Assembly (NCBI GenBank): GCA_021413865.1 | Contig: JAIOPN010000002.1 | Span: 1 to 59,174 of the forward strand | Length of the DNA: 59,174 bases | Source: Planctomycetota bacterium | Lineage (GTDB): Bacteria > Planctomycetota > Phycisphaerae > Phycisphaerales > Phycisphaeraceae | Direction: 5' to 3' | Shown here: positions 1-59,174 of the stretch, piece after piece | Numbering within the stretch: position 1 is the first letter of the stretch | Layout: each line of letters opens with the position of its first letter | Notes under the pieces: generated by a model | Told to the model about the DNA's origin: nothing | Seen by the model: the letters and a program-made list of their open reading frames with translations, nothing else | The model's database searches: none | Position numbers and translations under genes: made by a program

Positions 1-483
1 GTCGCAGAGCATCCCCGCCCGCTCGCCGTCCGCCCGCGCCGAGAGGCTCCCCCAGCGCCAGTTCTCCGCCCGCCCCCGGGGCGTCAGGCCGGCGCGCAGG
101 GCGTTGCGTTCCACATACCGGCAGACATCCAGGAAGTGGCCATCTCGCTGGATCGGGAAGCTCTTGAACCGCCCCTGGTAGAGGTGGCCGCGCCCGACAC
201 TGCGGCGGTGCGCGTGCCAGCGCTGCGTGTGGGTCATGGTCAGCCACTGCATGAACGGGCTGAGCAGCCCGTCCGCCCTGGGCCAGAGGACCAGGTGGAA
301 GTGGTTGGGCATGAGGCAGTAGGCGCAGAGGCGCACCCCGGGAAAGCGTTCGCACGCCTGGGCCAGGACGCGCTCGAAGGCGTCGTAATCCGCGTCGTCC
401 CCGAAGAGGGTCAGGCCCGCGACGCAGCGGTTCATGGCGTGGTAGGCGACGCCGCCGGGGGATTGACGCTTGGTGCGTGACAT
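1..483 (-). CDS. REP-associated tyrosine transposase (RAYT, Y1_Tnp/IS200-like), 3' end outside the window
   Basis: An open frame starts at ATG 483 and runs without a stop through base 1, so 161 residues are visible and the C-terminus is missing. It shows the Y1 transposase signature: the HUH metal-binding pair in MPNHFHLV (His61 and His63), YQGRFKSFPIQ near 102-112, and YVERNALRAGL near 123-133, whose Tyr123 is the expected catalytic tyrosine, followed by AENWRWGSL. RAYTs are single-copy domesticated relatives of IS200/IS605 transposases that are thought to mobilise short REP palindromes. Copies of a short repeat containing TTCTGACCCCTTTTCT begin 40 bp upstream of its start and recur to 1822, which fits that role. 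Family assignment is firm; activity is unknown. Confidence 0.93.
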   Translation of the reverse strand, partial: MSRTKRQSPGGVAYHAMNRCVAGLTLFGDDADYDAFERVLAQACERFPGVRLCAYCLMPNHFHLVLWPRADGLLSPFMQWLTMTHTQRWHAHRRSVGRGHLYQGRFKSFPIQRDGHFLDVCRYVERNALRAGLTPRGRAENWRWGSLSARADGERAGMLCD

Positions 484-523
484 GGCGGGAGGCTACCGCC
501 TGCGTCACCCGTAGTCAATTGGC

Positions 524-539
524 TTCTGACCCCTTTTCT
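524..539. repeat. REP-like short motif, copy 1
   Basis: The 16-mer TTCTGACCCCTTTTCT lies 40 bp upstream of the RAYT start. Identical copies are at 661-676 and 1807-1822, each preceded by GTCAA and TGG, so that GGTCA and TGACC can pair as a small imperfect hairpin. This is the kind of repeat expected next to a RAYT. Confidence 0.75.
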
Positions 540-558
540 ATGCCCATTTGATTTTCGG

Positions 559-647
559 CCCACAACCGCCACGGGGCGCTCCGCTGTAATTCACCGGCAG
601 CGGATAAAGAAACCATGAATGCCGGGTCTCCCGGCTGTGGTCCAGAG
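559..647. repeat. 89-bp direct repeat, copy 1
   Basis: This segment matches 1843-1931 in the same orientation and at the same length, with 7 mismatches in 89 positions by eye. Each copy carries the 16-mer REP-like motif close by. The two copies bracket the ankyrin lipoprotein gene. Confidence 0.85.
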
Positions 648-660
648 GGGGTCAAATGGC

Positions 661-676
661 TTCTGACCCCTTTTCT
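661..676. repeat. REP-like short motif, copy 2
   Basis: Exact copy of TTCTGACCCCTTTTCT, preceded by GTCAAATGGC. It lies 12 bp beyond the stop codon of the ankyrin lipoprotein gene and directly after the first 89-bp repeat. Confidence 0.75.
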
Positions 677-688
677 GCGGCCCATTAA

Positions 689-1591
689 TCATGGCTGCTT
701 CCTGTTCTCATCGTCACGGATCTTCTTTCGAGCCGCCTCAACATCCGCACCTCGCTCTTGAAGCAACCGTAACACCTTGTTGCACCAAATAGTGTCATCG
801 GTATTTAGCCCCTCTGACCTCCGAATAACCTCGTACGTTAAATCCCATCCACCAACGGTTCGAGGTCGATAATCAGCTCCAGCCTCCAAGAGCATATATA
901 CGCCCTCAAGCCACCCGATGCTCGCAGCATCAACTGCCCGCGTACCTCCTCCATCATTAGGGGGGATTGGGAAATTGACGTCGGCGCCTGCCTTGATGAG
1001 CAATTCCAAGTTTTTTATTCGCTTATGCAAAATAGCTTCATCTAATGGAACTTCCACCGAATATATATTTCCTTTGCGTTTAAGATTAGGGTCCGCCTTG
1101 TGCTCTAGAAGCATCTCAAGCCAATCGGCGTCGTCTATAGCCGACGCCCAGAACAGAACTCCACGATCTTCTTCCGGAACGTAATTATGGTTGGCACCGT
1201 GCTCTAAGAGCCAGCGGAAGCTGACTTTGTTTTTCGACAACATCGTCCATGTGGGCAGAGTGATCCCTTTCTGGCCGGTGGCGTTAATATCCACCCCCTC
1301 GCGAAGTAGCTGCTCGGCCTTCGTCAGGTCCGTACGCTCCAGGGCCTTGGCGAGCGCCGCCACCTTAGGGTCGGCGAACAAGTCACCCGCCTTCTGATGT
1401 TGCTCGTTGGCTGCCTTGCTTTTTTGCGTATTCTCCCTCTGTATATATTCACTGAAAGGCACTTCTTGGAAGTCAGGTGTTTGGCCGCCCGTCTTCGGGG
1501 CCTTCCCATCCGAAGACCCCGGACATCCCGACATAACCAGAGAGAACAACATCAATAATAATAACAATAACGCCCGATGAATGATCATCAT
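689..1591 (-). CDS. Ankyrin-repeat lipoprotein
   Basis: Predicted secreted lipoprotein of 300 residues. A long hydrophobic leader (LLLLLLMLFSLV) ends in the lipobox MSGC, so Cys23 of this reading would be lipidated. The body has ankyrin-type repeats such as GVDINATGQKG, LLEHKADPNLKRKG, LLIKAGADVNFP and MLLEAGADYRP, which mediate protein-protein contacts. I chose ATG 1591 because AGGA lies 5 bases upstream; an in-frame TTG at 1603 adds four residues but has a poorer context. The gene is clearly less GC-rich than its neighbours and is bracketed by 89-bp direct repeats, so transfer is plausible. The binding partner is unknown. Confidence 0.85.
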   Translation of the reverse strand: MMIIHRALLLLLLMLFSLVMSGCPGSSDGKAPKTGGQTPDFQEVPFSEYIQRENTQKSKAANEQHQKAGDLFADPKVAALAKALERTDLTKAEQLLREGVDINATGQKGITLPTWTMLSKNKVSFRWLLEHGANHNYVPEEDRGVLFWASAIDDADWLEMLLEHKADPNLKRKGNIYSVEVPLDEAILHKRIKNLELLIKAGADVNFPIPPNDGGGTRAVDAASIGWLEGVYMLLEAGADYRPRTVGGWDLTYEVIRRSEGLNTDDTIWCNKVLRLLQERGADVEAARKKIRDDENRKQP

Positions 1592-1675
1592 TTGTATCCT
1601 CAATATCTATTTGTGGCGCAAAGGTGTTTCCACCCATATTGCCTTCAATACGGAAGCCATTCCATGAAGATCAAT

Positions 1676-1717
1676 GGGAAAGATAAGGGGGGAAAGATAA
1701 GGGGGAAAGATAAGGGG
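1676..1717. repeat. Short tandem array with AAAGATAA cores
   Basis: AAAGATAA occurs at 1679, 1693 and 1706, separated by runs of G, giving three units with a 13-14 bp period. The array ends in GGGGTCAGGAGC, which resembles the reverse complement of the REP-like motif. Confidence 0.8.
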
Positions 1718-1806
1718 TCAGGAGCAATAATTTGTTGGTCTGAGTAGCAGCTTCTGGCTCCTGTTCTTTCTTCCTTGGTTCCTTTTTAGAGGCGTGGTCA
1801 AATGGA

Positions 1807-1822
1807 TTCTGACCCCTTTTCT
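1807..1822. repeat. REP-like short motif, copy 3
   Basis: Exact copy of TTCTGACCCCTTTTCT, with CCCCTTTTCTGCG repeated once more immediately after it (to about 1839). It precedes the second 89-bp repeat. Confidence 0.75.
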
Positions 1823-1842
1823 GCGCCCCCTTTTCTGCGCCG

Positions 1843-1931
1843 CCCACAACCGCCACGAGGCGTTCCGTTGTAGTTCACCGGCAGCGGATACAGAAACCAT
1901 GAATGCCGGGTCTCCCGACGGTGGTCCAGAG
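1843..1931. repeat. 89-bp direct repeat, copy 2
   Basis: Second copy of the repeat at 559-647, same orientation and length, 82 of 89 positions identical by eye. On the minus strand one frame is open in both copies and three of the differences are silent in it, so a coding origin cannot be excluded. Confidence 0.85.
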
Positions 1932-1972
1932 ATGGGATCGTCGTCCTAAGTGTAACAGGCAGACACGGCGAG

Positions 1973-2395
1973 CTACCCCGCGTCGCCCGCCAGCCGCTCC
2001 AGCACCTCCGTGATCAACGGCCCGTTCGCCTCCGGGAACCGGTAGCCCGCCAACTTGCCCGGGCTGACCCAGCGGTGCTCCGCCACCTGGAGGTTGCTCG
2101 GCTCGCCGCCCAGCCGCTCGCAAAAGAAGGGGTGCAGGGTCACGTGCGCGTGGTCGTAGTGATGCTCGATGACCTTCAGCGCCTCACCCACCCGCACGGC
2201 CAAGCCCAGTTCCTCGCGGAACTCCCGCGCGAGGCACTGCTCGGCCGTCTCGCCAGACTCGATCTTCCCGCCGGGCATCTCCCAGTAGCCCCCCAGCACC
2301 GCCGTCTCGGGCCTGCGGGCGATCAGGATACGCCACCCCTCCCGCCCCTTTTCCGCCAGCACCCCGATGGCAACTTTGACCCTCTTTTGCGACAT
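1973..2395 (-). CDS. Nudix hydrolase, MutT-like (d)NTP pyrophosphohydrolase
   Basis: A 140-residue protein with a complete Nudix box at residues 43-65: Gly43, Glu49, Arg57-Glu58, Glu61-Glu62 and Gly64 match GX5EX7REUXEEXGU. The preceding YWEMPGGK segment and overall length fit MutT-type enzymes, which hydrolyse nucleoside triphosphates to monophosphate and pyrophosphate using Mg2+ and remove oxidised nucleotides such as 8-oxo-dGTP. The exact substrate cannot be read from sequence, as many short Nudix proteins have other targets. It stands alone, divergent from the gene at 2594. Expected to be cytoplasmic. Start ATG 2395 gives the usual N-terminal strand (KVAIGVLAEKG) seen in the family. Confidence 0.88.
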   Translation of the reverse strand: MSQKRVKVAIGVLAEKGREGWRILIARRPETAVLGGYWEMPGGKIESGETAEQCLAREFREELGLAVRVGEALKVIEHHYDHAHVTLHPFFCERLGGEPSNLQVAEHRWVSPGKLAGYRFPEANGPLITEVLERLAGDAG

Positions 2396-2496
2396 AAAAA
2401 CGTCCTATCCTACCATCATATCACCGCTTAGCGGCTGCCCCGGAGGGAGGGTTTTCCCCTCAAAAAACATACCCTACAAAAAACCAAACAAAATCC

Positions 2497-2525
2497 TTGA
2501 CACGGCACGATAGTTAGGGTATTGA
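2497..2525 (+). promoter_or_regulatory. Sigma70-like promoter for the gene at 2594
   Basis: TTGACA at 2497-2502, a 17-base spacer, then TATTGA at 2520-2525. The transcript would start about 60 bases before the ATG. Predicted only from consensus match. Confidence 0.65.
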
Positions 2526-2593
2526 TAGGTAGTCGATCCGCACCCGTGAAAGCGACAGAAACCTCGCTCGCACGCCGAAACAAGGACCGAATC

Positions 2594-3238
2594 ATGCTGA
2601 ACCTCCGAGCCATCGACCGCCACTTCCACCTGGGCCGTTTCGACCTCCTCGCCGACGCCGTGGCCGACAACGGCCTGGGCCTCCCGCTGCCCCTGCGGGT
2701 CCGCGTCACCGGCAGCCGGGTCGCCGCCGTCGCCATGGGCCTCAAGCGGGTCATCGAGCTGACCTACGGCCCGACCTCGCTCAGCCGTGAGATGACCAGT
2801 TCCCTCCTGACCCTGCAGCAACCCGACGGCTCCTTCGAGGGCGACCCCCTCGCCACCGCCGCCGTCCTCGCGGCCCTCAATCTCATTAATTCCGATCAAC
2901 CCCGCGCCTGCGACCCGGCCGTCGCCCTCGCCCGGGAACACGCCCTCGCCGCGCTCGCCGCCATGCAGGACGACGACGGCCTGTTCCATACCTCACCCCT
3001 CGACCGCACCGAACAGGACCGTGCCCTCACCGCCGCCTTCGTCCTGCTGATCCTCGGCCGCGACCCCGAGTTCCGCGCCGCCATCCGTTTCGCCGACCTG
3101 CTCAACTGGTTCGACACCAACGCCCAGACCCTCGACGCCGACACCCACCAGCTCCTCGACACCGCCCTCGCCGGCCTCACCGCCGGCCCGGGAACACCCC
3201 CGCGCCGCAACCACAACCTCGCCGCCATCGCCGCCTGA
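2594..3238 (+). CDS. Small protein with prenyltransferase/squalene-cyclase-like repeats
   Basis: A 214-residue protein of unknown function. Two segments, LLTLQQPDGSF (71-81) and ALAAMQDDDGLF (120-131), follow the QxxDGxF pattern of prenyltransferase/squalene-oxidase repeats that build alpha-alpha toroids, and a helix such as DPLATAAVLAALN follows the first. It is far shorter than a real terpene cyclase (over 600 residues) and lacks the DxDD catalytic motif, so a binding or scaffolding role is more likely than cyclisation. ATG 2594 is preferred over an in-frame TTG at 2522 because AAGGA lies 7 bases before it. It converges with the DUF5107 gene after a 33-bp gap. The repeat assignment is inference. 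Confidence 0.7.
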   Translation: MLNLRAIDRHFHLGRFDLLADAVADNGLGLPLPLRVRVTGSRVAAVAMGLKRVIELTYGPTSLSREMTSSLLTLQQPDGSFEGDPLATAAVLAALNLINSDQPRACDPAVALAREHALAALAAMQDDDGLFHTSPLDRTEQDRALTAAFVLLILGRDPEFRAAIRFADLLNWFDTNAQTLDADTHQLLDTALAGLTAGPGTPPRRNHNLAAIAA

Positions 3239-3271
3239 CGGCCGCTCGCGGCTTAGCGTCTTCTCTTCACT

Positions 3272-5308
3272 CTACTCCGCCCTCACTCCCATCCTGAAAT
3301 CCAACTCCGCCGGCGGCGGAAACTCCCGCCGCACGCGCTCCTTCAACGCACCATCAATCTCCACGCCCTCCTCCGCCGACACCCGTTTCTCCTGGTACGC
3401 GAACCAGAGGTCTGTCAGCACCACCTCCCCCTCGCGCAGGTCCGTCAGCACCACACCCGATCGCAGCACACGATCCACCGCCTCCAGATCACCCATCGCC
3501 AGCGACGCAAACCCGCCCAGCAGCCGCACCCGCGGGTGTTGCTTCACCGCGGGCGTCGCCATCCGCATCACCTCGATCATCTTCGCAACCTGCCCGGCGG
3601 CGCGGCATACCTCCAGCGCCTCGATCACCAGCCGCGTCTGCTCCGGCAGCAGCCGCACCGCCTGGATATACGGCTCGACCGCGTCCGCCGCGCGCTTCTC
3701 CTGCACCGCCAGCACGGCCAGGTTCCGCCACGCCCACCCAGACGCCTCGTGCCGCAGCGACGCCTCCCATGCCTCCTTCGCCGGGCCGAACTCTCCCGCC
3801 TGATACCGCATCACCCCCAGGTGCAGCCACGACAACCAATGCGCCCCGCGCCCCCCGCGCACGGACGCCTCCAGCATCTCCCGCCATTGCGGCTGGATCA
3901 TCCACGCCCCCGGCCCGCGCCGCGCCGACCCCGCGGGCATCACCCCCGTGTCCTGCAAAATCACCCACGGCATCTCCTCCGCGCCGAGCGTGTCATCCCC
4001 GAACACCACGCCCGGCCCGAGCGACGGCTCGCCAGCTTTTCGCCGCCGCCGTTCTTCCAACGCGCCCCAGCCCGAACCCTTCTGCACGATCTCGGCCGGT
4101 GGGCGGTCGATCATGCCGCGCGTGGCTTCAAACACCCGGTCGATCCACGCCCGCCCCGCGAGCGCTTCGAGCTTTTGCTCAACCTCACCAACCGCGGCGG
4201 CGTAGTCGTCGCCGTGCGTCTTGTCCGGGTCGCACCGCGCGGGCCCATACGCCTCGAGCCACTCGATCTTCTCGCGCGGCTGCATGGGGAAGCACTCGTA
4301 CTGTGTCCTCGCCAGCCCCGCTTGAATCTCGAAATAGGGATGCCCCGGCTCGGTCAGGAAATCCTGCCACCGCCGCCCGCCGGGGCCCATGCCCCAGACG
4401 AAAAACTTCCGCCCGCGCAGCCGATCCGTCGAGGCCTGCACCAGCCCGTTCCCCTGCTCGTCGAGCGAGGCGATGAACCTCCGCACCCCGTCCGGCAGGC
4501 GGAAGAAAAAATCGTTCGCCATCGGGCAGCGCGCGGGATACGTCACGTCGATCGGCGCGCCCGCCGCGACCTTCGGCCTGGGGATATCCACCAGCCCCAG
4601 CCTGCCGTTGAACGTCGAACTGACCGCCGAGTCGGCGGGGACGATCACGCGCGTGCCCGCCGTCTGTGGGGCCGCAATGTTGGACCACCAATACGCGGGC
4701 GTCTCCCGCGCATTGGGATTCGTCAACCGGATGCGCACCAGCAGCACGTCGTGGCCATCCGGCAGCCACGCGTCGATCTGGTACGTCAGACCCCGCGTGC
4801 GCTCGAACTCGTACATCCGCAGCACCGGCGTGCCGTCGTCCAGCGCCGCCCGCGCCGTGAAGATCGGCGCGCAGGTGAACGCCGTGTGCCCCACCACCGC
4901 CGGGTTCCACTCCACGCCGCCGCTGAACCACGCGTTGCGGATCGCGAGGTTCGACGGCTGAAACACGGGATTCACGTACAACAGCTCGCGCCCGGTCGGT
5001 TTGTGAATCAATGACCACAACCGGCCGCCCAGCCCGAGCAGGAACGTCGCCTTCAGCGTGTCGCTCTCCAGCACCGCCGCGGCAAAATCGCGCGGGACGC
5101 GGTGGCGGTCGTAGCCATCCTGCAGCCGATACGGCAACGACGGCGCCGAAGTCCCCCACCCGAAGTAGCGGCGTTCCCCCTCCGGGATCGCGGGGTCAAC
5201 CTCCATCTTCACGTTGCCGTCGCCGTGCCGCGACAGCGCCGGGAACGGGTTTTCATCGCCCAGCGATGCCGCGGGCATTCGGAACGTCTCGGATCGAAGC
5301 TCGCTCAC
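3272..5308 (-). CDS. DUF5107 domain protein with C-terminal TPR-like region
   Basis: A 678-residue protein. Residues about 60-380 match the DUF5107 family, with the typical core GGRLWSLIHKPTGRELLYVN and WFSGGVEWN; this fold resembles galactose mutarotase and other sugar-binding beta-sandwiches, and family members usually occur in carbohydrate catabolism. The last 200 residues contain helical pairs such as FGPAKEAWEASLRHEASGWAWRNLAVLAVQ and EPYIQAVRLLPEQTRLVIEALEV that look like tetratricopeptide repeats. No signal peptide is visible, so it should be cytoplasmic. The start is GTG 5308 with GGAG nine bases upstream; ATG at 5278 is an alternative. Catalytic activity is not established for the family. 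Confidence 0.85.
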   Translation of the reverse strand: MSELRSETFRMPAASLGDENPFPALSRHGDGNVKMEVDPAIPEGERRYFGWGTSAPSLPYRLQDGYDRHRVPRDFAAAVLESDTLKATFLLGLGGRLWSLIHKPTGRELLYVNPVFQPSNLAIRNAWFSGGVEWNPAVVGHTAFTCAPIFTARAALDDGTPVLRMYEFERTRGLTYQIDAWLPDGHDVLLVRIRLTNPNARETPAYWWSNIAAPQTAGTRVIVPADSAVSSTFNGRLGLVDIPRPKVAAGAPIDVTYPARCPMANDFFFRLPDGVRRFIASLDEQGNGLVQASTDRLRGRKFFVWGMGPGGRRWQDFLTEPGHPYFEIQAGLARTQYECFPMQPREKIEWLEAYGPARCDPDKTHGDDYAAAVGEVEQKLEALAGRAWIDRVFEATRGMIDRPPAEIVQKGSGWGALEERRRRKAGEPSLGPGVVFGDDTLGAEEMPWVILQDTGVMPAGSARRGPGAWMIQPQWREMLEASVRGGRGAHWLSWLHLGVMRYQAGEFGPAKEAWEASLRHEASGWAWRNLAVLAVQEKRAADAVEPYIQAVRLLPEQTRLVIEALEVCRAAGQVAKMIEVMRMATPAVKQHPRVRLLGGFASLAMGDLEAVDRVLRSGVVLTDLREGEVVLTDLWFAYQEKRVSAEEGVEIDGALKERVRREFPPPAELDFRMGVRAE

Positions 5309-5438
5309 AATCGTTCACTCCGGCCGCGTGCGAAGCCGGGATTCTACCCCGCAACAACCACGGGAAAGCCACGCCAGATGCCGAGGTCTTCCGAGGCGTC
5401 GGGGCCTTGCTTTCGATTCAGATTGAGACGACTTCACC

Positions 5439-6062
5439 TCACGCCCGCGCCATGCGGCGGAGCTGGTCGCGCTGGACCTCGAGGCTGATCTTCATGAGGC
5501 CGATCTGCAGGTCGCTGCGGGACCGCCCCTGCCGCGCCTCGACGGCGTGCAGGCCGTATCGGAACCGGCCCGCGCCGGCGTCGCGCACGCTCTGCACCCG
5601 CGCCTCGCCGATCCCGGTGATGCCGTTGTAGCCGACCGTCGCCGTGACGACGTCGCCGACATTCCACTGCGTCTTGCTGACCACGCCGAAACCCGTGGCG
5701 CTGACATCCAGCAGCCGGCAGAGCTGATCGTCGTTGATGCGCGCGGGCAGGTTGTGGGCCGCGAGGGAGACGCGGTAGGAGGAGCGGGTGTCCGCGTTGA
5801 TGGGCTGGCCGTCACGGCGGAAGGCGATGATCGTTTTGGGTGACGGCGCGAGGATTGCCTGCACCGTCGCCCCCTGCTGCATGAACTTGCGGTTGAACTC
5901 GGCGTGCGTCAGCAGGGTCGTGCCGACCTCCACCTCCAGCACTTCGCCGAACTCGGCGACGAACGCCTCGGCGCTGCACTCCGTGACCGTGCCCTGGTGG
6001 AGCACGCGCTCGGTCGATTCGCCGGGCAGCAGGATGTAAACGTCTTTCCCGGTGGTCAGCAT
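5439..6062 (-). CDS. PilZ domain protein, probable c-di-GMP receptor
   Basis: A 207-residue protein with both halves of the PilZ c-di-GMP binding signature: RSSYR (93-97) for RxxxR and DVSATG (119-124) for D/NxSxxG. The N-terminal 80 residues resemble the YcgR-type beta domain that often precedes PilZ. Such proteins change conformation on binding cyclic di-GMP and control motility, adhesion or exopolysaccharide production. No enzyme domain is attached. ATG 6062 is chosen because AAAGGGG lies just upstream; the frame stays open for another 77 codons upstream, but that stretch has no family resemblance. It is divergent from the inositol-phosphatase-family gene at 6312. Confidence 0.87.
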   Translation of the reverse strand: MLTTGKDVYILLPGESTERVLHQGTVTECSAEAFVAEFGEVLEVEVGTTLLTHAEFNRKFMQQGATVQAILAPSPKTIIAFRRDGQPINADTRSSYRVSLAAHNLPARINDDQLCRLLDVSATGFGVVSKTQWNVGDVVTATVGYNGITGIGEARVQSVRDAGAGRFRYGLHAVEARQGRSRSDLQIGLMKISLEVQRDQLRRMARA

Positions 6063-6311
6063 GGTCGCCCCTTTGGATCGGAGTGATGAAATGGCCCCAT
6101 TCAACGATCGACGGATACCCAGGTGTTCTTGATATTTTCGCGTGAAAACAGGGCAAATCATGCCGCACGGCGCGACCCGACATCGCGATATCAAAATGCC
6201 CGAATCCCCCGTGATCGCCAGCCGCCCCACGATTGTTTTTTCCGGTCTTTGAAGGCGCCCACGCCCCGCCGCTACTTGCGGGCCGTGCCGCACGGCCCTA
6301 CTTTCCCCCGC

Positions 6312-7133
6312 ATGGAATCAGCCCAGGAATTGTCGCTCGTCATCGAGCTCGCGCGCGGCGCGGCCCGGATCGCGCTGGAGCAGTACGGCAAGGTGCGCCG
6401 CCTGACCAAGCGCAACGCCGAGGCCGTCACCGACGCCGACCGTGCCTGCCAGAAACACATCGTCGAGGGCTTGCGGCGGTTCTTCCCGGGCGACGGCATC
6501 ATCGGCGAAGAGAACGACACGGGCGACGCGATCACATTCGACTGCCCCGACCCGGACGGCCGCGTCTGGGTGATCGACCCGATCGACGGGACCAACAACT
6601 TCGTCGGGGGGTTCGGCTACTTCGCCGTCTGCATCGGCCGCATGGAAAAGGGTGTGCCCGTGCTCGGCGTCGTGCTCGACGTGACCCGCGGCCAGGTCTA
6701 TGCCGCCGCGCGCGGTGCCGGTGCATCGCTCGACGGCCAGCCGATCCGCGCCCTCGACACGCCCCTCTCCGACAGCACCCTCCTCATGCTCACCAGCAAC
6801 CTGCTCAACAGCAAGGGCGTGCCGCCGCAGTGGGCGATCCGCATGATCGGGCAGACCGTCTGGAAGATCCGCATGGGCGGCTCGGCGGCGCTGGACGCGA
6901 TGCAGGTCGCCGCCGGCGTCGCGCACGGGTCGATCACCACCAACGGGAAACTCTGGGACATCGCCGCCCCCGCCGCGGTCCTCCTCGAGGCCGGCGTGAA
7001 TCTCACCGACCTGCAGGGCCAGCCGATCTTCCCCTACAAGGTCAGCGGCTACACGGGCGCGAAGGTCCCCTTCCTCGCCGCCGCGCCCAAGGCGCACGAG
7101 GACCTGCTCCGCGAGATGCGCTGGCACCCGTGA
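6312..7133 (+). CDS. Inositol-monophosphatase family phosphatase
   Basis: A 273-residue Mg2+-dependent phosphatase of the inositol monophosphatase superfamily. Metal ligands are visible: Glu66-Glu67 in GIIGEEN, the DPIDGTNNF motif with Asp89 and Asp92, and the C-terminal WDIAAP motif with Asp216. The superfamily includes inositol-1-phosphatase, archaeal-type fructose-1,6-bisphosphatase and CysQ, and sequence reading alone does not decide which substrate is used here. ATG 6312 matches the usual family N-terminus; the longer open frame from 6123 reads into the divergent promoter region. The next gene starts 55 bp downstream on the same strand. Confidence 0.88.
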   Translation: MESAQELSLVIELARGAARIALEQYGKVRRLTKRNAEAVTDADRACQKHIVEGLRRFFPGDGIIGEENDTGDAITFDCPDPDGRVWVIDPIDGTNNFVGGFGYFAVCIGRMEKGVPVLGVVLDVTRGQVYAAARGAGASLDGQPIRALDTPLSDSTLLMLTSNLLNSKGVPPQWAIRMIGQTVWKIRMGGSAALDAMQVAAGVAHGSITTNGKLWDIAAPAAVLLEAGVNLTDLQGQPIFPYKVSGYTGAKVPFLAAAPKAHEDLLREMRWHP

Positions 7134-7188
7134 ACGCCAGACCAGAAACTGGAGAGCGCTCGGAACCTCTCTGCTACACTCCCGCCGG

Positions 7189-7800
7189 ATGAACTTCCTG
7201 GCCCACCTTTATCTTGCGGATAACTCCCCCGAGGCGATGATCGGCAGCCTGATACCCGACCTCGTAAAGCCGCGCCAACTGCCCGCGGACCTCCCCCCCG
7301 CCACGCTCGACGCCATCGCACAGCACCGGCGCGTCGATGCGTTCACCGACATGCACCCGGTCGTCGCCCGCAGTAAAAGACGGCTGTTCGAGCATCACGG
7401 ACGCTACACGGGCATCCTCGTGGACGTATTCTACGACCACTTCCTCGCCGCCGACTGGGCGCACTACCACGACGAACCGCTCACGACATTCGTGTCGCGC
7501 GTGCATGCCGGGTTCCGGTCGCATAGCCACCTGCTGCCCACCGACATGCGATACCCGATCGACCGGCTGGTCGAGCAGGACTGGCTCGGGTCGTACGCGA
7601 CGGCAGAGGGCATCCGCGTTGCGCTGGAACGGCTGTCGCTACGGCTGAGCAAGCGGTTCGAGCGGCATGTTGATCTGGCGGCCGCGGTGCCGGACATGAT
7701 CGAGCACCGCGACGGGCTCGCCGATGATTTCAGAGTGTTTTTCCCCGATCTGATCGCATACTCCGCGCCGCACCGTATCGTGCGCGCGGCGGTTGCGTAA
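7189..7800 (+). CDS. acpH: ACP phosphodiesterase (AcpH) family protein
   Basis: A 203-residue protein of the AcpH/DUF479 family (E. coli AcpH has 193 residues). Family marks are the N-terminal MNFLAHLYLA, the HRRVDAFTDMHP segment at 46-57 and DVFYDHFLAADW near 83-94; these His and Asp residues belong to the HD-like metal site. AcpH removes the 4'-phosphopantetheine arm from acyl carrier protein, turning holo-ACP back to apo-ACP. The biochemical role in planctomycetes is assumed by homology. It lies 21 bp before the LpxR-like gene on the same strand and may be co-transcribed with it. Confidence 0.83.
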   Translation: MNFLAHLYLADNSPEAMIGSLIPDLVKPRQLPADLPPATLDAIAQHRRVDAFTDMHPVVARSKRRLFEHHGRYTGILVDVFYDHFLAADWAHYHDEPLTTFVSRVHAGFRSHSHLLPTDMRYPIDRLVEQDWLGSYATAEGIRVALERLSLRLSKRFERHVDLAAAVPDMIEHRDGLADDFRVFFPDLIAYSAPHRIVRAAVA

Positions 7801-7821
7801 GCCCCTGCTGGAGTTGACCCG

Positions 7822-8871
7822 ATGCGGTTCTCGATCCCCCGCGTGCTGCTGGTTTCTCTTGTGTCCGCCGTCGGCGCCCCCGCGTTGGCACAGGAGCAGG
7901 TTCCGGAACTGTCCACGCCCCCGGCTACGCAAGCCCGGCCTTTGACCTTCGGCTTCTTCTGGGAGAACGACAGCCGGCTCTTCAAGCCCAACCACCCCAC
8001 CGACCGCTTCTACACCAACGGCGTGGCGGTCACGTTCGCCGGCCAGCCGGAGATCGCCCGGGAGATCAACGACGTGATCCCCTTCGGCGACCGCTACGAC
8101 CGCTTCGCGCTGGGCGGCATCGTCGGCCAACTGATGTTCACGCCGTCCGACCTTGAGCGAGAGACGCTGATCCGCGACGAGCAGCCCTACGCCGGCTACT
8201 TCTTCGGCGGCGTGTACTGGCAGCGCGCCGACCGCACGACGGTGGACCACTTCCAGATCGACGTCGGCATCGTGGGGCCCTCCTCCCTGGCGGGAGAGAC
8301 GCAGAAGTGGTTTCACAGCATCAACGATTCGGGCGAGCCCGAGGGCTGGGACAACCAGTTGCATGACGAGGTCACGGGGCAGGGGTACTTCCGCAAGAAA
8401 TGGCGGCTGCGCGTGGACCCGGACGGCGTGGGCCTCAACGCGGACGTGATCCCCTCGGTCGGCGTGGCGCTGGGCACGGTGTACCGCTGGGCGGAGGCGG
8501 GCGCGACCGCAAGGGTCGGCTACAACCTGCCCGACGACTTCGGGCCGGGGCGGCTGGCCGACGTCCGCGCCGCCACGGGCGACCCGTTACGCACGCAGCG
8601 GGGCCTGGGCGTGTTCGGTTTCGTGCGCGTCGCCGGCCGCGCCGTCGAGCACAACATGTTCCTCGAGGGCAACAACTTCCGAGAAAGCCCCGGCGAACCC
8701 ATCGAAAACCTGGTGGGCGAGTTGCAGGGCGGCATCGGCGTTCAGTACCACTGGAAAAACGTGAGCATCGACCTGGGCTACGCCCAGACCGTCATCACGC
8801 CGGAGTTCCACGAGCAGGAGACGACGCACGCCTTCGCGGGGGTGTCGTTTGCCGTGACCGTGCTGTTCTGA
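7822..8871 (+). CDS. LpxR-like outer-membrane lipid A deacylase family protein
   Basis: A 349-residue protein with an N-terminal signal peptide ending near ALAQ (residue 24). It has the LpxR family layout: FFWENDS with Asn49-Asp50, DRFYTNG near 61-67, QLMFTPSDL, QPYAGYFFGG, and GWDNQLHDE. In Salmonella LpxR the equivalent Asn-Asp pair and a His form the Ca2+-dependent active site of a 12-stranded outer-membrane barrel that removes the 3'-acyloxyacyl group of lipid A; a candidate His here is in QKWFHSIND. Planctomycetes have an outer membrane, so the location fits, but activity is not proven. It ends with Phe, as outer-membrane barrels usually do. Confidence 0.85.
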   Translation: MRFSIPRVLLVSLVSAVGAPALAQEQVPELSTPPATQARPLTFGFFWENDSRLFKPNHPTDRFYTNGVAVTFAGQPEIAREINDVIPFGDRYDRFALGGIVGQLMFTPSDLERETLIRDEQPYAGYFFGGVYWQRADRTTVDHFQIDVGIVGPSSLAGETQKWFHSINDSGEPEGWDNQLHDEVTGQGYFRKKWRLRVDPDGVGLNADVIPSVGVALGTVYRWAEAGATARVGYNLPDDFGPGRLADVRAATGDPLRTQRGLGVFGFVRVAGRAVEHNMFLEGNNFRESPGEPIENLVGELQGGIGVQYHWKNVSIDLGYAQTVITPEFHEQETTHAFAGVSFAVTVLF

Positions 8872-8882
8872 GCGTGTGGCGG

Positions 8883-8898
8883 CCGGCGTGTCCCGCCG
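8883..8898. repeat. Small GC-rich hairpin after the LpxR-like gene
   Basis: CCGGCG and CGCCGG pair around a TGTC-type loop. There is no T run, so it is a weak terminator candidate. A similar hairpin (GGCAGGCG / CGCCTGCC) follows manA near 50415. Confidence 0.4.
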
Positions 8899-8923
8899 GT
8901 GGAAACGCGATACGATTGGCGCG

Positions 8924-9682
8924 ATGAGCACCCCGACCACTCCAAAGGCCGCGTGGACCGACGCGGACCTGGCCGACCCGCACACGGTGGCGGACAAGGC
9001 GCGGCGCGTCGAGGCGATGTTCGCCGCGATCGCACCGTCGTACGACATCAACAACCGCGTGCACTCGCTGTGGCGCGACCAGGCGTGGCGCCGCGCCGCG
9101 GTGCGTTTCGCCAATCTCAAATCCACCGACACCGTGCTCGACGTCGCCTGCGGCACGGGCGACCTCTCCATGGCGTTCCGCGCCGGGGGCGCTGCCCGCG
9201 TGGTCGGCGTGGACTTCACCTACAACATGCTCGCGGTGGCAAAGCAGAAGAAAGCGCCACCGGACCGGGCGTCGCTCACGTATCACGCCGGCGACGCCAT
9301 GCGGCTGCCGGTCGCGGACGCAAGCGTGGACGTGGTCAGCATCGCGTTCGGCATCCGCAACGTCGCCGACCCGCTGGCGGCGTTGCGCGAGTTCCGCCGC
9401 GTGCTCCGGCCGGGCGGGCGGCTGGTCATCCTGGAGTTCAGCCTGCCCGCGAACCCCGTCCTGCGCGGGCTCTACAACCTCTATTTCAGGCACGTCCTGC
9501 CGCGCACCGCCTCGTGGATCGCCCGCGACAGGAGCGGCGCCTACAAGTACCTGCCGCAGAGCGTGAACACGTTCATCGACCGCAAGCGGATGACGGAACT
9601 GATGACGGGCGCGGGGTTCCGCGAGCCATCGGTCAAGCCGTTGACGCTGGGGATCGCGGTGCTGTACCGCGGGGTGGCATGA
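8924..9682 (+). CDS. ubiE: Demethylmenaquinone/ubiquinone methyltransferase
   Basis: A 252-residue class I SAM-dependent methyltransferase of the UbiE/MenG family. The SAM-binding motif VLDVACGTGDL is at 71-81, followed by GVDFTYNML, the family-specific SIAFGIRNVAD, and RVLRPGGRLVILEFS. The C-terminal YKYLPQSVNTF and TLGIAVLYRG are also characteristic. The enzyme C-methylates demethylmenaquinone (or 2-polyprenyl-6-methoxy-benzoquinol) in the last steps of quinone synthesis; menaquinone is the likely product in a planctomycete, so menG would be an equally good name. ATG 8924 gives the normal N-terminus; the frame is open 48 bases further upstream. Confidence 0.93.
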   Translation: MSTPTTPKAAWTDADLADPHTVADKARRVEAMFAAIAPSYDINNRVHSLWRDQAWRRAAVRFANLKSTDTVLDVACGTGDLSMAFRAGGAARVVGVDFTYNMLAVAKQKKAPPDRASLTYHAGDAMRLPVADASVDVVSIAFGIRNVADPLAALREFRRVLRPGGRLVILEFSLPANPVLRGLYNLYFRHVLPRTASWIARDRSGAYKYLPQSVNTFIDRKRMTELMTGAGFREPSVKPLTLGIAVLYRGVA

Positions 9683-9706
9683 GTTGATGAACGGCCGGCG
9701 TGGGCC

Positions 9707-10216
9707 TCACGGCTTAGCGGGGTAATTATTGGGTGACGCCGGCACGCCGACGCCGTGTGCATAGACCAGCGTCCCCCCGCGGTGGGCGGTCAGGCCCGCC
9801 AATGTCGCAGCCAGCACGCCCAACCCAAGCGCGAGCACCAGGGCGATCACGCGGACGGGCGTGCGTTTGACCGCGCCGAGAGCCACCGCGCCGGCGGGCA
9901 GCAGCATCATCCACCAGAGCTTCTCGCCCATCTCCTCGTGCTCTTCGAGTTCCTCGTGCGCCGCGTGCGTCAGCCCCGGGCCGTTTGCGGAGAGTTCTGA
10001 GAGCTTGTCCTCCGCCCGCCCACCGACCTGCATCGCGACGAAGCCGCCGACGGAGCCCACCACGTAGAGCGCCACAAGGAGCCACCGCAGCGTGCACGAC
10101 CGGCCACGCGTCGCAATCAGCGCCAGCATCAACGGCACCCCGATAAACGCGAGCACAACGGGGAAGTGGACGATCGCCGCGTGAAGGCGAGGCGGGTCAT
10201 TGAGGGTCTCAAGCAT
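9707..10216 (-). CDS. DUF2231-like integral membrane protein
   Basis: A 169-residue protein with four predicted transmembrane helices (about 16-35, 43-62, 100-112 and 120-141). LHAAIVHFPVVLAFIG at the start and the EELEEHEEMGEKLW loop after the second helix match DUF2231, a family of small four-helix membrane proteins with conserved His residues that may bind a metal or haem. Function is not known. It converges with ubiE and is followed upstream by the PhyH pair on the same strand, with only 2 bp between the two reading frames, so co-transcription with those genes is possible. Confidence 0.78.
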   Translation of the reverse strand: MLETLNDPPRLHAAIVHFPVVLAFIGVPLMLALIATRGRSCTLRWLLVALYVVGSVGGFVAMQVGGRAEDKLSELSANGPGLTHAAHEELEEHEEMGEKLWWMMLLPAGAVALGAVKRTPVRVIALVLALGLGVLAATLAGLTAHRGGTLVYAHGVGVPASPNNYPAKP

Positions 10217-10218
10217 GT

Positions 10219-10947
10219 TTAGAGCTCCGCCCCGAAAAAGAGGATGTAAGTCCGGCGCGGAACGTCGGTGTCGTTCGGCGCGGTGTAGTGCAGCGTCTTG
10301 GGCATGTGGATCGTGCAGCCGCCCGCGGGGATGGGGCAGGGCACCGCCCTGGCCGCGTCCACGCCGTCGGTCTCCAGCGTGTGCACCTTCGGGTCGTGGC
10401 CGACGGGGTGGTGCTTGCGGAGATTGCCCAGGTGGCTGTGCGGGATGAACTGCATGCAGCCGGACTCGACGGTCGCGTCCTGCAGCGGCATCCAGAAATT
10501 GCAGCCCAGACGGACGATGTCCCAGTTGCCCGAGCTATGCGCTGGGTACGACAGGTCCTGGTGCCATGGCGTGGATTTGCCGTTGTGCGGCGGCTTGAGG
10601 ATCGCGTGGTCCCAGCTCGGCGTGACCGTGCCCCCAAGCAGCTGCCGCGCGACCGACTCGGCGTTGCGGAAGTAGAGCGTCTCTTTGAGCCGCGGCTCGA
10701 ATTGAGACGCCATGTTGATCTGCGGCGTCTTCTGTTTCCCGCCGTGTGTCTTCACGTCGCCCAGGTCGAGCGCGAGGTCCTTGGGGAGTTCATCAAAGCG
10801 GTCGAAGAGCGCGTCGAGCAGCTCGCGGATGCGGGCCACGTCGTCGGACGTGGTGATGGCGTCGAGCGCGAGGAAGCCGTCGCGGTGAAACTTCGCGACC
10901 TGCTGCGCGGTCAAGATCGGCGGAGCGGATTGGAGGGTGGCGGTCAT
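10219..10947 (-). CDS. Phytanoyl-CoA dioxygenase family protein, downstream paralogue
   Basis: A 242-residue Fe(II)/2-oxoglutarate dioxygenase of the PhyH family. The facial triad is visible: His129 and Asp131 in PWHQDLSY, and His220 in KTLHYT; an Arg in DVPRRTY would bind 2-oxoglutarate. These enzymes hydroxylate small hydrophobic or natural-product substrates; the substrate here is unknown. Its start ATG overlaps the stop of the next gene upstream by 4 bp (10944-10947), so the two are almost certainly translated together. The two proteins share long blocks (DLGDVK, GCMQFIPHSH, HHPVGHDPKVHTLE), which indicates a tandem duplication. Two bp separate its end from the DUF2231 gene. Confidence 0.87.
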   Translation of the reverse strand: MTATLQSAPPILTAQQVAKFHRDGFLALDAITTSDDVARIRELLDALFDRFDELPKDLALDLGDVKTHGGKQKTPQINMASQFEPRLKETLYFRNAESVARQLLGGTVTPSWDHAILKPPHNGKSTPWHQDLSYPAHSSGNWDIVRLGCNFWMPLQDATVESGCMQFIPHSHLGNLRKHHPVGHDPKVHTLETDGVDAARAVPCPIPAGGCTIHMPKTLHYTAPNDTDVPRRTYILFFGAEL

Positions 10948-11687
10948 TTCCCGTTGCCCCTCCAGGTCGGCGTGACGTGGAACCCGAAATTGAGGATCCA
11001 CGCACGGCGCATCTGGTCGGTGATGTTGGGCCCGGTGTAGTGCAGCGTCTTGCCGTGCTGGATGGTGCAGCCGCCGGGGCGCAGTGGGCAGACGACGGCG
11101 GCGGAGGCGTCGATCGGGTCGCACTCAAGGGTGTGCACCTTGGGGTCGTGGCCGACGGGGTGGTGCTGGAGGAGATTGCCCCAGTGGCTGTGGGGGATGA
11201 ACTGCATGCAGCCGTTTTCGAGCGTCGCCTCCTGGAGCGGGACCCAGAAGTTGGCGTTGAAGCAGATGGCGTCGGGGTCATGGGCGTAGGCGAGGTCCTG
11301 GTGCCACGGCACCTCGCGGCGGCTGTGCGGCGGTTTGTAGATCGCGTGGTCGCCGTTGTAGGTCACCCCCTCGCCGCAGAGCTGGCGGGCGATGCGCTCG
11401 GCGTTGCGGAAGACGGCCGTGTCGCGCAGCCGCGGGTCGAACTGGACGTTGGAGTTGATCTGCGGGACGCGCTGCACGCCATCGTGCAGCTTCACGTCGC
11501 CCAGATCGAAGGCGAGTGTCTTGGGCAGCTCGTCGAACCGCGCGAACAGGCCGTCAAGCAGCTCGCGCACAACGGCCAGGTCCTCGGGCGTGCAGAAATG
11601 GTCCACGGAGAGGAACCCCTCGCGGTGGAACCGGGCGACCTCTTCACCGGAGAGGCCGGGCGCGGCTTGGGTTTGCGTGGCGGTCAT
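10944..11687 (-). CDS. Phytanoyl-CoA dioxygenase family protein, upstream paralogue
   Basis: A 247-residue paralogue of the neighbouring PhyH protein and the first gene of the pair. Its iron ligands are His129 and Asp131 in PWHQDLAY and His216 in KTLHYT. Compared with its partner it differs mainly around the substrate pocket (FNANFWVPLQEATLENG instead of LGCNFWMPLQDATVESG) and has a C-terminal extension, VTPTWRGNGK. This suggests that the two copies act on related but not identical substrates, possibly as a heteromer. It is divergent from the KDG-kinase-like gene at 11829 across 141 bp, which may mean shared control. A TACAAT -10 candidate is at 11720-11725, without a good -35. Confidence 0.87.
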   Translation of the reverse strand: MTATQTQAAPGLSGEEVARFHREGFLSVDHFCTPEDLAVVRELLDGLFARFDELPKTLAFDLGDVKLHDGVQRVPQINSNVQFDPRLRDTAVFRNAERIARQLCGEGVTYNGDHAIYKPPHSRREVPWHQDLAYAHDPDAICFNANFWVPLQEATLENGCMQFIPHSHWGNLLQHHPVGHDPKVHTLECDPIDASAAVVCPLRPGGCTIQHGKTLHYTGPNITDQMRRAWILNFGFHVTPTWRGNGK

Positions 11688-11765
11688 GCGTGATGCTCTC
11701 GATGCGGGCGTTGTCCATGATTGTACGGCGCGCAGGCCCGCGCCGCCGCACGGCGACCTCCATCG

Positions 11766-11793
11766 TTGACACCACCGCCGCGCGTGGCACAAT
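11766..11793 (+). promoter_or_regulatory. Sigma70-like promoter for the PfkB kinase gene
   Basis: TTGACA at 11766-11771, 16-base spacer, CACAAT at 11788-11793. It lies 35 bases before the ATG at 11829. Consensus match only. Confidence 0.6.
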
Positions 11794-11828
11794 GCCCGGC
11801 CCAAAACCGTCAACCCACGGAGCTCATC

Positions 11829-12914
11829 ATGGCCCTCAAGGTCCGCCCCGCTTCCGAATGCCAGCTCGACATGGTCGCCCTGGGCGAGTGCATGATCCGC
11901 CTCAGCCCGCCGGGCCACGGCCGCATCGAGTTCACCAACACGATGGAGGTCTGGGTCGGCGGCGGTGAGTACAACGTCGCCTACGCGCTGGCGCGGCTGG
12001 GCCTGCGCACCGGGTGGGTCGGCGGGCTCGTGGACAACCCCGTGGGCAAGATCATCATCAACCACGCACGCTCGGCGGGCATGGACACCGCCCACGCCGT
12101 CAACATGAAGTTCGACGGCGTCGGGCGCGAGGCACGCATCGGCCTGAACTTCACCGAGGTCGGCACCGGCGTGCGCGGCTCGGTCACCATGTACGACCGC
12201 GGCCACTCCGCCACCTCCAAGATGAAACCCGGGGACGTGGATTGGGCGACGCTCTTCAAGAAGCGTGGCGTGCGCTGGCTGCACACCGGGGGCATCATGG
12301 CGTCGCTTTCCCCCACCACGCGGCAGCTCGTCGCCGAGGCCGTCAAGGCGGCGCACGAGGCGGGCACCGTCGTCTCCTACGACCTCAACTTCCGCTCCAA
12401 GCTCTGGTCCTCGAAGGACGCCATCGCCACCACGCGCCCTCTGATTCCCTACATCGACTGCCTCATCGGCAACGAGGAGGACTTCCAGAAGGTCCTGGGC
12501 TACGAGGTCGAGGGGGTCGATATCGACAAGGGCGACATCGACACCACCGCGTTCAAGAAAATGGTCGAGCGCGTCGTCAAGGACTTCCCCAACATTAAGG
12601 TGGTCGGCACCACGCTGCGCTCGGTGAAATCCGGCCTGATCAATGATTGGTCCGCCATCATGTGGCACGACGGGAAGTTTTACGACGGCATCAAGTTCGC
12701 CGGCCTGGAGATCGAGGACCGCGTCGGCGGCGGCGACGGCTTCGCCTCGGGCTTCGCCTACGGCTTCCTCACCGGCATGACCCCGCAGGAGTGTGTCAAC
12801 CTCGGCGTGGCCCACGGCGCGCTGCTGCAGACCACCCGCGGCGACACCAGCCAGATCACGCTGGAAGAACTCCAGCACGTCGCCGGCGGCGGCTCGGCGC
12901 GGATCAAGCGGTAA
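11829..12914 (+). CDS. kdgK: PfkB family sugar kinase, probable 2-dehydro-3-deoxygluconokinase
   Basis: A 361-residue ribokinase-fold sugar kinase. The PfkB signature 1 region is VGGGEYNVAYALARLG (43-58). Signature 2 is EDRVGGGDGFASGFAYGF (296-313), with Asp303 as the catalytic base in the GGGD anion hole. SYDLNFRSKLW (183-193) and NEEDF (215-219) are typical of KDG kinases, which phosphorylate 2-keto-3-deoxygluconate with ATP in uronate/pectin breakdown and the Entner-Doudoroff branch. The specific substrate is an inference, since fructokinases and ribokinases share the fold. The start is supported by GGAG 9 bases upstream. It is divergent from the dioxygenase pair. Confidence 0.85.
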   Translation: MALKVRPASECQLDMVALGECMIRLSPPGHGRIEFTNTMEVWVGGGEYNVAYALARLGLRTGWVGGLVDNPVGKIIINHARSAGMDTAHAVNMKFDGVGREARIGLNFTEVGTGVRGSVTMYDRGHSATSKMKPGDVDWATLFKKRGVRWLHTGGIMASLSPTTRQLVAEAVKAAHEAGTVVSYDLNFRSKLWSSKDAIATTRPLIPYIDCLIGNEEDFQKVLGYEVEGVDIDKGDIDTTAFKKMVERVVKDFPNIKVVGTTLRSVKSGLINDWSAIMWHDGKFYDGIKFAGLEIEDRVGGGDGFASGFAYGFLTGMTPQECVNLGVAHGALLQTTRGDTSQITLEELQHVAGGGSARIKR

Positions 12915-12970
12915 GCAGTTCCCGCAAACGCAAAGTTCCGTGCCCTGATCCGCAGATACCACATCTTTTT

Positions 12971-12999
12971 CTTCTTGAAACAGCGTGCGCGAAGTACAA
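12971..12999 (+). promoter_or_regulatory. Sigma70-like promoter for the cupin gene
   Basis: TTCTTG at 12971-12976, 17-base spacer, TACAAT at 12994-12999. It would give a leader of about 110 bases before the cupin ATG, with a short open frame from 13021 inside it. Confidence 0.5.
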
Positions 13000-13114
13000 T
13001 GGAGGCGACAAGGAACTTCCATGGGGGAACTTGTTGATCTGAATGGAACCTGCTGGCGGGCAGGCTCGCTTGGGGTCTTGGGGACCAGTCACAACCAAAT
13101 AGGAGGCGCACGAC

Positions 13115-13474
13115 ATGGACGCAATGATGAGGGGCAACCTGTCCAAACCGGAAGAGGTCCGCACGTTTGATCGGGGGAAAGTGGAAATCGTAAGAATGGG
13201 CGGCGTGACGTTCGGGCGCGCGACGTTGCAGCCGGGCTGGAAATGGTCCACCTCGGTCAAGCCGCTTGTGAAGACCAAGAGCTGCGAGGTGTCGCACCTG
13301 CAGTACCACGTCTCCGGCCGGCTTCACGTGCGGATGGACGACGGGAGCGAGGAAGAGTTCGGCCCGGGCGACGTCTCGATGCTGCCGCCCGGCCACGACG
13401 CGTGGGTCGTGGGCGATGCGCCGGTGGTCGTGATCGATATCTCGGGGATGCACGAGTTCGCCAAGCCGCGTTAG
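13115..13474 (+). CDS. Cupin domain protein
   Basis: A 119-residue single-domain cupin. The central part, VSHLQYHVSGRLHVRMDDGSEEEF followed by GPGDVSMLPPGHDAWV, matches the two cupin motifs, with the G(X)5HXH-type metal site reduced to one or two His. Single-domain cupins range from dioxygenases and isomerases to sensors of small molecules, and nothing nearby fixes the function. It has a strong ribosome-binding site, AGGAGG, 9 bases before the ATG. The DUF488 gene follows 24 bp later on the same strand and may be co-transcribed. Confidence 0.8.
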   Translation: MDAMMRGNLSKPEEVRTFDRGKVEIVRMGGVTFGRATLQPGWKWSTSVKPLVKTKSCEVSHLQYHVSGRLHVRMDDGSEEEFGPGDVSMLPPGHDAWVVGDAPVVVIDISGMHEFAKPR

Positions 13475-13498
13475 AAACAAGCGGCGCTACAATCCGCC

Positions 13499-13849
13499 AT
13501 GAACACCAAACTCAAACGCGCCTACGACGCACCCGGGGCGCGTGACGGCGTGCGTGTGCTAGTGGACCGGCTCTGGCCGCGCGGCGTGTCGAAAGAGTCG
13601 GCGAAGATCGACCGCTGGCTCAGGGAGATCGCGCCTAGCGCGGCGCTGCGGAAGTGGTTCGGCCACGACCCCGCGAAATGGGCCGCGTTCCGGGATCGCT
13701 ACTTCAAGGAGCTCGACGCCAACCCCACCGCGCTCACCGAACTCAAAGCCATCGCCCACAAGAAAACGGTGACGCTCGTGTACGGTGCAAAAGACGAGGC
13801 CCACAACAACGCCGTGGCGCTCAAGGCGTATCTGCAAACATGCGCGTAA
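13499..13849 (+). CDS. DUF488 family protein (YeaO-like)
   Basis: A 116-residue protein. RVLVDRLWPRGVSKES near residues 18-33, LREIAPSAALRKWFGHDPAKW and TLVYGAKDEAHNNAVALKAYL at the C-terminus are the conserved blocks of DUF488, a small-protein family found across bacteria with no proven biochemical role. The length is normal for the family. It ends 13 bp before the convergent M48 peptidase gene. No signal peptide or membrane helix is present, so it should be cytosolic. Confidence 0.85.
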   Translation: MNTKLKRAYDAPGARDGVRVLVDRLWPRGVSKESAKIDRWLREIAPSAALRKWFGHDPAKWAAFRDRYFKELDANPTALTELKAIAHKKTVTLVYGAKDEAHNNAVALKAYLQTCA

Positions 13850-13862
13850 AGCGGTGGCGGCT

Positions 13863-14735
13863 TTATTTTGCGGCGGGCGCGGGCTTGGGCGGCGGGAGGG
13901 TCTTGAGCGGGTCCAGGACCGCGGCCTTGAACTCGTCCTGGTTGAAGCGGTACTTGCCGGTGGTGTTGTAGTCGGGGTAGCTCTTCTTGATCAGCGCGTT
14001 GAGCCGATCGAGGCGCGTCTGCGGCAGCGGGTGCGTCGAGAGGAACTCCACCGTGTTGCTGCTGCCCGCCTCCTTCTGAAGGATCTCCATCACCTGGAGC
14101 TGCCCCACCGGGTTGTAGCCGAGCCTCGACATGTAACGCACGCCCAGCTCGTCGGCCTGGCTCTCCTGGTCACGGCCGAACTTGAGCAGATACACCGACC
14201 CGCCCGCCGAGGCGCCCATGCCCAGCACGCGCAGGTAATCGTTATTGCTTGCCCCCCCCGCCACGCCTAATCCCGCGACGACACCCTGCAGCACCATGGC
14301 CTGGCTCATCTGCTGGCCGATGTGCTGCGCCGTGACGTGGCCGATCTCGTGGCCCAGCACGCCGGCGAGCTGCGCCTCGTTGGTCATCTTCGCCAGCAGG
14401 CCGCGCGAGATGAACACCTTGCCGCCGGGCAGCGCGAAGGCGTTGATCACGCTCGAGTCCACCACCGTGAAGGTCCAGGGGAGTTGCGGCCGTTCGCTCG
14501 CCGCCGCCAGCCGATGGCCCAGGTCGTTCACGTAGCTGCGGATCGCCGGCGAGGGGATTTCCCCGCCGTTGTCTTTCGTGAAAGCGGGCTGCGCCTGCAC
14601 GCCGAGTTGGATCTCCTGTTTCTCGTCCACGACGTTGAACTGCGACTTGCCCGTCGCCGGGTTCGTGCTGCAGCCCGGAGCACCCAGCAACATGGCCGAC
14701 ATCAACGCAACACACACCCACCATCGCTTCATCAT
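13863..14735 (-). CDS. M48 family metallopeptidase lipoprotein
   Basis: A 290-residue zinc peptidase of the M48 (Ste24/BepA-like) family. A signal peptide ends in the lipobox GAPGC, making Cys22 the lipid attachment site. The zinc site is HEIGH at 129-133 with the third ligand Glu191 in ESQADELG. NAFALPGGKVFISRGLL before the HExxH and THPLPQTRLDRL near 243 are typical of periplasmic M48 proteins, which act in outer-membrane protein quality control. It lacks the C-terminal TPR domain of BepA. GGGAAG upstream supports ATG 14735. The C-terminal tail is Pro/Ala/Lys-rich. Confidence 0.9.
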   Translation of the reverse strand: MMKRWWVCVALMSAMLLGAPGCSTNPATGKSQFNVVDEKQEIQLGVQAQPAFTKDNGGEIPSPAIRSYVNDLGHRLAAASERPQLPWTFTVVDSSVINAFALPGGKVFISRGLLAKMTNEAQLAGVLGHEIGHVTAQHIGQQMSQAMVLQGVVAGLGVAGGASNNDYLRVLGMGASAGGSVYLLKFGRDQESQADELGVRYMSRLGYNPVGQLQVMEILQKEAGSSNTVEFLSTHPLPQTRLDRLNALIKKSYPDYNTTGKYRFNQDEFKAAVLDPLKTLPPPKPAPAAK

Positions 14736-15234
14736 GGCCGTACTTCCCGTTGTAAAACCGACCGCACCGGGCGGAGCGCTCGCCCCGCCACACCGGCATC
14801 ATTTTACGGCCTGCGGACCCCGACGACTTGCGGACTCGTCATCGGGCCTGGCTGGGGAAAGAATTAAGGCGCGCAATTCGCCCTACTTTCTTGCCTGTGC
14901 TGCGTATGAATTGGATGGTTCATGGTGATGCGGTGTTAAGATAACGAATTATTGGACGTTGAACGTAAATAACATAAAACATTGTTATAAAATATTTTAC
15001 AAGTTTTATGTCATTTTTGAAAATGTCAAAATAGATAAATTGAGGTAAATGGTGAAGATTTTTCGGGAGGGTTCCCGATGGTATGGGTGTCGACGACGGA
15101 GACCGGCTTGGGTCGGTCAAGTCGAGGGCAAGGCCGCCCCGGCGCGTCGGACTCCAGAGGTGGGCGTCAAGCGGACGTTGAGCCCAACTAATTTCCGAAG
15201 GCCGGCCAAGAGGCCGCGACCGTGGAGAACGAGC
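14736..15234. other. Intergenic region with an AT-rich island
   Basis: No gene was identified in these 499 bases. 14811-14861 is copy A of a dispersed REP-like element. 14930-15050 is extremely AT-rich for this genome and contains the inverted pair CATAAAAC (14973-14980) / GTTTTATG (15003-15010) and a near-palindrome CATTTTTGAAAATG (15012-15025). It probably carries the promoter and control sites of the B12-binding protein gene. 15050-15234 would be a leader; I see no cobalamin riboswitch B12 box in it. Confidence 0.6.
14811..14861. repeat. Dispersed REP-like element, copy A
   Basis: Shares its pattern with 16055-16097 and 58013-58065. CCGACGAC (14820-14827) can pair with GTCATCGG (14838-14845), 7 of 8 positions, around a loop containing GCGGACT, which is present in two of the three copies. 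Confidence 0.65.
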
Positions 15235-15945
15235 ATGCGACGCGACGCCCTCATCGAACGTTTTTACAACACCCTGATCTCCGGCGACCGGCCCGGCGCC
15301 CGTGCGATCATCGACGAGCTCCTCCAGGCGGACGTCACCGCCGAACGCATCCTCTCCCGCCTCTTCTGGCCCACGCTCGACCACGTCCAGACCCTCTACC
15401 GCAACGACCAGCTCAGCGACCTGGCGCACCACTACGCCACCCGGCTGATGCGCACTCTCGCCGACCAGATGCAGATACGTCTGACCACCGCCGAGCCGCG
15501 TAACAAGAAGGTCATGCTCGTCTGCGGGCCCGAGGAGTCCGAGGAGATCGGCGCGCAGATCCTGGCCGACATGCTCGAGGCCGACGGCTACACCGTCCGC
15601 TTCGCCGGCGGCGGCGTCGCCAACGACGAGATCGTCGCCGAGGTCGGCGAGTTCCAGTCCGACATCCTGATCGTCTTCGGCGTCGTCCCCAGCACGGTCC
15701 CCTTCACCCGCCTGCTCATCGACCGCCTGCACGACATCGGCGTCTGCCCGAAGCTGCAGATCGCGGTCGGCGGCGGCGTCTTCAACCGCGCGGACGGCCT
15801 GGCCGAGGAGATCGGCGCGGACCTCTGGGCCCAGGAGCCCGAGGAGATGGTCCAGCTCCTGGCCAAGAAGCCCGAGCAGCGGATGGAGTCCCAGCAGCGC
15901 ACCGTCGGCCGTAAACGCCGCGGCGCCAAGCGCGAAGCGGCCTGA
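15235..15945 (+). CDS. Cobalamin B12-binding domain protein
   Basis: A 236-residue protein with a helical cap (about 1-85) and a Rossmann-like B12-binding domain (about 91-210), including VGGGVFNRADGLAEEIGADLWA (178-199). In methionine-synthase-type domains the cofactor is held base-off by His in DxHxxG; here the aligned residues 101-106 read ESEEIG, so both Asp and His are replaced by Glu. It may bind corrinoid in another mode or sense a different ligand. No methyltransferase or mutase partner is adjacent, which favours a regulatory or sensor role. The tail is strongly basic (RKRRGAKR), perhaps for nucleic acid contact. GGAG precedes ATG 15235; a strong terminator follows. Confidence 0.8.
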   Translation: MRRDALIERFYNTLISGDRPGARAIIDELLQADVTAERILSRLFWPTLDHVQTLYRNDQLSDLAHHYATRLMRTLADQMQIRLTTAEPRNKKVMLVCGPEESEEIGAQILADMLEADGYTVRFAGGGVANDEIVAEVGEFQSDILIVFGVVPSTVPFTRLLIDRLHDIGVCPKLQIAVGGGVFNRADGLAEEIGADLWAQEPEEMVQLLAKKPEQRMESQQRTVGRKRRGAKREAA

Positions 15946-15984
15946 TACAACCGGTCCACTCCCACCTGACGCATCAGTTTGGGG

Positions 15985-16021
15985 AATGCCGGCCTCCCAC
16001 CAGGGAGGCCGGCATTTTTTA
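15985..16021 (+). terminator. Rho-independent terminator of the B12-binding protein gene
   Basis: A perfect 14-bp stem, AATGCCGGCCTCCC (15985-15998) with its complement (16003-16016), loop ACCA, followed by a T run to 16019. Confidence 0.93.
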
Positions 16022-16054
16022 TTAGCGCGGTAAGTCGGTACGGAGCGATGTCAC

Positions 16055-16097
16055 AAGACCCCGACCCTTCGCGGACTCAGGATCGGGCGTGGCTTGA
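16055..16097. repeat. Dispersed REP-like element, copy B
   Basis: Related to 14811-14861. Stem arms are CCGACCCT (16061-16068) and AGGATCGG (16079-16086). Compared with copy A both arms have changed together so that pairing is kept. Confidence 0.65.
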
Positions 16098-16101
16098 TGG
16101 A

Positions 16102-16989
16102 TCAGTGCGCCGCGACGGCCTTGGGTTTGGCCGCGCCCTTGGGCTTGGGCTTCGCGTCCTCGATCGCCTTGGCGACCTCGTCGAGCCAGCCGCGCAGGCG
16201 CTTCTGGGCGTCGGGCAGGTATTCCTCGGCGGGCGTCAGCGAGGGCAGCCAGAGACGGTCCCACTCGACGCTCACGTAGCCGTCGTATCCGATCCCGAGC
16301 AGACGATGGATGAACTGCTTGATGCCGACGGTCCCCTCGCCCAGCGGGACGAACCCGCTGCCCTCGCCCAGGACGGTGTCCTTGACTTTGGCCAGGCGGA
16401 TGCGGGAGTTGAGCACGGGCACGGCGACGGAGACCGGCTCACCATTCGCGGCGCCGTTGGCGGCGTTCCAGGCGACGCCGACCATCGGGTGCTCGACGAG
16501 GTTCATCACCCACCACCACTCCTTGGCCTTGTTGAAGGAGCCGCCGTTCTCCAACAGCACCTGCACGCCGTGCTCCGCGCCGACCTCGCCGAGCTTGCGG
16601 GCGGAAGCGGCGATGCACTCCAACGCCGCCTGGCGGTTTTCGCCGGGGCGGAGTTCATAGCCGAACACGCGGACGAAGGTGCAGCCGATCTCGGCGGCCA
16701 GTGCGACGGCGCGGGAGGCCTCTTCAACGGCGGCGCGGGTTTCCGAATGATGCTTGTGGTTGAGCGCCAGCGACGTGCTCAGGCAGACCGGCTCGATCCC
16801 CGCGGCCTTGAGCACGGAGGCGACCTTGCCGGACTCGCTCAGCACGGGGTCGGACGCCAGCCCACTTGAGTTCTTGCCGAGGGTGCGCAGCTCAACGCCC
16901 TGGTACCCCATCTCCGCCGCGCGTCGGGCGACGTCTTCGATGGACCAGTCGGGGCATGCGGTGGTGCTGAATGCGAGCTTGATGGCCAT
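16102..16989 (-). CDS. Sugar phosphate isomerase/epimerase family TIM-barrel protein
   Basis: A 295-residue protein of the xylose-isomerase-like TIM barrel (AP_endonuc_2) family. It starts with a barrel strand, IKLAFSTTACPDWSIEDVARRAAEMGYQGVELR, and has LLENGG (145-150), a VKDT segment and a C-terminal GYDGYVSVEWDRLW; the two glutamates and intervening Asp/His would form the divalent-metal site. Members interconvert sugars, inositols or sugar phosphates and are very common in planctomycetes. The substrate cannot be told. No signal peptide is present. The C-terminus ends in a Lys/Pro/Ala-rich tail (KPKPKGAAKPKAVAAH). It appears to be monocistronic. Confidence 0.85.
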   Translation of the reverse strand: MAIKLAFSTTACPDWSIEDVARRAAEMGYQGVELRTLGKNSSGLASDPVLSESGKVASVLKAAGIEPVCLSTSLALNHKHHSETRAAVEEASRAVALAAEIGCTFVRVFGYELRPGENRQAALECIAASARKLGEVGAEHGVQVLLENGGSFNKAKEWWWVMNLVEHPMVGVAWNAANGAANGEPVSVAVPVLNSRIRLAKVKDTVLGEGSGFVPLGEGTVGIKQFIHRLLGIGYDGYVSVEWDRLWLPSLTPAEEYLPDAQKRLRGWLDEVAKAIEDAKPKPKGAAKPKAVAAH

Positions 16990-17148
16990 GCGTCTATCCC
17001 GTGAATTGCCGTTGAAACGTGCGGACAGAATACCGGCCCGGGGGCGGGGAGTCGAGTGGTCCGCAACAGGTCAACCGCCAATCACCGGCCGTTAGGTGTA
17101 AGCGAAAACCATATATCACACAGAGGGAACTGACTCAGCCTCGCCGCA

Positions 17149-18159
17149 CTAGCGTAAGCGTTCGATTAGCTTGATTGCTTCATTCCTCGGAGGCCCAAGC
17201 TCGTGAGACGCAATATCCATTTCGTTCGATTCAACACCAGCAAGCAATCGCTCAAACATTTCGTGAAAGGCACCTTCAGCACGCTCAGTGAAGGCGTGTA
17301 TCGTCTGTAATTGATCGCTTTCAAACAACCCAAGCTCAACATGAGCAACATCAATTTCGTCACGCAGCGCCATTGCCGGAATGAAGTCGCATTCAATTTG
17401 TTTGTCTGAAAAGCCAAGCGCACGCAACGCGATGCGTGCGGCATCACGGGTATGCCCATTTCCTGTCGGCGGGAACAACACCTCTAGCGTCTTCGTTAAG
17501 TTCAATATCACTTCGGCCACAAACTCACCTGCCGTGCAACCTTCTCGGGCCAGCCTGCATGCGACATGGAAATAGTGGAGGCCAGCCACCAAACGACGAC
17601 GTCTGGAATCAGCGAGAACTCCCATTCTCTTCCAAGCCTTTGTGAATTGTTCTTCTTGCGCCAGTTGACTGGTTGCTCGGCATTGCACTCGCCATATAGC
17701 CAATTCCCAACGAAAACTGCTCGATCCAATTTTCCCGTCAACTCTTTCAATGTAGGGCGGGTCCGCAAACGGAATATTAAGGAGAGCGGGCAGAGCGAAG
17801 TAAACACTCTGAACCACTTGTTCTACCGCCTTGCGCGATGCAAACTCCTGCGAGATGGAAAAAGTAGTGCCCACGAGCCGTAATGTTCGGTTGGGCTCGT
17901 TAATTGTGACATCAAGCGGTGAAAGTGGAGGTTTCGACTCAAATGTAATTTCACCCGAGTTAGCGTTGAACTGAACGCCTATCTCCGATGGGACAACAAC
18001 TGTGAGCCCTCCGCCGGATTCTGTTCCGAACGGCTGGGCAGGCCGAAAATGAAAACACAGTTCGCAATGAGCGGGAAATGTGGGAGGCTCGCCCGGGCCA
18101 AGGCGAAAAATCCTCGGACGTATCTGGTAAGTGAGCACTCTTGCCTCACGGCCTGACAC
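17149..18159 (-). CDS. Protein of unknown function, possible C-terminal HEPN-like domain
   Basis: A 336-residue protein I do not recognise as a whole. The N-terminal 150 residues look beta-rich. The last third (about 190-308) is all-helical, and LRDEIDVAH contains Arg266 and His273 in an Rx6H arrangement. Together with the preceding EVILNLTKTLEVLFPP and ARIALRALGF helices this resembles the layout of ApeA-like HEPN domains, which occur in anti-phage RNases; this is a weak inference. Base composition is less GC-rich than its neighbours, which suggests acquisition. The start is GTG 18159, 7 bp after the hpnH stop, with no clear Shine-Dalgarno, so it probably depends on transcription through hpnH. 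Confidence 0.6.
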   Translation of the reverse strand: MSGREARVLTYQIRPRIFRLGPGEPPTFPAHCELCFHFRPAQPFGTESGGGLTVVVPSEIGVQFNANSGEITFESKPPLSPLDVTINEPNRTLRLVGTTFSISQEFASRKAVEQVVQSVYFALPALLNIPFADPPYIERVDGKIGSSSFRWELAIWRVQCRATSQLAQEEQFTKAWKRMGVLADSRRRRLVAGLHYFHVACRLAREGCTAGEFVAEVILNLTKTLEVLFPPTGNGHTRDAARIALRALGFSDKQIECDFIPAMALRDEIDVAHVELGLFESDQLQTIHAFTERAEGAFHEMFERLLAGVESNEMDIASHELGPPRNEAIKLIERLR

Positions 18160-18166
18160 ATGAAAC

Positions 18167-19309
18167 TTACGCCGCGCTGCCCGCCGTCGCCTGTGCCGTG
18201 ACGGTGATCTGCACGGGAGGGGAGACGGGGATGCCGTGCTTGTGGGTGGCGCGGAAGTCGCCGAGCTTTTTGCCGGCCGAGGGGTTGGCGTAGGTGTTGA
18301 AGAGCATCGCCTTGATGGTGCCCCACATGCCGCCGAAGGAGCTGAAGGTGTGGTCCACGGCCGAGGGCTCGTAGCCGCAGTGGACCATGCAGTCGCGGCA
18401 CTTGGGGTTGCCGCTGGCCTTGCCGTAGTTGGCCCACTCGGTGTCGGTCATCAGTTCCTTGAACGAATCGACGTAGCCTTCCTGCAGCAGGTAGCAGGGC
18501 TTCTGCCAACCGAAGAGGTTGTACGTCGGGTTGCCCCAGGGGGTGCACTCGTAGTCGCGCTTGCCCATGAGGAACTCGAGGAAGAGCGGCGACTGGTTGA
18601 ACTTCCAGCCCTTCTTGCGGTTGGAGAGGATCATCTCGAACAGCTCGTTGGTCCTCTCCTTGCGGAGGAAGCTGCTCTGGTCCGGGGCCTTGGAGTAGCT
18701 GTAGCCCGGGCTGATCATCATGCCCTCGACGCCCAGTTCCATCATCTCGTCGAAGAACTGGCGGACCTCCTTGGGGTCCACGCCGTCGAAGAGCGTGCAG
18801 TTGGTGGTGACGCGGAAGCCCATGCCCACGGCCTGTCGGATGGCGTCGGCGGCGGTCTTGTACGTGCCCTCGCGGCAGACGGCGAAATCGTGGTTCTCCT
18901 CCGTGCCGTCCATATGAACGCTGAAGGTCAGGTACTTGCTCGGCTTGAACCAGCCGGCGTCCAGCCGCTCCTTGAGCAACAGCGCGTTGGTGCAGAGGTA
19001 GATGTATTTCTTGCGGGCGACCAAGCCTTCGACGATCTGCGCCATCTGCGGGTGCATCAGCGGCTCGCCGCCGGGGATGGAGACCATCGGGGCGCCGCAC
19101 TCATCGACTGCCTTGAAGCAGTCCTCAGGGGAGAGGTTTTTCTTGAGGATGTGGGCGGGGTACTGGATCTTGCCGCAGCCGGCGCAGGCGAGGTTGCAGC
19201 GGAACAACGGCTCGAGCATCAGGACCAGCGGGTAGCGCTTGTTGCCGCGCAACCTCTTGCCCAGAACGTACGTAGCCACGGTCCACATCTGCGACAACGG
19301 CACTGCCAT
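18167..19309 (-). CDS. hpnH: Adenosyl-hopene transferase HpnH
   Basis: A 380-residue radical SAM enzyme. The iron-sulfur motif is CNLACAGC, with Cys38, Cys42 and Cys45 (CX3CX2C), followed by GGEPLMHPQ and a C-terminal Cys-rich part ([13 protein letters not shown]) that may hold an auxiliary site. Overall sequence ([38 protein letters not shown]) is that of HpnH, which joins a 5'-deoxyadenosyl group to diploptene as the first step of extended (C35) hopanoid synthesis. This implies that the organism makes hopanoids, although no squalene-hopene cyclase is in the window. The unknown gene at 17149 follows after 7 bp. Confidence 0.93.
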
Positions 19310-19418
19310 AAGGCTGGGTCCTTCTACGGGCCGCGGGTAAGGGGTCGCGCCGTGAAATCGGGGGAGATCAGAGGGATATCCTAGCCGAAATGGCCCATGG
19401 GGTAAACCGGAGACTCAC

Positions 19419-19448
19419 AAAGCCCAGGCATGGCCATGCCTGGGCTTT
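19419..19448. terminator. Perfect palindrome, probable terminator of the DUF6785 gene
   Basis: Two 15-base arms, AAAGCCCAGGCATGG and its complement, adjoin directly. The palindrome lies just past the stop of the DUF6785 gene on the minus strand. The stem ends in TTT but lacks a long T run, so termination strength is uncertain. Confidence 0.65.
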
Positions 19449-19455
19449 CTGGCGT

Positions 19456-21588
19456 TTACGGGGCGTACTTGTTGAGCGTGATGTTGGCGGGGTAGGAGTG
19501 CGTGAAAAAAATCATGCACATGTAGAAGCAGATGCCCAGCATCTCGCCCATGATGAGGCCCAGGAACATGTCGCGGAGTTTCTCGAAGGTGAGCTTCCCG
19601 CCGTAGCGGAGCACGCCCTTGCGGATGAGCCACGCGACGAAAAAGCTGAACCAGAGCTGGTCCATGAGCGGGTTGACCAGCATGATGAAACCGACGGGGT
19701 GCGGGAACCAGAAGACGCTCTGGCGGAGGTACGCGGTCAGCGCGACCCAGAGGCCGCCGCCGACGAGCCAGGCGGTCTTGCTTGCGTTGAACGAGGGCTG
19801 GTAATTGGCCAGGTCGCGGGTGGTGTCCATGATCCAGATCTGGGCGGTGCCGTAGAACCACCAGTGCATGCGGTTGGCGCCCCTGGAGTAGGCCATGAAG
19901 ATCGACACGACGATCGATGCCAGGACGCTCAGCGCCAGGCTCGTCCACATGGTCAGGTGGAAGCGGACGCGGTTGCCGCCCACGTCCTCGCGCAGCTTCG
20001 CGGCGTTGAGCATGTTGGGCGCGAGGAAGCACTTGTGGTCCAGGAACAACACGCTGTAGATGGCCAGAAACGGGGCGACCACGGGGTTGGGGATCAGCCG
20101 CCCCATCCCGAGCATCTGGAACAGATGGAACGGCCCGAAGAAGCACTGGAACCAGTAGATCCCGCTCTCGGCCACAATCCGCATCAGGCCCAGCGTCATC
20201 AGGGTGATGATCGTCACCAGCCCCAGCGCCCACCACGGGTCCAGGCCGCACCAGCTCAGCCACGCTGTCAGCACCGCCACCGAGGAACCCAGCCCGACCA
20301 CCGGCAGGCCGTACCAAAACCGCTCGGCCCACGTCCGGCTGCGCACCAGCCAGCCAAACTCACGCAGGCACCACAACAGCGTCAACGCGGCGAACATGAG
20401 CAATCCGCCCCCCGCCATCGACGACGTCCGGCTCGACCGCCAGAGGAAGTCCCACGGGTCCTCCCATGGGTTGCGCTGAATCCCCAGGAACCCCAGCGCC
20501 ATGAGAAATCCCCTGCTCGCCAGGTAATAGAACCAGACGGAGAAGCTCATCTCCTGGGGCAGCAGGAACGCCAGCCCCATCGCCGTGAACAGGAAAAGGA
20601 AGCTGATCGACGGCGCGATGTAAGAAAAAATCGTCCCGTTCACCATGGAGGCGAACGTCCAACTGCTCATCCCCAGCGTGATGGGGCGCAGCCCGGGGAA
20701 GTTCTCGCGGAACACGCCGCCGTTCCACACCAGCACGAAAAAGCTGACGCTCAGCCCCAACCAGAAACCCGGGTGCGACATCACCGGCGGCAGCCAGCGC
20801 CCCGAGGCGTCCGATTCGGGCAGCAACGCCTCGGGCAGCTTCGCCAGCGGGAAAATCAGCTTCTCACGCTGGGACCAGAACGGCAGCACCACGTACGAAA
20901 GACTGTAGAAGAGCACGTATGCACCGCCCACAAAGATCAACCACCACCCGAGCGGCGCCGCCCACGTCAGCCAGGGCACGTGCGTCAGGACGTACCACTG
21001 GTATTTCAAGTGCGCGGTCCATCGGGCGTCTTCCGCCGGCGCCACGTCCAGGAACCCCTCGCGGTAGGCAGCGATCACCGCGGGGTCTGTGATGTAGAGG
21101 TGGCGGTTGAGCCTGGGGATGACCGCCTCGTCCCAGCCGCGCTGCGGGACGTTCCACTGCGGGTTAAACGGCGCGGCGATCTGCGGCACCATCACCTCGA
21201 CGAGGCCGAACGTCGAGACGCCCGACGTCAGCATCATCGCGGAGAAAACCAGCATCAGTTCCGCGCGGCCCAGCGGCCGGGGCACGCGACGCCCCCGCAG
21301 TTCCAGCCAGTGCAGCAGCGGATTGACCGCGAGCACCAGCGTGAACAGCAGGCCAAACCCCATCGTGGGGATCAGCGACCCCGCCAGTTCGATGCGGTAT
21401 TCGCTCCCCAGGTAGAGCAGCAGGACCGCCTGGAACACCGACATCAGCACCGCACCGACCGCGACCCACTTGCGCAGCCCGAAACGGGCCACCTGCGTTA
21501 GTTCGGCGTGCCCCGCCTCCAACGCCTCGCGACGCCGAAGCTCACCCACATCCACACGTGAATACGACGAGGACTCCCGCGACATCAT
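19456..21588 (-). CDS. DUF6785-family polytopic membrane protein
   Basis: A 710-residue integral membrane protein with about 14 hydrophobic helices spread along its length. The block FRENFPGLRPITLGMSS, the AESGIYWFQCFFGPFHLFQMLGMG segment and a C-terminal NPLMDQLWFSFFVAWLIRKGVLRYGG are like those in DUF6785/DUF6784 proteins of planctomycetes and verrucomicrobia, which are distantly related to oligopeptide-transporter (OPT) proteins. The substrate is unknown; a secondary transporter is a reasonable guess. The first 35 residues are cytosolic and charged. It sits alone between the palindrome at 19419 and the tRNA gene. Confidence 0.8.
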   Translation of the reverse strand: MMSRESSSYSRVDVGELRRREALEAGHAELTQVARFGLRKWVAVGAVLMSVFQAVLLLYLGSEYRIELAGSLIPTMGFGLLFTLVLAVNPLLHWLELRGRRVPRPLGRAELMLVFSAMMLTSGVSTFGLVEVMVPQIAAPFNPQWNVPQRGWDEAVIPRLNRHLYITDPAVIAAYREGFLDVAPAEDARWTAHLKYQWYVLTHVPWLTWAAPLGWWLIFVGGAYVLFYSLSYVVLPFWSQREKLIFPLAKLPEALLPESDASGRWLPPVMSHPGFWLGLSVSFFVLVWNGGVFRENFPGLRPITLGMSSWTFASMVNGTIFSYIAPSISFLFLFTAMGLAFLLPQEMSFSVWFYYLASRGFLMALGFLGIQRNPWEDPWDFLWRSSRTSSMAGGGLLMFAALTLLWCLREFGWLVRSRTWAERFWYGLPVVGLGSSVAVLTAWLSWCGLDPWWALGLVTIITLMTLGLMRIVAESGIYWFQCFFGPFHLFQMLGMGRLIPNPVVAPFLAIYSVLFLDHKCFLAPNMLNAAKLREDVGGNRVRFHLTMWTSLALSVLASIVVSIFMAYSRGANRMHWWFYGTAQIWIMDTTRDLANYQPSFNASKTAWLVGGGLWVALTAYLRQSVFWFPHPVGFIMLVNPLMDQLWFSFFVAWLIRKGVLRYGGKLTFEKLRDMFLGLIMGEMLGICFYMCMIFFTHSYPANITLNKYAP

Positions 21589-21746
21589 CGCTCCTCAACG
21601 GCCCAGGCAGGCCACCGTACCACACCCACCGGCCCTACAACCGGTTTATTCTCACGTCGGCAAGAAAGGCGCGGAAACTGGCGACTATTCCCCGCCCACC
21701 TGGAAATACCGCCTCCTAAGACCGGGACCGTTGCACGCGCCGTGGT

Positions 21747-21775
21747 TTGCCCGGGCATCGCCATCGCGGTACACT
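21747..21775 (+). promoter_or_regulatory. Promoter of the tRNA-Pro gene
   Basis: TTGCCC at 21747-21752, 17-base spacer, TACACT at 21770-21775. The mature tRNA begins 22 bases after the -10 element. Confidence 0.65.
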
Positions 21776-21794
21776 CTTCCGTCCAACACTCATA

Positions 21795-21870
<76 letters not shown>

Positions 21871-21906
21871 TTGAAAACAGCCGCCGTAAAGGCGGCTGTT
21901 TTTCAA
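21871..21906 (+). terminator. Terminator after tRNA-Pro
   Basis: ACAGCCGCC and GGCGGCTGT pair around GTAAA, extended by A/T pairs (TTGAAA / TTTCAA), with a run of five T on the 3' side. Confidence 0.88.
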
Positions 21907-21959
21907 TAGAGCGGGGGAAAAGTCGAGACCACCCATCACATTCCCTCTGGAACCACGCC

Positions 21960-23768
21960 ATGCCCGCCGGCGGACAGCGAACGTCAGAACCCATCTACGG
22001 CTTCGACCTCAAGCGGGATGCGCTCTTCATCCCAATGCGCGACGGCACCCGGCTGATGGCCGACCTCTATCTGCCCCAAGGCCCAGGCCCGTGGCCCGTC
22101 CTCCTCGAACGCACGCCCTACGACAAAGAAAACTCCGTCGAGCTCAAGGTGCAGTCGCCCCCCTTCTTCGCTTCCAGGGGTTACGCCGTCGTCATCCAGG
22201 ACACGCGCGGGCGGTTCAAATCGGAGGGTGACTTCTACCCCTTCATCGACGATGGCTGGGGCGAGAAGAAAGACGGCTACGACACCGTCGAATGGATCGC
22301 GGCCCAGGCGTGGTGCAACGGCCGGGTGGGGACGATGGGCGGGTCGTACTCCGGTCACACGCAGCATTCCCTCGCCCCGACACGGCCGCCGCACCTGAGC
22401 TGCCAGTTCATCCGGGAGCAGGCGGGCGACCCGCGTAAAGGGGTGACGTACCGCGGCGGCGCGTTCGAATTGAGCCTGATGCTGGGATGGGCCGCCGTGG
22501 TGAATAATCAGCACCTGGGCAAGCGTGTGCCCGAGGAGCAGGCCGTGCGGGCGCGTGGCGTCATCGCCAAGGCGCTCACCGAACTGGAGAAGTGGTTCAA
22601 ATGGCTCCCGCTCAAGTCGATGCCGCTCTTCCGCGAGCCGGGCCTGGGGGACTGGTATTACGACTACCTCGACCACCCCACCGACGGCCCGTACTGGGAG
22701 AGCTGGAACGTCGAGCATCACTACTCCGAGTTCGCCGCCCCCGTGTATCACATGGCCGCGTGGTACGACCTCTACACCCAGCCGATGATCGACAACTACA
22801 TGGGCGTCGTGAGCAGGGCCAAATCCGAGCACGTCCGGAAAAACCAGAAGCTCATCATCGGCCCGTGGGTCCACGGCACGCTGCCCGTAAGCCAGTCGAA
22901 AGTCGGCGAGTTCGACTTCGGCCCCGAGGCGGCGCTCGACCACAACCAGATGCGGCTCCCGTGGTTTGACCATTGGCTTAAGGACATCGACACCGGCGTG
23001 ATGGAAGAGCCGGCCGTCCGCTTCTTCACCATGGGTGTCAACCGCTGGCAGACCGCGGAGAGTTGGCCCCCCGCCGGCATCGAGCCCGTGGACCTCTACT
23101 TCCATGGGGGCACGAGCGGTTCCGCCAAATCACTCAACGACGGCCGCCTGCGTCTTGATGCGCCGAAACAGAACGACGGCGCGGACCGCTACGAGTACGA
23201 CCCCGCGCACCCCGTCGAGACGCACGGCGGCGCCATCGTGGATTACAGCGGCAAGCTCTGGGGACCGCGCGATCAACGACCGGTGGAGGCCCGCTGCCTC
23301 ACCTACACGAGCGCCCCGCTCGAACACGACCTCGATGTGACGGGACAGGTCTCGGCCACGCTCTTCGCTATGTCCTCCGCCCCCGACACCGACTGGGTCG
23401 TCAGGCTCACCGACGTCTCGCCGGACGGCGTGTCGCGCTCGGTCCTCGACGGCATCCTCCGGGCGCGCTTCCGCGACTCGCAGACATACCCCACGCTCCT
23501 GACGCCCAACCAGGTGTACCCTTTCGTGGTCGATCTCTGGTCCACCAGCAACGTCTTCCTGGCGGGCCACCGCATCCGCGTGACCGTCACCTCGAGCAAC
23601 TTCCCGCGCTGGGACCGCAACCTGAACACCGGCGGCCCCTTCGGCACCGAGGCCGTCGGGCAGATCGCATTCAACACGGTTTTTCGAGATCAGTCCCGCC
23701 CCTCGCACATCACGCTGCCGACCCGCGGCGGCAAGCCACGGTTGACCGAAACCCGACCATCGCGATAG
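21960..23768 (+). CDS. CocE/NonD family hydrolase (S15-like)
   Basis: A 602-residue alpha/beta hydrolase of the cocaine esterase / X-Pro dipeptidyl-peptidase (S15) superfamily. The nucleophile is Ser129 in GGSYSGHTQ. DTRGRFKSEGDFYPF (81-95) is the oxyanion-side signature and IIGPWVHGTLP holds the likely catalytic His. The last 200 residues form the jelly-roll PepX_C domain (FAMSSAPDTDWVVRLTDV ... GHRIRVTVTSSNFPRWDRNL). These enzymes hydrolyse esters or amides; the natural substrate is unknown. No signal peptide is visible. The frame is open upstream into the tRNA, so ATG 21960 is the first sensible start. Confidence 0.88.
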   Translation: MPAGGQRTSEPIYGFDLKRDALFIPMRDGTRLMADLYLPQGPGPWPVLLERTPYDKENSVELKVQSPPFFASRGYAVVIQDTRGRFKSEGDFYPFIDDGWGEKKDGYDTVEWIAAQAWCNGRVGTMGGSYSGHTQHSLAPTRPPHLSCQFIREQAGDPRKGVTYRGGAFELSLMLGWAAVVNNQHLGKRVPEEQAVRARGVIAKALTELEKWFKWLPLKSMPLFREPGLGDWYYDYLDHPTDGPYWESWNVEHHYSEFAAPVYHMAAWYDLYTQPMIDNYMGVVSRAKSEHVRKNQKLIIGPWVHGTLPVSQSKVGEFDFGPEAALDHNQMRLPWFDHWLKDIDTGVMEEPAVRFFTMGVNRWQTAESWPPAGIEPVDLYFHGGTSGSAKSLNDGRLRLDAPKQNDGADRYEYDPAHPVETHGGAIVDYSGKLWGPRDQRPVEARCLTYTSAPLEHDLDVTGQVSATLFAMSSAPDTDWVVRLTDVSPDGVSRSVLDGILRARFRDSQTYPTLLTPNQVYPFVVDLWSTSNVFLAGHRIRVTVTSSNFPRWDRNLNTGGPFGTEAVGQIAFNTVFRDQSRPSHITLPTRGGKPRLTETRPSR

Positions 23769-23787
23769 AAAACCCCGTCCAAGCCTC

Positions 23788-23918
23788 GGTAGTGGGTCGA
23801 TTTGAAATATCAGGGTGCCTGGGGCAGAGTCTTCGATGCCCCGGCTCTTCGTGAGCCGCTCGCCGGGGCTGCGGAAGACCTTAGCCCCAGCCACCCATTT
23901 CAAAGCGCCCCACTACCC
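23788..23918. mobile_element. MITE-like inverted-repeat element
   Basis: About 130 bp that fold into one long imperfect hairpin. Outer arms are GGTAGTGGG and its complement; further in, TTTGAAAT, CTGGGGC and CCCCGGC pair with their complements. The heptamer AAGCCTC occurs at 23781-23787 and again at 23919-23925, immediately outside or within one base of the arms, as a target-site duplication would. There is no coding capacity. It sits between the CocE-like gene and the PEP-CTERM gene. Confidence 0.72.
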
Positions 23919-23981
23919 AAGCCTCCACTGAGCCGGGCGCGGCTTGTTCTTTGCGTCCATCTTTGGTTATCCTGTGCCCCC

Positions 23982-24635
23982 ATGCCCGGACGGTGGAGAA
24001 TTACGCACAGTGGCCTGTTGCGCGTCGTGATGACGGCGGCGCTGTTGCTCTTGGCAACGCCGGGCGCGCTCCGCGCGGCGGTGATCGGCTTCGATGGCAT
24101 CGACGCCACAGGCGGGCCGGTCGTGATCACAGACCTCTACCGACCGCAGGGGGCCGTTTTCGACTACCTGGCCGTGCAGAACATCGCGGCGCAGACGTTT
24201 TACACCACATCCCCGCGCATCGGTCTGGCGTCGCAGCCCAACGTCGCGGTCCTCAATGACGAGGCGCCACTTCATCTGATTACGACCCTGACATTCGTGT
24301 TGCCTAACACCGCCATCGACGGGGTGGTGCACGGGGCCGTCGGGGCCTACCTCTTCGACGGCAACGTGGGCACGCTCCTGGTGCGGATGACCGCGTACAA
24401 CCTGTACGGCCAGCAATTGGACCTGCAGGAGGTGCAGACCCCCGCCGCGGGATTTGCATATGTCCAAGTGACCGGGCACGCAATCCACACCGTCACGCTC
24501 GAAGCCGACACCGATGGGTCCACCTTTGACCAGTTGACCTTCGGCCAGGTGATCCCCGAGCCAACGAGCGCCGCAACGCTATTGCTCTGCGGGCCTCTGC
24601 TGCTCCGTCGCCAACTCAGGCGGCGTCGGAGCTGA
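23982..24635 (+). CDS. PEP-CTERM sorting domain protein
   Basis: A 217-residue secreted protein of unknown function. It begins with a signal sequence (LLRVVMTAALLLLATPGALRA) and ends with a PEP-CTERM tripartite tail: VIPEP, a hydrophobic stretch (TSAATLLLCGPLLL) and an Arg-rich end. Such proteins are recognised by exosortase and processed at the envelope. The body looks beta-rich, with alternating hydrophobic residues, and has no recognised enzymatic motif. ATG 23982 is preferred because the upstream frame runs through the MITE-like element. Its last 20 bases overlap the 3' end of the convergent giant gene. Confidence 0.85.
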   Translation: MPGRWRITHSGLLRVVMTAALLLLATPGALRAAVIGFDGIDATGGPVVITDLYRPQGAVFDYLAVQNIAAQTFYTTSPRIGLASQPNVAVLNDEAPLHLITTLTFVLPNTAIDGVVHGAVGAYLFDGNVGTLLVRMTAYNLYGQQLDLQEVQTPAAGFAYVQVTGHAIHTVTLEADTDGSTFDQLTFGQVIPEPTSAATLLLCGPLLLRRQLRRRRS

Positions 24636-27600
24636 CCCACGACAGCTTGATGGGCTGGTTCACGCTGTTGAGCCACCGCACCACCGCGCCGCCGGTGGGC
24701 TCTTCGCCCGCGCTGCTGACGATGCTGGCGTTGCTGATCTTCGTGGCCTGAAGGATGCGGCTCAGGGCGGAGGAGGACTCGGCCGTGTAGATGGAGACCG
24801 GCGCCGGCGCACCGCCGCCGGTCAGGAGAACGCGCTGCGCGGCGTAGGCGTCGATGTTCGTGATGTCCAGGTCGCCGACGATCATGCCGTTGTACGTCGG
24901 GTCGAGGCTGACGGCGGCGGAGTTGTGGACCTTGAACTTGACCTCGTGGTCGAGCTTCTTGTTGCGGACACCCGAGACGGTGACCGTCTTCGCCGTGCGC
25001 CAGTTGCGGGCCGTGAAGACGAGGCGGGAGACGCTGGTCTTGCCCGTGGTCGGGTCGGTGGAATCAACGTTGATGACGACCGTGTCGGTCGGCTGCGAGG
25101 CCAGGCCGATGGAGTACTTGGTCTTACCGCCCTTGTTGCTGGTGACCAAGGGGGAGGTCGTCGTCACGACGATACCGGCCACGTCGTTGTCGAGGTTGAC
25201 CATGTTGATCGGGGCGATGAGCATCCCGTTGTACGCTTTGTCATTGCTCTTGACGGCCTGGAAAACGATCCTGTAGCTGGTGTCGCCCGAGGCCACGGCG
25301 TTGTCGCGGCCGGTCACGGTGACGGTCTGATCGATGTTCCAGTTGTACTTGGTGAAGGTGACGCCCGTCACATTGGGGCGGCCGGCGTTGCGGTTGTCGG
25401 AGTTGAAGCGGATATAGACGTTGCCGGTCGGTGCCGCGGCCAGGCGGAGCGTGAAGGTTGCCGTGCCGCCGGCCTCCGTGGTGGTGTGCGACACGGGCGT
25501 GACGACGACGGCCGCGGCGGCCTGCTCGGGGTTGCCGCCCGACTGCGGGAGCGTCGTGTCGATGTTGGTCAGGGTGACGTCGCTGATCGCCAAGCCGTTG
25601 TAGTTGGCGTCGGCGCTGACGGTGTTTGCAAACTGCACGTAGTAACCCGTGTTGCCGTCCACCAGGTTGTCGCCGACGCCGGTGGCCGTGACCGTCTGCG
25701 GGATGTTCCAGTTCAGGGCGGTGAACACCAGGTGCGACTTATCAACGACGCCTTCGAAGGTGTTGGAGGAGGCCAGGTCGATGGTCACATCCGCCAGCGG
25801 CTGTGAGAGCAGCGAGACGGAGAACGTGGTGGAGCTCCCCGCCTCGGTCGTCACCAGGCCCGTGGTCGGCGTGACGCGGACGCCCGTGGGGTCGTTGTCC
25901 GCGTTGACGAGGGTGACGTCGTCGGCGTCGAGTTGCTGGTAGCGGGTGTCGCTGCTGACCGCGGGAGCGAGAATGACGTGATACGTCTGGTCGCCGTCGG
26001 CGATGCCCTCATCGGCGCCCTGCGCACGGACGGTCTGGGCCACGTTCCAGTTCTGCGGCGTGAAGGTCAGCGAGGAAACGTCCGTCGTGCCTTCGTTGGC
26101 GTTGTCGCTGTAAACACTCACCGTCACATTCGCCGTCGGCTTGGTGTCGAGCACGACGTTGAACATGGCGACGTCGCCCGACTCGGACGTGGTCAGACCG
26201 TCCGTCGGCGTGACGGTGATGCCCGCGACGTCGAGGTTACGGTTGGTGAGCGTCACGTCGTCCGGGTTCAGGCCGGCGTAGAAGGAATCGCTGCTCACGG
26301 CGGGGGCAAGCACTACCGCGTAAGCCGTGTCGTCATCGTCAACATTATCCGCCCGGCCTGTGACCGTCACCGTCTTGGCGGTGTTCCAGTTCTGCGGCGT
26401 GAAGGTCAGCGCGGAGACGCTCGCCGTGCCCTCGGCCGTATTCGAGGAGACCACGCCGATCGTCACGTTGCCCGTGGGCTGCGAGTTGAGCTTCACGCTG
26501 AAGGTCGCCGTGCCGCCCGCCTCGGTGGTGGTCAGGCCGCTGACCGGGAGCACGGTGAAACCGGCGGCGTCGTTGTCCTGGTTGACCACCGACACGTCGG
26601 CGGGGTCCAGGCCGTCGTAGGCCGAATCGCTGCTCGACGCGTTGCCCAGGACGATCGTGTTGTTCTGCGAACCGTCGGCCACTGTGTCGTCAACGCCCGT
26701 GACGGTCACCGTCTGGGCGACGCTCCAGTTCTGCGGCGTGAAGGTCAGCGAGGAGACGCTGGTCGTGCCCTCGGCCGTATTGGACGCGGTGATCGGTATC
26801 GTCACGTTGCCGGTGGGTTGAGAATTGAGCCTGACCGTGAAAACGGCGGAAGCGCCGGCCTCGGTGGTCAGCAGTCCGGTGGTCGGGCTCACGGTGAACC
26901 CGGCAGAGTCGTCATCCTGATTGGTCAGCGCGACGTCGGCCGCATCCAGGCCGTTGTACGCCGGATCGGAGCTGGACGCCGAACCCAGATTGATCGTGTA
27001 CCCCCTGCTACCGTCGGCGATGGCGTCATCCGCGCCCGTGACGGTTACCGCCTGAGCCACGTCCCAGTTCTGCGGCGTGAAGGTCAGCGAAGAGACGTTC
27101 GTCGTGCCCTCGGCCGTGTTAGAAGAAGCAACGCCGATCGTCACATTGCCCGTGGGCTGCGAGTTGAGCCTGACCGTGAAAGCCGCGGACGCGCCGGCCT
27201 CGGTGGTCACGAGGCTGCTGGTCGGCGTCACCGTGATGCCCGCGGAATCGTCGTCCTGATTGGTCAGCGAGACATCGGCGGCATCGAACCCGCTGTACGT
27301 AGGATCGGAACTCACCGCGGCGCCCACGACAATCTCATAGCCCTTGTTCCCGTCGGCGATGCTGTCATCAGCACCCGTCACGGTCACCGTCTGGGCGGTG
27401 TTCCATGTCTGCGGCGAGAAGACCAGCGTCGAAACATTGGGCGTCCCCTCTGCGGCGTTCGAGGAGGCCATCGCGATATATACCGTGCTGACGGGCTGTG
27501 AGTTCAGCCTGACCGTGAAGGAAGCCGCGCCGCCCGCCTCGGTGGTGGCCAGACCGCTGGTCGGCGTGACCGTGACGCCGGCTGCATCGTTGTCCTGGTT

Positions 27601-30600
27601 GGTCACGTTCACGTCGGCAACGTTCAGGCCGTTGTAGATCGAATCGCTGCTCGCCGCGGGGCCCAGTTCGATGGTGTAGCTCTTCGCCCCATCGGCGATG
27701 CTGTCATTCACGCCCGTAATGGTCACGGTCTGGGCGGTGTTCCAGTTCTGCGGTGTGAAGGTCAACGAGGAGACGTTCGTCGTGCCCTCGTTGGTATTTG
27801 AGGATGCGACGCCGATCGTTACGTTGCCCGTCGGCTGCGAGTTGAGCTTCACGCTGAAGGTCGCCGTGCCGCCCGCCTCGGTGGTCACGAGGTTGCTGGT
27901 CGGCGTCACCGTGATGCCCGCGGCGTCGTTGTCCTGGTTGGTCACCGACACGTCGGCGGGGTTAAGGCCGTTGTACGCCGGATCACTGCTCGTCGCCGCG
28001 CCCAGAACGATCGTGTAGTTCTGTGAACCGTCGGAGAGGTTATCGTCCGCGCCCGTGACAGTCACGGTCTGAGCGGTGTTCCAATTCTGCGGCGTGAAGG
28101 TCAACGAGGAAACATTCGTCGTGCCCTCGTTGGTATTTGAGGACACGATGCCGATCGTCACGTTGCCCGTGGGCTGCGAGTTGAGCTTCACGCTGAAGGT
28201 CGCCGTGCCGCCCGCCTCAGTGGTCACGAGGTTGCTGGTCGGGACGACGGTGATGCCGGCCGAATCGTTGTCCTGATTGGTCACTGACACGTCGGCCGGG
28301 TTCAGGCCGTTGTAGGCCGGATCGCTGCTTGATGCCGCGCCCAGAACGATCGAGTAGCTCTGCGCGCCGTCGGCGATGCTGTCGTCCGCACCCGTAACGG
28401 TCACGGTCTGCGCCGTGTTCCAGTTCTGCGGCGTGAAGGTCAGTGAGGAGACGTTCGTCGTGCCCTCGTTGGTATTTGAGGACGCGACGCCGATCGTCAC
28501 ATTGCCCGTGGGCTGTGAGTTGAGCTTCACGCTGAAAGCGGCCGCGCCGCCGGTCTCGCTGGTCTCGAGGTTGCTGGTCGGGACCACGGTGAAACCGGCG
28601 GCGTCGTTGTCCTGGTTGGTGACGCTCACGTCGGCGGGGTTCAGACCGCTGAAGGCGGGATCGGAACTCACCGCGGCGCCGAGCACAATCGAGTAAGCCT
28701 TGTCCCCATCGGCCACGCTGTCATCCACGCCCGTGACCGTCACGGTCTTGGCGGTGTTCCAGTTCTGCGGCGTGAAGGTGAGGGAGGAGATACTCGCCGT
28801 GCCTTCCGCAGTGTTCGAGGAAAGGACGCCGATGATCACATTACCCGTCGGGGCGGCGTTGAGACGGATGGTGAAGACCGCCGTGCCGCCGGCCTCGGTG
28901 GTGGTCAGGCCGCTGGTAGGTGTCACGGTGAAACCGGCGGCGTCATTGTCCTGGTTGGTGACGCTCACGTCGGCTGGGTTCAGGCCGTTGTAGGCCGAAT
29001 CGCTGCTCGTCGCGGCGGCCAAGGCGATGGTGTAGTTCTGCGCGCCGTCCACGATGTTGTCGTTGACGCCGGTGACGGTCACCGTCTGAGCGGTGTTCCA
29101 GTTCTGCGGCGTGAAGGTCAGCGAAGAAACATCCGTCGTGCCCTCGGAGAGGTCCGAGGAAGCGACGCCGATGGTGACATTGGCGGTAGGCTGCGAGTTG
29201 AGCCTGACAGTAAAGGAAGCGGTGCCGCCCGATTCGGTGGTGACCAGACCGCTGCTCGGAACCACGGTGAAGCCGGCGGTGTCGTCGTCCTGGTTGGTCA
29301 CCGACACGTCGGCGGGGTTCAGCCCGTTGTACGCCGAATCGCTGCTCGTCGCCGGGCTCAGAACGATCGTGTAGGCCTTGTTACCGTCGACAGCGGCGTC
29401 ATCGATACCCGTGACCGTCACCGTCTGGGCCGTGTTCCAGTTCTGCGGCGTGAAGGTCAGCGAGGAGACGCTCGTCGTGCCTTCGGCCGTGTTGGAAGAA
29501 GCCACCGCGACCGCCACGTTGCCCGTCGGCTGTGAGTTCAGCTTGACCGTGAACGCGGCGGCCGCGCCGGCCTCGGTGGTTGTCAGGCCGCTGACGGGCG
29601 TCACCGTGAAGCCGCCGGTGTCGTTGTCGGTGTTGGTGACACTCACGTCGGCGGAGTTCAGGCCGTTGTAGGCCGAGTCGCTGCTCGTCGCCGGGCTCAG
29701 AACGATCGTATAGGCCTTGTTGCCGTCGGCCGTGACGTCGTCCACGCCCGTGATGGTCACGGTCTGGGCCGTGCTCCAGTTTTGCGGGGTGAAGGTCAGC
29801 GAGGAAACGTTCGTCGTGCCTTCGGCCGTGTTGGAAGAGGCCACATCAACCGTCACATTGCCCGTTGGCTGTGAATTGAGCTTGACCGTGAAGGAAGCCG
29901 TCGCTCCGGCCTCGCTGGTTGTCAGGCCGCTGACGGGCGTCACCGTGAAACCGGCAGCGTCGTTGTCGGTGTTGGTGACACTCACGTCGGCGGGGTTCAG
30001 GCCGTTGTAGGCCAAGTCGCTGCTCGTCGCCGGGCTGAGGAGAATCGTGTAGGCCTTGCTCCCGTCGGCAACGGCGTCGTCCACGCCCGTGACGGTCACC
30101 GTCTGGGCTGTGTTCCAGTTCTGTGGCGTGAAGGTCAGAGAAGAAACATTCGTCGTGCCTTCGGCCGCGTTGGACGAGGCGACCGCGACCGTGACGTTGC
30201 TGGTCGGCTGTGAATTGAGTTTGACCGTGAAGACCGCGGTCGCACCGGCCTCGCTGGTGGTCAGGCCACTGACGGGCGTCACGGTGAAACCGGCGGCATC
30301 GTTGTCCTGGTTGGTGACACTCACGTCGGCGGGGTTCAGGCCGTTGTAGCCCGAGTCACCGCTCGTCGCCGCGCTCAGCACGATCGTATAGGCCTTGTCG
30401 CCGTCGGCCGTGATGTCGTCCATACCCGTCACGGTCACGCTCTGGGGAGTGTTCCAGTTCTGCGGGGTGAAGGTCAACGAGGAAACGCTCGTCGTCCCTT
30501 CGGCGGTGTTGGACGAGGCCACCGCGACCGTGACGTTACTGGTCGGCTGCGAATTGAGCTTGACCGTGAAGGCAGCGGTCGCGCCGGCCTCGGTGGTGAC

Positions 30601-33600
30601 CAGCCCGCTGGTGGGCGTCACCGTGAAGCCCGCGGCGTCGTTGTCCTGATTGGTCACCGACACGTCGGCGGCATCGAGGCCGTTGTACACCGAGTCGGAG
30701 CTGACCGCCGCTCCCAGGATGATCGAGTACGCCTTGCTGCCGTCGGCGATGCTGTCATCCACGCCGGTGACCGTCACCGTCTGGGCCGTGTTCCAGTTCT
30801 GCGGCGTGAAGGTCAGCGAGGAGACATTCGTCGTCCCCTCGGCGATGTTCGTCGAGGCCATCCCGATGACCACATTGCTGATGGGCTGCGAATTCAACCT
30901 GACCGTGAAGCTCGCCGTGCCGCCCGCCTCGGTAGTGGTCAACCCGCTGGTCGGGGTCACGGTGACGCCGGGGGTGTCGTTGTCGGTATTGGTGACCGCG
31001 ACATCGGCGGGGTTCAGGCCGTTGTAACCTGAATCGCTGCTCGTCGCCGCGCCAAGGACGATCGTGTAGGCCTTGCTGCCATCGACCACGGAGTCGTCGG
31101 CGCCGGTCACGGTCACGGTCTGGGCCGTGTTCCAATTCTGCGGGGTGAAGGTCAGTGAGGAGACGTTCGTTGTGCCCTCGGCCGTGCTCGAGGACGCGAC
31201 CGGGATCGTCACGTTCGCCGTGGGCTGGGAGGTGAGCTTGACGGTGAACGAAGCGGCACCGCCCGCCTCGGTGGTGACAAGCCCGCTGGTCGGGGTCACC
31301 GTGAAGCCGGCGGTGTCGTTGTCGGTGTTGGTGACGCTGACATCGGCGGGGTTCAGGCCGTTGTAAACCGTGTCACTGCTCGTGGCCGCGTTCAGCGTGA
31401 CCGCGTAGGCCTTGCTCCCGTCGGCGATGCTGTCGTCGATGCCCGTGACGATCACCGTCTGCGCCGTGTTCCAGTTCGCCGCGGTGAAGGTCAGGGAGGA
31501 GACGCTCGTCGTGCCTTCGGCCGCGTTGGACGATGCAATGGCGATCGTCACATTCGCGGTGGGCTGCGAGGTGAGCTTGACGGTGAAAGACGCCGTGCCG
31601 CCCGCCTCGGTGGTGGTCAGCCCACTGGTCGGCGTTACGGTGAAACCGGCGCTGTCGTTGTCGGTGTTGGTCACGCTCACGTCGGCGGGGTTCAGGCCGT
31701 TGTAAACCGTGTCGCTGCTCGACGCCGGGTTCAGGGCGATCGTGTAGGCCTTGCTGCCGTCCGCGATGCTGTCATCGACGCCGGTGACGATGACCGTCTG
31801 GGCCGTGTTCCAGTTCGCCGCGGTGAAGGTCAGCGACGAGACGTTCGTCGTGCCCTCGGCCGTGTTGGAGGAGGCGATCGCGATCGTCACGTTGGCGGTG
31901 GGCTGGGAGGTGAGCTTGACGGTGAAGGAGGCCGTGCCGCCCGCCTCGGTGGTGGTCAGCCCGCTGACGGGGGTGACGGTGAAACCGGCGGTGTCGTTGT
32001 CGGTATTGGTGACCGCGACGTCGGCGGGGTTCAGGCCGTTGTAGGCCGAGTCGCTGCTCGTCGCGGCGCCCAGGACGATGGAGTAGGCCTTGTTGCCGTC
32101 GACGACCGAGTCATCAACACCCGTGACGGTCACGGTCTGCGCGGTGTTCCAGTTCGCCGCGGTGAAGGTCAGCGAAGAAACACTCACCGTGCCCTCGGCC
32201 GTGTTGGAGGAGGAGACCGGAATGGTCACATTGCCCGTGGGCTGCGAATTCAGCCTGACCGTGAAGGAAGCCGTCGCGCCCGCCTCGGTGGTGGTCAGGC
32301 CGCTGACCGGCGTCACGGTGAAACCCGCGGTGGCGCCGCCGACGGTGAAGGTCGAACTGATGGTGTTGGAGGCGATGCCGGTCGAGGAGTCGATGGTGCG
32401 GAAGTCCACCGTGTTAAGCCCGGCAACGCCGGTGACGGCGGCGGAAACGGAAGACGAGTAGGCGCCGTAGTAGTTGGCGTTGACCCAGTCGCCGCCGTTG
32501 AGGCGGTACTGGATGTAATCAACGGTGTTGGTGGTGACGGCCAGGCGCGGGCCGTAGGTGTTCTGGTTGGGCAGCGTGCCGACGGCGCTGGTGCCGGAGA
32601 AGGTATAGACCCCGGTGGAGCTGTTGTAGGAACCCGAACCGGTGAGCGTGAGGGGCACGTCCAGCACGTCGAAGACGCCGTCGGAGTCGCTGTCACGCCA
32701 GCCGAGCATCTGCATGGTGCTGGGGGCGGAGGTGTGGTTGGGGTAGGCGACGTCCTGCAGGCCCGCCTCGGCCATGATCGAGGCCTGGCGACTGCCGGGG
32801 TTGGGATTGCCGTCGTAGGCGTTGAGGTTCTGCGTGCCGTAGTAGCCACTGGTCATCGTGTAGCTGTTGCCACCCGAGTATTCGTCCAGCGCGTAGAAAA
32901 TGTGGCCGGTCTCATGGGCGAGGACCTGGCCCATGCGGTTGATGCCCCACGCGCCGTTGTCGTAGGTCAGCGTGGCGTACGGGCCGCCGAAGTAGGTGTA
33001 TGCGAAGTAGTTGTCGGTGAACTTGCCGTCGGTGTCGTTGAGCGAGTTGGCGATGAAAACCGTGTACGCCCAGTCCGTGTGGTGCGCCTTGCGCTGCGCG
33101 TCGTTGTACTTCTGCATGTCCGTGATCGACGACGACGCAGAGTTGGCCCCGACCGACGTGAGGAAGTCGTCCACCCAGAGCGTGTTCTGGCTGTAGGTGT
33201 GGTTGATCGGCTCGACCTTCGTGGAGACGGGGTTGTCCGTGTAGGTGAAGTCCACGAAGAAATTGAGGTCGGACTTGGAGTTGGGGTTCTGCTGGTGGAA
33301 GGTCGCCTCCCACCAGTTCATGGCCTCGATCACCTCGGTCTTCACGCTGGCGATCTGCGCGGCCGTCCAGTTGGCCTCGGTCTTGGCGTCCGTCTGGCCG
33401 TTGGAGTTGAGCAGGACGATATTCACCCACACGTCACCCGCCATGAACTCGGTGTTGGCGCGGTAGTCGGCGTTGAGCGGCGTCTGGCCTGACGGTGTCT
33501 TGTTGCCCAAAACGACGGTGGATGTATCGATGCCCGTGGTCGTGCCGCCCGCCACCGTCGCGCCGCCGCCGGCGGGGAGAGCCTGGAGCGCCGCCCCAAA

Positions 33601-33978
33601 CGCCGCTTCATCGCCGGGAGCGACCTGGCCCATGCAAAGCGGGCAGGCGCAGGCCGTGGGGTGGATGAAGGTCTGGTTGCCGAAGTTGTAAACCCGCGCC
33701 TGCGTGTCCTGCGCCGGCACGATGGGCTCGACGCCGTGGTCGTCGTCGCCTTGGACGCCGCTGTCGTGGACCAGGGCCGTCACGGTCTGGCTGCTGTTGT
33801 GGAGATTCGAGGGGAAGGCGCTGCTGAGGAGCTGGCGGATTTCGAGCGATTCCAAGCCGGCCCACTTGGCCAGCAGGTTCTTGCCCGCGGGTCCCGAGAG
33901 GCGGTCGAGCCCGGAGCCGAAGCTCTGCTTATAGGTGCGCTGGCGCGCGCGTGGCGAAGATCGTGGACTGCGTCGCAT
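24616..33978 (-). CDS. Giant secreted protein: M64-like metalloprotease domain followed by 22 Calx-beta-like repeats
   Basis: A 3,120-residue protein. Residues 41-53 (GLESLEIRQLLSS) resemble the N-terminal LEPR-XLL motif of planctomycete surface proteins, preceded by a basic leader. TACACPLCMG (108-117) has three clustered Cys. About 165-440 looks like an M64-type zinc peptidase: HETGH at 355-359 followed by FYALDEY, as in HExGHxxxxLxDEY, then DSDSDGVFDVLD, a possible Ca2+ loop. From 551 to about 3046 lie 22 tandem repeats of about 113 residues (GFTVTPTSGLTTTEAG ... DVSVTNQDND), beta-sandwiches like Calx-beta. The C-terminal 75 residues carry no known anchor. Start ATG 33978 has AGGAGA 5 bases upstream. 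Adhesion or surface proteolysis is likely but unproven. Confidence 0.85.
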   Translation of the reverse strand: MRRSPRSSPRARQRTYKQSFGSGLDRLSGPAGKNLLAKWAGLESLEIRQLLSSAFPSNLHNSSQTVTALVHDSGVQGDDDHGVEPIVPAQDTQARVYNFGNQTFIHPTACACPLCMGQVAPGDEAAFGAALQALPAGGGATVAGGTTTGIDTSTVVLGNKTPSGQTPLNADYRANTEFMAGDVWVNIVLLNSNGQTDAKTEANWTAAQIASVKTEVIEAMNWWEATFHQQNPNSKSDLNFFVDFTYTDNPVSTKVEPINHTYSQNTLWVDDFLTSVGANSASSSITDMQKYNDAQRKAHHTDWAYTVFIANSLNDTDGKFTDNYFAYTYFGGPYATLTYDNGAWGINRMGQVLAHETGHIFYALDEYSGGNSYTMTSGYYGTQNLNAYDGNPNPGSRQASIMAEAGLQDVAYPNHTSAPSTMQMLGWRDSDSDGVFDVLDVPLTLTGSGSYNSSTGVYTFSGTSAVGTLPNQNTYGPRLAVTTNTVDYIQYRLNGGDWVNANYYGAYSSSVSAAVTGVAGLNTVDFRTIDSSTGIASNTISSTFTVGGATAGFTVTPVSGLTTTEAGATASFTVRLNSQPTGNVTIPVSSSNTAEGTVSVSSLTFTAANWNTAQTVTVTGVDDSVVDGNKAYSIVLGAATSSDSAYNGLNPADVAVTNTDNDTAGFTVTPVSGLTTTEAGGTASFTVKLTSQPTANVTIAIASSNTAEGTTNVSSLTFTAANWNTAQTVIVTGVDDSIADGSKAYTIALNPASSSDTVYNGLNPADVSVTNTDNDSAGFTVTPTSGLTTTEAGGTASFTVKLTSQPTANVTIAIASSNAAEGTTSVSSLTFTAANWNTAQTVIVTGIDDSIADGSKAYAVTLNAATSSDTVYNGLNPADVSVTNTDNDTAGFTVTPTSGLVTTEAGGAASFTVKLTSQPTANVTIPVASSSTAEGTTNVSSLTFTPQNWNTAQTVTVTGADDSVVDGSKAYTIVLGAATSSDSGYNGLNPADVAVTNTDNDTPGVTVTPTSGLTTTEAGGTASFTVRLNSQPISNVVIGMASTNIAEGTTNVSSLTFTPQNWNTAQTVTVTGVDDSIADGSKAYSIILGAAVSSDSVYNGLDAADVSVTNQDNDAAGFTVTPTSGLVTTEAGATAAFTVKLNSQPTSNVTVAVASSNTAEGTTSVSSLTFTPQNWNTPQSVTVTGMDDITADGDKAYTIVLSAATSGDSGYNGLNPADVSVTNQDNDAAGFTVTPVSGLTTSEAGATAVFTVKLNSQPTSNVTVAVASSNAAEGTTNVSSLTFTPQNWNTAQTVTVTGVDDAVADGSKAYTILLSPATSSDLAYNGLNPADVSVTNTDNDAAGFTVTPVSGLTTSEAGATASFTVKLNSQPTGNVTVDVASSNTAEGTTNVSSLTFTPQNWSTAQTVTITGVDDVTADGNKAYTIVLSPATSSDSAYNGLNSADVSVTNTDNDTGGFTVTPVSGLTTTEAGAAAAFTVKLNSQPTGNVAVAVASSNTAEGTTSVSSLTFTPQNWNTAQTVTVTGIDDAAVDGNKAYTIVLSPATSSDSAYNGLNPADVSVTNQDDDTAGFTVVPSSGLVTTESGGTASFTVRLNSQPTANVTIGVASSDLSEGTTDVSSLTFTPQNWNTAQTVTVTGVNDNIVDGAQNYTIALAAATSSDSAYNGLNPADVSVTNQDNDAAGFTVTPTSGLTTTEAGGTAVFTIRLNAAPTGNVIIGVLSSNTAEGTASISSLTFTPQNWNTAKTVTVTGVDDSVADGDKAYSIVLGAAVSSDPAFSGLNPADVSVTNQDNDAAGFTVVPTSNLETSETGGAAAFSVKLNSQPTGNVTIGVASSNTNEGTTNVSSLTFTPQNWNTAQTVTVTGADDSIADGAQSYSIVLGAASSSDPAYNGLNPADVSVTNQDNDSAGITVVPTSNLVTTEAGGTATFSVKLNSQPTGNVTIGIVSSNTNEGTTNVSSLTFTPQNWNTAQTVTVTGADDNLSDGSQNYTIVLGAATSSDPAYNGLNPADVSVTNQDNDAAGITVTPTSNLVTTEAGGTATFSVKLNSQPTGNVTIGVASSNTNEGTTNVSSLTFTPQNWNTAQTVTITGVNDSIADGAKSYTIELGPAASSDSIYNGLNVADVNVTNQDNDAAGVTVTPTSGLATTEAGGAASFTVRLNSQPVSTVYIAMASSNAAEGTPNVSTLVFSPQTWNTAQTVTVTGADDSIADGNKGYEIVVGAAVSSDPTYSGFDAADVSLTNQDDDSAGITVTPTSSLVTTEAGASAAFTVRLNSQPTGNVTIGVASSNTAEGTTNVSSLTFTPQNWDVAQAVTVTGADDAIADGSRGYTINLGSASSSDPAYNGLDAADVALTNQDDDSAGFTVSPTTGLLTTEAGASAVFTVRLNSQPTGNVTIPITASNTAEGTTSVSSLTFTPQNWSVAQTVTVTGVDDTVADGSQNNTIVLGNASSSDSAYDGLDPADVSVVNQDNDAAGFTVLPVSGLTTTEAGGTATFSVKLNSQPTGNVTIGVVSSNTAEGTASVSALTFTPQNWNTAKTVTVTGRADNVDDDDTAYAVVLAPAVSSDSFYAGLNPDDVTLTNRNLDVAGITVTPTDGLTTSESGDVAMFNVVLDTKPTANVTVSVYSDNANEGTTDVSSLTFTPQNWNVAQTVRAQGADEGIADGDQTYHVILAPAVSSDTRYQQLDADDVTLVNADNDPTGVRVTPTTGLVTTEAGSSTTFSVSLLSQPLADVTIDLASSNTFEGVVDKSHLVFTALNWNIPQTVTATGVGDNLVDGNTGYYVQFANTVSADANYNGLAISDVTLTNIDTTLPQSGGNPEQAAAAVVVTPVSHTTTEAGGTATFTLRLAAAPTGNVYIRFNSDNRNAGRPNVTGVTFTKYNWNIDQTVTVTGRDNAVASGDTSYRIVFQAVKSNDKAYNGMLIAPINMVNLDNDVAGIVVTTTSPLVTSNKGGKTKYSIGLASQPTDTVVINVDSTDPTTGKTSVSRLVFTARNWRTAKTVTVSGVRNKKLDHEVKFKVHNSAAVSLDPTYNGMIVGDLDITNIDAYAAQRVLLTGGGAPAPVSIYTAESSSALSRILQATKISNASIVSSAGEEPTGGAVVRWLNSVNQPIKLSWVSSDAA
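24841..32328 (-). repeat. Tandem coding repeat, 22 units of about 339 bp
   Basis: Each unit encodes about 113 residues with the conserved landmarks TTTEAG, NVTI, SSLTF, NWNTAQTVTVTG and DVSVTN. The spacing is exactly 339 bp over most of the array. Units 1-3 have AANWNTA and most of the rest PQNWNTA; the last three (gene 3' end, 24841 to about 25880) are much more diverged and are joined by a short linker. Confidence 0.9.
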
Positions 33979-34454
33979 GCCGTCTCCTGCTTTGTTGATC
34001 CGCCTCGCGTGCCGGGATGGATTCCCGAACGCCCCTGCTCTGGTGGCCCGCCCTCTTCGGAGCTCGCCGCACCTTGTCCGGATCAACCAAACGATCCGCC
34101 ACACGCACGGTCTAGTGAATCCGCACAATCCACGTAATCGCCTGCCAGCCCAGCCGCTATAGCCGGACCGCGCAGGCCGATAACCGTTGGATTGGTCCAA
34201 CTGCATGCAAACGCCTACCCCCCTGACCGGGTATGCGTTTCATCCCTGAATTGACAGCGGAGCCCTTCTCCCTAAGAGCCCTCCTCGGCAGCACCGATAA
34301 CTCATATCGGCGGTCTGTTATCACAACACCATTTGGCATCCGTGTCAATCCATTCTCGACGTAAAACTCTGGTAAATAACAACGTGAACCACGCCCTGAA
34401 GGCGTAGTCCTCGCTGAAGTCTGACTCTCTTGATCGCGCTCCGGCGGCCCCGGA
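33979..34454. other. Long leader/intergenic region of the giant gene
   Basis: No gene was found in these 476 bases. A promoter candidate on the minus strand is at 34320-34348. Just downstream of it lies an inverted repeat, CCGATA (34294-34299) / TATCGG (34305-34310), and an overlapping pair GATAAC (34296-34301) / GTTATC (34317-34322). If that promoter is used, the giant gene has a leader of more than 300 bases. Confidence 0.55.
34320..34348 (-). promoter_or_regulatory. Sigma70-like promoter candidate for the giant gene
   Basis: On the minus strand TTGACA (34343-34348), 17-base spacer, TGTGAT (34320-34325). It is the best consensus match upstream of 33978 but lies about 340 bases away. Confidence 0.5.
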
Positions 34455-34853
34455 TTACTCTTCGTTGTGGCTGGGTCGAAGCTTCACCGCGGGCGTGGAG
34501 ACCACCGGGGCATCGGCGGGCTCCGTCCAGTCCTCGGCGTTGCTCAGGTCCAACACCATCGCGCTGGTCTTGCGGTAGCCCAGCTTGCGGATGACTTCCA
34601 ACACCTCGGTCCAGGTGGGGAAGGGCTTGTTGTTGACTCGCTTGTAGGCGTCCACCGCCGTGATGAAGAGGAACTGCTCGGGCGTCATCTCGCCCTCTTC
34701 GGCGGACTTCATGAAGTCGCTGCGGCGGCGGCCCGGGCCACGCCGGCGCTCAAGCCCAGTCCCGGGCGTGCGCAGGTCCACCACCGATTCGCGGCGATCC
34801 GGCCCCTGGCGGGCGGGCGCTTCCGAAAGGTTCTCAGTCTTCTGATCGTCCAT
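34455..34853 (-). CDS. Conserved planctomycete-type protein of unknown function
   Basis: A 132-residue protein I cannot assign to a known function. The N-terminal third is charged and Arg-rich ([14 protein letters not shown]) and probably disordered. The central part, TPEQFLFITAVDAYKRVNNKPFPTWTEVLEVIRKLGYRKTSA (57-98), looks like a compact helical domain with a winged-helix or HTH-like pattern. The C-terminus is acidic then proline/valine-rich. No signal peptide. GGGAG 6 bases before ATG 34853 supports the start. The acidic-tail gene lies 63 bp upstream on the same strand, so the two may be co-transcribed. Confidence 0.7.
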   Translation of the reverse strand: MDDQKTENLSEAPARQGPDRRESVVDLRTPGTGLERRRGPGRRRSDFMKSAEEGEMTPEQFLFITAVDAYKRVNNKPFPTWTEVLEVIRKLGYRKTSAMVLDLSNAEDWTEPADAPVVSTPAVKLRPSHNEE

Positions 34854-34916
34854 TGTTTTCTCCCGTCAAGCGCCCGCGCCTTTCGGCCGGGCTCGACCCG
34901 GACGGGAGTGCGACGA

Positions 34917-35189
34917 TCAGGGCTCGTCGTCTTCCTCGTCCTCTTCCTCGTCGTCGTCATCAAAGAGGTCGTCGTCGTCCTCTTCTTCGTCGTCGTCTTC
35001 TAGGAAGTCGTCGTCCTCGTCGTCCTCGAACTCTTCATCTTCCTCATCGTCAAAAAACTCCTCCTCCTCAAGGTCGCCTTCCTCGGTCATCCACAACGGC
35101 AACGCCTCGACGACGGCCGTCGCGGAGACGGGTTCCGTCTGTGCGTTCTGTGCCGTCCAGGTAAGTTCTTCAGCGATGTGGTCAGTCAT
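34917..35189 (-). CDS. Small protein with a very acidic C-terminal tail
   Basis: A 90-residue protein. The first 35 residues (MTDHIAEELTWTAQNAQTEP and following) look like ordinary sequence, and nearly all residues from 36 to 89 are Asp or Glu with a few Phe. A tail like this is certainly disordered and strongly negative and could mimic nucleic acid, bind cations or act as a chaperone for basic proteins. GGGAGG 8 bases before ATG 35189 and a promoter candidate at 35278-35305 support a real gene. Low-complexity GAA/GAC repeats make this stretch prone to length changes. No family is recognised. Confidence 0.72.
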   Translation of the reverse strand: MTDHIAEELTWTAQNAQTEPVSATAVVEALPLWMTEEGDLEEEEFFDDEEDEEFEDDEDDDFLEDDDEEEDDDDLFDDDDEEEDEEDDEP

Positions 35190-35277
35190 GACATCTACCT
35201 CCCAAAGTGCTCCCCCAGTACAGGATCGCGGGTCGCCAACGGCCGGGGCGTCATTGGCCCGATGAGAACTGGCGGCT

Positions 35278-35305
35278 ACACTATCGGGCGTCGCGGGTTT
35301 GTCAA
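35278..35305 (-). promoter_or_regulatory. Promoter candidate for the acidic-tail protein gene
   Basis: Minus-strand TTGACA (35300-35305), 16-base spacer, TAGTGT (35278-35283), about 85 bases before the ATG at 35189. Confidence 0.5.
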
Positions 35306-35349
35306 CGATATTTTTTTTGCCCCCGCACCCACAACGAGCCCCGACCAGC

Positions 35350-35820
35350 ATGGCCACCCCCTCCCAACATGCCCAGTGGAACATCGTGCCCGCCGTCGCC
35401 GCCTGGCTCCTGCCCGGGTTGGGCCACATGCTCCTGGGTGAACGGCAGCGCGGCATGATACTCATGGCCACCATCGGAATCCTCTGGCTCACCGGTTTCC
35501 TCATCGGCGGCGTCAGCGTCTTCGACCGGCAGGACCACCCCGCGTGGTTCATCGGCCAGAGCCTCATGGCCCCGTCACTGGCGGCCAACGTCGGCTTCAA
35601 CTCCATCAAGGCCGGACGCCCCGATCCCCGGCCCGACGACCCCAGCCCCGCGTATGAACCCTCGTTCGGCCGCGTGAACGAGCAGTCCATCCTCTACACC
35701 GCGCTGGCGGGCCTGCTCAACCTGCTGGCCATCCTCGACGTCCTCTACCGCGAGCCGGGCAGGCGGCGCCTGGATTCCTACGTCAAGCCCGACCCCTCCG
35801 CCACCGGAGGCAAGGCGTGA
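35350..35820 (+). CDS. DUF6677-family membrane protein
   Basis: A 156-residue membrane protein. The block VPAVAAWLLPGLGHMLLGERQRGMILMATIGILWLTGFLIGG near residues 12-53 matches DUF6677, a planctomycete family related to the TM2-like proteins that have a PGxGxxxxG turn between helices. A further helix is near 125-138 (ILYTALAGLLNLLAILDVLY). Function is unknown. ATG 35350 begins 33 residues before the first helix ends. Its stop codon overlaps the start of the next gene in TGATG, so the two are translationally coupled. Confidence 0.78.
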   Translation: MATPSQHAQWNIVPAVAAWLLPGLGHMLLGERQRGMILMATIGILWLTGFLIGGVSVFDRQDHPAWFIGQSLMAPSLAANVGFNSIKAGRPDPRPDDPSPAYEPSFGRVNEQSILYTALAGLLNLLAILDVLYREPGRRRLDSYVKPDPSATGGKA

Positions 35821-36056
35821 TGCTTTCACCGCTGCTCATGCTCGCCTACACCCCCTTCCGCGACCCGATGCCGCTGGACACCTACTGGCTCCTGCTCCTG
35901 CCGCCGCTGGTCCTGGCCATCGCACTGGTTTACAAGACCATCAAACTCGACGACCTCTCGCTCCTGCCCCGGCAAGCCACCTTCCTCGCCGGGCAGATCA
36001 TCGCCTTCATGGTCCTCGCCGCCGCAGCGCTCTGGCTGATCACCGAAATCTTCTAA
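35820..36056 (+). CDS. Small two-helix membrane protein
   Basis: A 78-residue protein coupled to the DUF6677 gene by a TGATG stop-start overlap. Two transmembrane helices (about 21-39 and 55-75) flank a cytosolic loop KTIKLDDLSLLPRQAT. I do not recognise the family; the position directly after a DUF6677 gene suggests that the two membrane proteins form a complex. A GTG one codon upstream (35817) is an alternative start. trpD follows 64 bp later. Confidence 0.75.
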   Translation: MLSPLLMLAYTPFRDPMPLDTYWLLLLPPLVLAIALVYKTIKLDDLSLLPRQATFLAGQIIAFMVLAAAALWLITEIF

Positions 36057-36120
36057 GCCCCGCCGCGCGGTGCGACACAACATCTCATCACCCAACGCTA
36101 TTGCCCCCACGCACCTCCTT

Positions 36121-37170
36121 ATGAAACACCTCCTCGCCCAACTCGTCGCCGGCAAGACCCTCTCGCCCGGGGAGACCGTCGAGGCGTTCGAGCTGATCAT
36201 GACCGGGCAGGCGACGCCGGCCCAGGTCGGCGCGCTGCTGGCGATGATCCAGTCGCGCGGCCCAACCGTCGCCGAGATCGCCGGGGCGGCCAGGGTCATG
36301 CGCGCCAACGCCACGCGCGTCGCCACGCCGCCGGGGCTCAAGATCATCGACACCTGCGGCACCGGCGGCGACCACTCCCGCACGTTCAACATCTCCACAG
36401 CCGCCGCCCTCGTCGCCGCCGGCGCGGGCAGGCCGCTGGGCGTCGCCGTCGCAAAGCACGGCAACCGCTCCGTCACCAGCATGTCCGGCTCCAGCCAGGT
36501 GCTCCAGGAACTAGGCGTGAAGCTGCGCGTCGAGCCGGCCGCGCTCACGAGATGCCTCGACGAGGCGGGTGTCTGTTTCTGCTTTGCGCCTTCCCACCAC
36601 CCGGCGACCAAGCACGTCACCGGCGTGCGCCAGGACCTCGGGTTCCGCACGCTCTTCAACCTGCTGGGCCCGCTGACCAACCCGGCCTTCTGCACGCGGC
36701 AGGTGATGGGCGTGTTCGATGCATCGCTGACCGACCCGATCGCCCAGGTGCTCCGCGACCTTGGCTCGGAACGCGCGATGATCGTCCACGGCCGGATGGG
36801 CGAGGGCACGATCGACGAGATCTCCACCGGCGGCCCGACGCGGATCAGCGAACTGCGTGGCGGGAAGATCGTCACCATTGAGATGGACGCGAAGACGCTC
36901 GGCCTGGCGAACGCCGACCCGGCCGCGCTGCGGGTCAGCGACCCGGCACAGAGCGCGGCGGTGGTGCGTTCGGTGCTGTCGGGCGGTCGCGGCCCGGCAC
37001 GGGACATCGTCGCCGTGAACGCCGCCGCCGCTCTGGTGGTCGCCGATGCCGCGGGTGATTTGAAGACGGGTTTGCAGATGGCCGAGCAGGCGATCGACAG
37101 CGGCGCGGCGGCACGGGCGCTCGAAAAACTCGCCGCCATCACCCGCGCCGACCCGACGCCCGAGGCGTGA
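36121..37170 (+). CDS. trpD: Anthranilate phosphoribosyltransferase
   Basis: A 349-residue enzyme that transfers the ribosyl phosphate of PRPP to anthranilate, the second step of tryptophan synthesis. The signature regions are all present: DTCGTGGD (77-84) for PRPP binding, NISTAAALVAAGAG, KHGNRSVTSMSGS (112-124), and FNLLGPLTNPA. Length is normal. It stands apart from other trp genes here, being preceded by unrelated membrane-protein genes, so it is unlikely to be under a classical trp operon attenuator. ATG 36121 is the family start. It converges on rpoC with a shared hairpin between them. Confidence 0.95.
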   Translation: MKHLLAQLVAGKTLSPGETVEAFELIMTGQATPAQVGALLAMIQSRGPTVAEIAGAARVMRANATRVATPPGLKIIDTCGTGGDHSRTFNISTAAALVAAGAGRPLGVAVAKHGNRSVTSMSGSSQVLQELGVKLRVEPAALTRCLDEAGVCFCFAPSHHPATKHVTGVRQDLGFRTLFNLLGPLTNPAFCTRQVMGVFDASLTDPIAQVLRDLGSERAMIVHGRMGEGTIDEISTGGPTRISELRGGKIVTIEMDAKTLGLANADPAALRVSDPAQSAAVVRSVLSGGRGPARDIVAVNAAAALVVADAAGDLKTGLQMAEQAIDSGAAARALEKLAAITRADPTPEA

Positions 37171-37208
37171 CAAGCAACCCTGATCCCCTCTCTGGGAGTT
37201 ATGAAACA

Positions 37209-37240
37209 ACAAGGCCCCCGGCGTGAGCCGGGGGCCTTGT
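37209..37240. terminator. Bidirectional terminator between trpD and rpoC
   Basis: A perfect 14-bp stem: ACAAGGCCCCCGGC (37209-37222) with GCCGGGGGCCTTGT (37227-37240), loop GTGA. T-rich sequence follows on both strands, so it can end transcripts of both convergent genes. Confidence 0.85.
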
Positions 37241-37274
37241 GATTGTTACATGCGACTCCGCCCAGCGGCGGGGA

Positions 37275-41729
<4,455 letters not shown>

Positions 41730-41774
41730 ATCTGCTCCCTTGGCAAGGGGATTAATCAAGTCGCGGTTCAAGGC

Positions 41775-41792
41775 CCTCCCGGTTCCGGGAGG
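41775..41792. other. Short hairpin between rpoB and rpoC
   Basis: CCTCCCGG and CCGGGAGG form a perfect 8-bp palindrome around TT. There is no T run, so it is more likely a processing or pausing site than a terminator. Confidence 0.5.
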
Positions 41793-41840
41793 CACGATCC
41801 TCACATCATTCTTCCGCTGATGAGTGCGGTGGCGTCCCCG

Positions 41841-45632
<3,792 letters not shown>

Positions 45633-45933
45633 CGATCACCTCGATCCTGTAACACAAGTTCTGCGTTGGCCGTATCTTGTGAGATCAGCAACACTGGGTA
45701 CCCAAACCGCAAGCCGTGTAGTATAGCTAAACCCTCTCCACACCACAAGTCGCGACCCTAGCGAAATCTTCAATTTTCCTAGCCCTCATTCTTGACATCC
45801 GAGAAAGTCAGTGTTTGCGCCACTGGTGCCGCCGACCGGCGGGCAAACGGGCCGGCGGCGCGGGCACGCGCCGCGCTGAGCACTGCGGATCGTCGATTCC
45901 TGTTTGTCAGAAAAATTCCCCGAGCCCGACGGC
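45633..45933. other. rpoB leader and promoter region
   Basis: 301 bases between the ispG stop and the rpoB start, less GC-rich than the flanks. It holds the rpoB promoter (45720-45748); about 80 bases of leader follow it. I see no L10-L12 leader structure and no gene. Confidence 0.7.
45720..45748 (-). promoter_or_regulatory. rpoBC promoter
   Basis: On the minus strand TTGTGG (45743-45748), 17-base spacer, TATACT (45720-45725). It lies about 90 bases before the rpoB ATG. Confidence 0.75.
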
Positions 45934-47193
45934 TTACTTCGAGATTGTCAACGGCGTGACCTTCTCGACCTGCCCCGCGGCGATCTTGTCGAAGCCGCTG
46001 CCCAACTCACCCAGCGGATCGGGGGGGATGACCTCGACAACCTTGTCGCCCAGCTTCGCCTCGCCGCGCCGGACGCGGTCCTGGAACTTACGGCATTCCT
46101 CCAGCAGCGCGTCGAGGATGTTCTCCTCCGGCACGGTCTGCGTCTTCTGGCCCTGCACGTAGATGATCCCCTTGCGGTCGCCGGCGAAGATCGCCACGTC
46201 CGCGCCCTCCGCCTCGCCCGGGCCGTTCACCACACAGCCCATCACCGCGACCTTGATCGGGATCTGGATTTCCTCTTTGAGTTTCTTCCGCACGTCCTGC
46301 ACGAGCGTGAAGAGGTCCACCTGGATACGGCCGCAGGTCGGGCAGGCGATCAGCTCGGCGCCGATGCGCTCGCGCAGGCCCAGGATGTAGAGCAGCTCGA
46401 GGCCGTCCTGCACCTCGTAGATCGGATCGTTCGCGTAGCTGATGCGGATGGTGTCGCCCACGCCCGACGCCAGCAGGTGGCCCAGCGGGACGACGGAGCG
46501 GATCGTGCCCGTTTCCTTGGGCCCCGCGTGCGTGACGCCCAGGTGGAGCGGGTGGTCGAAGCGCTTGGAGATTTCCGTGTAGGCGTCGATGACGATCAGC
46601 GGGTCGATCGACTTGGCGCTGATGGTGATGTCGTAGAAGTCACGGGCGTAGAAGATGTCGAGGTATTCCTCGAGCTTGGCGATCATGATCGCCAGGATGT
46701 AGCCGTGCTTGTTGTTGGAGAAGACACCGCCGAGTTCCTTGGCGCGTTTCTGCTTGTCCTTGCGCTCGATGATCGAGCCCTCGTTAACGCCCACGCGGAT
46801 GGGGAGCTTGCGCTCCTTGCAAGCGTCGATGACCTTCTCGACCTGGGCACGGTCCTGGATGTTGCCGGGGTTGAGGCGGATCTTGTGGACGCCCGCCTCG
46901 ACGGCCTCGAGGGCGCGCTGAAAATGAAAGTGTACGTCGGCGACGATCGGCACCTGCACCTGCGGGATGATGTGCTTGAGCGCCTCGGTGTCCTTGCGCT
47001 CCGGGACAGCCACGCGGACGACGTCTGCCCCTGCGGCGGCGAGTTTGTGTATCTCGGCGACGCACTTGTCGATCTCGTAGGTGTAGCCGGAGGTCATGGT
47101 CTGCACGGAGACGGGCGCGTCGCCGCCGATCTTGACGATGCCGTGCTCTTTGTCGCCCAGGGTGACCTGTCGGGTCTTGCGTCGGTTGATCAT
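45934..47193 (-). CDS. ispG: 4-hydroxy-3-methylbut-2-enyl-diphosphate synthase (IspG/GcpE)
   Basis: A 419-residue enzyme of the MEP isoprenoid pathway that converts MEcPP to HMBPP using a [4Fe-4S] cluster. The TIM-barrel part starts with VKIGGDAPVSVQTMT, and the cluster ligands are in CPTCGR (residues about 284-287) and VMGCVVNGPGEAEGAD (Cys about 319, with the Glu ligand soon after). It uses the short bacterial form without the plant insertion. ATG 47193 is the family start. An in-frame start at 47271 sits directly beside a TATACT -10 candidate (47272-47277), so it probably is not used. IspG output feeds the hopanoid pathway implied by hpnH. Confidence 0.95.
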   Translation of the reverse strand: MINRRKTRQVTLGDKEHGIVKIGGDAPVSVQTMTSGYTYEIDKCVAEIHKLAAAGADVVRVAVPERKDTEALKHIIPQVQVPIVADVHFHFQRALEAVEAGVHKIRLNPGNIQDRAQVEKVIDACKERKLPIRVGVNEGSIIERKDKQKRAKELGGVFSNNKHGYILAIMIAKLEEYLDIFYARDFYDITISAKSIDPLIVIDAYTEISKRFDHPLHLGVTHAGPKETGTIRSVVPLGHLLASGVGDTIRISYANDPIYEVQDGLELLYILGLRERIGAELIACPTCGRIQVDLFTLVQDVRKKLKEEIQIPIKVAVMGCVVNGPGEAEGADVAIFAGDRKGIIYVQGQKTQTVPEENILDALLEECRKFQDRVRRGEAKLGDKVVEVIPPDPLGELGSGFDKIAAGQVEKVTPLTISK

Positions 47194-47328
47194 GTGTGGG
47201 CCGGAGGGGGTGAGTGTTGCCGGGGTTCTGAACGAGAGCTCCGCGCGCCGGGACCGATCGGGGAGCACCATAGTATAACCCCGGGGCCGATCTGATTCAG
47301 GACCGATCTGCGGGGAGCGGTTAAATGA

Positions 47329-47356
47329 ACCGGCCCGCGACGGATCGCGGGCCGGT
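47329..47356 (-). terminator. Terminator after the PEP-CTERM gene at 47382
   Basis: Perfect 12-bp stem ACCGGCCCGCGA (47329-47340) / TCGCGGGCCGGT (47345-47356) with loop CGGA. On the minus strand it is followed by a T-rich TTCATTT. Confidence 0.75.
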
Positions 47357-47381
47357 GATGCGTTTTGCGTGATTGAGTGAA

Positions 47382-48179
47382 TCAGGCGCGGCGGCGGCGG
47401 AACATCAGCAGGCCGCCGAGGCTCAGTAGGGTGATGCTGGCGGGCTCGGGGATTTCGCTGATCGTGACGTTATCCACGCCGAACTGGAAGGGGCGGAAAG
47501 AGTCAACCTCCGCGATGCGGAAGACGTACGAACCAGAGAAATAGCCTTTGAGCGTCACGGTCATGTGCTGCCAATTCACCAGATCGGGCTCGCCGCCACC
47601 GTTGGTGTTCACGTCGTTCTCGGTGAAGCTGCTGTAGAGAGGGTTGCCATCGGGTCGCAAGATGACGTTCGCGCCGGAGAGGGCGAAGATGCCCCCATTA
47701 GCCACGGTGGACTTGAGGATGTCCACGCGGGCAAACTGTGAGCCAATCGAGCTATTGTCGAGGCCACCTGCGCCAACCACGTTGCTGCCGTAGTGGTTGC
47801 GGGCAAAATAATCAAAGTCGATAGTGAGACTGGAAAAAGAGCCCGAGGGAAGCGTGAAAACTTGGTAAAGGACGTTGGAACCAGATGTCTCAGCGTCGCT
47901 CACAACGAACTTGTGTTTGGTTGGGGAGTCCACCGCCGGGATGTCAAACGCGTGTGAACCGGATGCAGTGTTGTCGAGATAGGTGGTTCCATCACCACCC
48001 GCAGTGCCCTTCTCGAGGTACATCGTGTCGCTGGTGCCAGCAGGCCGCGTCTCGGTCCAGCCGTCCAAGTCCGGGCTGAGTTCAAAGTCGGGGTTGTTGA
48101 TCAGGACAGCCGCATTGGCGGAAGCCGCTGCCAACGCCACGACCGCACCCATCACAATCTGAAGTTTCGATGCCTGCAT
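47382..48179 (-). CDS. PEP-CTERM sorting domain protein
   Basis: A 265-residue secreted protein with a signal peptide ending at ASANA (about residue 23) and a C-terminal sorting tail, ISEIPEPASITLLSLGGLLMFRRRRA. The body starts NPDFELSPDLDGWTE, a common opening of carbohydrate-binding-like or discoidin-like PEP-CTERM proteins, and appears to be a single beta-sandwich. No enzyme motif is visible. It should be exported and processed by exosortase, though no exosortase gene is in this window. A strong sigma70-like promoter precedes it (48262-48290) and a hairpin terminator follows it. The gene is less GC-rich than the polymerase genes. Confidence 0.9.
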   Translation of the reverse strand: MQASKLQIVMGAVVALAAASANAAVLINNPDFELSPDLDGWTETRPAGTSDTMYLEKGTAGGDGTTYLDNTASGSHAFDIPAVDSPTKHKFVVSDAETSGSNVLYQVFTLPSGSFSSLTIDFDYFARNHYGSNVVGAGGLDNSSIGSQFARVDILKSTVANGGIFALSGANVILRPDGNPLYSSFTENDVNTNGGGEPDLVNWQHMTVTLKGYFSGSYVFRIAEVDSFRPFQFGVDNVTISEIPEPASITLLSLGGLLMFRRRRA

Positions 48180-48480
48180 GGAAGCTTTCCCTTCTCCGTA
48201 AACAGATGCGTCCAGCTCACACTCCGAGCGGTCGTTACAGTCGCACTATTCAGACCTGTGGAAAATAACCCAATCCCGGGGCGTCGTCAAGGGTTTTGTG
48301 TAATTGGTTCGATAAAAATCTGCAATTATTTGATGTAAATGTCGCCCTGTTCAGATGCCTCACCCCTCGGGAACAGACCCCCGAAGGTCTAAAATGCGTT
48401 GTAAGTGCTGTGTTCTAGAGATAATGATATTAAACTATCGATTCCCCCTACAGGCAAAACCCGCTGGTTTATGGGTGGTT
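48180..48480. other. AT-rich intergenic region
   Basis: 301 bases with no gene, between the start of the PEP-CTERM gene and the end of the Gly/Tyr-rich protein gene. It carries the promoter at 48262-48290. I see nothing else in it apart from its low GC content. Confidence 0.6.
48262..48290 (-). promoter_or_regulatory. Sigma70-like promoter of the PEP-CTERM gene
   Basis: Minus-strand TTGACG (48285-48290), 17-base spacer, TATTTT (48262-48267), giving a leader of about 75 bases. Confidence 0.7.
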
Positions 48481-49221
48481 TCAGAACCGCGTCGAGAAAA
48501 AGAGGCTCAGCCCTGACCCGCAGTGGCCATAGCCGGACCGGTAGCCGATCCCAAACGAGGGGCCGCAGTACCCCCCACCGTAATAAGCCGGCGGCGGGCA
48601 GGAGTACCCGTAATACGCCACCGGAGCCGGGCAGTAATAGGGTGCCGGGTAGCAGTATGGTGCGGCGTAATATGGACGGTAGGCGTAGCCGCCATAGCCA
48701 TACCCACGATAGCCGTACCCGCCATATCCGTGCCCGTAGCCATGGCTGGAGTAGCCGACCGCGACCGCCGTGCCTCCGCCGGAATAGCCCACGCCAACCC
48801 GGTACGAGGAATGCGAGGCCAACTGCGCCGTGCCGTTCACGTCGCTCTCAACGACCTGCGTCTGTACTTGGTCATTCACCCGGGCCGCTTCCACGCGCTG
48901 GTTCGCCCGGTCATACGCCGGCTTATCTTCCGGGTAAATCACGGGGTTCTGCGAGGCCGGCGCATCGGTCACATACACCGCCTGGCGGACGGCGCCGGCC
49001 GAGCCGACCAATGGCCGCGCGGCGATCCGCCGGGTATCGACGACGCGCTCCGCCGTGTTGATGCGGGCCAGCCGCGCGGCATCGCCGCCGTCCACGCCGC
49101 CGCGATAGACCGACATATCCCGGTCACGCCGCAGCCGTTCACGTTCGCTGGTCTGCCCCATCGCCGGAAGGGAAACGCACGCCACCACCCCAACCATCAC
49201 CGCAAAGCGTACACCGATCAT
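48481..49221 (-). CDS. Secreted Gly/Tyr-rich protein of unknown function
   Basis: A 246-residue protein with a signal peptide (MIGVRFAVMVGVVACVSLPAMGQ). A charged middle part (SERERLRRDRD, YDRANQRVEAARVNDQVQ) is followed by about 110 residues built of Gly, Tyr and His (GYGHGYGGYGYRGYGYGG) and then Pro/Tyr/Cys (YCYPAPYYCPAP). Seven or more Cys in the tail suggest disulfide cross-links after export. Such tails are seen in structural or matrix proteins; a cell-surface structural role is a guess. AAGGAGG 7 bases before ATG 49221 decides the start. The end (SLFFSTRF) with terminal Phe would also suit an outer-membrane location. Confidence 0.78.
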   Translation of the reverse strand: MIGVRFAVMVGVVACVSLPAMGQTSERERLRRDRDMSVYRGGVDGGDAARLARINTAERVVDTRRIAARPLVGSAGAVRQAVYVTDAPASQNPVIYPEDKPAYDRANQRVEAARVNDQVQTQVVESDVNGTAQLASHSSYRVGVGYSGGGTAVAVGYSSHGYGHGYGGYGYRGYGYGGYAYRPYYAAPYCYPAPYYCPAPVAYYGYSCPPPAYYGGGYCGPSFGIGYRSGYGHCGSGLSLFFSTRF

Positions 49222-49270
49222 GGCAAGGCCTCCTTGTTGCCCAGATGATGAACCACCCCCGTATCGCTCC

Positions 49271-49276
49271 ATTATA
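49271..49276 (-). promoter_or_regulatory. -10 element candidate upstream of the Gly/Tyr-rich protein gene
   Basis: A perfect TATAAT on the minus strand, about 50 bases before ATG 49221. The matching -35 (CGAACA at 49294-49299) is weak. Confidence 0.4.
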
Positions 49277-49332
49277 CGCACCCCCATGACCGATGTTCGC
49301 TATCCTTCTAACGCCCATCCCCAGGACCACCC

Positions 49333-50400
49333 ATGCCCGCCGCGACCCCTCTATACCCCTTGAAATTCCGCCCGATCTACAAATCCAAGGTCTGGGGCGG
49401 CCGCCACCTCGAAAAGCTCGGGCGAACTCTGCCCCCCCCCGCCTCCAACCTCATCGGAGAATCCTGGGAGTTGGCCGACCTCTCCTCCACCTCCCCCACC
49501 GGCGGCGGCGGCGGCGCGGAACGCTCCATCGTCGCCAACGGCCCGCTCGCCGGGCAATCCCTCCACGACCTCATCCTCCTCTACGGCGAGCAACTCCTCG
49601 GCCGCGTCCAACTCACCCCCGCCGGTGAGTTCCCCCTCCTCGTGAAGTTCCTCGACGCCCGGCAACACCTCTCCGTGCAGGTGCACCCCAGCGAGGCCTA
49701 CGCGCGCCAGCACGCGAGCGACCCGAGCGTCCACCTCAAGAGCGAGGCGTGGTACATCGTCCACGCCGAGCCCGGCGCCGCGATCTATAAAGGAATCCGC
49801 GAGGGCGTCACGCGTGACCAGTTCCGCACCGCCATCGCCGCCGGCACGGTTGACGCCGTCGAGCCGCTGCTCATCAAGGTCCCGGTGAAAGCCGGCGATT
49901 GTCACTACTTACCCAGCGGTACGTGCCACGCCCTTGGCGCGGGCATCCTCGCCGCCGAGGTGCAGACACCCAGCGACACGACCTACCGCCTCTTCGACTG
50001 GGGCCGGACCGACCGTGCCCTGCACGTCGATCAGGCGATGGCCGCGATGGAGTTCGGCCCGCCGCCCTCCTCCATCAAGCACATCGAACGCCGCTCCCAC
50101 ATCGCGGGCATGTTCACCACCGTCACCCGCCTGGTCCTCTGCGACCACTTCCGCATCGAGAAGGTCCGCATGTCCGAGTCCTACGAGCAGGAAATCCCCT
50201 ACGACCAGCCCGCCATCTGGATGGTCCTCCAGGGCAAGGGCAGACTCACCCCCGGCAACGGCGCGGAGGCGGTCCCCTTCACGCAGGGCGAGACAATCCT
50301 CATCCCCGCCGGCATGGACAACGCCCGCGTCCACCTCGACGCCGACACCGTCTGGATCGAGACGACGTTCCCCAAGGCGCTGCCGGATCAGATCGCGTAA
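49333..50400 (+). CDS. manA: Mannose-6-phosphate isomerase, class I type
   Basis: A 355-residue zinc enzyme that interconverts mannose-6-phosphate and fructose-6-phosphate. Zinc ligands are visible in LSVQVHPSE (Gln116, His118) and in KSEAWYI (Glu138), with the fourth in GTCHALGAG. AAEVQTPSDTTYRLFDWGR is the conserved active-site block. The N-terminal PIYKSKVWGGRHLEKLG is typical. It supplies activated mannose for glycan synthesis or funnels mannose into glycolysis. It lacks the central helical insert of long eukaryotic enzymes, like Bacillus-type ManA. It is divergent from the Gly/Tyr-rich protein gene. Confidence 0.93.
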   Translation: MPAATPLYPLKFRPIYKSKVWGGRHLEKLGRTLPPPASNLIGESWELADLSSTSPTGGGGGAERSIVANGPLAGQSLHDLILLYGEQLLGRVQLTPAGEFPLLVKFLDARQHLSVQVHPSEAYARQHASDPSVHLKSEAWYIVHAEPGAAIYKGIREGVTRDQFRTAIAAGTVDAVEPLLIKVPVKAGDCHYLPSGTCHALGAGILAAEVQTPSDTTYRLFDWGRTDRALHVDQAMAAMEFGPPPSSIKHIERRSHIAGMFTTVTRLVLCDHFRIEKVRMSESYEQEIPYDQPAIWMVLQGKGRLTPGNGAEAVPFTQGETILIPAGMDNARVHLDADTVWIETTFPKALPDQIA

Positions 50401-50439
50401 CGCAACCCGGTGGGGGCAGGCGTCCCGCCTGCCATTGCC

Positions 50440-50531
50440 GGGTGCCACTGGTCCGGTGTACTCGCCGGACCAGTGACTTCAGGAACATGTTCAATCGCAC
50501 TGGTCGATGTGTACATCGACCAGTGGCACCC
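50440..50531. repeat. Nested inverted-repeat element after manA
   Basis: Two hairpins lie in a row: CACTGGTCCGG / CCGGACCAGTG (50446-50475) and CACTGGTCGATGT / ACATCGACCAGTG (50498-50525). The outer sequence GGGTGCCACTGGTC (50440-50453) is the complement of 50518-50531, so the whole unit is also one large inverted repeat. CACTGGTC or its complement occurs four times. Confidence 0.85.
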
Positions 50532-50549
50532 TGAGACGCGTCCACTCCC

Positions 50550-51128
50550 CTACCGCATCGCCACGTCGATCCGCTGAGTCATCGCCGCGAACTCCGCGTC
50601 ATCGATCGCCGGTGTCAAACCCCCGCTTTGAATCTCCACCGCCTCCCCCTTCAACGGCACCCAGCTCTTGCACCCCGCGTACGACCAGTGCCCCGGCCGA
50701 GCCACCGGGCTCTTCAGCCTGTAGCTCCGCACGGCCACGAGGTAGAGCGGGTTCTCCGGCTTGTAGTTGAACCGCATGTCGATCTGGGCCGGCGTCCAGA
50801 CGTGGAGGTCTTCCACCTTCTCCATCGCCGCGCGGTCCGGCACCCGCCAGATGCGTGCCGCCTCTCCCCAGCCGTGGAACGTGACCCCCGCCGTCTCCGC
50901 CGGTTCCCCACGCACCTCGACCCGGCCACGGAACTCTTCCTTCACCATCGCGGGCTTCTGGTGCTCCCACGACGGGAACAGCAGAAACGCGGGGTGCTCC
51001 AGGGTGAACACGCCAGGCCCGGTGCGCTCGTGGATGCCCCCCTTGCGGAGGAGAATGATGGTGCGGCCTTCGAGAAGGAGGTCGCAGACGATCGCCCATT
51101 CTTTGAGGCCGACGGTGAGGGGAGACAT
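50550..51128 (-). CDS. DUF1802 family protein
   Basis: A 192-residue protein. LKEWAIVCDLLLEGRTIILLRKGGIHE (8-34) and HPAFLLFPSWEHQKPAMVK are the conserved blocks of DUF1802, a family of unknown function in planctomycetes, cyanobacteria and deinococci. It is probably cytosolic, as there is no leader. An in-frame TTG at 51167 would extend it by 13 residues, but the family N-terminus begins near ATG 51128. No good ribosome-binding site is seen. It lies 42 bp downstream of the SUMF1 gene on the same strand. Confidence 0.8.
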   Translation of the reverse strand: MSPLTVGLKEWAIVCDLLLEGRTIILLRKGGIHERTGPGVFTLEHPAFLLFPSWEHQKPAMVKEEFRGRVEVRGEPAETAGVTFHGWGEAARIWRVPDRAAMEKVEDLHVWTPAQIDMRFNYKPENPLYLVAVRSYRLKSPVARPGHWSYAGCKSWVPLKGEAVEIQSGGLTPAIDDAEFAAMTQRIDVAMR

Positions 51129-51170
51129 GAGGGGATGATACAGGTCGTGCGGTGAGGGGTTTAGCAAGGA

Positions 51171-52856
51171 CTATTCGGGCAACTCCAGCACGATACGGCA
51201 GCCGTTGACGCCGCTTGGTAACGGGGTGCCCAAGGCCGAGCCGCAACGCTCGGGACCGCAGTTGTACGAGCCTCCCCGCCAGACCCGCTTGTCACCCGTC
51301 GCTGGCCCTTTGGGATCGACGACCGGGTCTTTGGGATAATCACCGAACCAATCCGAACACAATTCCCATGCGTTGCCGTGCATGTCGTACAAGCCAAACG
51401 CGTTGGGCATTTTCTTCGCCACCGGGTGCGTCTTTCCCTCGCTGTTTTTGAGATACCACCCCGCTGCCGCCAGCGCCTTCTCTCCGTCGCCCAGGTTGTA
51501 CGCGGTTTGGGTTCCGGCCCGGCAAGCGTATTCCCATTCCGCCTCCGTCGGGAGGCGGTATTTCAGGCCTTCCTTTTCTCCGAGCTTGCGACAGAACTCC
51601 ATCGCATTGTCGAAGTCACTGATCCACATCGGCAGGTCATCTCCCTGCATATATGGACTTACCTGGTTGCCGATGACCGCGTGCCACTGTTTCTGAGTCA
51701 CTTCGGTGACGCCGATCAGGTACGGGTACGTGATCTTCACGGGGTGATCGGTTTCCCGGTCGTTGCGACCCGGTTCGGCTGATCGGCTACCCATGATGAA
51801 TTGCCCCGCGGGAATGTAGGCGAACTTCATCCCCAGGTAGTTGCCGAAGACAGACCCGACTTTCATGCTCGCCACCTGCTGTTTGAGGCGACGGGCTTTG
51901 GCCGTCTGAATCTTTTTTTCCAGCAGCGACTTTTCCATCCCGCCCAATTGCGTCAGTGCGCGGCTGTACCATGAGTCGGCCCGCTCCCAGGCCTGCGAGC
52001 GGGCCGCGAGACTTTTCTCTTTGTCGCCCCATTCCATCCAGCCATCGCCTAAGCGGGCCTGATCGCCGGGGTTGGTCGGCTTGGCCAGTTCTTGCTGGGC
52101 CTGGGCTTTGAGAGTGTCGTCGGAGCTCTTAGCCAACATGCCCAAGCCGGTGTCCCAGTGGTTCCTGGTGAAGCACTCGTACCGACCAACGGCCAGATTG
52201 GCCTGGGGATCGTCGGGGTTGATCTGAAGTTTCTTGCGCGCCGCGGAGAGCGCCGCGAAGGCCGTGACCGCCTTTTGAACCTCGGCGATTTTCTCTTTGG
52301 CCTTAGCGGCCAGACCCGTGTCGCGGGCCTTGACGGCGCAGCCCTCGGCGGCGTTCGCGGCCTTGGCCGCCACACGGAAATCTTCCCGCTCAATGCCTTC
52401 GTCCGCGGCTGACAGATATGCCTCCGTGACGGCCATCAGGGATTCGGCGGTGGTGACCGACTTGGCCAGAGCGTCGAGCGTGTTGATCCGCATGGGTGTC
52501 AGGTCGGCATCAAACTGAGCGGCAAGCTGGCCCACCGCCTGCAGGGCGGTATCGGCGTCCCCCGCCGCGGACGCGTGCGAAGCCGACTCGGTGAGCAGGA
52601 CGTAGCGCATGGCCGGCGCGTTAGCCGAATCGGAGGACTGTTCGAGCATCTTTCGCGCAACAGCCTGACGGTCCTCTCTCTTGATGGACCTCAGGTCGTC
52701 CTTGAAGACCTCGCGCATCAGCCCCAGCGCCTCCTTGCGGGCGGCCTCGTCGGGGACAGGCAAACGGGCGGAGGAATCCTGCGCCGAGGCAGAGGCAAAA
52801 AGGGCGAGGACGATGACCAGCAGCCACCGCAAGCTAATCCGGCAGAAAGTGTTCAT
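51171..52856 (-). CDS. Secreted SUMF1 (formylglycine-generating enzyme-like) protein
   Basis: A 561-residue protein. A signal peptide (WLLVIVLALFASASA) is followed by a long helical region (about 25-330) with repeated-looking Ala/Lys helices, then a C-terminal SUMF1 domain (about 335-561): FAYIPAGQFIMGS, LPTEAEWEYACRAGT, DMHGNAWELCSDWFGD and VWRGGSYNC. Cys533 and Cys538 are spaced exactly as the two Cu-binding cysteines of true formylglycine-generating enzyme (GGSYxCxxxxC), which most SUMF1 homologues lack, though the residues after them differ. It may activate exported sulfatases, or be a structural lectin-like protein. ATG 52856 begins the leader; the frame is open further upstream. Confidence 0.83.
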   Translation of the reverse strand: MNTFCRISLRWLLVIVLALFASASAQDSSARLPVPDEAARKEALGLMREVFKDDLRSIKREDRQAVARKMLEQSSDSANAPAMRYVLLTESASHASAAGDADTALQAVGQLAAQFDADLTPMRINTLDALAKSVTTAESLMAVTEAYLSAADEGIEREDFRVAAKAANAAEGCAVKARDTGLAAKAKEKIAEVQKAVTAFAALSAARKKLQINPDDPQANLAVGRYECFTRNHWDTGLGMLAKSSDDTLKAQAQQELAKPTNPGDQARLGDGWMEWGDKEKSLAARSQAWERADSWYSRALTQLGGMEKSLLEKKIQTAKARRLKQQVASMKVGSVFGNYLGMKFAYIPAGQFIMGSRSAEPGRNDRETDHPVKITYPYLIGVTEVTQKQWHAVIGNQVSPYMQGDDLPMWISDFDNAMEFCRKLGEKEGLKYRLPTEAEWEYACRAGTQTAYNLGDGEKALAAAGWYLKNSEGKTHPVAKKMPNAFGLYDMHGNAWELCSDWFGDYPKDPVVDPKGPATGDKRVWRGGSYNCGPERCGSALGTPLPSGVNGCRIVLELPE

Positions 52857-53040
52857 AACCCCGTGTTCCCGAAAAAGAGCAATCGCCCTCCCAGGCAATA
52901 TCCACCGGAAGCTGGACCGAGAAAAGAAAAGGAGGGGCAAGAAGCACGTACAGCCGCAAATCGCCGCCGTCATTGTAATCGCCTGAACTGGACGACGCCG
53001 GGGTGGGCACGCCCGGCGGCCGGAGCCCGCTGAACCCATC

Positions 53041-53748
53041 TCACGGCCTCCGCCACACCCCCAACACCGACTTGCCAACCGAAAACATCAGCAGCGGGTC
53101 GAGCACGCGCGAGACCGGCACCATCAGCGAATCCCACACCTTGATCTGCCCGGCGTTGGGCATCGATTTTTTCAGCATGAACCGGTTGGCGGAGGAGGCG
53201 AGCAAGCCGACGGAGTCGAGGTAGATGAGGCGGTCGCGGCGGAGGCGGGTGCCGGCGGCGGCGGCGAGGGTCTTCTTGGTGTAGCGGCGGAAGTGGCCGA
53301 TCTCCCGGTCGAACTCGCTGAAGAGCCACGGGTGGGCCGGGGAGAGGACGATGATCCGCCCGGCCGTCGTCAGCCGTTCGGCGGCGCGGGCGAACTCGGC
53401 GACGTCGTCCTCGATGTGCTCCATCACGTCGATGTAGAGGATGGAATCGAACCGGTCGCCGGGCGGCAGGTCGGCGATGGTGCCGGCGCGGAACTCGCAG
53501 CAGTGTGGGAGCCGGCGGGCCGTGATCTGTTTTTTCAATGGCTCGGCGAGGTTGAGATCGGGCTCGAGGCAGACCCAGCGTTTGTGGGCGCCGCCGCAGA
53601 GGGCGCGCGTGGTCCCGCCCAGGCCGGCGCCTACCTCCAGCACGTTGGGGCCGAGCCAGGGTTTGATCATTTGCTTGAGGTAGGCCTTCCAGTTCCGTGC
53701 GGCCTGGAAGAGCTCGAGCTCGGAACCAACGTAGGTGTAATCACTCAT
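53041..53748 (-). CDS. Class I SAM-dependent methyltransferase
   Basis: A 235-residue methyltransferase. NVLEVGAGLGGTTRAL (35-50) is motif I for SAM binding, VCLEPDLNLAEPL supplies the acidic residue of strand 2, and YIDVMEHIEDDVAEFARAAERLTTAGRIIVLSP is typical of methyltransf_11/23 proteins linked to glycan or lipid modification. The 4-bp ATGA overlap (53745-53748) with the glycosyltransferase upstream shows that they form one unit, so it probably acts on the same lipid- or glycan-linked product. Substrate unknown. No membrane helix is seen. Confidence 0.87.
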   Translation of the reverse strand: MSDYTYVGSELELFQAARNWKAYLKQMIKPWLGPNVLEVGAGLGGTTRALCGGAHKRWVCLEPDLNLAEPLKKQITARRLPHCCEFRAGTIADLPPGDRFDSILYIDVMEHIEDDVAEFARAAERLTTAGRIIVLSPAHPWLFSEFDREIGHFRRYTKKTLAAAAGTRLRRDRLIYLDSVGLLASSANRFMLKKSMPNAGQIKVWDSLMVPVSRVLDPLLMFSVGKSVLGVWRRP

Positions 53749-54701
53749 CGGCCGTCCCCGAGCGCGCGGACGCCGGCGATGTAGTAACCGTGGTCGCGGA
53801 TGGGGAGGAAACTGGCGTTCTGCCGGCTGGCGAGGATGAGGAAGGCGAAGACGACGGCGAGCATGACGAGTTGGATGAGCGTGGTGACGAGCAGGCCGAT
53901 GGTGTAGGTGGCCCAGCCGGGGATGGCCTGGCCGGTGCCCAGCCGCACGCCGATGACCACGCCGATCAGCGCCACCGCGATGACGATGAGGCCCGAGACG
54001 GCGGCGAGGAGGCGGGCGCCGATGACGTCGCCGAAGACGGACATGGCCGCCAGGCCGTGCGTGACCAGGGAGAAGAAGTTCATCTTCGACCGGCCGGCGA
54101 TGCGCGTGCCGCGGACGGTGGGCACCATCGCGATCGGCAGGCGGAGCTTCATCACGGCGGCGGCGTAGTGGCTCCAGGTTTCGGGAGAGACGACCAGGCG
54201 GTCGAGCGCGGGGCGCGGGATGAGGCTGAAATTGCCGACCTCGACCCGGTGGCCGATGAGCAGGAGGTGGAGCGCCTTGTACACCTGATAGCAGAGGCGG
54301 AAGGAGAGGGACTCGACACGGCGGGCTCGCTTCGCGAAGACGATTTGCGTGGAACCCGAGGCGCGGAATTTTTCGAGCAGGCGCGGGAGGTCGTCGGGGT
54401 TGTCCTCGCCGTCGCCGTCCATCACCGCGATGATCGGGTCGGTCTCTTTCTCGAAGACGTGGGCGAGGGCGACACTGATGGCGCGCTGGTGGCCGAGGTT
54501 TCGGCGGAGGGTGAGGACGCGCGTGGCGCGGCGGGCATCGGGTCGGTCGGCAAGCAGGTCGGCGGGCGGCGGGTCGGAGGAGCCGTCGTCGATCAGGAGG
54601 ATGGAAGAGGGCTCGCCGGCCCGCGCAAGCACGTCCACGATGCGCGGCACAAGCACACGCAGGGAGTCCCAGTCGTTGTACACCGGGATGAGGACGAGCA
54701 T
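53745..54701 (-). CDS. Family 2 glycosyltransferase, polyprenyl-phosphate type
   Basis: A 318-residue enzyme. The GT2 domain opens with MLVLIPVYNDWDSL, with IDDGSSD and the metal-binding MDGDGEDNPDDL (DxD-like) and a NLGHQRAIS segment. Two C-terminal hydrophobic helices (about 223-245 and 259-290) place it at the membrane, as in GtrB/ArnC/DPM-like transferases that load a sugar on undecaprenyl phosphate. ATG 54701 is chosen because GGAG lies 9 bases upstream and the family begins at this point; an in-frame GTG at 54737 is also possible. It is translationally coupled to the methyltransferase that follows. Confidence 0.88.
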   Translation of the reverse strand: MLVLIPVYNDWDSLRVLVPRIVDVLARAGEPSSILLIDDGSSDPPPADLLADRPDARRATRVLTLRRNLGHQRAISVALAHVFEKETDPIIAVMDGDGEDNPDDLPRLLEKFRASGSTQIVFAKRARRVESLSFRLCYQVYKALHLLLIGHRVEVGNFSLIPRPALDRLVVSPETWSHYAAAVMKLRLPIAMVPTVRGTRIAGRSKMNFFSLVTHGLAAMSVFGDVIGARLLAAVSGLIVIAVALIGVVIGVRLGTGQAIPGWATYTIGLLVTTLIQLVMLAVVFAFLILASRQNASFLPIRDHGYYIAGVRALGDGR

Positions 54702-54805
54702 GCGGCGTAGCTCCGGGGGTTCCGGGGAGAAAAGCACGGAAGAAAACGGCGAATTGTGAGTAGAGATTACGGGGGGGAGTGAGCGGGGACAAGCGCGGGG
54801 CGGCG

Positions 54806-56029
54806 CTAAACGGGGAGATCATTGCGGAGGATATACCCCGCCGCGTAGCGCCACCTCCCACCCGCCTCGACGTGTTCGAGGAGCGCTTTTTTGAGCGTGG
54901 TGTCGCGCGGGGCGGAGGCAAAGTCTTTGACCGGGCCGCCGAAGACGCGCTCGAAGTGCTGGAAATCGGAACAGCCCGGGGCGGGGAGGATGCGGAAGCG
55001 GCGGAGGAACTTCACCATGTTCGATTCGGCGGGCAGGTGGTCGGCGAGCTGCGGGTCCATGAGCCAGGAGACGCACGTGAAACCGGCGAAACGGTGCTCG
55101 GGGAAGTAGCGCGGGAAGAACTCCATCGCGCGGCGGAACGATTCGCCGACGGCCACGTCGTCGAGCGGGGCGTAGCCGGGGATGTGCACGTCGAGCATGG
55201 GCGTGCCGGGCTCGATGATGCGCGTCCAGCGGTCGAGCGGGAGCGTGACGGTGGTTTGCGAGATGACGCAGGCGTTGCTGACTGGGTGACCTGTGACGGC
55301 GTGCTCGCGCAGGTCGAAGCGGGTGACGGCGTGCGGGCCGTCGCGGTCGATGTTGCGGTCAGCGCAGAGGAACTGGCCGTCGGGGCGGATGCGCTGGCCG
55401 TCGGTGGCGAGGGCGATGACCTTGCCGTTCTCCGAGCCTTTGCCGGCGAAAACATGATACGGCAGCGTGCAGGTGTGCATGCCGAACTGCAACCTTCCCA
55501 GCTCGACGAGGCGGGTGGAGACGTGGTTGAAGAGCCAGTCGGACTGCGTAAAGCCCCACCGGCCGTTGGCCTCGTGGTAGGTGCGCATCCAGCGGGTGAC
55601 GTCATTGAAGGTTTCGCGCGTGACGGAGGCGGGGATGCCCCGGGCCTCGTGGCGGCGGCGGGTGACGGGGACGCAGCCGAGCACGACGAGGCCGGCGAAG
55701 ACCGGCGCCCAGGCGCCCAGCTCCGCGGGCGGGCGGGGCAGCGGCGGCGGCTGGACGTGCGCCATGCTGAATGTGCGGATCGCCTGGGCAAGAAGGAGGC
55801 GGACGTGGGGTGAGGCGAGCGCGGCGGCGAGGCCTTCTTTCAGGACAGCCGCGGGCTCGGGGGCGAGGCCGAGCCAGGCGCAGAGTTCATCGAGCCGGCC
55901 GGGCTGGAACAGCCATGAATCGTGGGGGTTCGGGAGGTTGTCGAGGGCGGGCCAGTAAGCGCGCCACGCGTCGCGATGGGCCTCGAGATTCAGGGCGGTG
56001 ATGGTGTCGTCAAATGAGGGCGCGGGCAT
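54806..56029 (-). CDS. Acyltransferase domain protein (NAT_N/GNAT_C-like)
   Basis: A 407-residue protein. ETFNDVTRWMRTYHEANGRWGFTQSDWLFNHVSTRLVELGRLQF (about 155-198) and the C-terminal half with DVHIPGYAPL and FTCVSWLMDPQLADHLPAESNMVKFLRRF are like NAT_N plus GNAT_C proteins, annotated as acyltransferase-domain proteins without known substrate. The first 130 residues are helical with Leu- and Pro-rich segments. No leader peptide. GAGG 8 bases before ATG 56029 supports the start. The gene lies 68 bp upstream of the glycosyltransferase pair on the same strand and could be co-transcribed with it. Confidence 0.72.
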   Translation of the reverse strand: MPAPSFDDTITALNLEAHRDAWRAYWPALDNLPNPHDSWLFQPGRLDELCAWLGLAPEPAAVLKEGLAAALASPHVRLLLAQAIRTFSMAHVQPPPLPRPPAELGAWAPVFAGLVVLGCVPVTRRRHEARGIPASVTRETFNDVTRWMRTYHEANGRWGFTQSDWLFNHVSTRLVELGRLQFGMHTCTLPYHVFAGKGSENGKVIALATDGQRIRPDGQFLCADRNIDRDGPHAVTRFDLREHAVTGHPVSNACVISQTTVTLPLDRWTRIIEPGTPMLDVHIPGYAPLDDVAVGESFRRAMEFFPRYFPEHRFAGFTCVSWLMDPQLADHLPAESNMVKFLRRFRILPAPGCSDFQHFERVFGGPVKDFASAPRDTTLKKALLEHVEAGGRWRYAAGYILRNDLPV

Positions 56030-56082
56030 CGTTCGATCCTCGATGGCGGAAAGAAGGACATTATGCACGACCGCGCGTCCGC

Positions 56083-56195
56083 CCCATAGCCCCCGGCTCG
56101 GCCGGGGGGTTCCGCGAGCGATCACCAAACAACGTGAAATCGCCGCGTGTGCGGGAGTCGTCCAAGAACCCCCCGGCCGAGCCGGGGGCTATGGG
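56083..56195. repeat. Inverted-repeat element upstream of the acyltransferase gene
   Basis: Two perfectly complementary 30-base arms (56083-56112 and 56166-56195) enclose 53 bases. Each arm contains CCCCCGGCTCGGCCGGGGG, which is nearly self-complementary, so either a cruciform or two separate hairpins can form. The element fills most of the gap between argS and the acyltransferase gene. Confidence 0.85.
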
Positions 56196-56200
56196 AAAAA

Positions 56201-57946
56201 TCACATGCGGTCCACGACGCCGATGCCCAGGAGGTCCAGGCCTTGTTTGAGCACGCGTTCGGTCAAGGCGCTCAGCGCGAGGCGTGAGGAGCGGGTCGCG
56301 CCGTCCGGGGCGGTGAGCACGGGGCAGCGCTCGTAGAAGCCGTGGTAGAGCGAGGCGAGCTCGTAGAGATAAGTGCAGAGGCGGTGCGGTTCAAGGCTCT
56401 GCGCGACCTGGTTGACGACGCCGGGGAATTGCAGGATGCGCAGGGCGAGCGAGCGTTCGGCGGGGTCGGCGAGGGTGATCGGCGCAGCGGGATCAAACTT
56501 TATGTTTTGCGTCGCCGCCTTGCGGAAGATCGAGCGGATGCGGACGACGGCGTTCTGCAGATACGGCGCGGTGTTGCCGTCGAAACTCAGCATACGCTCC
56601 CAACTGAAGACGTAATCCTTGATGCGGTCGTTGGCGAGGTCGGCGTATTTGATCGCGCCGATGCCGACGGCGTGGGCGACTTCCTGCCGCTGCTCGGTGG
56701 GCAGTTCAGGGCTTTTATCGGTGACGACCTTGAGGGCGCGCTCCTCGGCTTCATTAAGAAGATCGGCGAGCTTCACGGTCTCGCCGCTGCGCGTTTTGAA
56801 GGGTTTGCCGTCTTCGCCGAGCACGCTGCCGAAAGGAACGTGTTCGAGTTTGACGCCGGCCGTCCACCCCGCGAGTTCGGCGGTCTTGAAGACCATCGCA
56901 AAATGTTGCTTCTGACGCGAATCGGTGACGTAGATGATGCGGTCGGCGTGCAGGTCGCGGACGCGGAAGCGGAGCGCGGCCAGGTCGGTGGTGGCGTAGA
57001 GGTAGCCGCCGTCGCTCTTGCGGATGATGAGTGGGAGAGGCTCCCCGTTTTCAGCGGCAAATCCCGGAGGAAAAACGCAGATCGCGCCGTCGGAGACTTT
57101 GGTGAGGCCGAGCTCTTCAAGCTCGGCAACGGTGTCGGCGAGGCGAGGGTTATAGAAGCTCTCGGCGCGGATGTCGGCGTCGCTGAGTTTGACTCCCAAC
57201 GGTTGATAGGCTGAATTGAAGTGGCGCTTGGAGAGCTCGACGATGCGCGTCCAGGCTCCGACGGAGTAGGCGTCGCCGCTCTGGAGGAGCACGACGCGCT
57301 TTCGCGCGGCCTCGGCGAAGGTGGGGTCGGCGTCGAAACGGGCCTTGGCTTGTTGGTAGAAGGCGTTGAGATCGTTGATCTTCGTTTCATCACCCGCGTT
57401 CACCATGGATGCCATGTACTCGATCAACATGCCGAACTGTGTGCCCCAATCGCCCAGGTGATTCTGGCGAACGACGGTATGACCCTCGAAGTCGAGGACG
57501 CGTGCGATGGCGTCACCGATGACGGAGGAGCGCAGGTGACCGACGTGCATTTCTTTCGCGACGTTGGGCCCGGAGTAATCCACGACGACGGTCTGCGGGT
57601 CGGCGGCGCGGGGGACGCCCAGGCGTTCGTCGCCCGCGGCGGCGGCGAGGGTTTGTTCGAGGAAGGCACGGTCGAGCTTGATATTGATGAAGCCCGGGCC
57701 GGCGATCGTGGGCGGTTCGGCGAAGACGTTTTTCCAATCGAGCGCTTCGATGATTTTGGTCGCCACGTCGCGCGGCTTGGCGCCGACGGCCTTGGCGAGG
57801 CTCATGGCGACGTTGGCCTGGTAGTCGCCGAACTTGTCGTTCTGCGCGGGGCGGATCAGCGGGTCGGTGGCGGCGTGTTGATCGCCGAACGCCTTGGAAA
57901 TCGCGGCGCGGAAGAGCGGTTCGAGTGCGGATTGGGGGTCGGGCAT
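56201..57946 (-). CDS. argS: Arginyl-tRNA synthetase
   Basis: A 581-residue class I aminoacyl-tRNA synthetase charging tRNA-Arg. The HIGH motif is HVGHLRS (134-140) in YSGPNVAKEMHVGHLRS. QNHLGDWGTQFGMLIEY follows, and the C-terminal DALR anticodon-binding domain includes ALRILQFPGVV and ASLYHGFYERCPVL. As in most ArgRS, a canonical KMSKS is replaced by a degenerate loop (FKTRSGETVKL). The N-terminal Add-1 domain is complete, including NDKFGDYQANVAM. The length is typical. No good ribosome-binding site is seen before ATG 57946. It appears to be monocistronic. Confidence 0.97.
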   Translation of the reverse strand: MPDPQSALEPLFRAAISKAFGDQHAATDPLIRPAQNDKFGDYQANVAMSLAKAVGAKPRDVATKIIEALDWKNVFAEPPTIAGPGFINIKLDRAFLEQTLAAAAGDERLGVPRAADPQTVVVDYSGPNVAKEMHVGHLRSSVIGDAIARVLDFEGHTVVRQNHLGDWGTQFGMLIEYMASMVNAGDETKINDLNAFYQQAKARFDADPTFAEAARKRVVLLQSGDAYSVGAWTRIVELSKRHFNSAYQPLGVKLSDADIRAESFYNPRLADTVAELEELGLTKVSDGAICVFPPGFAAENGEPLPLIIRKSDGGYLYATTDLAALRFRVRDLHADRIIYVTDSRQKQHFAMVFKTAELAGWTAGVKLEHVPFGSVLGEDGKPFKTRSGETVKLADLLNEAEERALKVVTDKSPELPTEQRQEVAHAVGIGAIKYADLANDRIKDYVFSWERMLSFDGNTAPYLQNAVVRIRSIFRKAATQNIKFDPAAPITLADPAERSLALRILQFPGVVNQVAQSLEPHRLCTYLYELASLYHGFYERCPVLTAPDGATRSSRLALSALTERVLKQGLDLLGIGVVDRM

Positions 57947-58012
57947 GGACCGGAGATGGTCGTTGCGCGGGTCGGGGGAGTCAAGGGGCTTTGTGCGATA
58001 ACCCCATGGAGC

Positions 58013-58065
58013 GGCGGACCACGGCGACTCGCAGACTCATCATCGGGATTGGTGGCGGGAAGAGA
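58013..58065. repeat. Dispersed REP-like element, copy C
   Basis: Third relative of the elements at 14811 and 16055, with CGGACCACGGCGACTCGCAG followed by ACTCATCATCGGGATTGG. Its stem is weaker than those of copies A and B. It lies in the gap between argS and the sigma factor gene. Confidence 0.55.
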
Positions 58066-58131
58066 GAGGTTGGGCGTCACGGAAAAAAGCGGTGGGCTTC
58101 GAGGACTCAGCACCACCCTACAAGAAAAGGG

Positions 58132-58926
58132 TCATTCCTCGGCGGTCGCCTGCTCGAGTTCCTTGGAGCGGTGCTGGAGCTGGGCCTTGAGGCGGGCGAG
58201 GATCGAACTGTGCATCTGGCTGACGCGCGACTCGGAGAGGTCGAGCGTCACGCCGATCTCCTTCATCGTCATCTCCTCGTAGTAGTAGAGGATGACGATG
58301 AGGCGCTCGGCACGCGAGAGCCCCTTGGTGATCAGGTCCTTCAGGTCGCGGCGCTGCACCGATGAGAACGGGTTGACCTGCTTGGGGTCTTCGAGGACGT
58401 CGATCTCGCGCACGTCCTTGTTGGAGTCGGTCTCGAAGTATTTGCGGGAGAGGGAGACGACGCCGACCGGGCCCGAGTCGCGCTTGATCTTGGTGTACTC
58501 GTCCTTGGAGACCTTGAGCGTGCTGGCGACCTCGTCGTCGGTCGCGCTTCGGCCCAGCCGCATCTCGAGCTTCTTCCTGGCGCCGTCCACCTGGCTGGCG
58601 CGGGAGCGGACGAGGCGGGGCACCCAGTCCATGGCGCGGAGTTCGTCGAGGATCGCGCCGCGGATACGCGGGGCGCAGTAGGTTTCAAACTTCACGCCGC
58701 GTTCCATGTCGAAGGCGGCGATCGCATCCATCAGGCCGAAGATGCCCGCGGACATCAAATCGTCCAGTTCCACTTCATCAGGCAGTTTGACGTGAATGCG
58801 TTCGGCGTTGTAGCGAACCAGGTGAAGGTAATTCACCATGAGCAGGTTACGTAGCTCTTCGGTTCCGTTTTTCTTGTAATCGATCCAAACGTCTTTGATA
58901 TCGCGCTTTGCTGCGGCCTTGGCCAT
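58132..58926 (-). CDS. fliA: FliA/WhiG family RNA polymerase sigma factor
   Basis: A 264-residue alternative sigma factor. Region 2 (EELRNLLMVNYLHLVRYNAERI ... SAGIFGLMDAIAAFDMERGVKFETYCAPRIRGAILDELR) is complete, with the typical FliA/WhiG RAMDWVPRLVRSRA that starts region 3. Region 4 (AERLIVILYYYEEMTMKEIGVTLDLSESRVSQMHSSILARL) binds the -35 element. These sigma factors usually drive late flagellar and chemotaxis genes; no flagellar gene is in this window, so the regulon is inferred from family. GGGAG 5 bases before ATG 58926 and a promoter candidate (59000-59028) support the start. The C-terminus is charged. Confidence 0.92.
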   Translation of the reverse strand: MAKAAAKRDIKDVWIDYKKNGTEELRNLLMVNYLHLVRYNAERIHVKLPDEVELDDLMSAGIFGLMDAIAAFDMERGVKFETYCAPRIRGAILDELRAMDWVPRLVRSRASQVDGARKKLEMRLGRSATDDEVASTLKVSKDEYTKIKRDSGPVGVVSLSRKYFETDSNKDVREIDVLEDPKQVNPFSSVQRRDLKDLITKGLSRAERLIVILYYYEEMTMKEIGVTLDLSESRVSQMHSSILARLKAQLQHRSKELEQATAEE

Positions 58927-59174
58927 ATGGTCTCCCGGTCCTTGGGACGATCGTTGCTTCCGTGCTTACTCAGCGTGTGATATGCGGAGCGGCGCACTCA
59001 AGGTACGCGATGTATCGCTTCGACTCAACGCTGAAATATTCTATTTCTCAACTCGACGTGAAATTCCCGCTCGCACCCATGGGGCCCGTGCAGCAAAGAC
59101 GCCACTTCACGTTATCGGTGCTTGGCCTCCGTTTTCGCCTGTAATTCTTTAGGAATTTTTTCCGGCGTATTCAC
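58927..59174. other. Upstream region of the sigma factor gene to the window end
   Basis: 248 bases with no convincing gene. It carries the promoter candidate at 59000-59028 on the minus strand and an AT-rich stretch near 59140-59160. Confidence 0.6.
59000..59028 (-). promoter_or_regulatory. Sigma70-like promoter candidate for the sigma factor gene
   Basis: Minus-strand TTGAGT (59023-59028), 17-base spacer, TACCTT (59000-59005), about 75 bases before ATG 58926. Confidence 0.5.

Follow-up and report, generated by a model that had tools for sequence, protein, structure and literature searches.

A putative metzincin-type peptidase head on a long arm of Calx-beta-like repeats in a phycisphaeral planctomycete

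Several described systems resemble parts of the giant protein analyzed here. Igalysins (M64, PF09471) share with it a metzincin-type motif, an Asp as third zinc ligand and a DEY; according to the available text of PMC12237041, they are metzincins defined as a class by an extra residue before the glycine together with the Asp ligand. Snapalysin (M7, PF02031) and the M6 peptidases (InhA/thuringilysin; PF05547 and TIGR03296) also use an Asp third ligand, in a compact HExxHxxxxxD motif, with a Tyr two residues after the Asp and a Met-turn. Planctomycete zinc endopeptidases, called M12B Reprolysin4-like, are described as bound via dockerins in the 'planctosome' (PMC6461901, available part). Tandem Calx-beta-like modules are known from BapP and LapA-type adhesins; BapP of Pseudoalteromonas tunicata, which has a role in calcium-dependent biofilm formation, combines a head of propeller type with 12 beta-sandwich repeats, and the accessible portion of the paper describes no peptidase head (PMC12153261). 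Flagellinolysin, as far as the part of PMC7643111 at hand goes, is a zinc peptidase that depends on calcium and is carried on a surface fibre; there the flagellar filament does the displaying, and it is likened to our protein by display, not by peptidase family.

The window, i.e., the whole 59,174-nucleotide stretch of a Planctomycetota bacterium (GCA_021413865.1, contig JAIOPN010000002.1), contains a stop-free frame that spans 34206 to 24616 on the reverse strand. An ATG at 33978, with AGGAG at 33988–33984, five bases upstream, opens an uninterrupted frame of 3,120 codons, in agreement with the sequence-only reading; starting instead at another ATG of the same frame, at 34206, would lengthen the chain to 3,196 residues. 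We consider it likely, with a probability of roughly 0.7, that this gene encodes a secreted zinc endopeptidase from a metzincin-type family not described so far, with a long arm that carries the enzyme at its N-terminal end (Table 1); this reading is built on sequence comparison and predicted models. No signal-peptide-like hydrophobic stretch was seen in the chain, a search of plasmid records gave no match, and tblastn of 12 neighbouring ORFs of the window against 80 loci encoding relatives, run without a positive control, gave no match at 1e-5.

Table 1. Features of the predicted protein and their positions in the window.
Feature	Residues	Positions	Strand	Basis
Whole gene	3,120 aa	24616..33978	(-)	open frame; AGGAG before ATG
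LEPR-XLL-like element LESLEIRQLLSS	42-53	33820..33855	(-)	by eye; after basic N-terminus
H106-PTA-CACPLC (C110, C112, C115)	106-115	33634..33663	(-)	only cysteines of chain
Predicted metzincin-type catalytic domain	about 180-439	32662..33441	(-)	AlphaFold2 model; metzincin matches, model residues about 21-280
Putative zinc motif HETGHIFYALDEY	355-367	32878..32916	(-)	H, E, H, D in 52/52 rows; Y in 51/52
Met-turn SIM	400-402	32773..32781	(-)	M in 50/52 rows
Asp-rich loop GWRDSDSDGVFDVLD	426-440	32659..32703	(-)	conserved; possible calcium site
Predicted beta-sandwich domain	about 441-545	32344..32658	(-)	model strands
22 Calx-beta-like repeats	551-3045	24844..32328	(-)	PF03160; repeat profile; NCX1 CBD12 Z 12.1
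C-terminal tail	3046-3120	24619..24843	(-)	no known anchor

An AlphaFold2 model of residues 160–545, built from 52 sequences, reached a pLDDT of 96.4 and a pTM of 0.93, and this head is predicted with high confidence to consist of a metzincin-type domain followed by a beta-sandwich. VIA-align re-alignment of the 1,000 best Foldseek chains from the PDB (997 aligned) placed acutolysin-C first (Z 11.5; 176 residues aligned, 3.8 Å), and also aligned ADAMTS-4 (Z 11.4), OgpA (Z 10.1), mirolysin (Z 9.5), and InhA2 (Z 8.6); rows 1–44 are all metzincins, going by their entry titles. The M64 entries 3P1V and 4DF9 do not occur among the best 50 of the 997 rows. Foldseek's own ranking was headed by M1 aminopeptidases (TM 0.13–0.16), and no metzincin was among its first 50 rows. 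The peptidase fold expected at the N-terminus was recovered, as a metzincin-type fold in a predicted model. The beta-sandwich structurally matches the RsgI4 sensor domain and sulfite dehydrogenase.

The putative zinc motif, HETGHIFYALDEY, starts at residue 355 and therefore ends at 367, so that the previously given range of 355–366 had the correct start and was one residue short at its end. H355, H359, and D365 probably hold one zinc, with E356 as the catalytic, water-activating residue; Y367 may serve as a tyrosine switch. HExxHx5D was found in 80 of 80 relatives, so the conservation of HExxH, on which the peptidase assignment had been made to depend, and the presence of a predicted third ligand, suggested as a check, both held. 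Of these relatives, 56 fall outside the HExxH pattern that served to find them, and the motif in those is therefore independent of the scan; D365 lies outside the search pattern in all 80. In a local alignment with snapalysin (1c7k/4hx3), a weak match with a PDB E of 0.22–0.26, H, H, and D are in register. Conservation of the Asp-rich loop, GWRDSDSDGVFDVLD, extends to D429, D437, and D440 in every aligned row and to D431 in 47 of 52, and this loop is a possible calcium site. Position 8 of the motif is Tyr in the window protein and Gly in only nine of 80 relatives; since it is not the consensus Gly/Asn, we call the head 'metzincin-type' rather than a formal member of clan MA(M).

None of the Pfam and NCBIfam models scored above its own cut-off against the window head. 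A distant membership in M7 or M6 is one of the two better alternatives, although we regard it as rather improbable. It would account for the compact motif, which is found in snapalysin and in three of four M6 proteins read (the motif of the fourth, L162, is one residue longer), and for M7 being the sole Pfam family reported for the query (P0002); the M6 profile gave 64.6% over 31 columns, and weak matches to M6 and snapalysin models occur in some relatives, the best being TIGR03296 in relative L009 with 34.0 of the 110.8 bits required. However, wherever bits are given the scores fall under the curated cut-offs (PF02031, 19.6 bits vs. 25; NF033628, 18.4 bits vs. 300), and PF05547 has no match in the window genome. 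The similarity lies chiefly at the motif, the head is far longer than the 132–134 residues of snapalysin, the window group mostly has an aromatic residue instead of Gly at position 8, and its head leads into a beta-sandwich and diverse tethers. The head thus appears to belong to a metzincin-type peptidase family not yet described, whose members occur in several phyla.

While a first genome-contig scan with the single protein as query yielded no relative, a scan with alignment A2 identified 228 stretches encoding relatives in one collection of species genomes; 80 were kept for analysis, 52 heads were aligned, and 50 relatives were scanned full-length. One relative, L068, comes from the isolate Blastopirellula marina DSM 3645. 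In a scan of 397 genomes, 43 presented a match at E ≤ 0.001, seven of them (including the window genome) over at least 300 positions of the model; in the 36 left, 33 matches cover only positions 277–370, corresponding to the beta-sandwich, and three cover positions 135–199. In relatives the head sits on tethers of other kinds than in the window protein: among the 50 scanned whole, 26 carry Dockerin_1. An OmpL47-type model matches nine of the 50, counted per protein irrespective of position. Reprolysin_4 weakly matches 13 of the 52 aligned heads (E ≤ 1, best 0.022). Dockerin-bearing relatives recall the peptidase arm of the 'planctosome' (PMC6461901, as far as its available text describes it), but the window protein is without a dockerin, and the two groups are likened here, not equated.

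The 22 repeats of about 113 residues and of beta type noted from the sequence were confirmed both by a profile of the repeats (built from copies first found by a text pattern) and by their predicted beta-sandwich. Spacing is 113 residues in 19 of 21 steps, the other two being 124 and 112. Repeats share 32–91% pairwise identity in protein (mean 65%) and 52–88% in DNA (mean 70%); because they diverge at both levels, they are not identical copies arising from an assembly fault, while further identical repeats could have been collapsed by the assembly. PF03160 reports the whole protein with 142.7 bits (cut-off 27; E 6.6e-42, 16 stretches); single repeats scored 21.2–24.4 bits at six listed places, repeat 1 with 23.8 bits, and an out-of-phase stretch and the last repeat with the tail gave nothing. 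Calcium-binding domains of NCX1/CALX top the fold re-alignment of the repeat model (NCX1 CBD1, Z 11.6 over 108 residues at 2.9 Å), with pilus chaperones and MSP proteins next (Z 10.6–10.7, near the 12.1 of NCX1); in Foldseek, NCX1 ties with a ciliary protein. The predicted fold of the repeats is thus Calx-beta-like. With 224 acidic vs. 62 basic residues in the array, conserved acidic residues may bind calcium. A search with the tail in 101 genomes found only the tail itself and one weak match (E 0.002), and no anchor.

As 80% of the chain consists of repeats, and as Calx-beta repeats are known in the adhesins BapP and LapA (PMC12153261, available part), the protein might instead be primarily a BapP-like adhesin or matrix component whose function resides in the repeats, with the head doing no more than trimming or releasing its own chain; we rate this as improbable as a distant membership in M7 or M6. 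Against this, the head, with a full active site, is the part kept across phyla, whereas no such repeats were found in 79 of the 80 loci (11 of the 80 frames run past the end of the retrieved stretch). Only the nearest relative, L038, has similar repeats, five of them, detected by the profile of the window repeats and not reported by PF03160; a survey of relatives for the same architecture, as proposed with the sequence-only reading, thus pointed to L038 alone among the 80.

A peptidase that is dead and serves as a binding module seems improbable to a greater degree: Tyr at position 8 and two of the 52 heads without the Met-turn Met (L040 and L074) would fit it, but H, E, H, and D are complete in 80 of 80 relatives. 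The weakest alternative, a true M64 igalysin on a long stalk as first hypothesized, is very improbable and was rejected, because, despite an M64-like look of the motif by eye and an hhalign comparison that gave 39% over 64 columns around it, PF09471 finds no match at E ≤ 0.001 in the window genome, which is 95% complete, and the extra residue before the glycine (HExxHxxxGxxD) is absent from the window protein and 80 of 80 relatives. By comparison, among 199 genomes sampled from the phylum, 79 match PF09471, and six M64 proteins from such genomes present HEFGHxxAGLxDEY, one residue longer than the window motif.

At the N-terminus, the proposed LEPR-XLL-like start stands as a by-eye resemblance of LESLEIRQLLSS; no NCBIfam model was reported for residues 1–86 at E ≤ 1, NF012209 (cut-off 17 bits) included. 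This model has two matches elsewhere in the window genome and reports L038 with 23.6 bits; in 33 of 80 relatives, LExR-x-LL-like words lie within the first 200 residues of the frame. The short cluster CACPLC is indeed present, at residues 110–115, and contains all three cysteines among the 3,120 residues. It is not found in L038, and an N-terminal C.C..C occurs in none of the 80 relatives; in 15 of 80, CxCPxC is C-terminal and contains nearly all cysteines. Matches to residues 53–164 at E ≤ 0.1 came from 41 of 151 genomes: in one of them the gene matched itself, all the remaining matches were weak as well as short, and no credible relative was seen in the 150 other genomes (best E 8.5e-4, with three internal stops). 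Cysteine-switch latency by CACPLC was considered and rejected, given these weak matches and the missing N-terminal C.C..C in relatives.

Under the preferred reading of a secreted endopeptidase on an arm, calcium on conserved acidic residues would stiffen the repeats, and the enzyme would therefore act far from where the chain is held. Assuming that one module adds 4–5 nm in length, the reach would be of the order of 100 nm. An extracellular protein or glycoprotein would be the substrate. A broader, doubtful reading is that planctomycetes and other phyla have moved one undescribed head among interchangeable tethers, such as dockerin (in the protein-degrading 'planctosome'), PEP-CTERM, T9SS, and SLH tails, with a 22-module, calcium-stiffened arm reaching far outside the cell in the window lineage; the lone CxCPxC would then act as a hook, through thiols or a metal, by which the enzyme is fixed or latched to the surface.

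This peptidase-like family is well conserved and no Pfam or NCBIfam model exceeds its cut-off in the window head, which points to an annotation gap. If active, the head could take part in the extracellular breakdown of proteins that has been proposed for planctomycetes, and the family would illustrate how different anchors can display one head; the version with Calx-beta-like repeats may offer a testable case of a long-reach protease.

HExxHx5D (H355, E356, H359 and D365), the motif in the head (residues 160-545) of the window protein, is conserved well beyond this protein. An alignment of ten heads recovered 451 stretches in genome_contigs, of which 228 were relatives, and the best 80 of these 228 were retained; HExxHx5D is present in all 80 loci, leaving intact the HExxH on which the sequence-only reading had based a zinc peptidase. 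As HExxH formed part of the retrieval pattern, loci whose own motif misfits that pattern were counted separately; HExxHx5D occurs in all 56 of these. In an alignment of the window protein with 51 of the 80 loci, both His, the Glu and the Asp are invariant across the 52 rows, which makes the Asp the predicted third zinc ligand that the sequence-only reading had left to be checked, and the Met of the Met-turn (SIM, 400-402) is found in 50 of the 52 heads. The residue two past the Asp is Tyr in 79 of the 80 loci (His in L049).

The head family is scattered: a sample of 294 genomes from the phylum gave matches at E ≤ 1e-10 in seven (own genome included), and the window genome has one copy. Matches to the window protein were found in 12 of 151 genomes, nine (own included) in the head and three at the repeat end of the query only. 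One family member (L016, on contig C17 of genome G055) is split into three pieces with a stop inside, which would reflect either decay of the gene or an error in the sequence.

Several results bear on which peptidase family the head resembles. Pfam matched the head of the window protein to Peptidase_M7 alone (19.6 bits; cut-off 25), NCBIfam matched it to snapalysin alone, far under the cut-off, and two of the five PDB sequences at E ≤ 10 were snapalysin (E 0.24 and 0.26). Across the heads, 30 Pfam families matched some head at E ≤ 1, the best among the 25 listed being M7 (E 3.3e-4), while the top NCBIfam match was OmpL47-type (E 2.4e-5), presumably falling on the beta-sandwich. A passage of PMC12237041 gives the metzincin motif as HExxHxxG/NxxH/D, with Asp rare (snapalysins and thuringilysins), and the igalysin motif as HExxHxxxGxxD. 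The M64-type peptidase proposed by the sequence-only reading is not supported, as the window motif is compact, whereas M64 igalysins carry HExxHxxxGxxD; no M64 match was found in the window genome, although M64 matches are common elsewhere in the phylum (79 of 199 sampled genomes), and in a profile comparison with six M64 proteins the motif region alone aligned (39% over 64 columns). The motif region alone also aligned with M6 proteins (64.6% over 31 columns; six loci fetched and four used, two giving no motif). Where the metzincin consensus has Gly, the window protein has Tyr, and the best 80 of the 228 relatives have Trp (50), Tyr (16), Gly (9), Leu (3), Phe (1), or Arg (1). Because this Gly is replaced by Tyr, we use "metzincin-type" and claim no strict clan membership. 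We conclude that the head represents an undescribed family of metzincin-type peptidases with an active-site pattern nearest to M7 and M6.

Structure prediction of the head (pLDDT 96.4, pTM 0.93) points to a metzincin-type fold. Foldseek's own ranking placed M1 aminopeptidases first (TM 0.13-0.16) and did not name the fold; however, re-alignment of its candidates with VIA-align put proteins judged by their titles to be metzincins in rows 1-44, covering model residues of about 21-280, and beta-sandwich proteins matched model residues 277-386.

The repeats point to a Calx-beta-like fold. PF03160 scored 142.7 bits against the whole window protein and was under the cut-off against single repeats. 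A two-repeat model (pLDDT 94.0, pTM 0.68; two of five models poor, at 69.9 and 64.0) re-aligned best with NCX1 CBD12 (Z 12.1), other beta-sandwich proteins reaching at most 10.7. The last three repeats are divergent, and the 22nd lacks several acidic positions while retaining others. Among the best 80 of the 228 relatives, of which 11 have frames extending past the fetched stretch, repeats of this kind were found in one (L038, five copies), which also lies closest to the window protein in the tree (pair support 93/82, below the tool's starred level). Calx-beta domains also occur elsewhere in the genome (table below). Calx-beta calcium ligands, module length and zinc chemistry are treated here from general background or deduction.

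The neighbours looked at around the giant gene are ordinary. The S15/PepX gene presumably starts later than the mechanical ORF start at 21813. A PEP-CTERM model search of the 277-aa ORF gave no match. Long plus-strand frames opposite the repeat array probably arise from the codon usage of the repeats.

Features of the giant gene, its surroundings and related loci
Feature	Coordinates	Strand	Remarks
Giant-gene frame	24616-34206	-	no stop anywhere along its length
Giant gene	24616-33978	-	AGGAG 5 bases upstream of start at 33978; product 3,120 aa
Frame opposite repeats (example)	25933-27501	+	
277-aa ORF	23802-24635	+	PEP-CTERM-like end by eye; 3' ends overlap giant gene tail to tail, 20 bases
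tRNA-Pro (ggg)	21796-21871	+	overlaps mechanical ORFs 21470-21874 and 21813-23768
S15/PepX hydrolase; Glycos_transf_3 protein; rpoC			other neighbours
Calx-beta domain, same genome	G000:C13:98282-98917		frame of 784 codons; over cut-off
Calx-beta domain, same genome	G000:C45:6772-7002		frame of 1,630 codons; over cut-off
CxC[PQ]xC loci (L052, L055, L058, L060, L062, L063, L064, L070, L076, L077, L083, L086-L089)	C-terminal 17-72 residues		
Open frame of head relative L037	L037:2537-21154		6,206 codons; extends beyond fetched stretch

The window protein has three cysteines in all, every one in CACPLC after H106, which rules out a disulfide to any more distant part of the protein; the metal or disulfide role suggested by the sequence-only reading is thereby narrowed to metal binding, a local bond, or one formed with another molecule. 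A similar CxC[PQ]xC occurs near the C-terminus of 15 of the 80 relatives (10 titled Pirellula), with few or no other cysteines, but the cluster of the window protein sits at the opposite end. When 1,017 frames of at least 250 codons from the window and the 80 loci were compared, CxC[PQ]xC near an end in a frame with at most eight cysteines was seen in just two others, in L082 and L099 (the latter frame doubtful).

Relatives carry other tethers. Dockerin_1 was found in 26 and SdrD_B in 23 of the 50 relatives (of 80) scanned whole, and among six relatives from the same taxonomic family or order whose ends look PEP-like by eye, TIGR02595 (16 bits) passed in two, fell just under in two and was absent in two. 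The L037 frame carries a subtilase before the head, propellers both before and after it, and Ig-like domains.

Among the titles and abstract openings listed in literature searches, none described the head family or the head-repeat architecture. With our confidence lowered slightly because the consensus Gly is absent and the repeat-fold scores are near-tied, we give a probability of about 70% to the window protein being a secreted zinc endopeptidase of a metzincin-type family, borne on an arm of 22 Calx-beta-like repeats (residues 551-3045).
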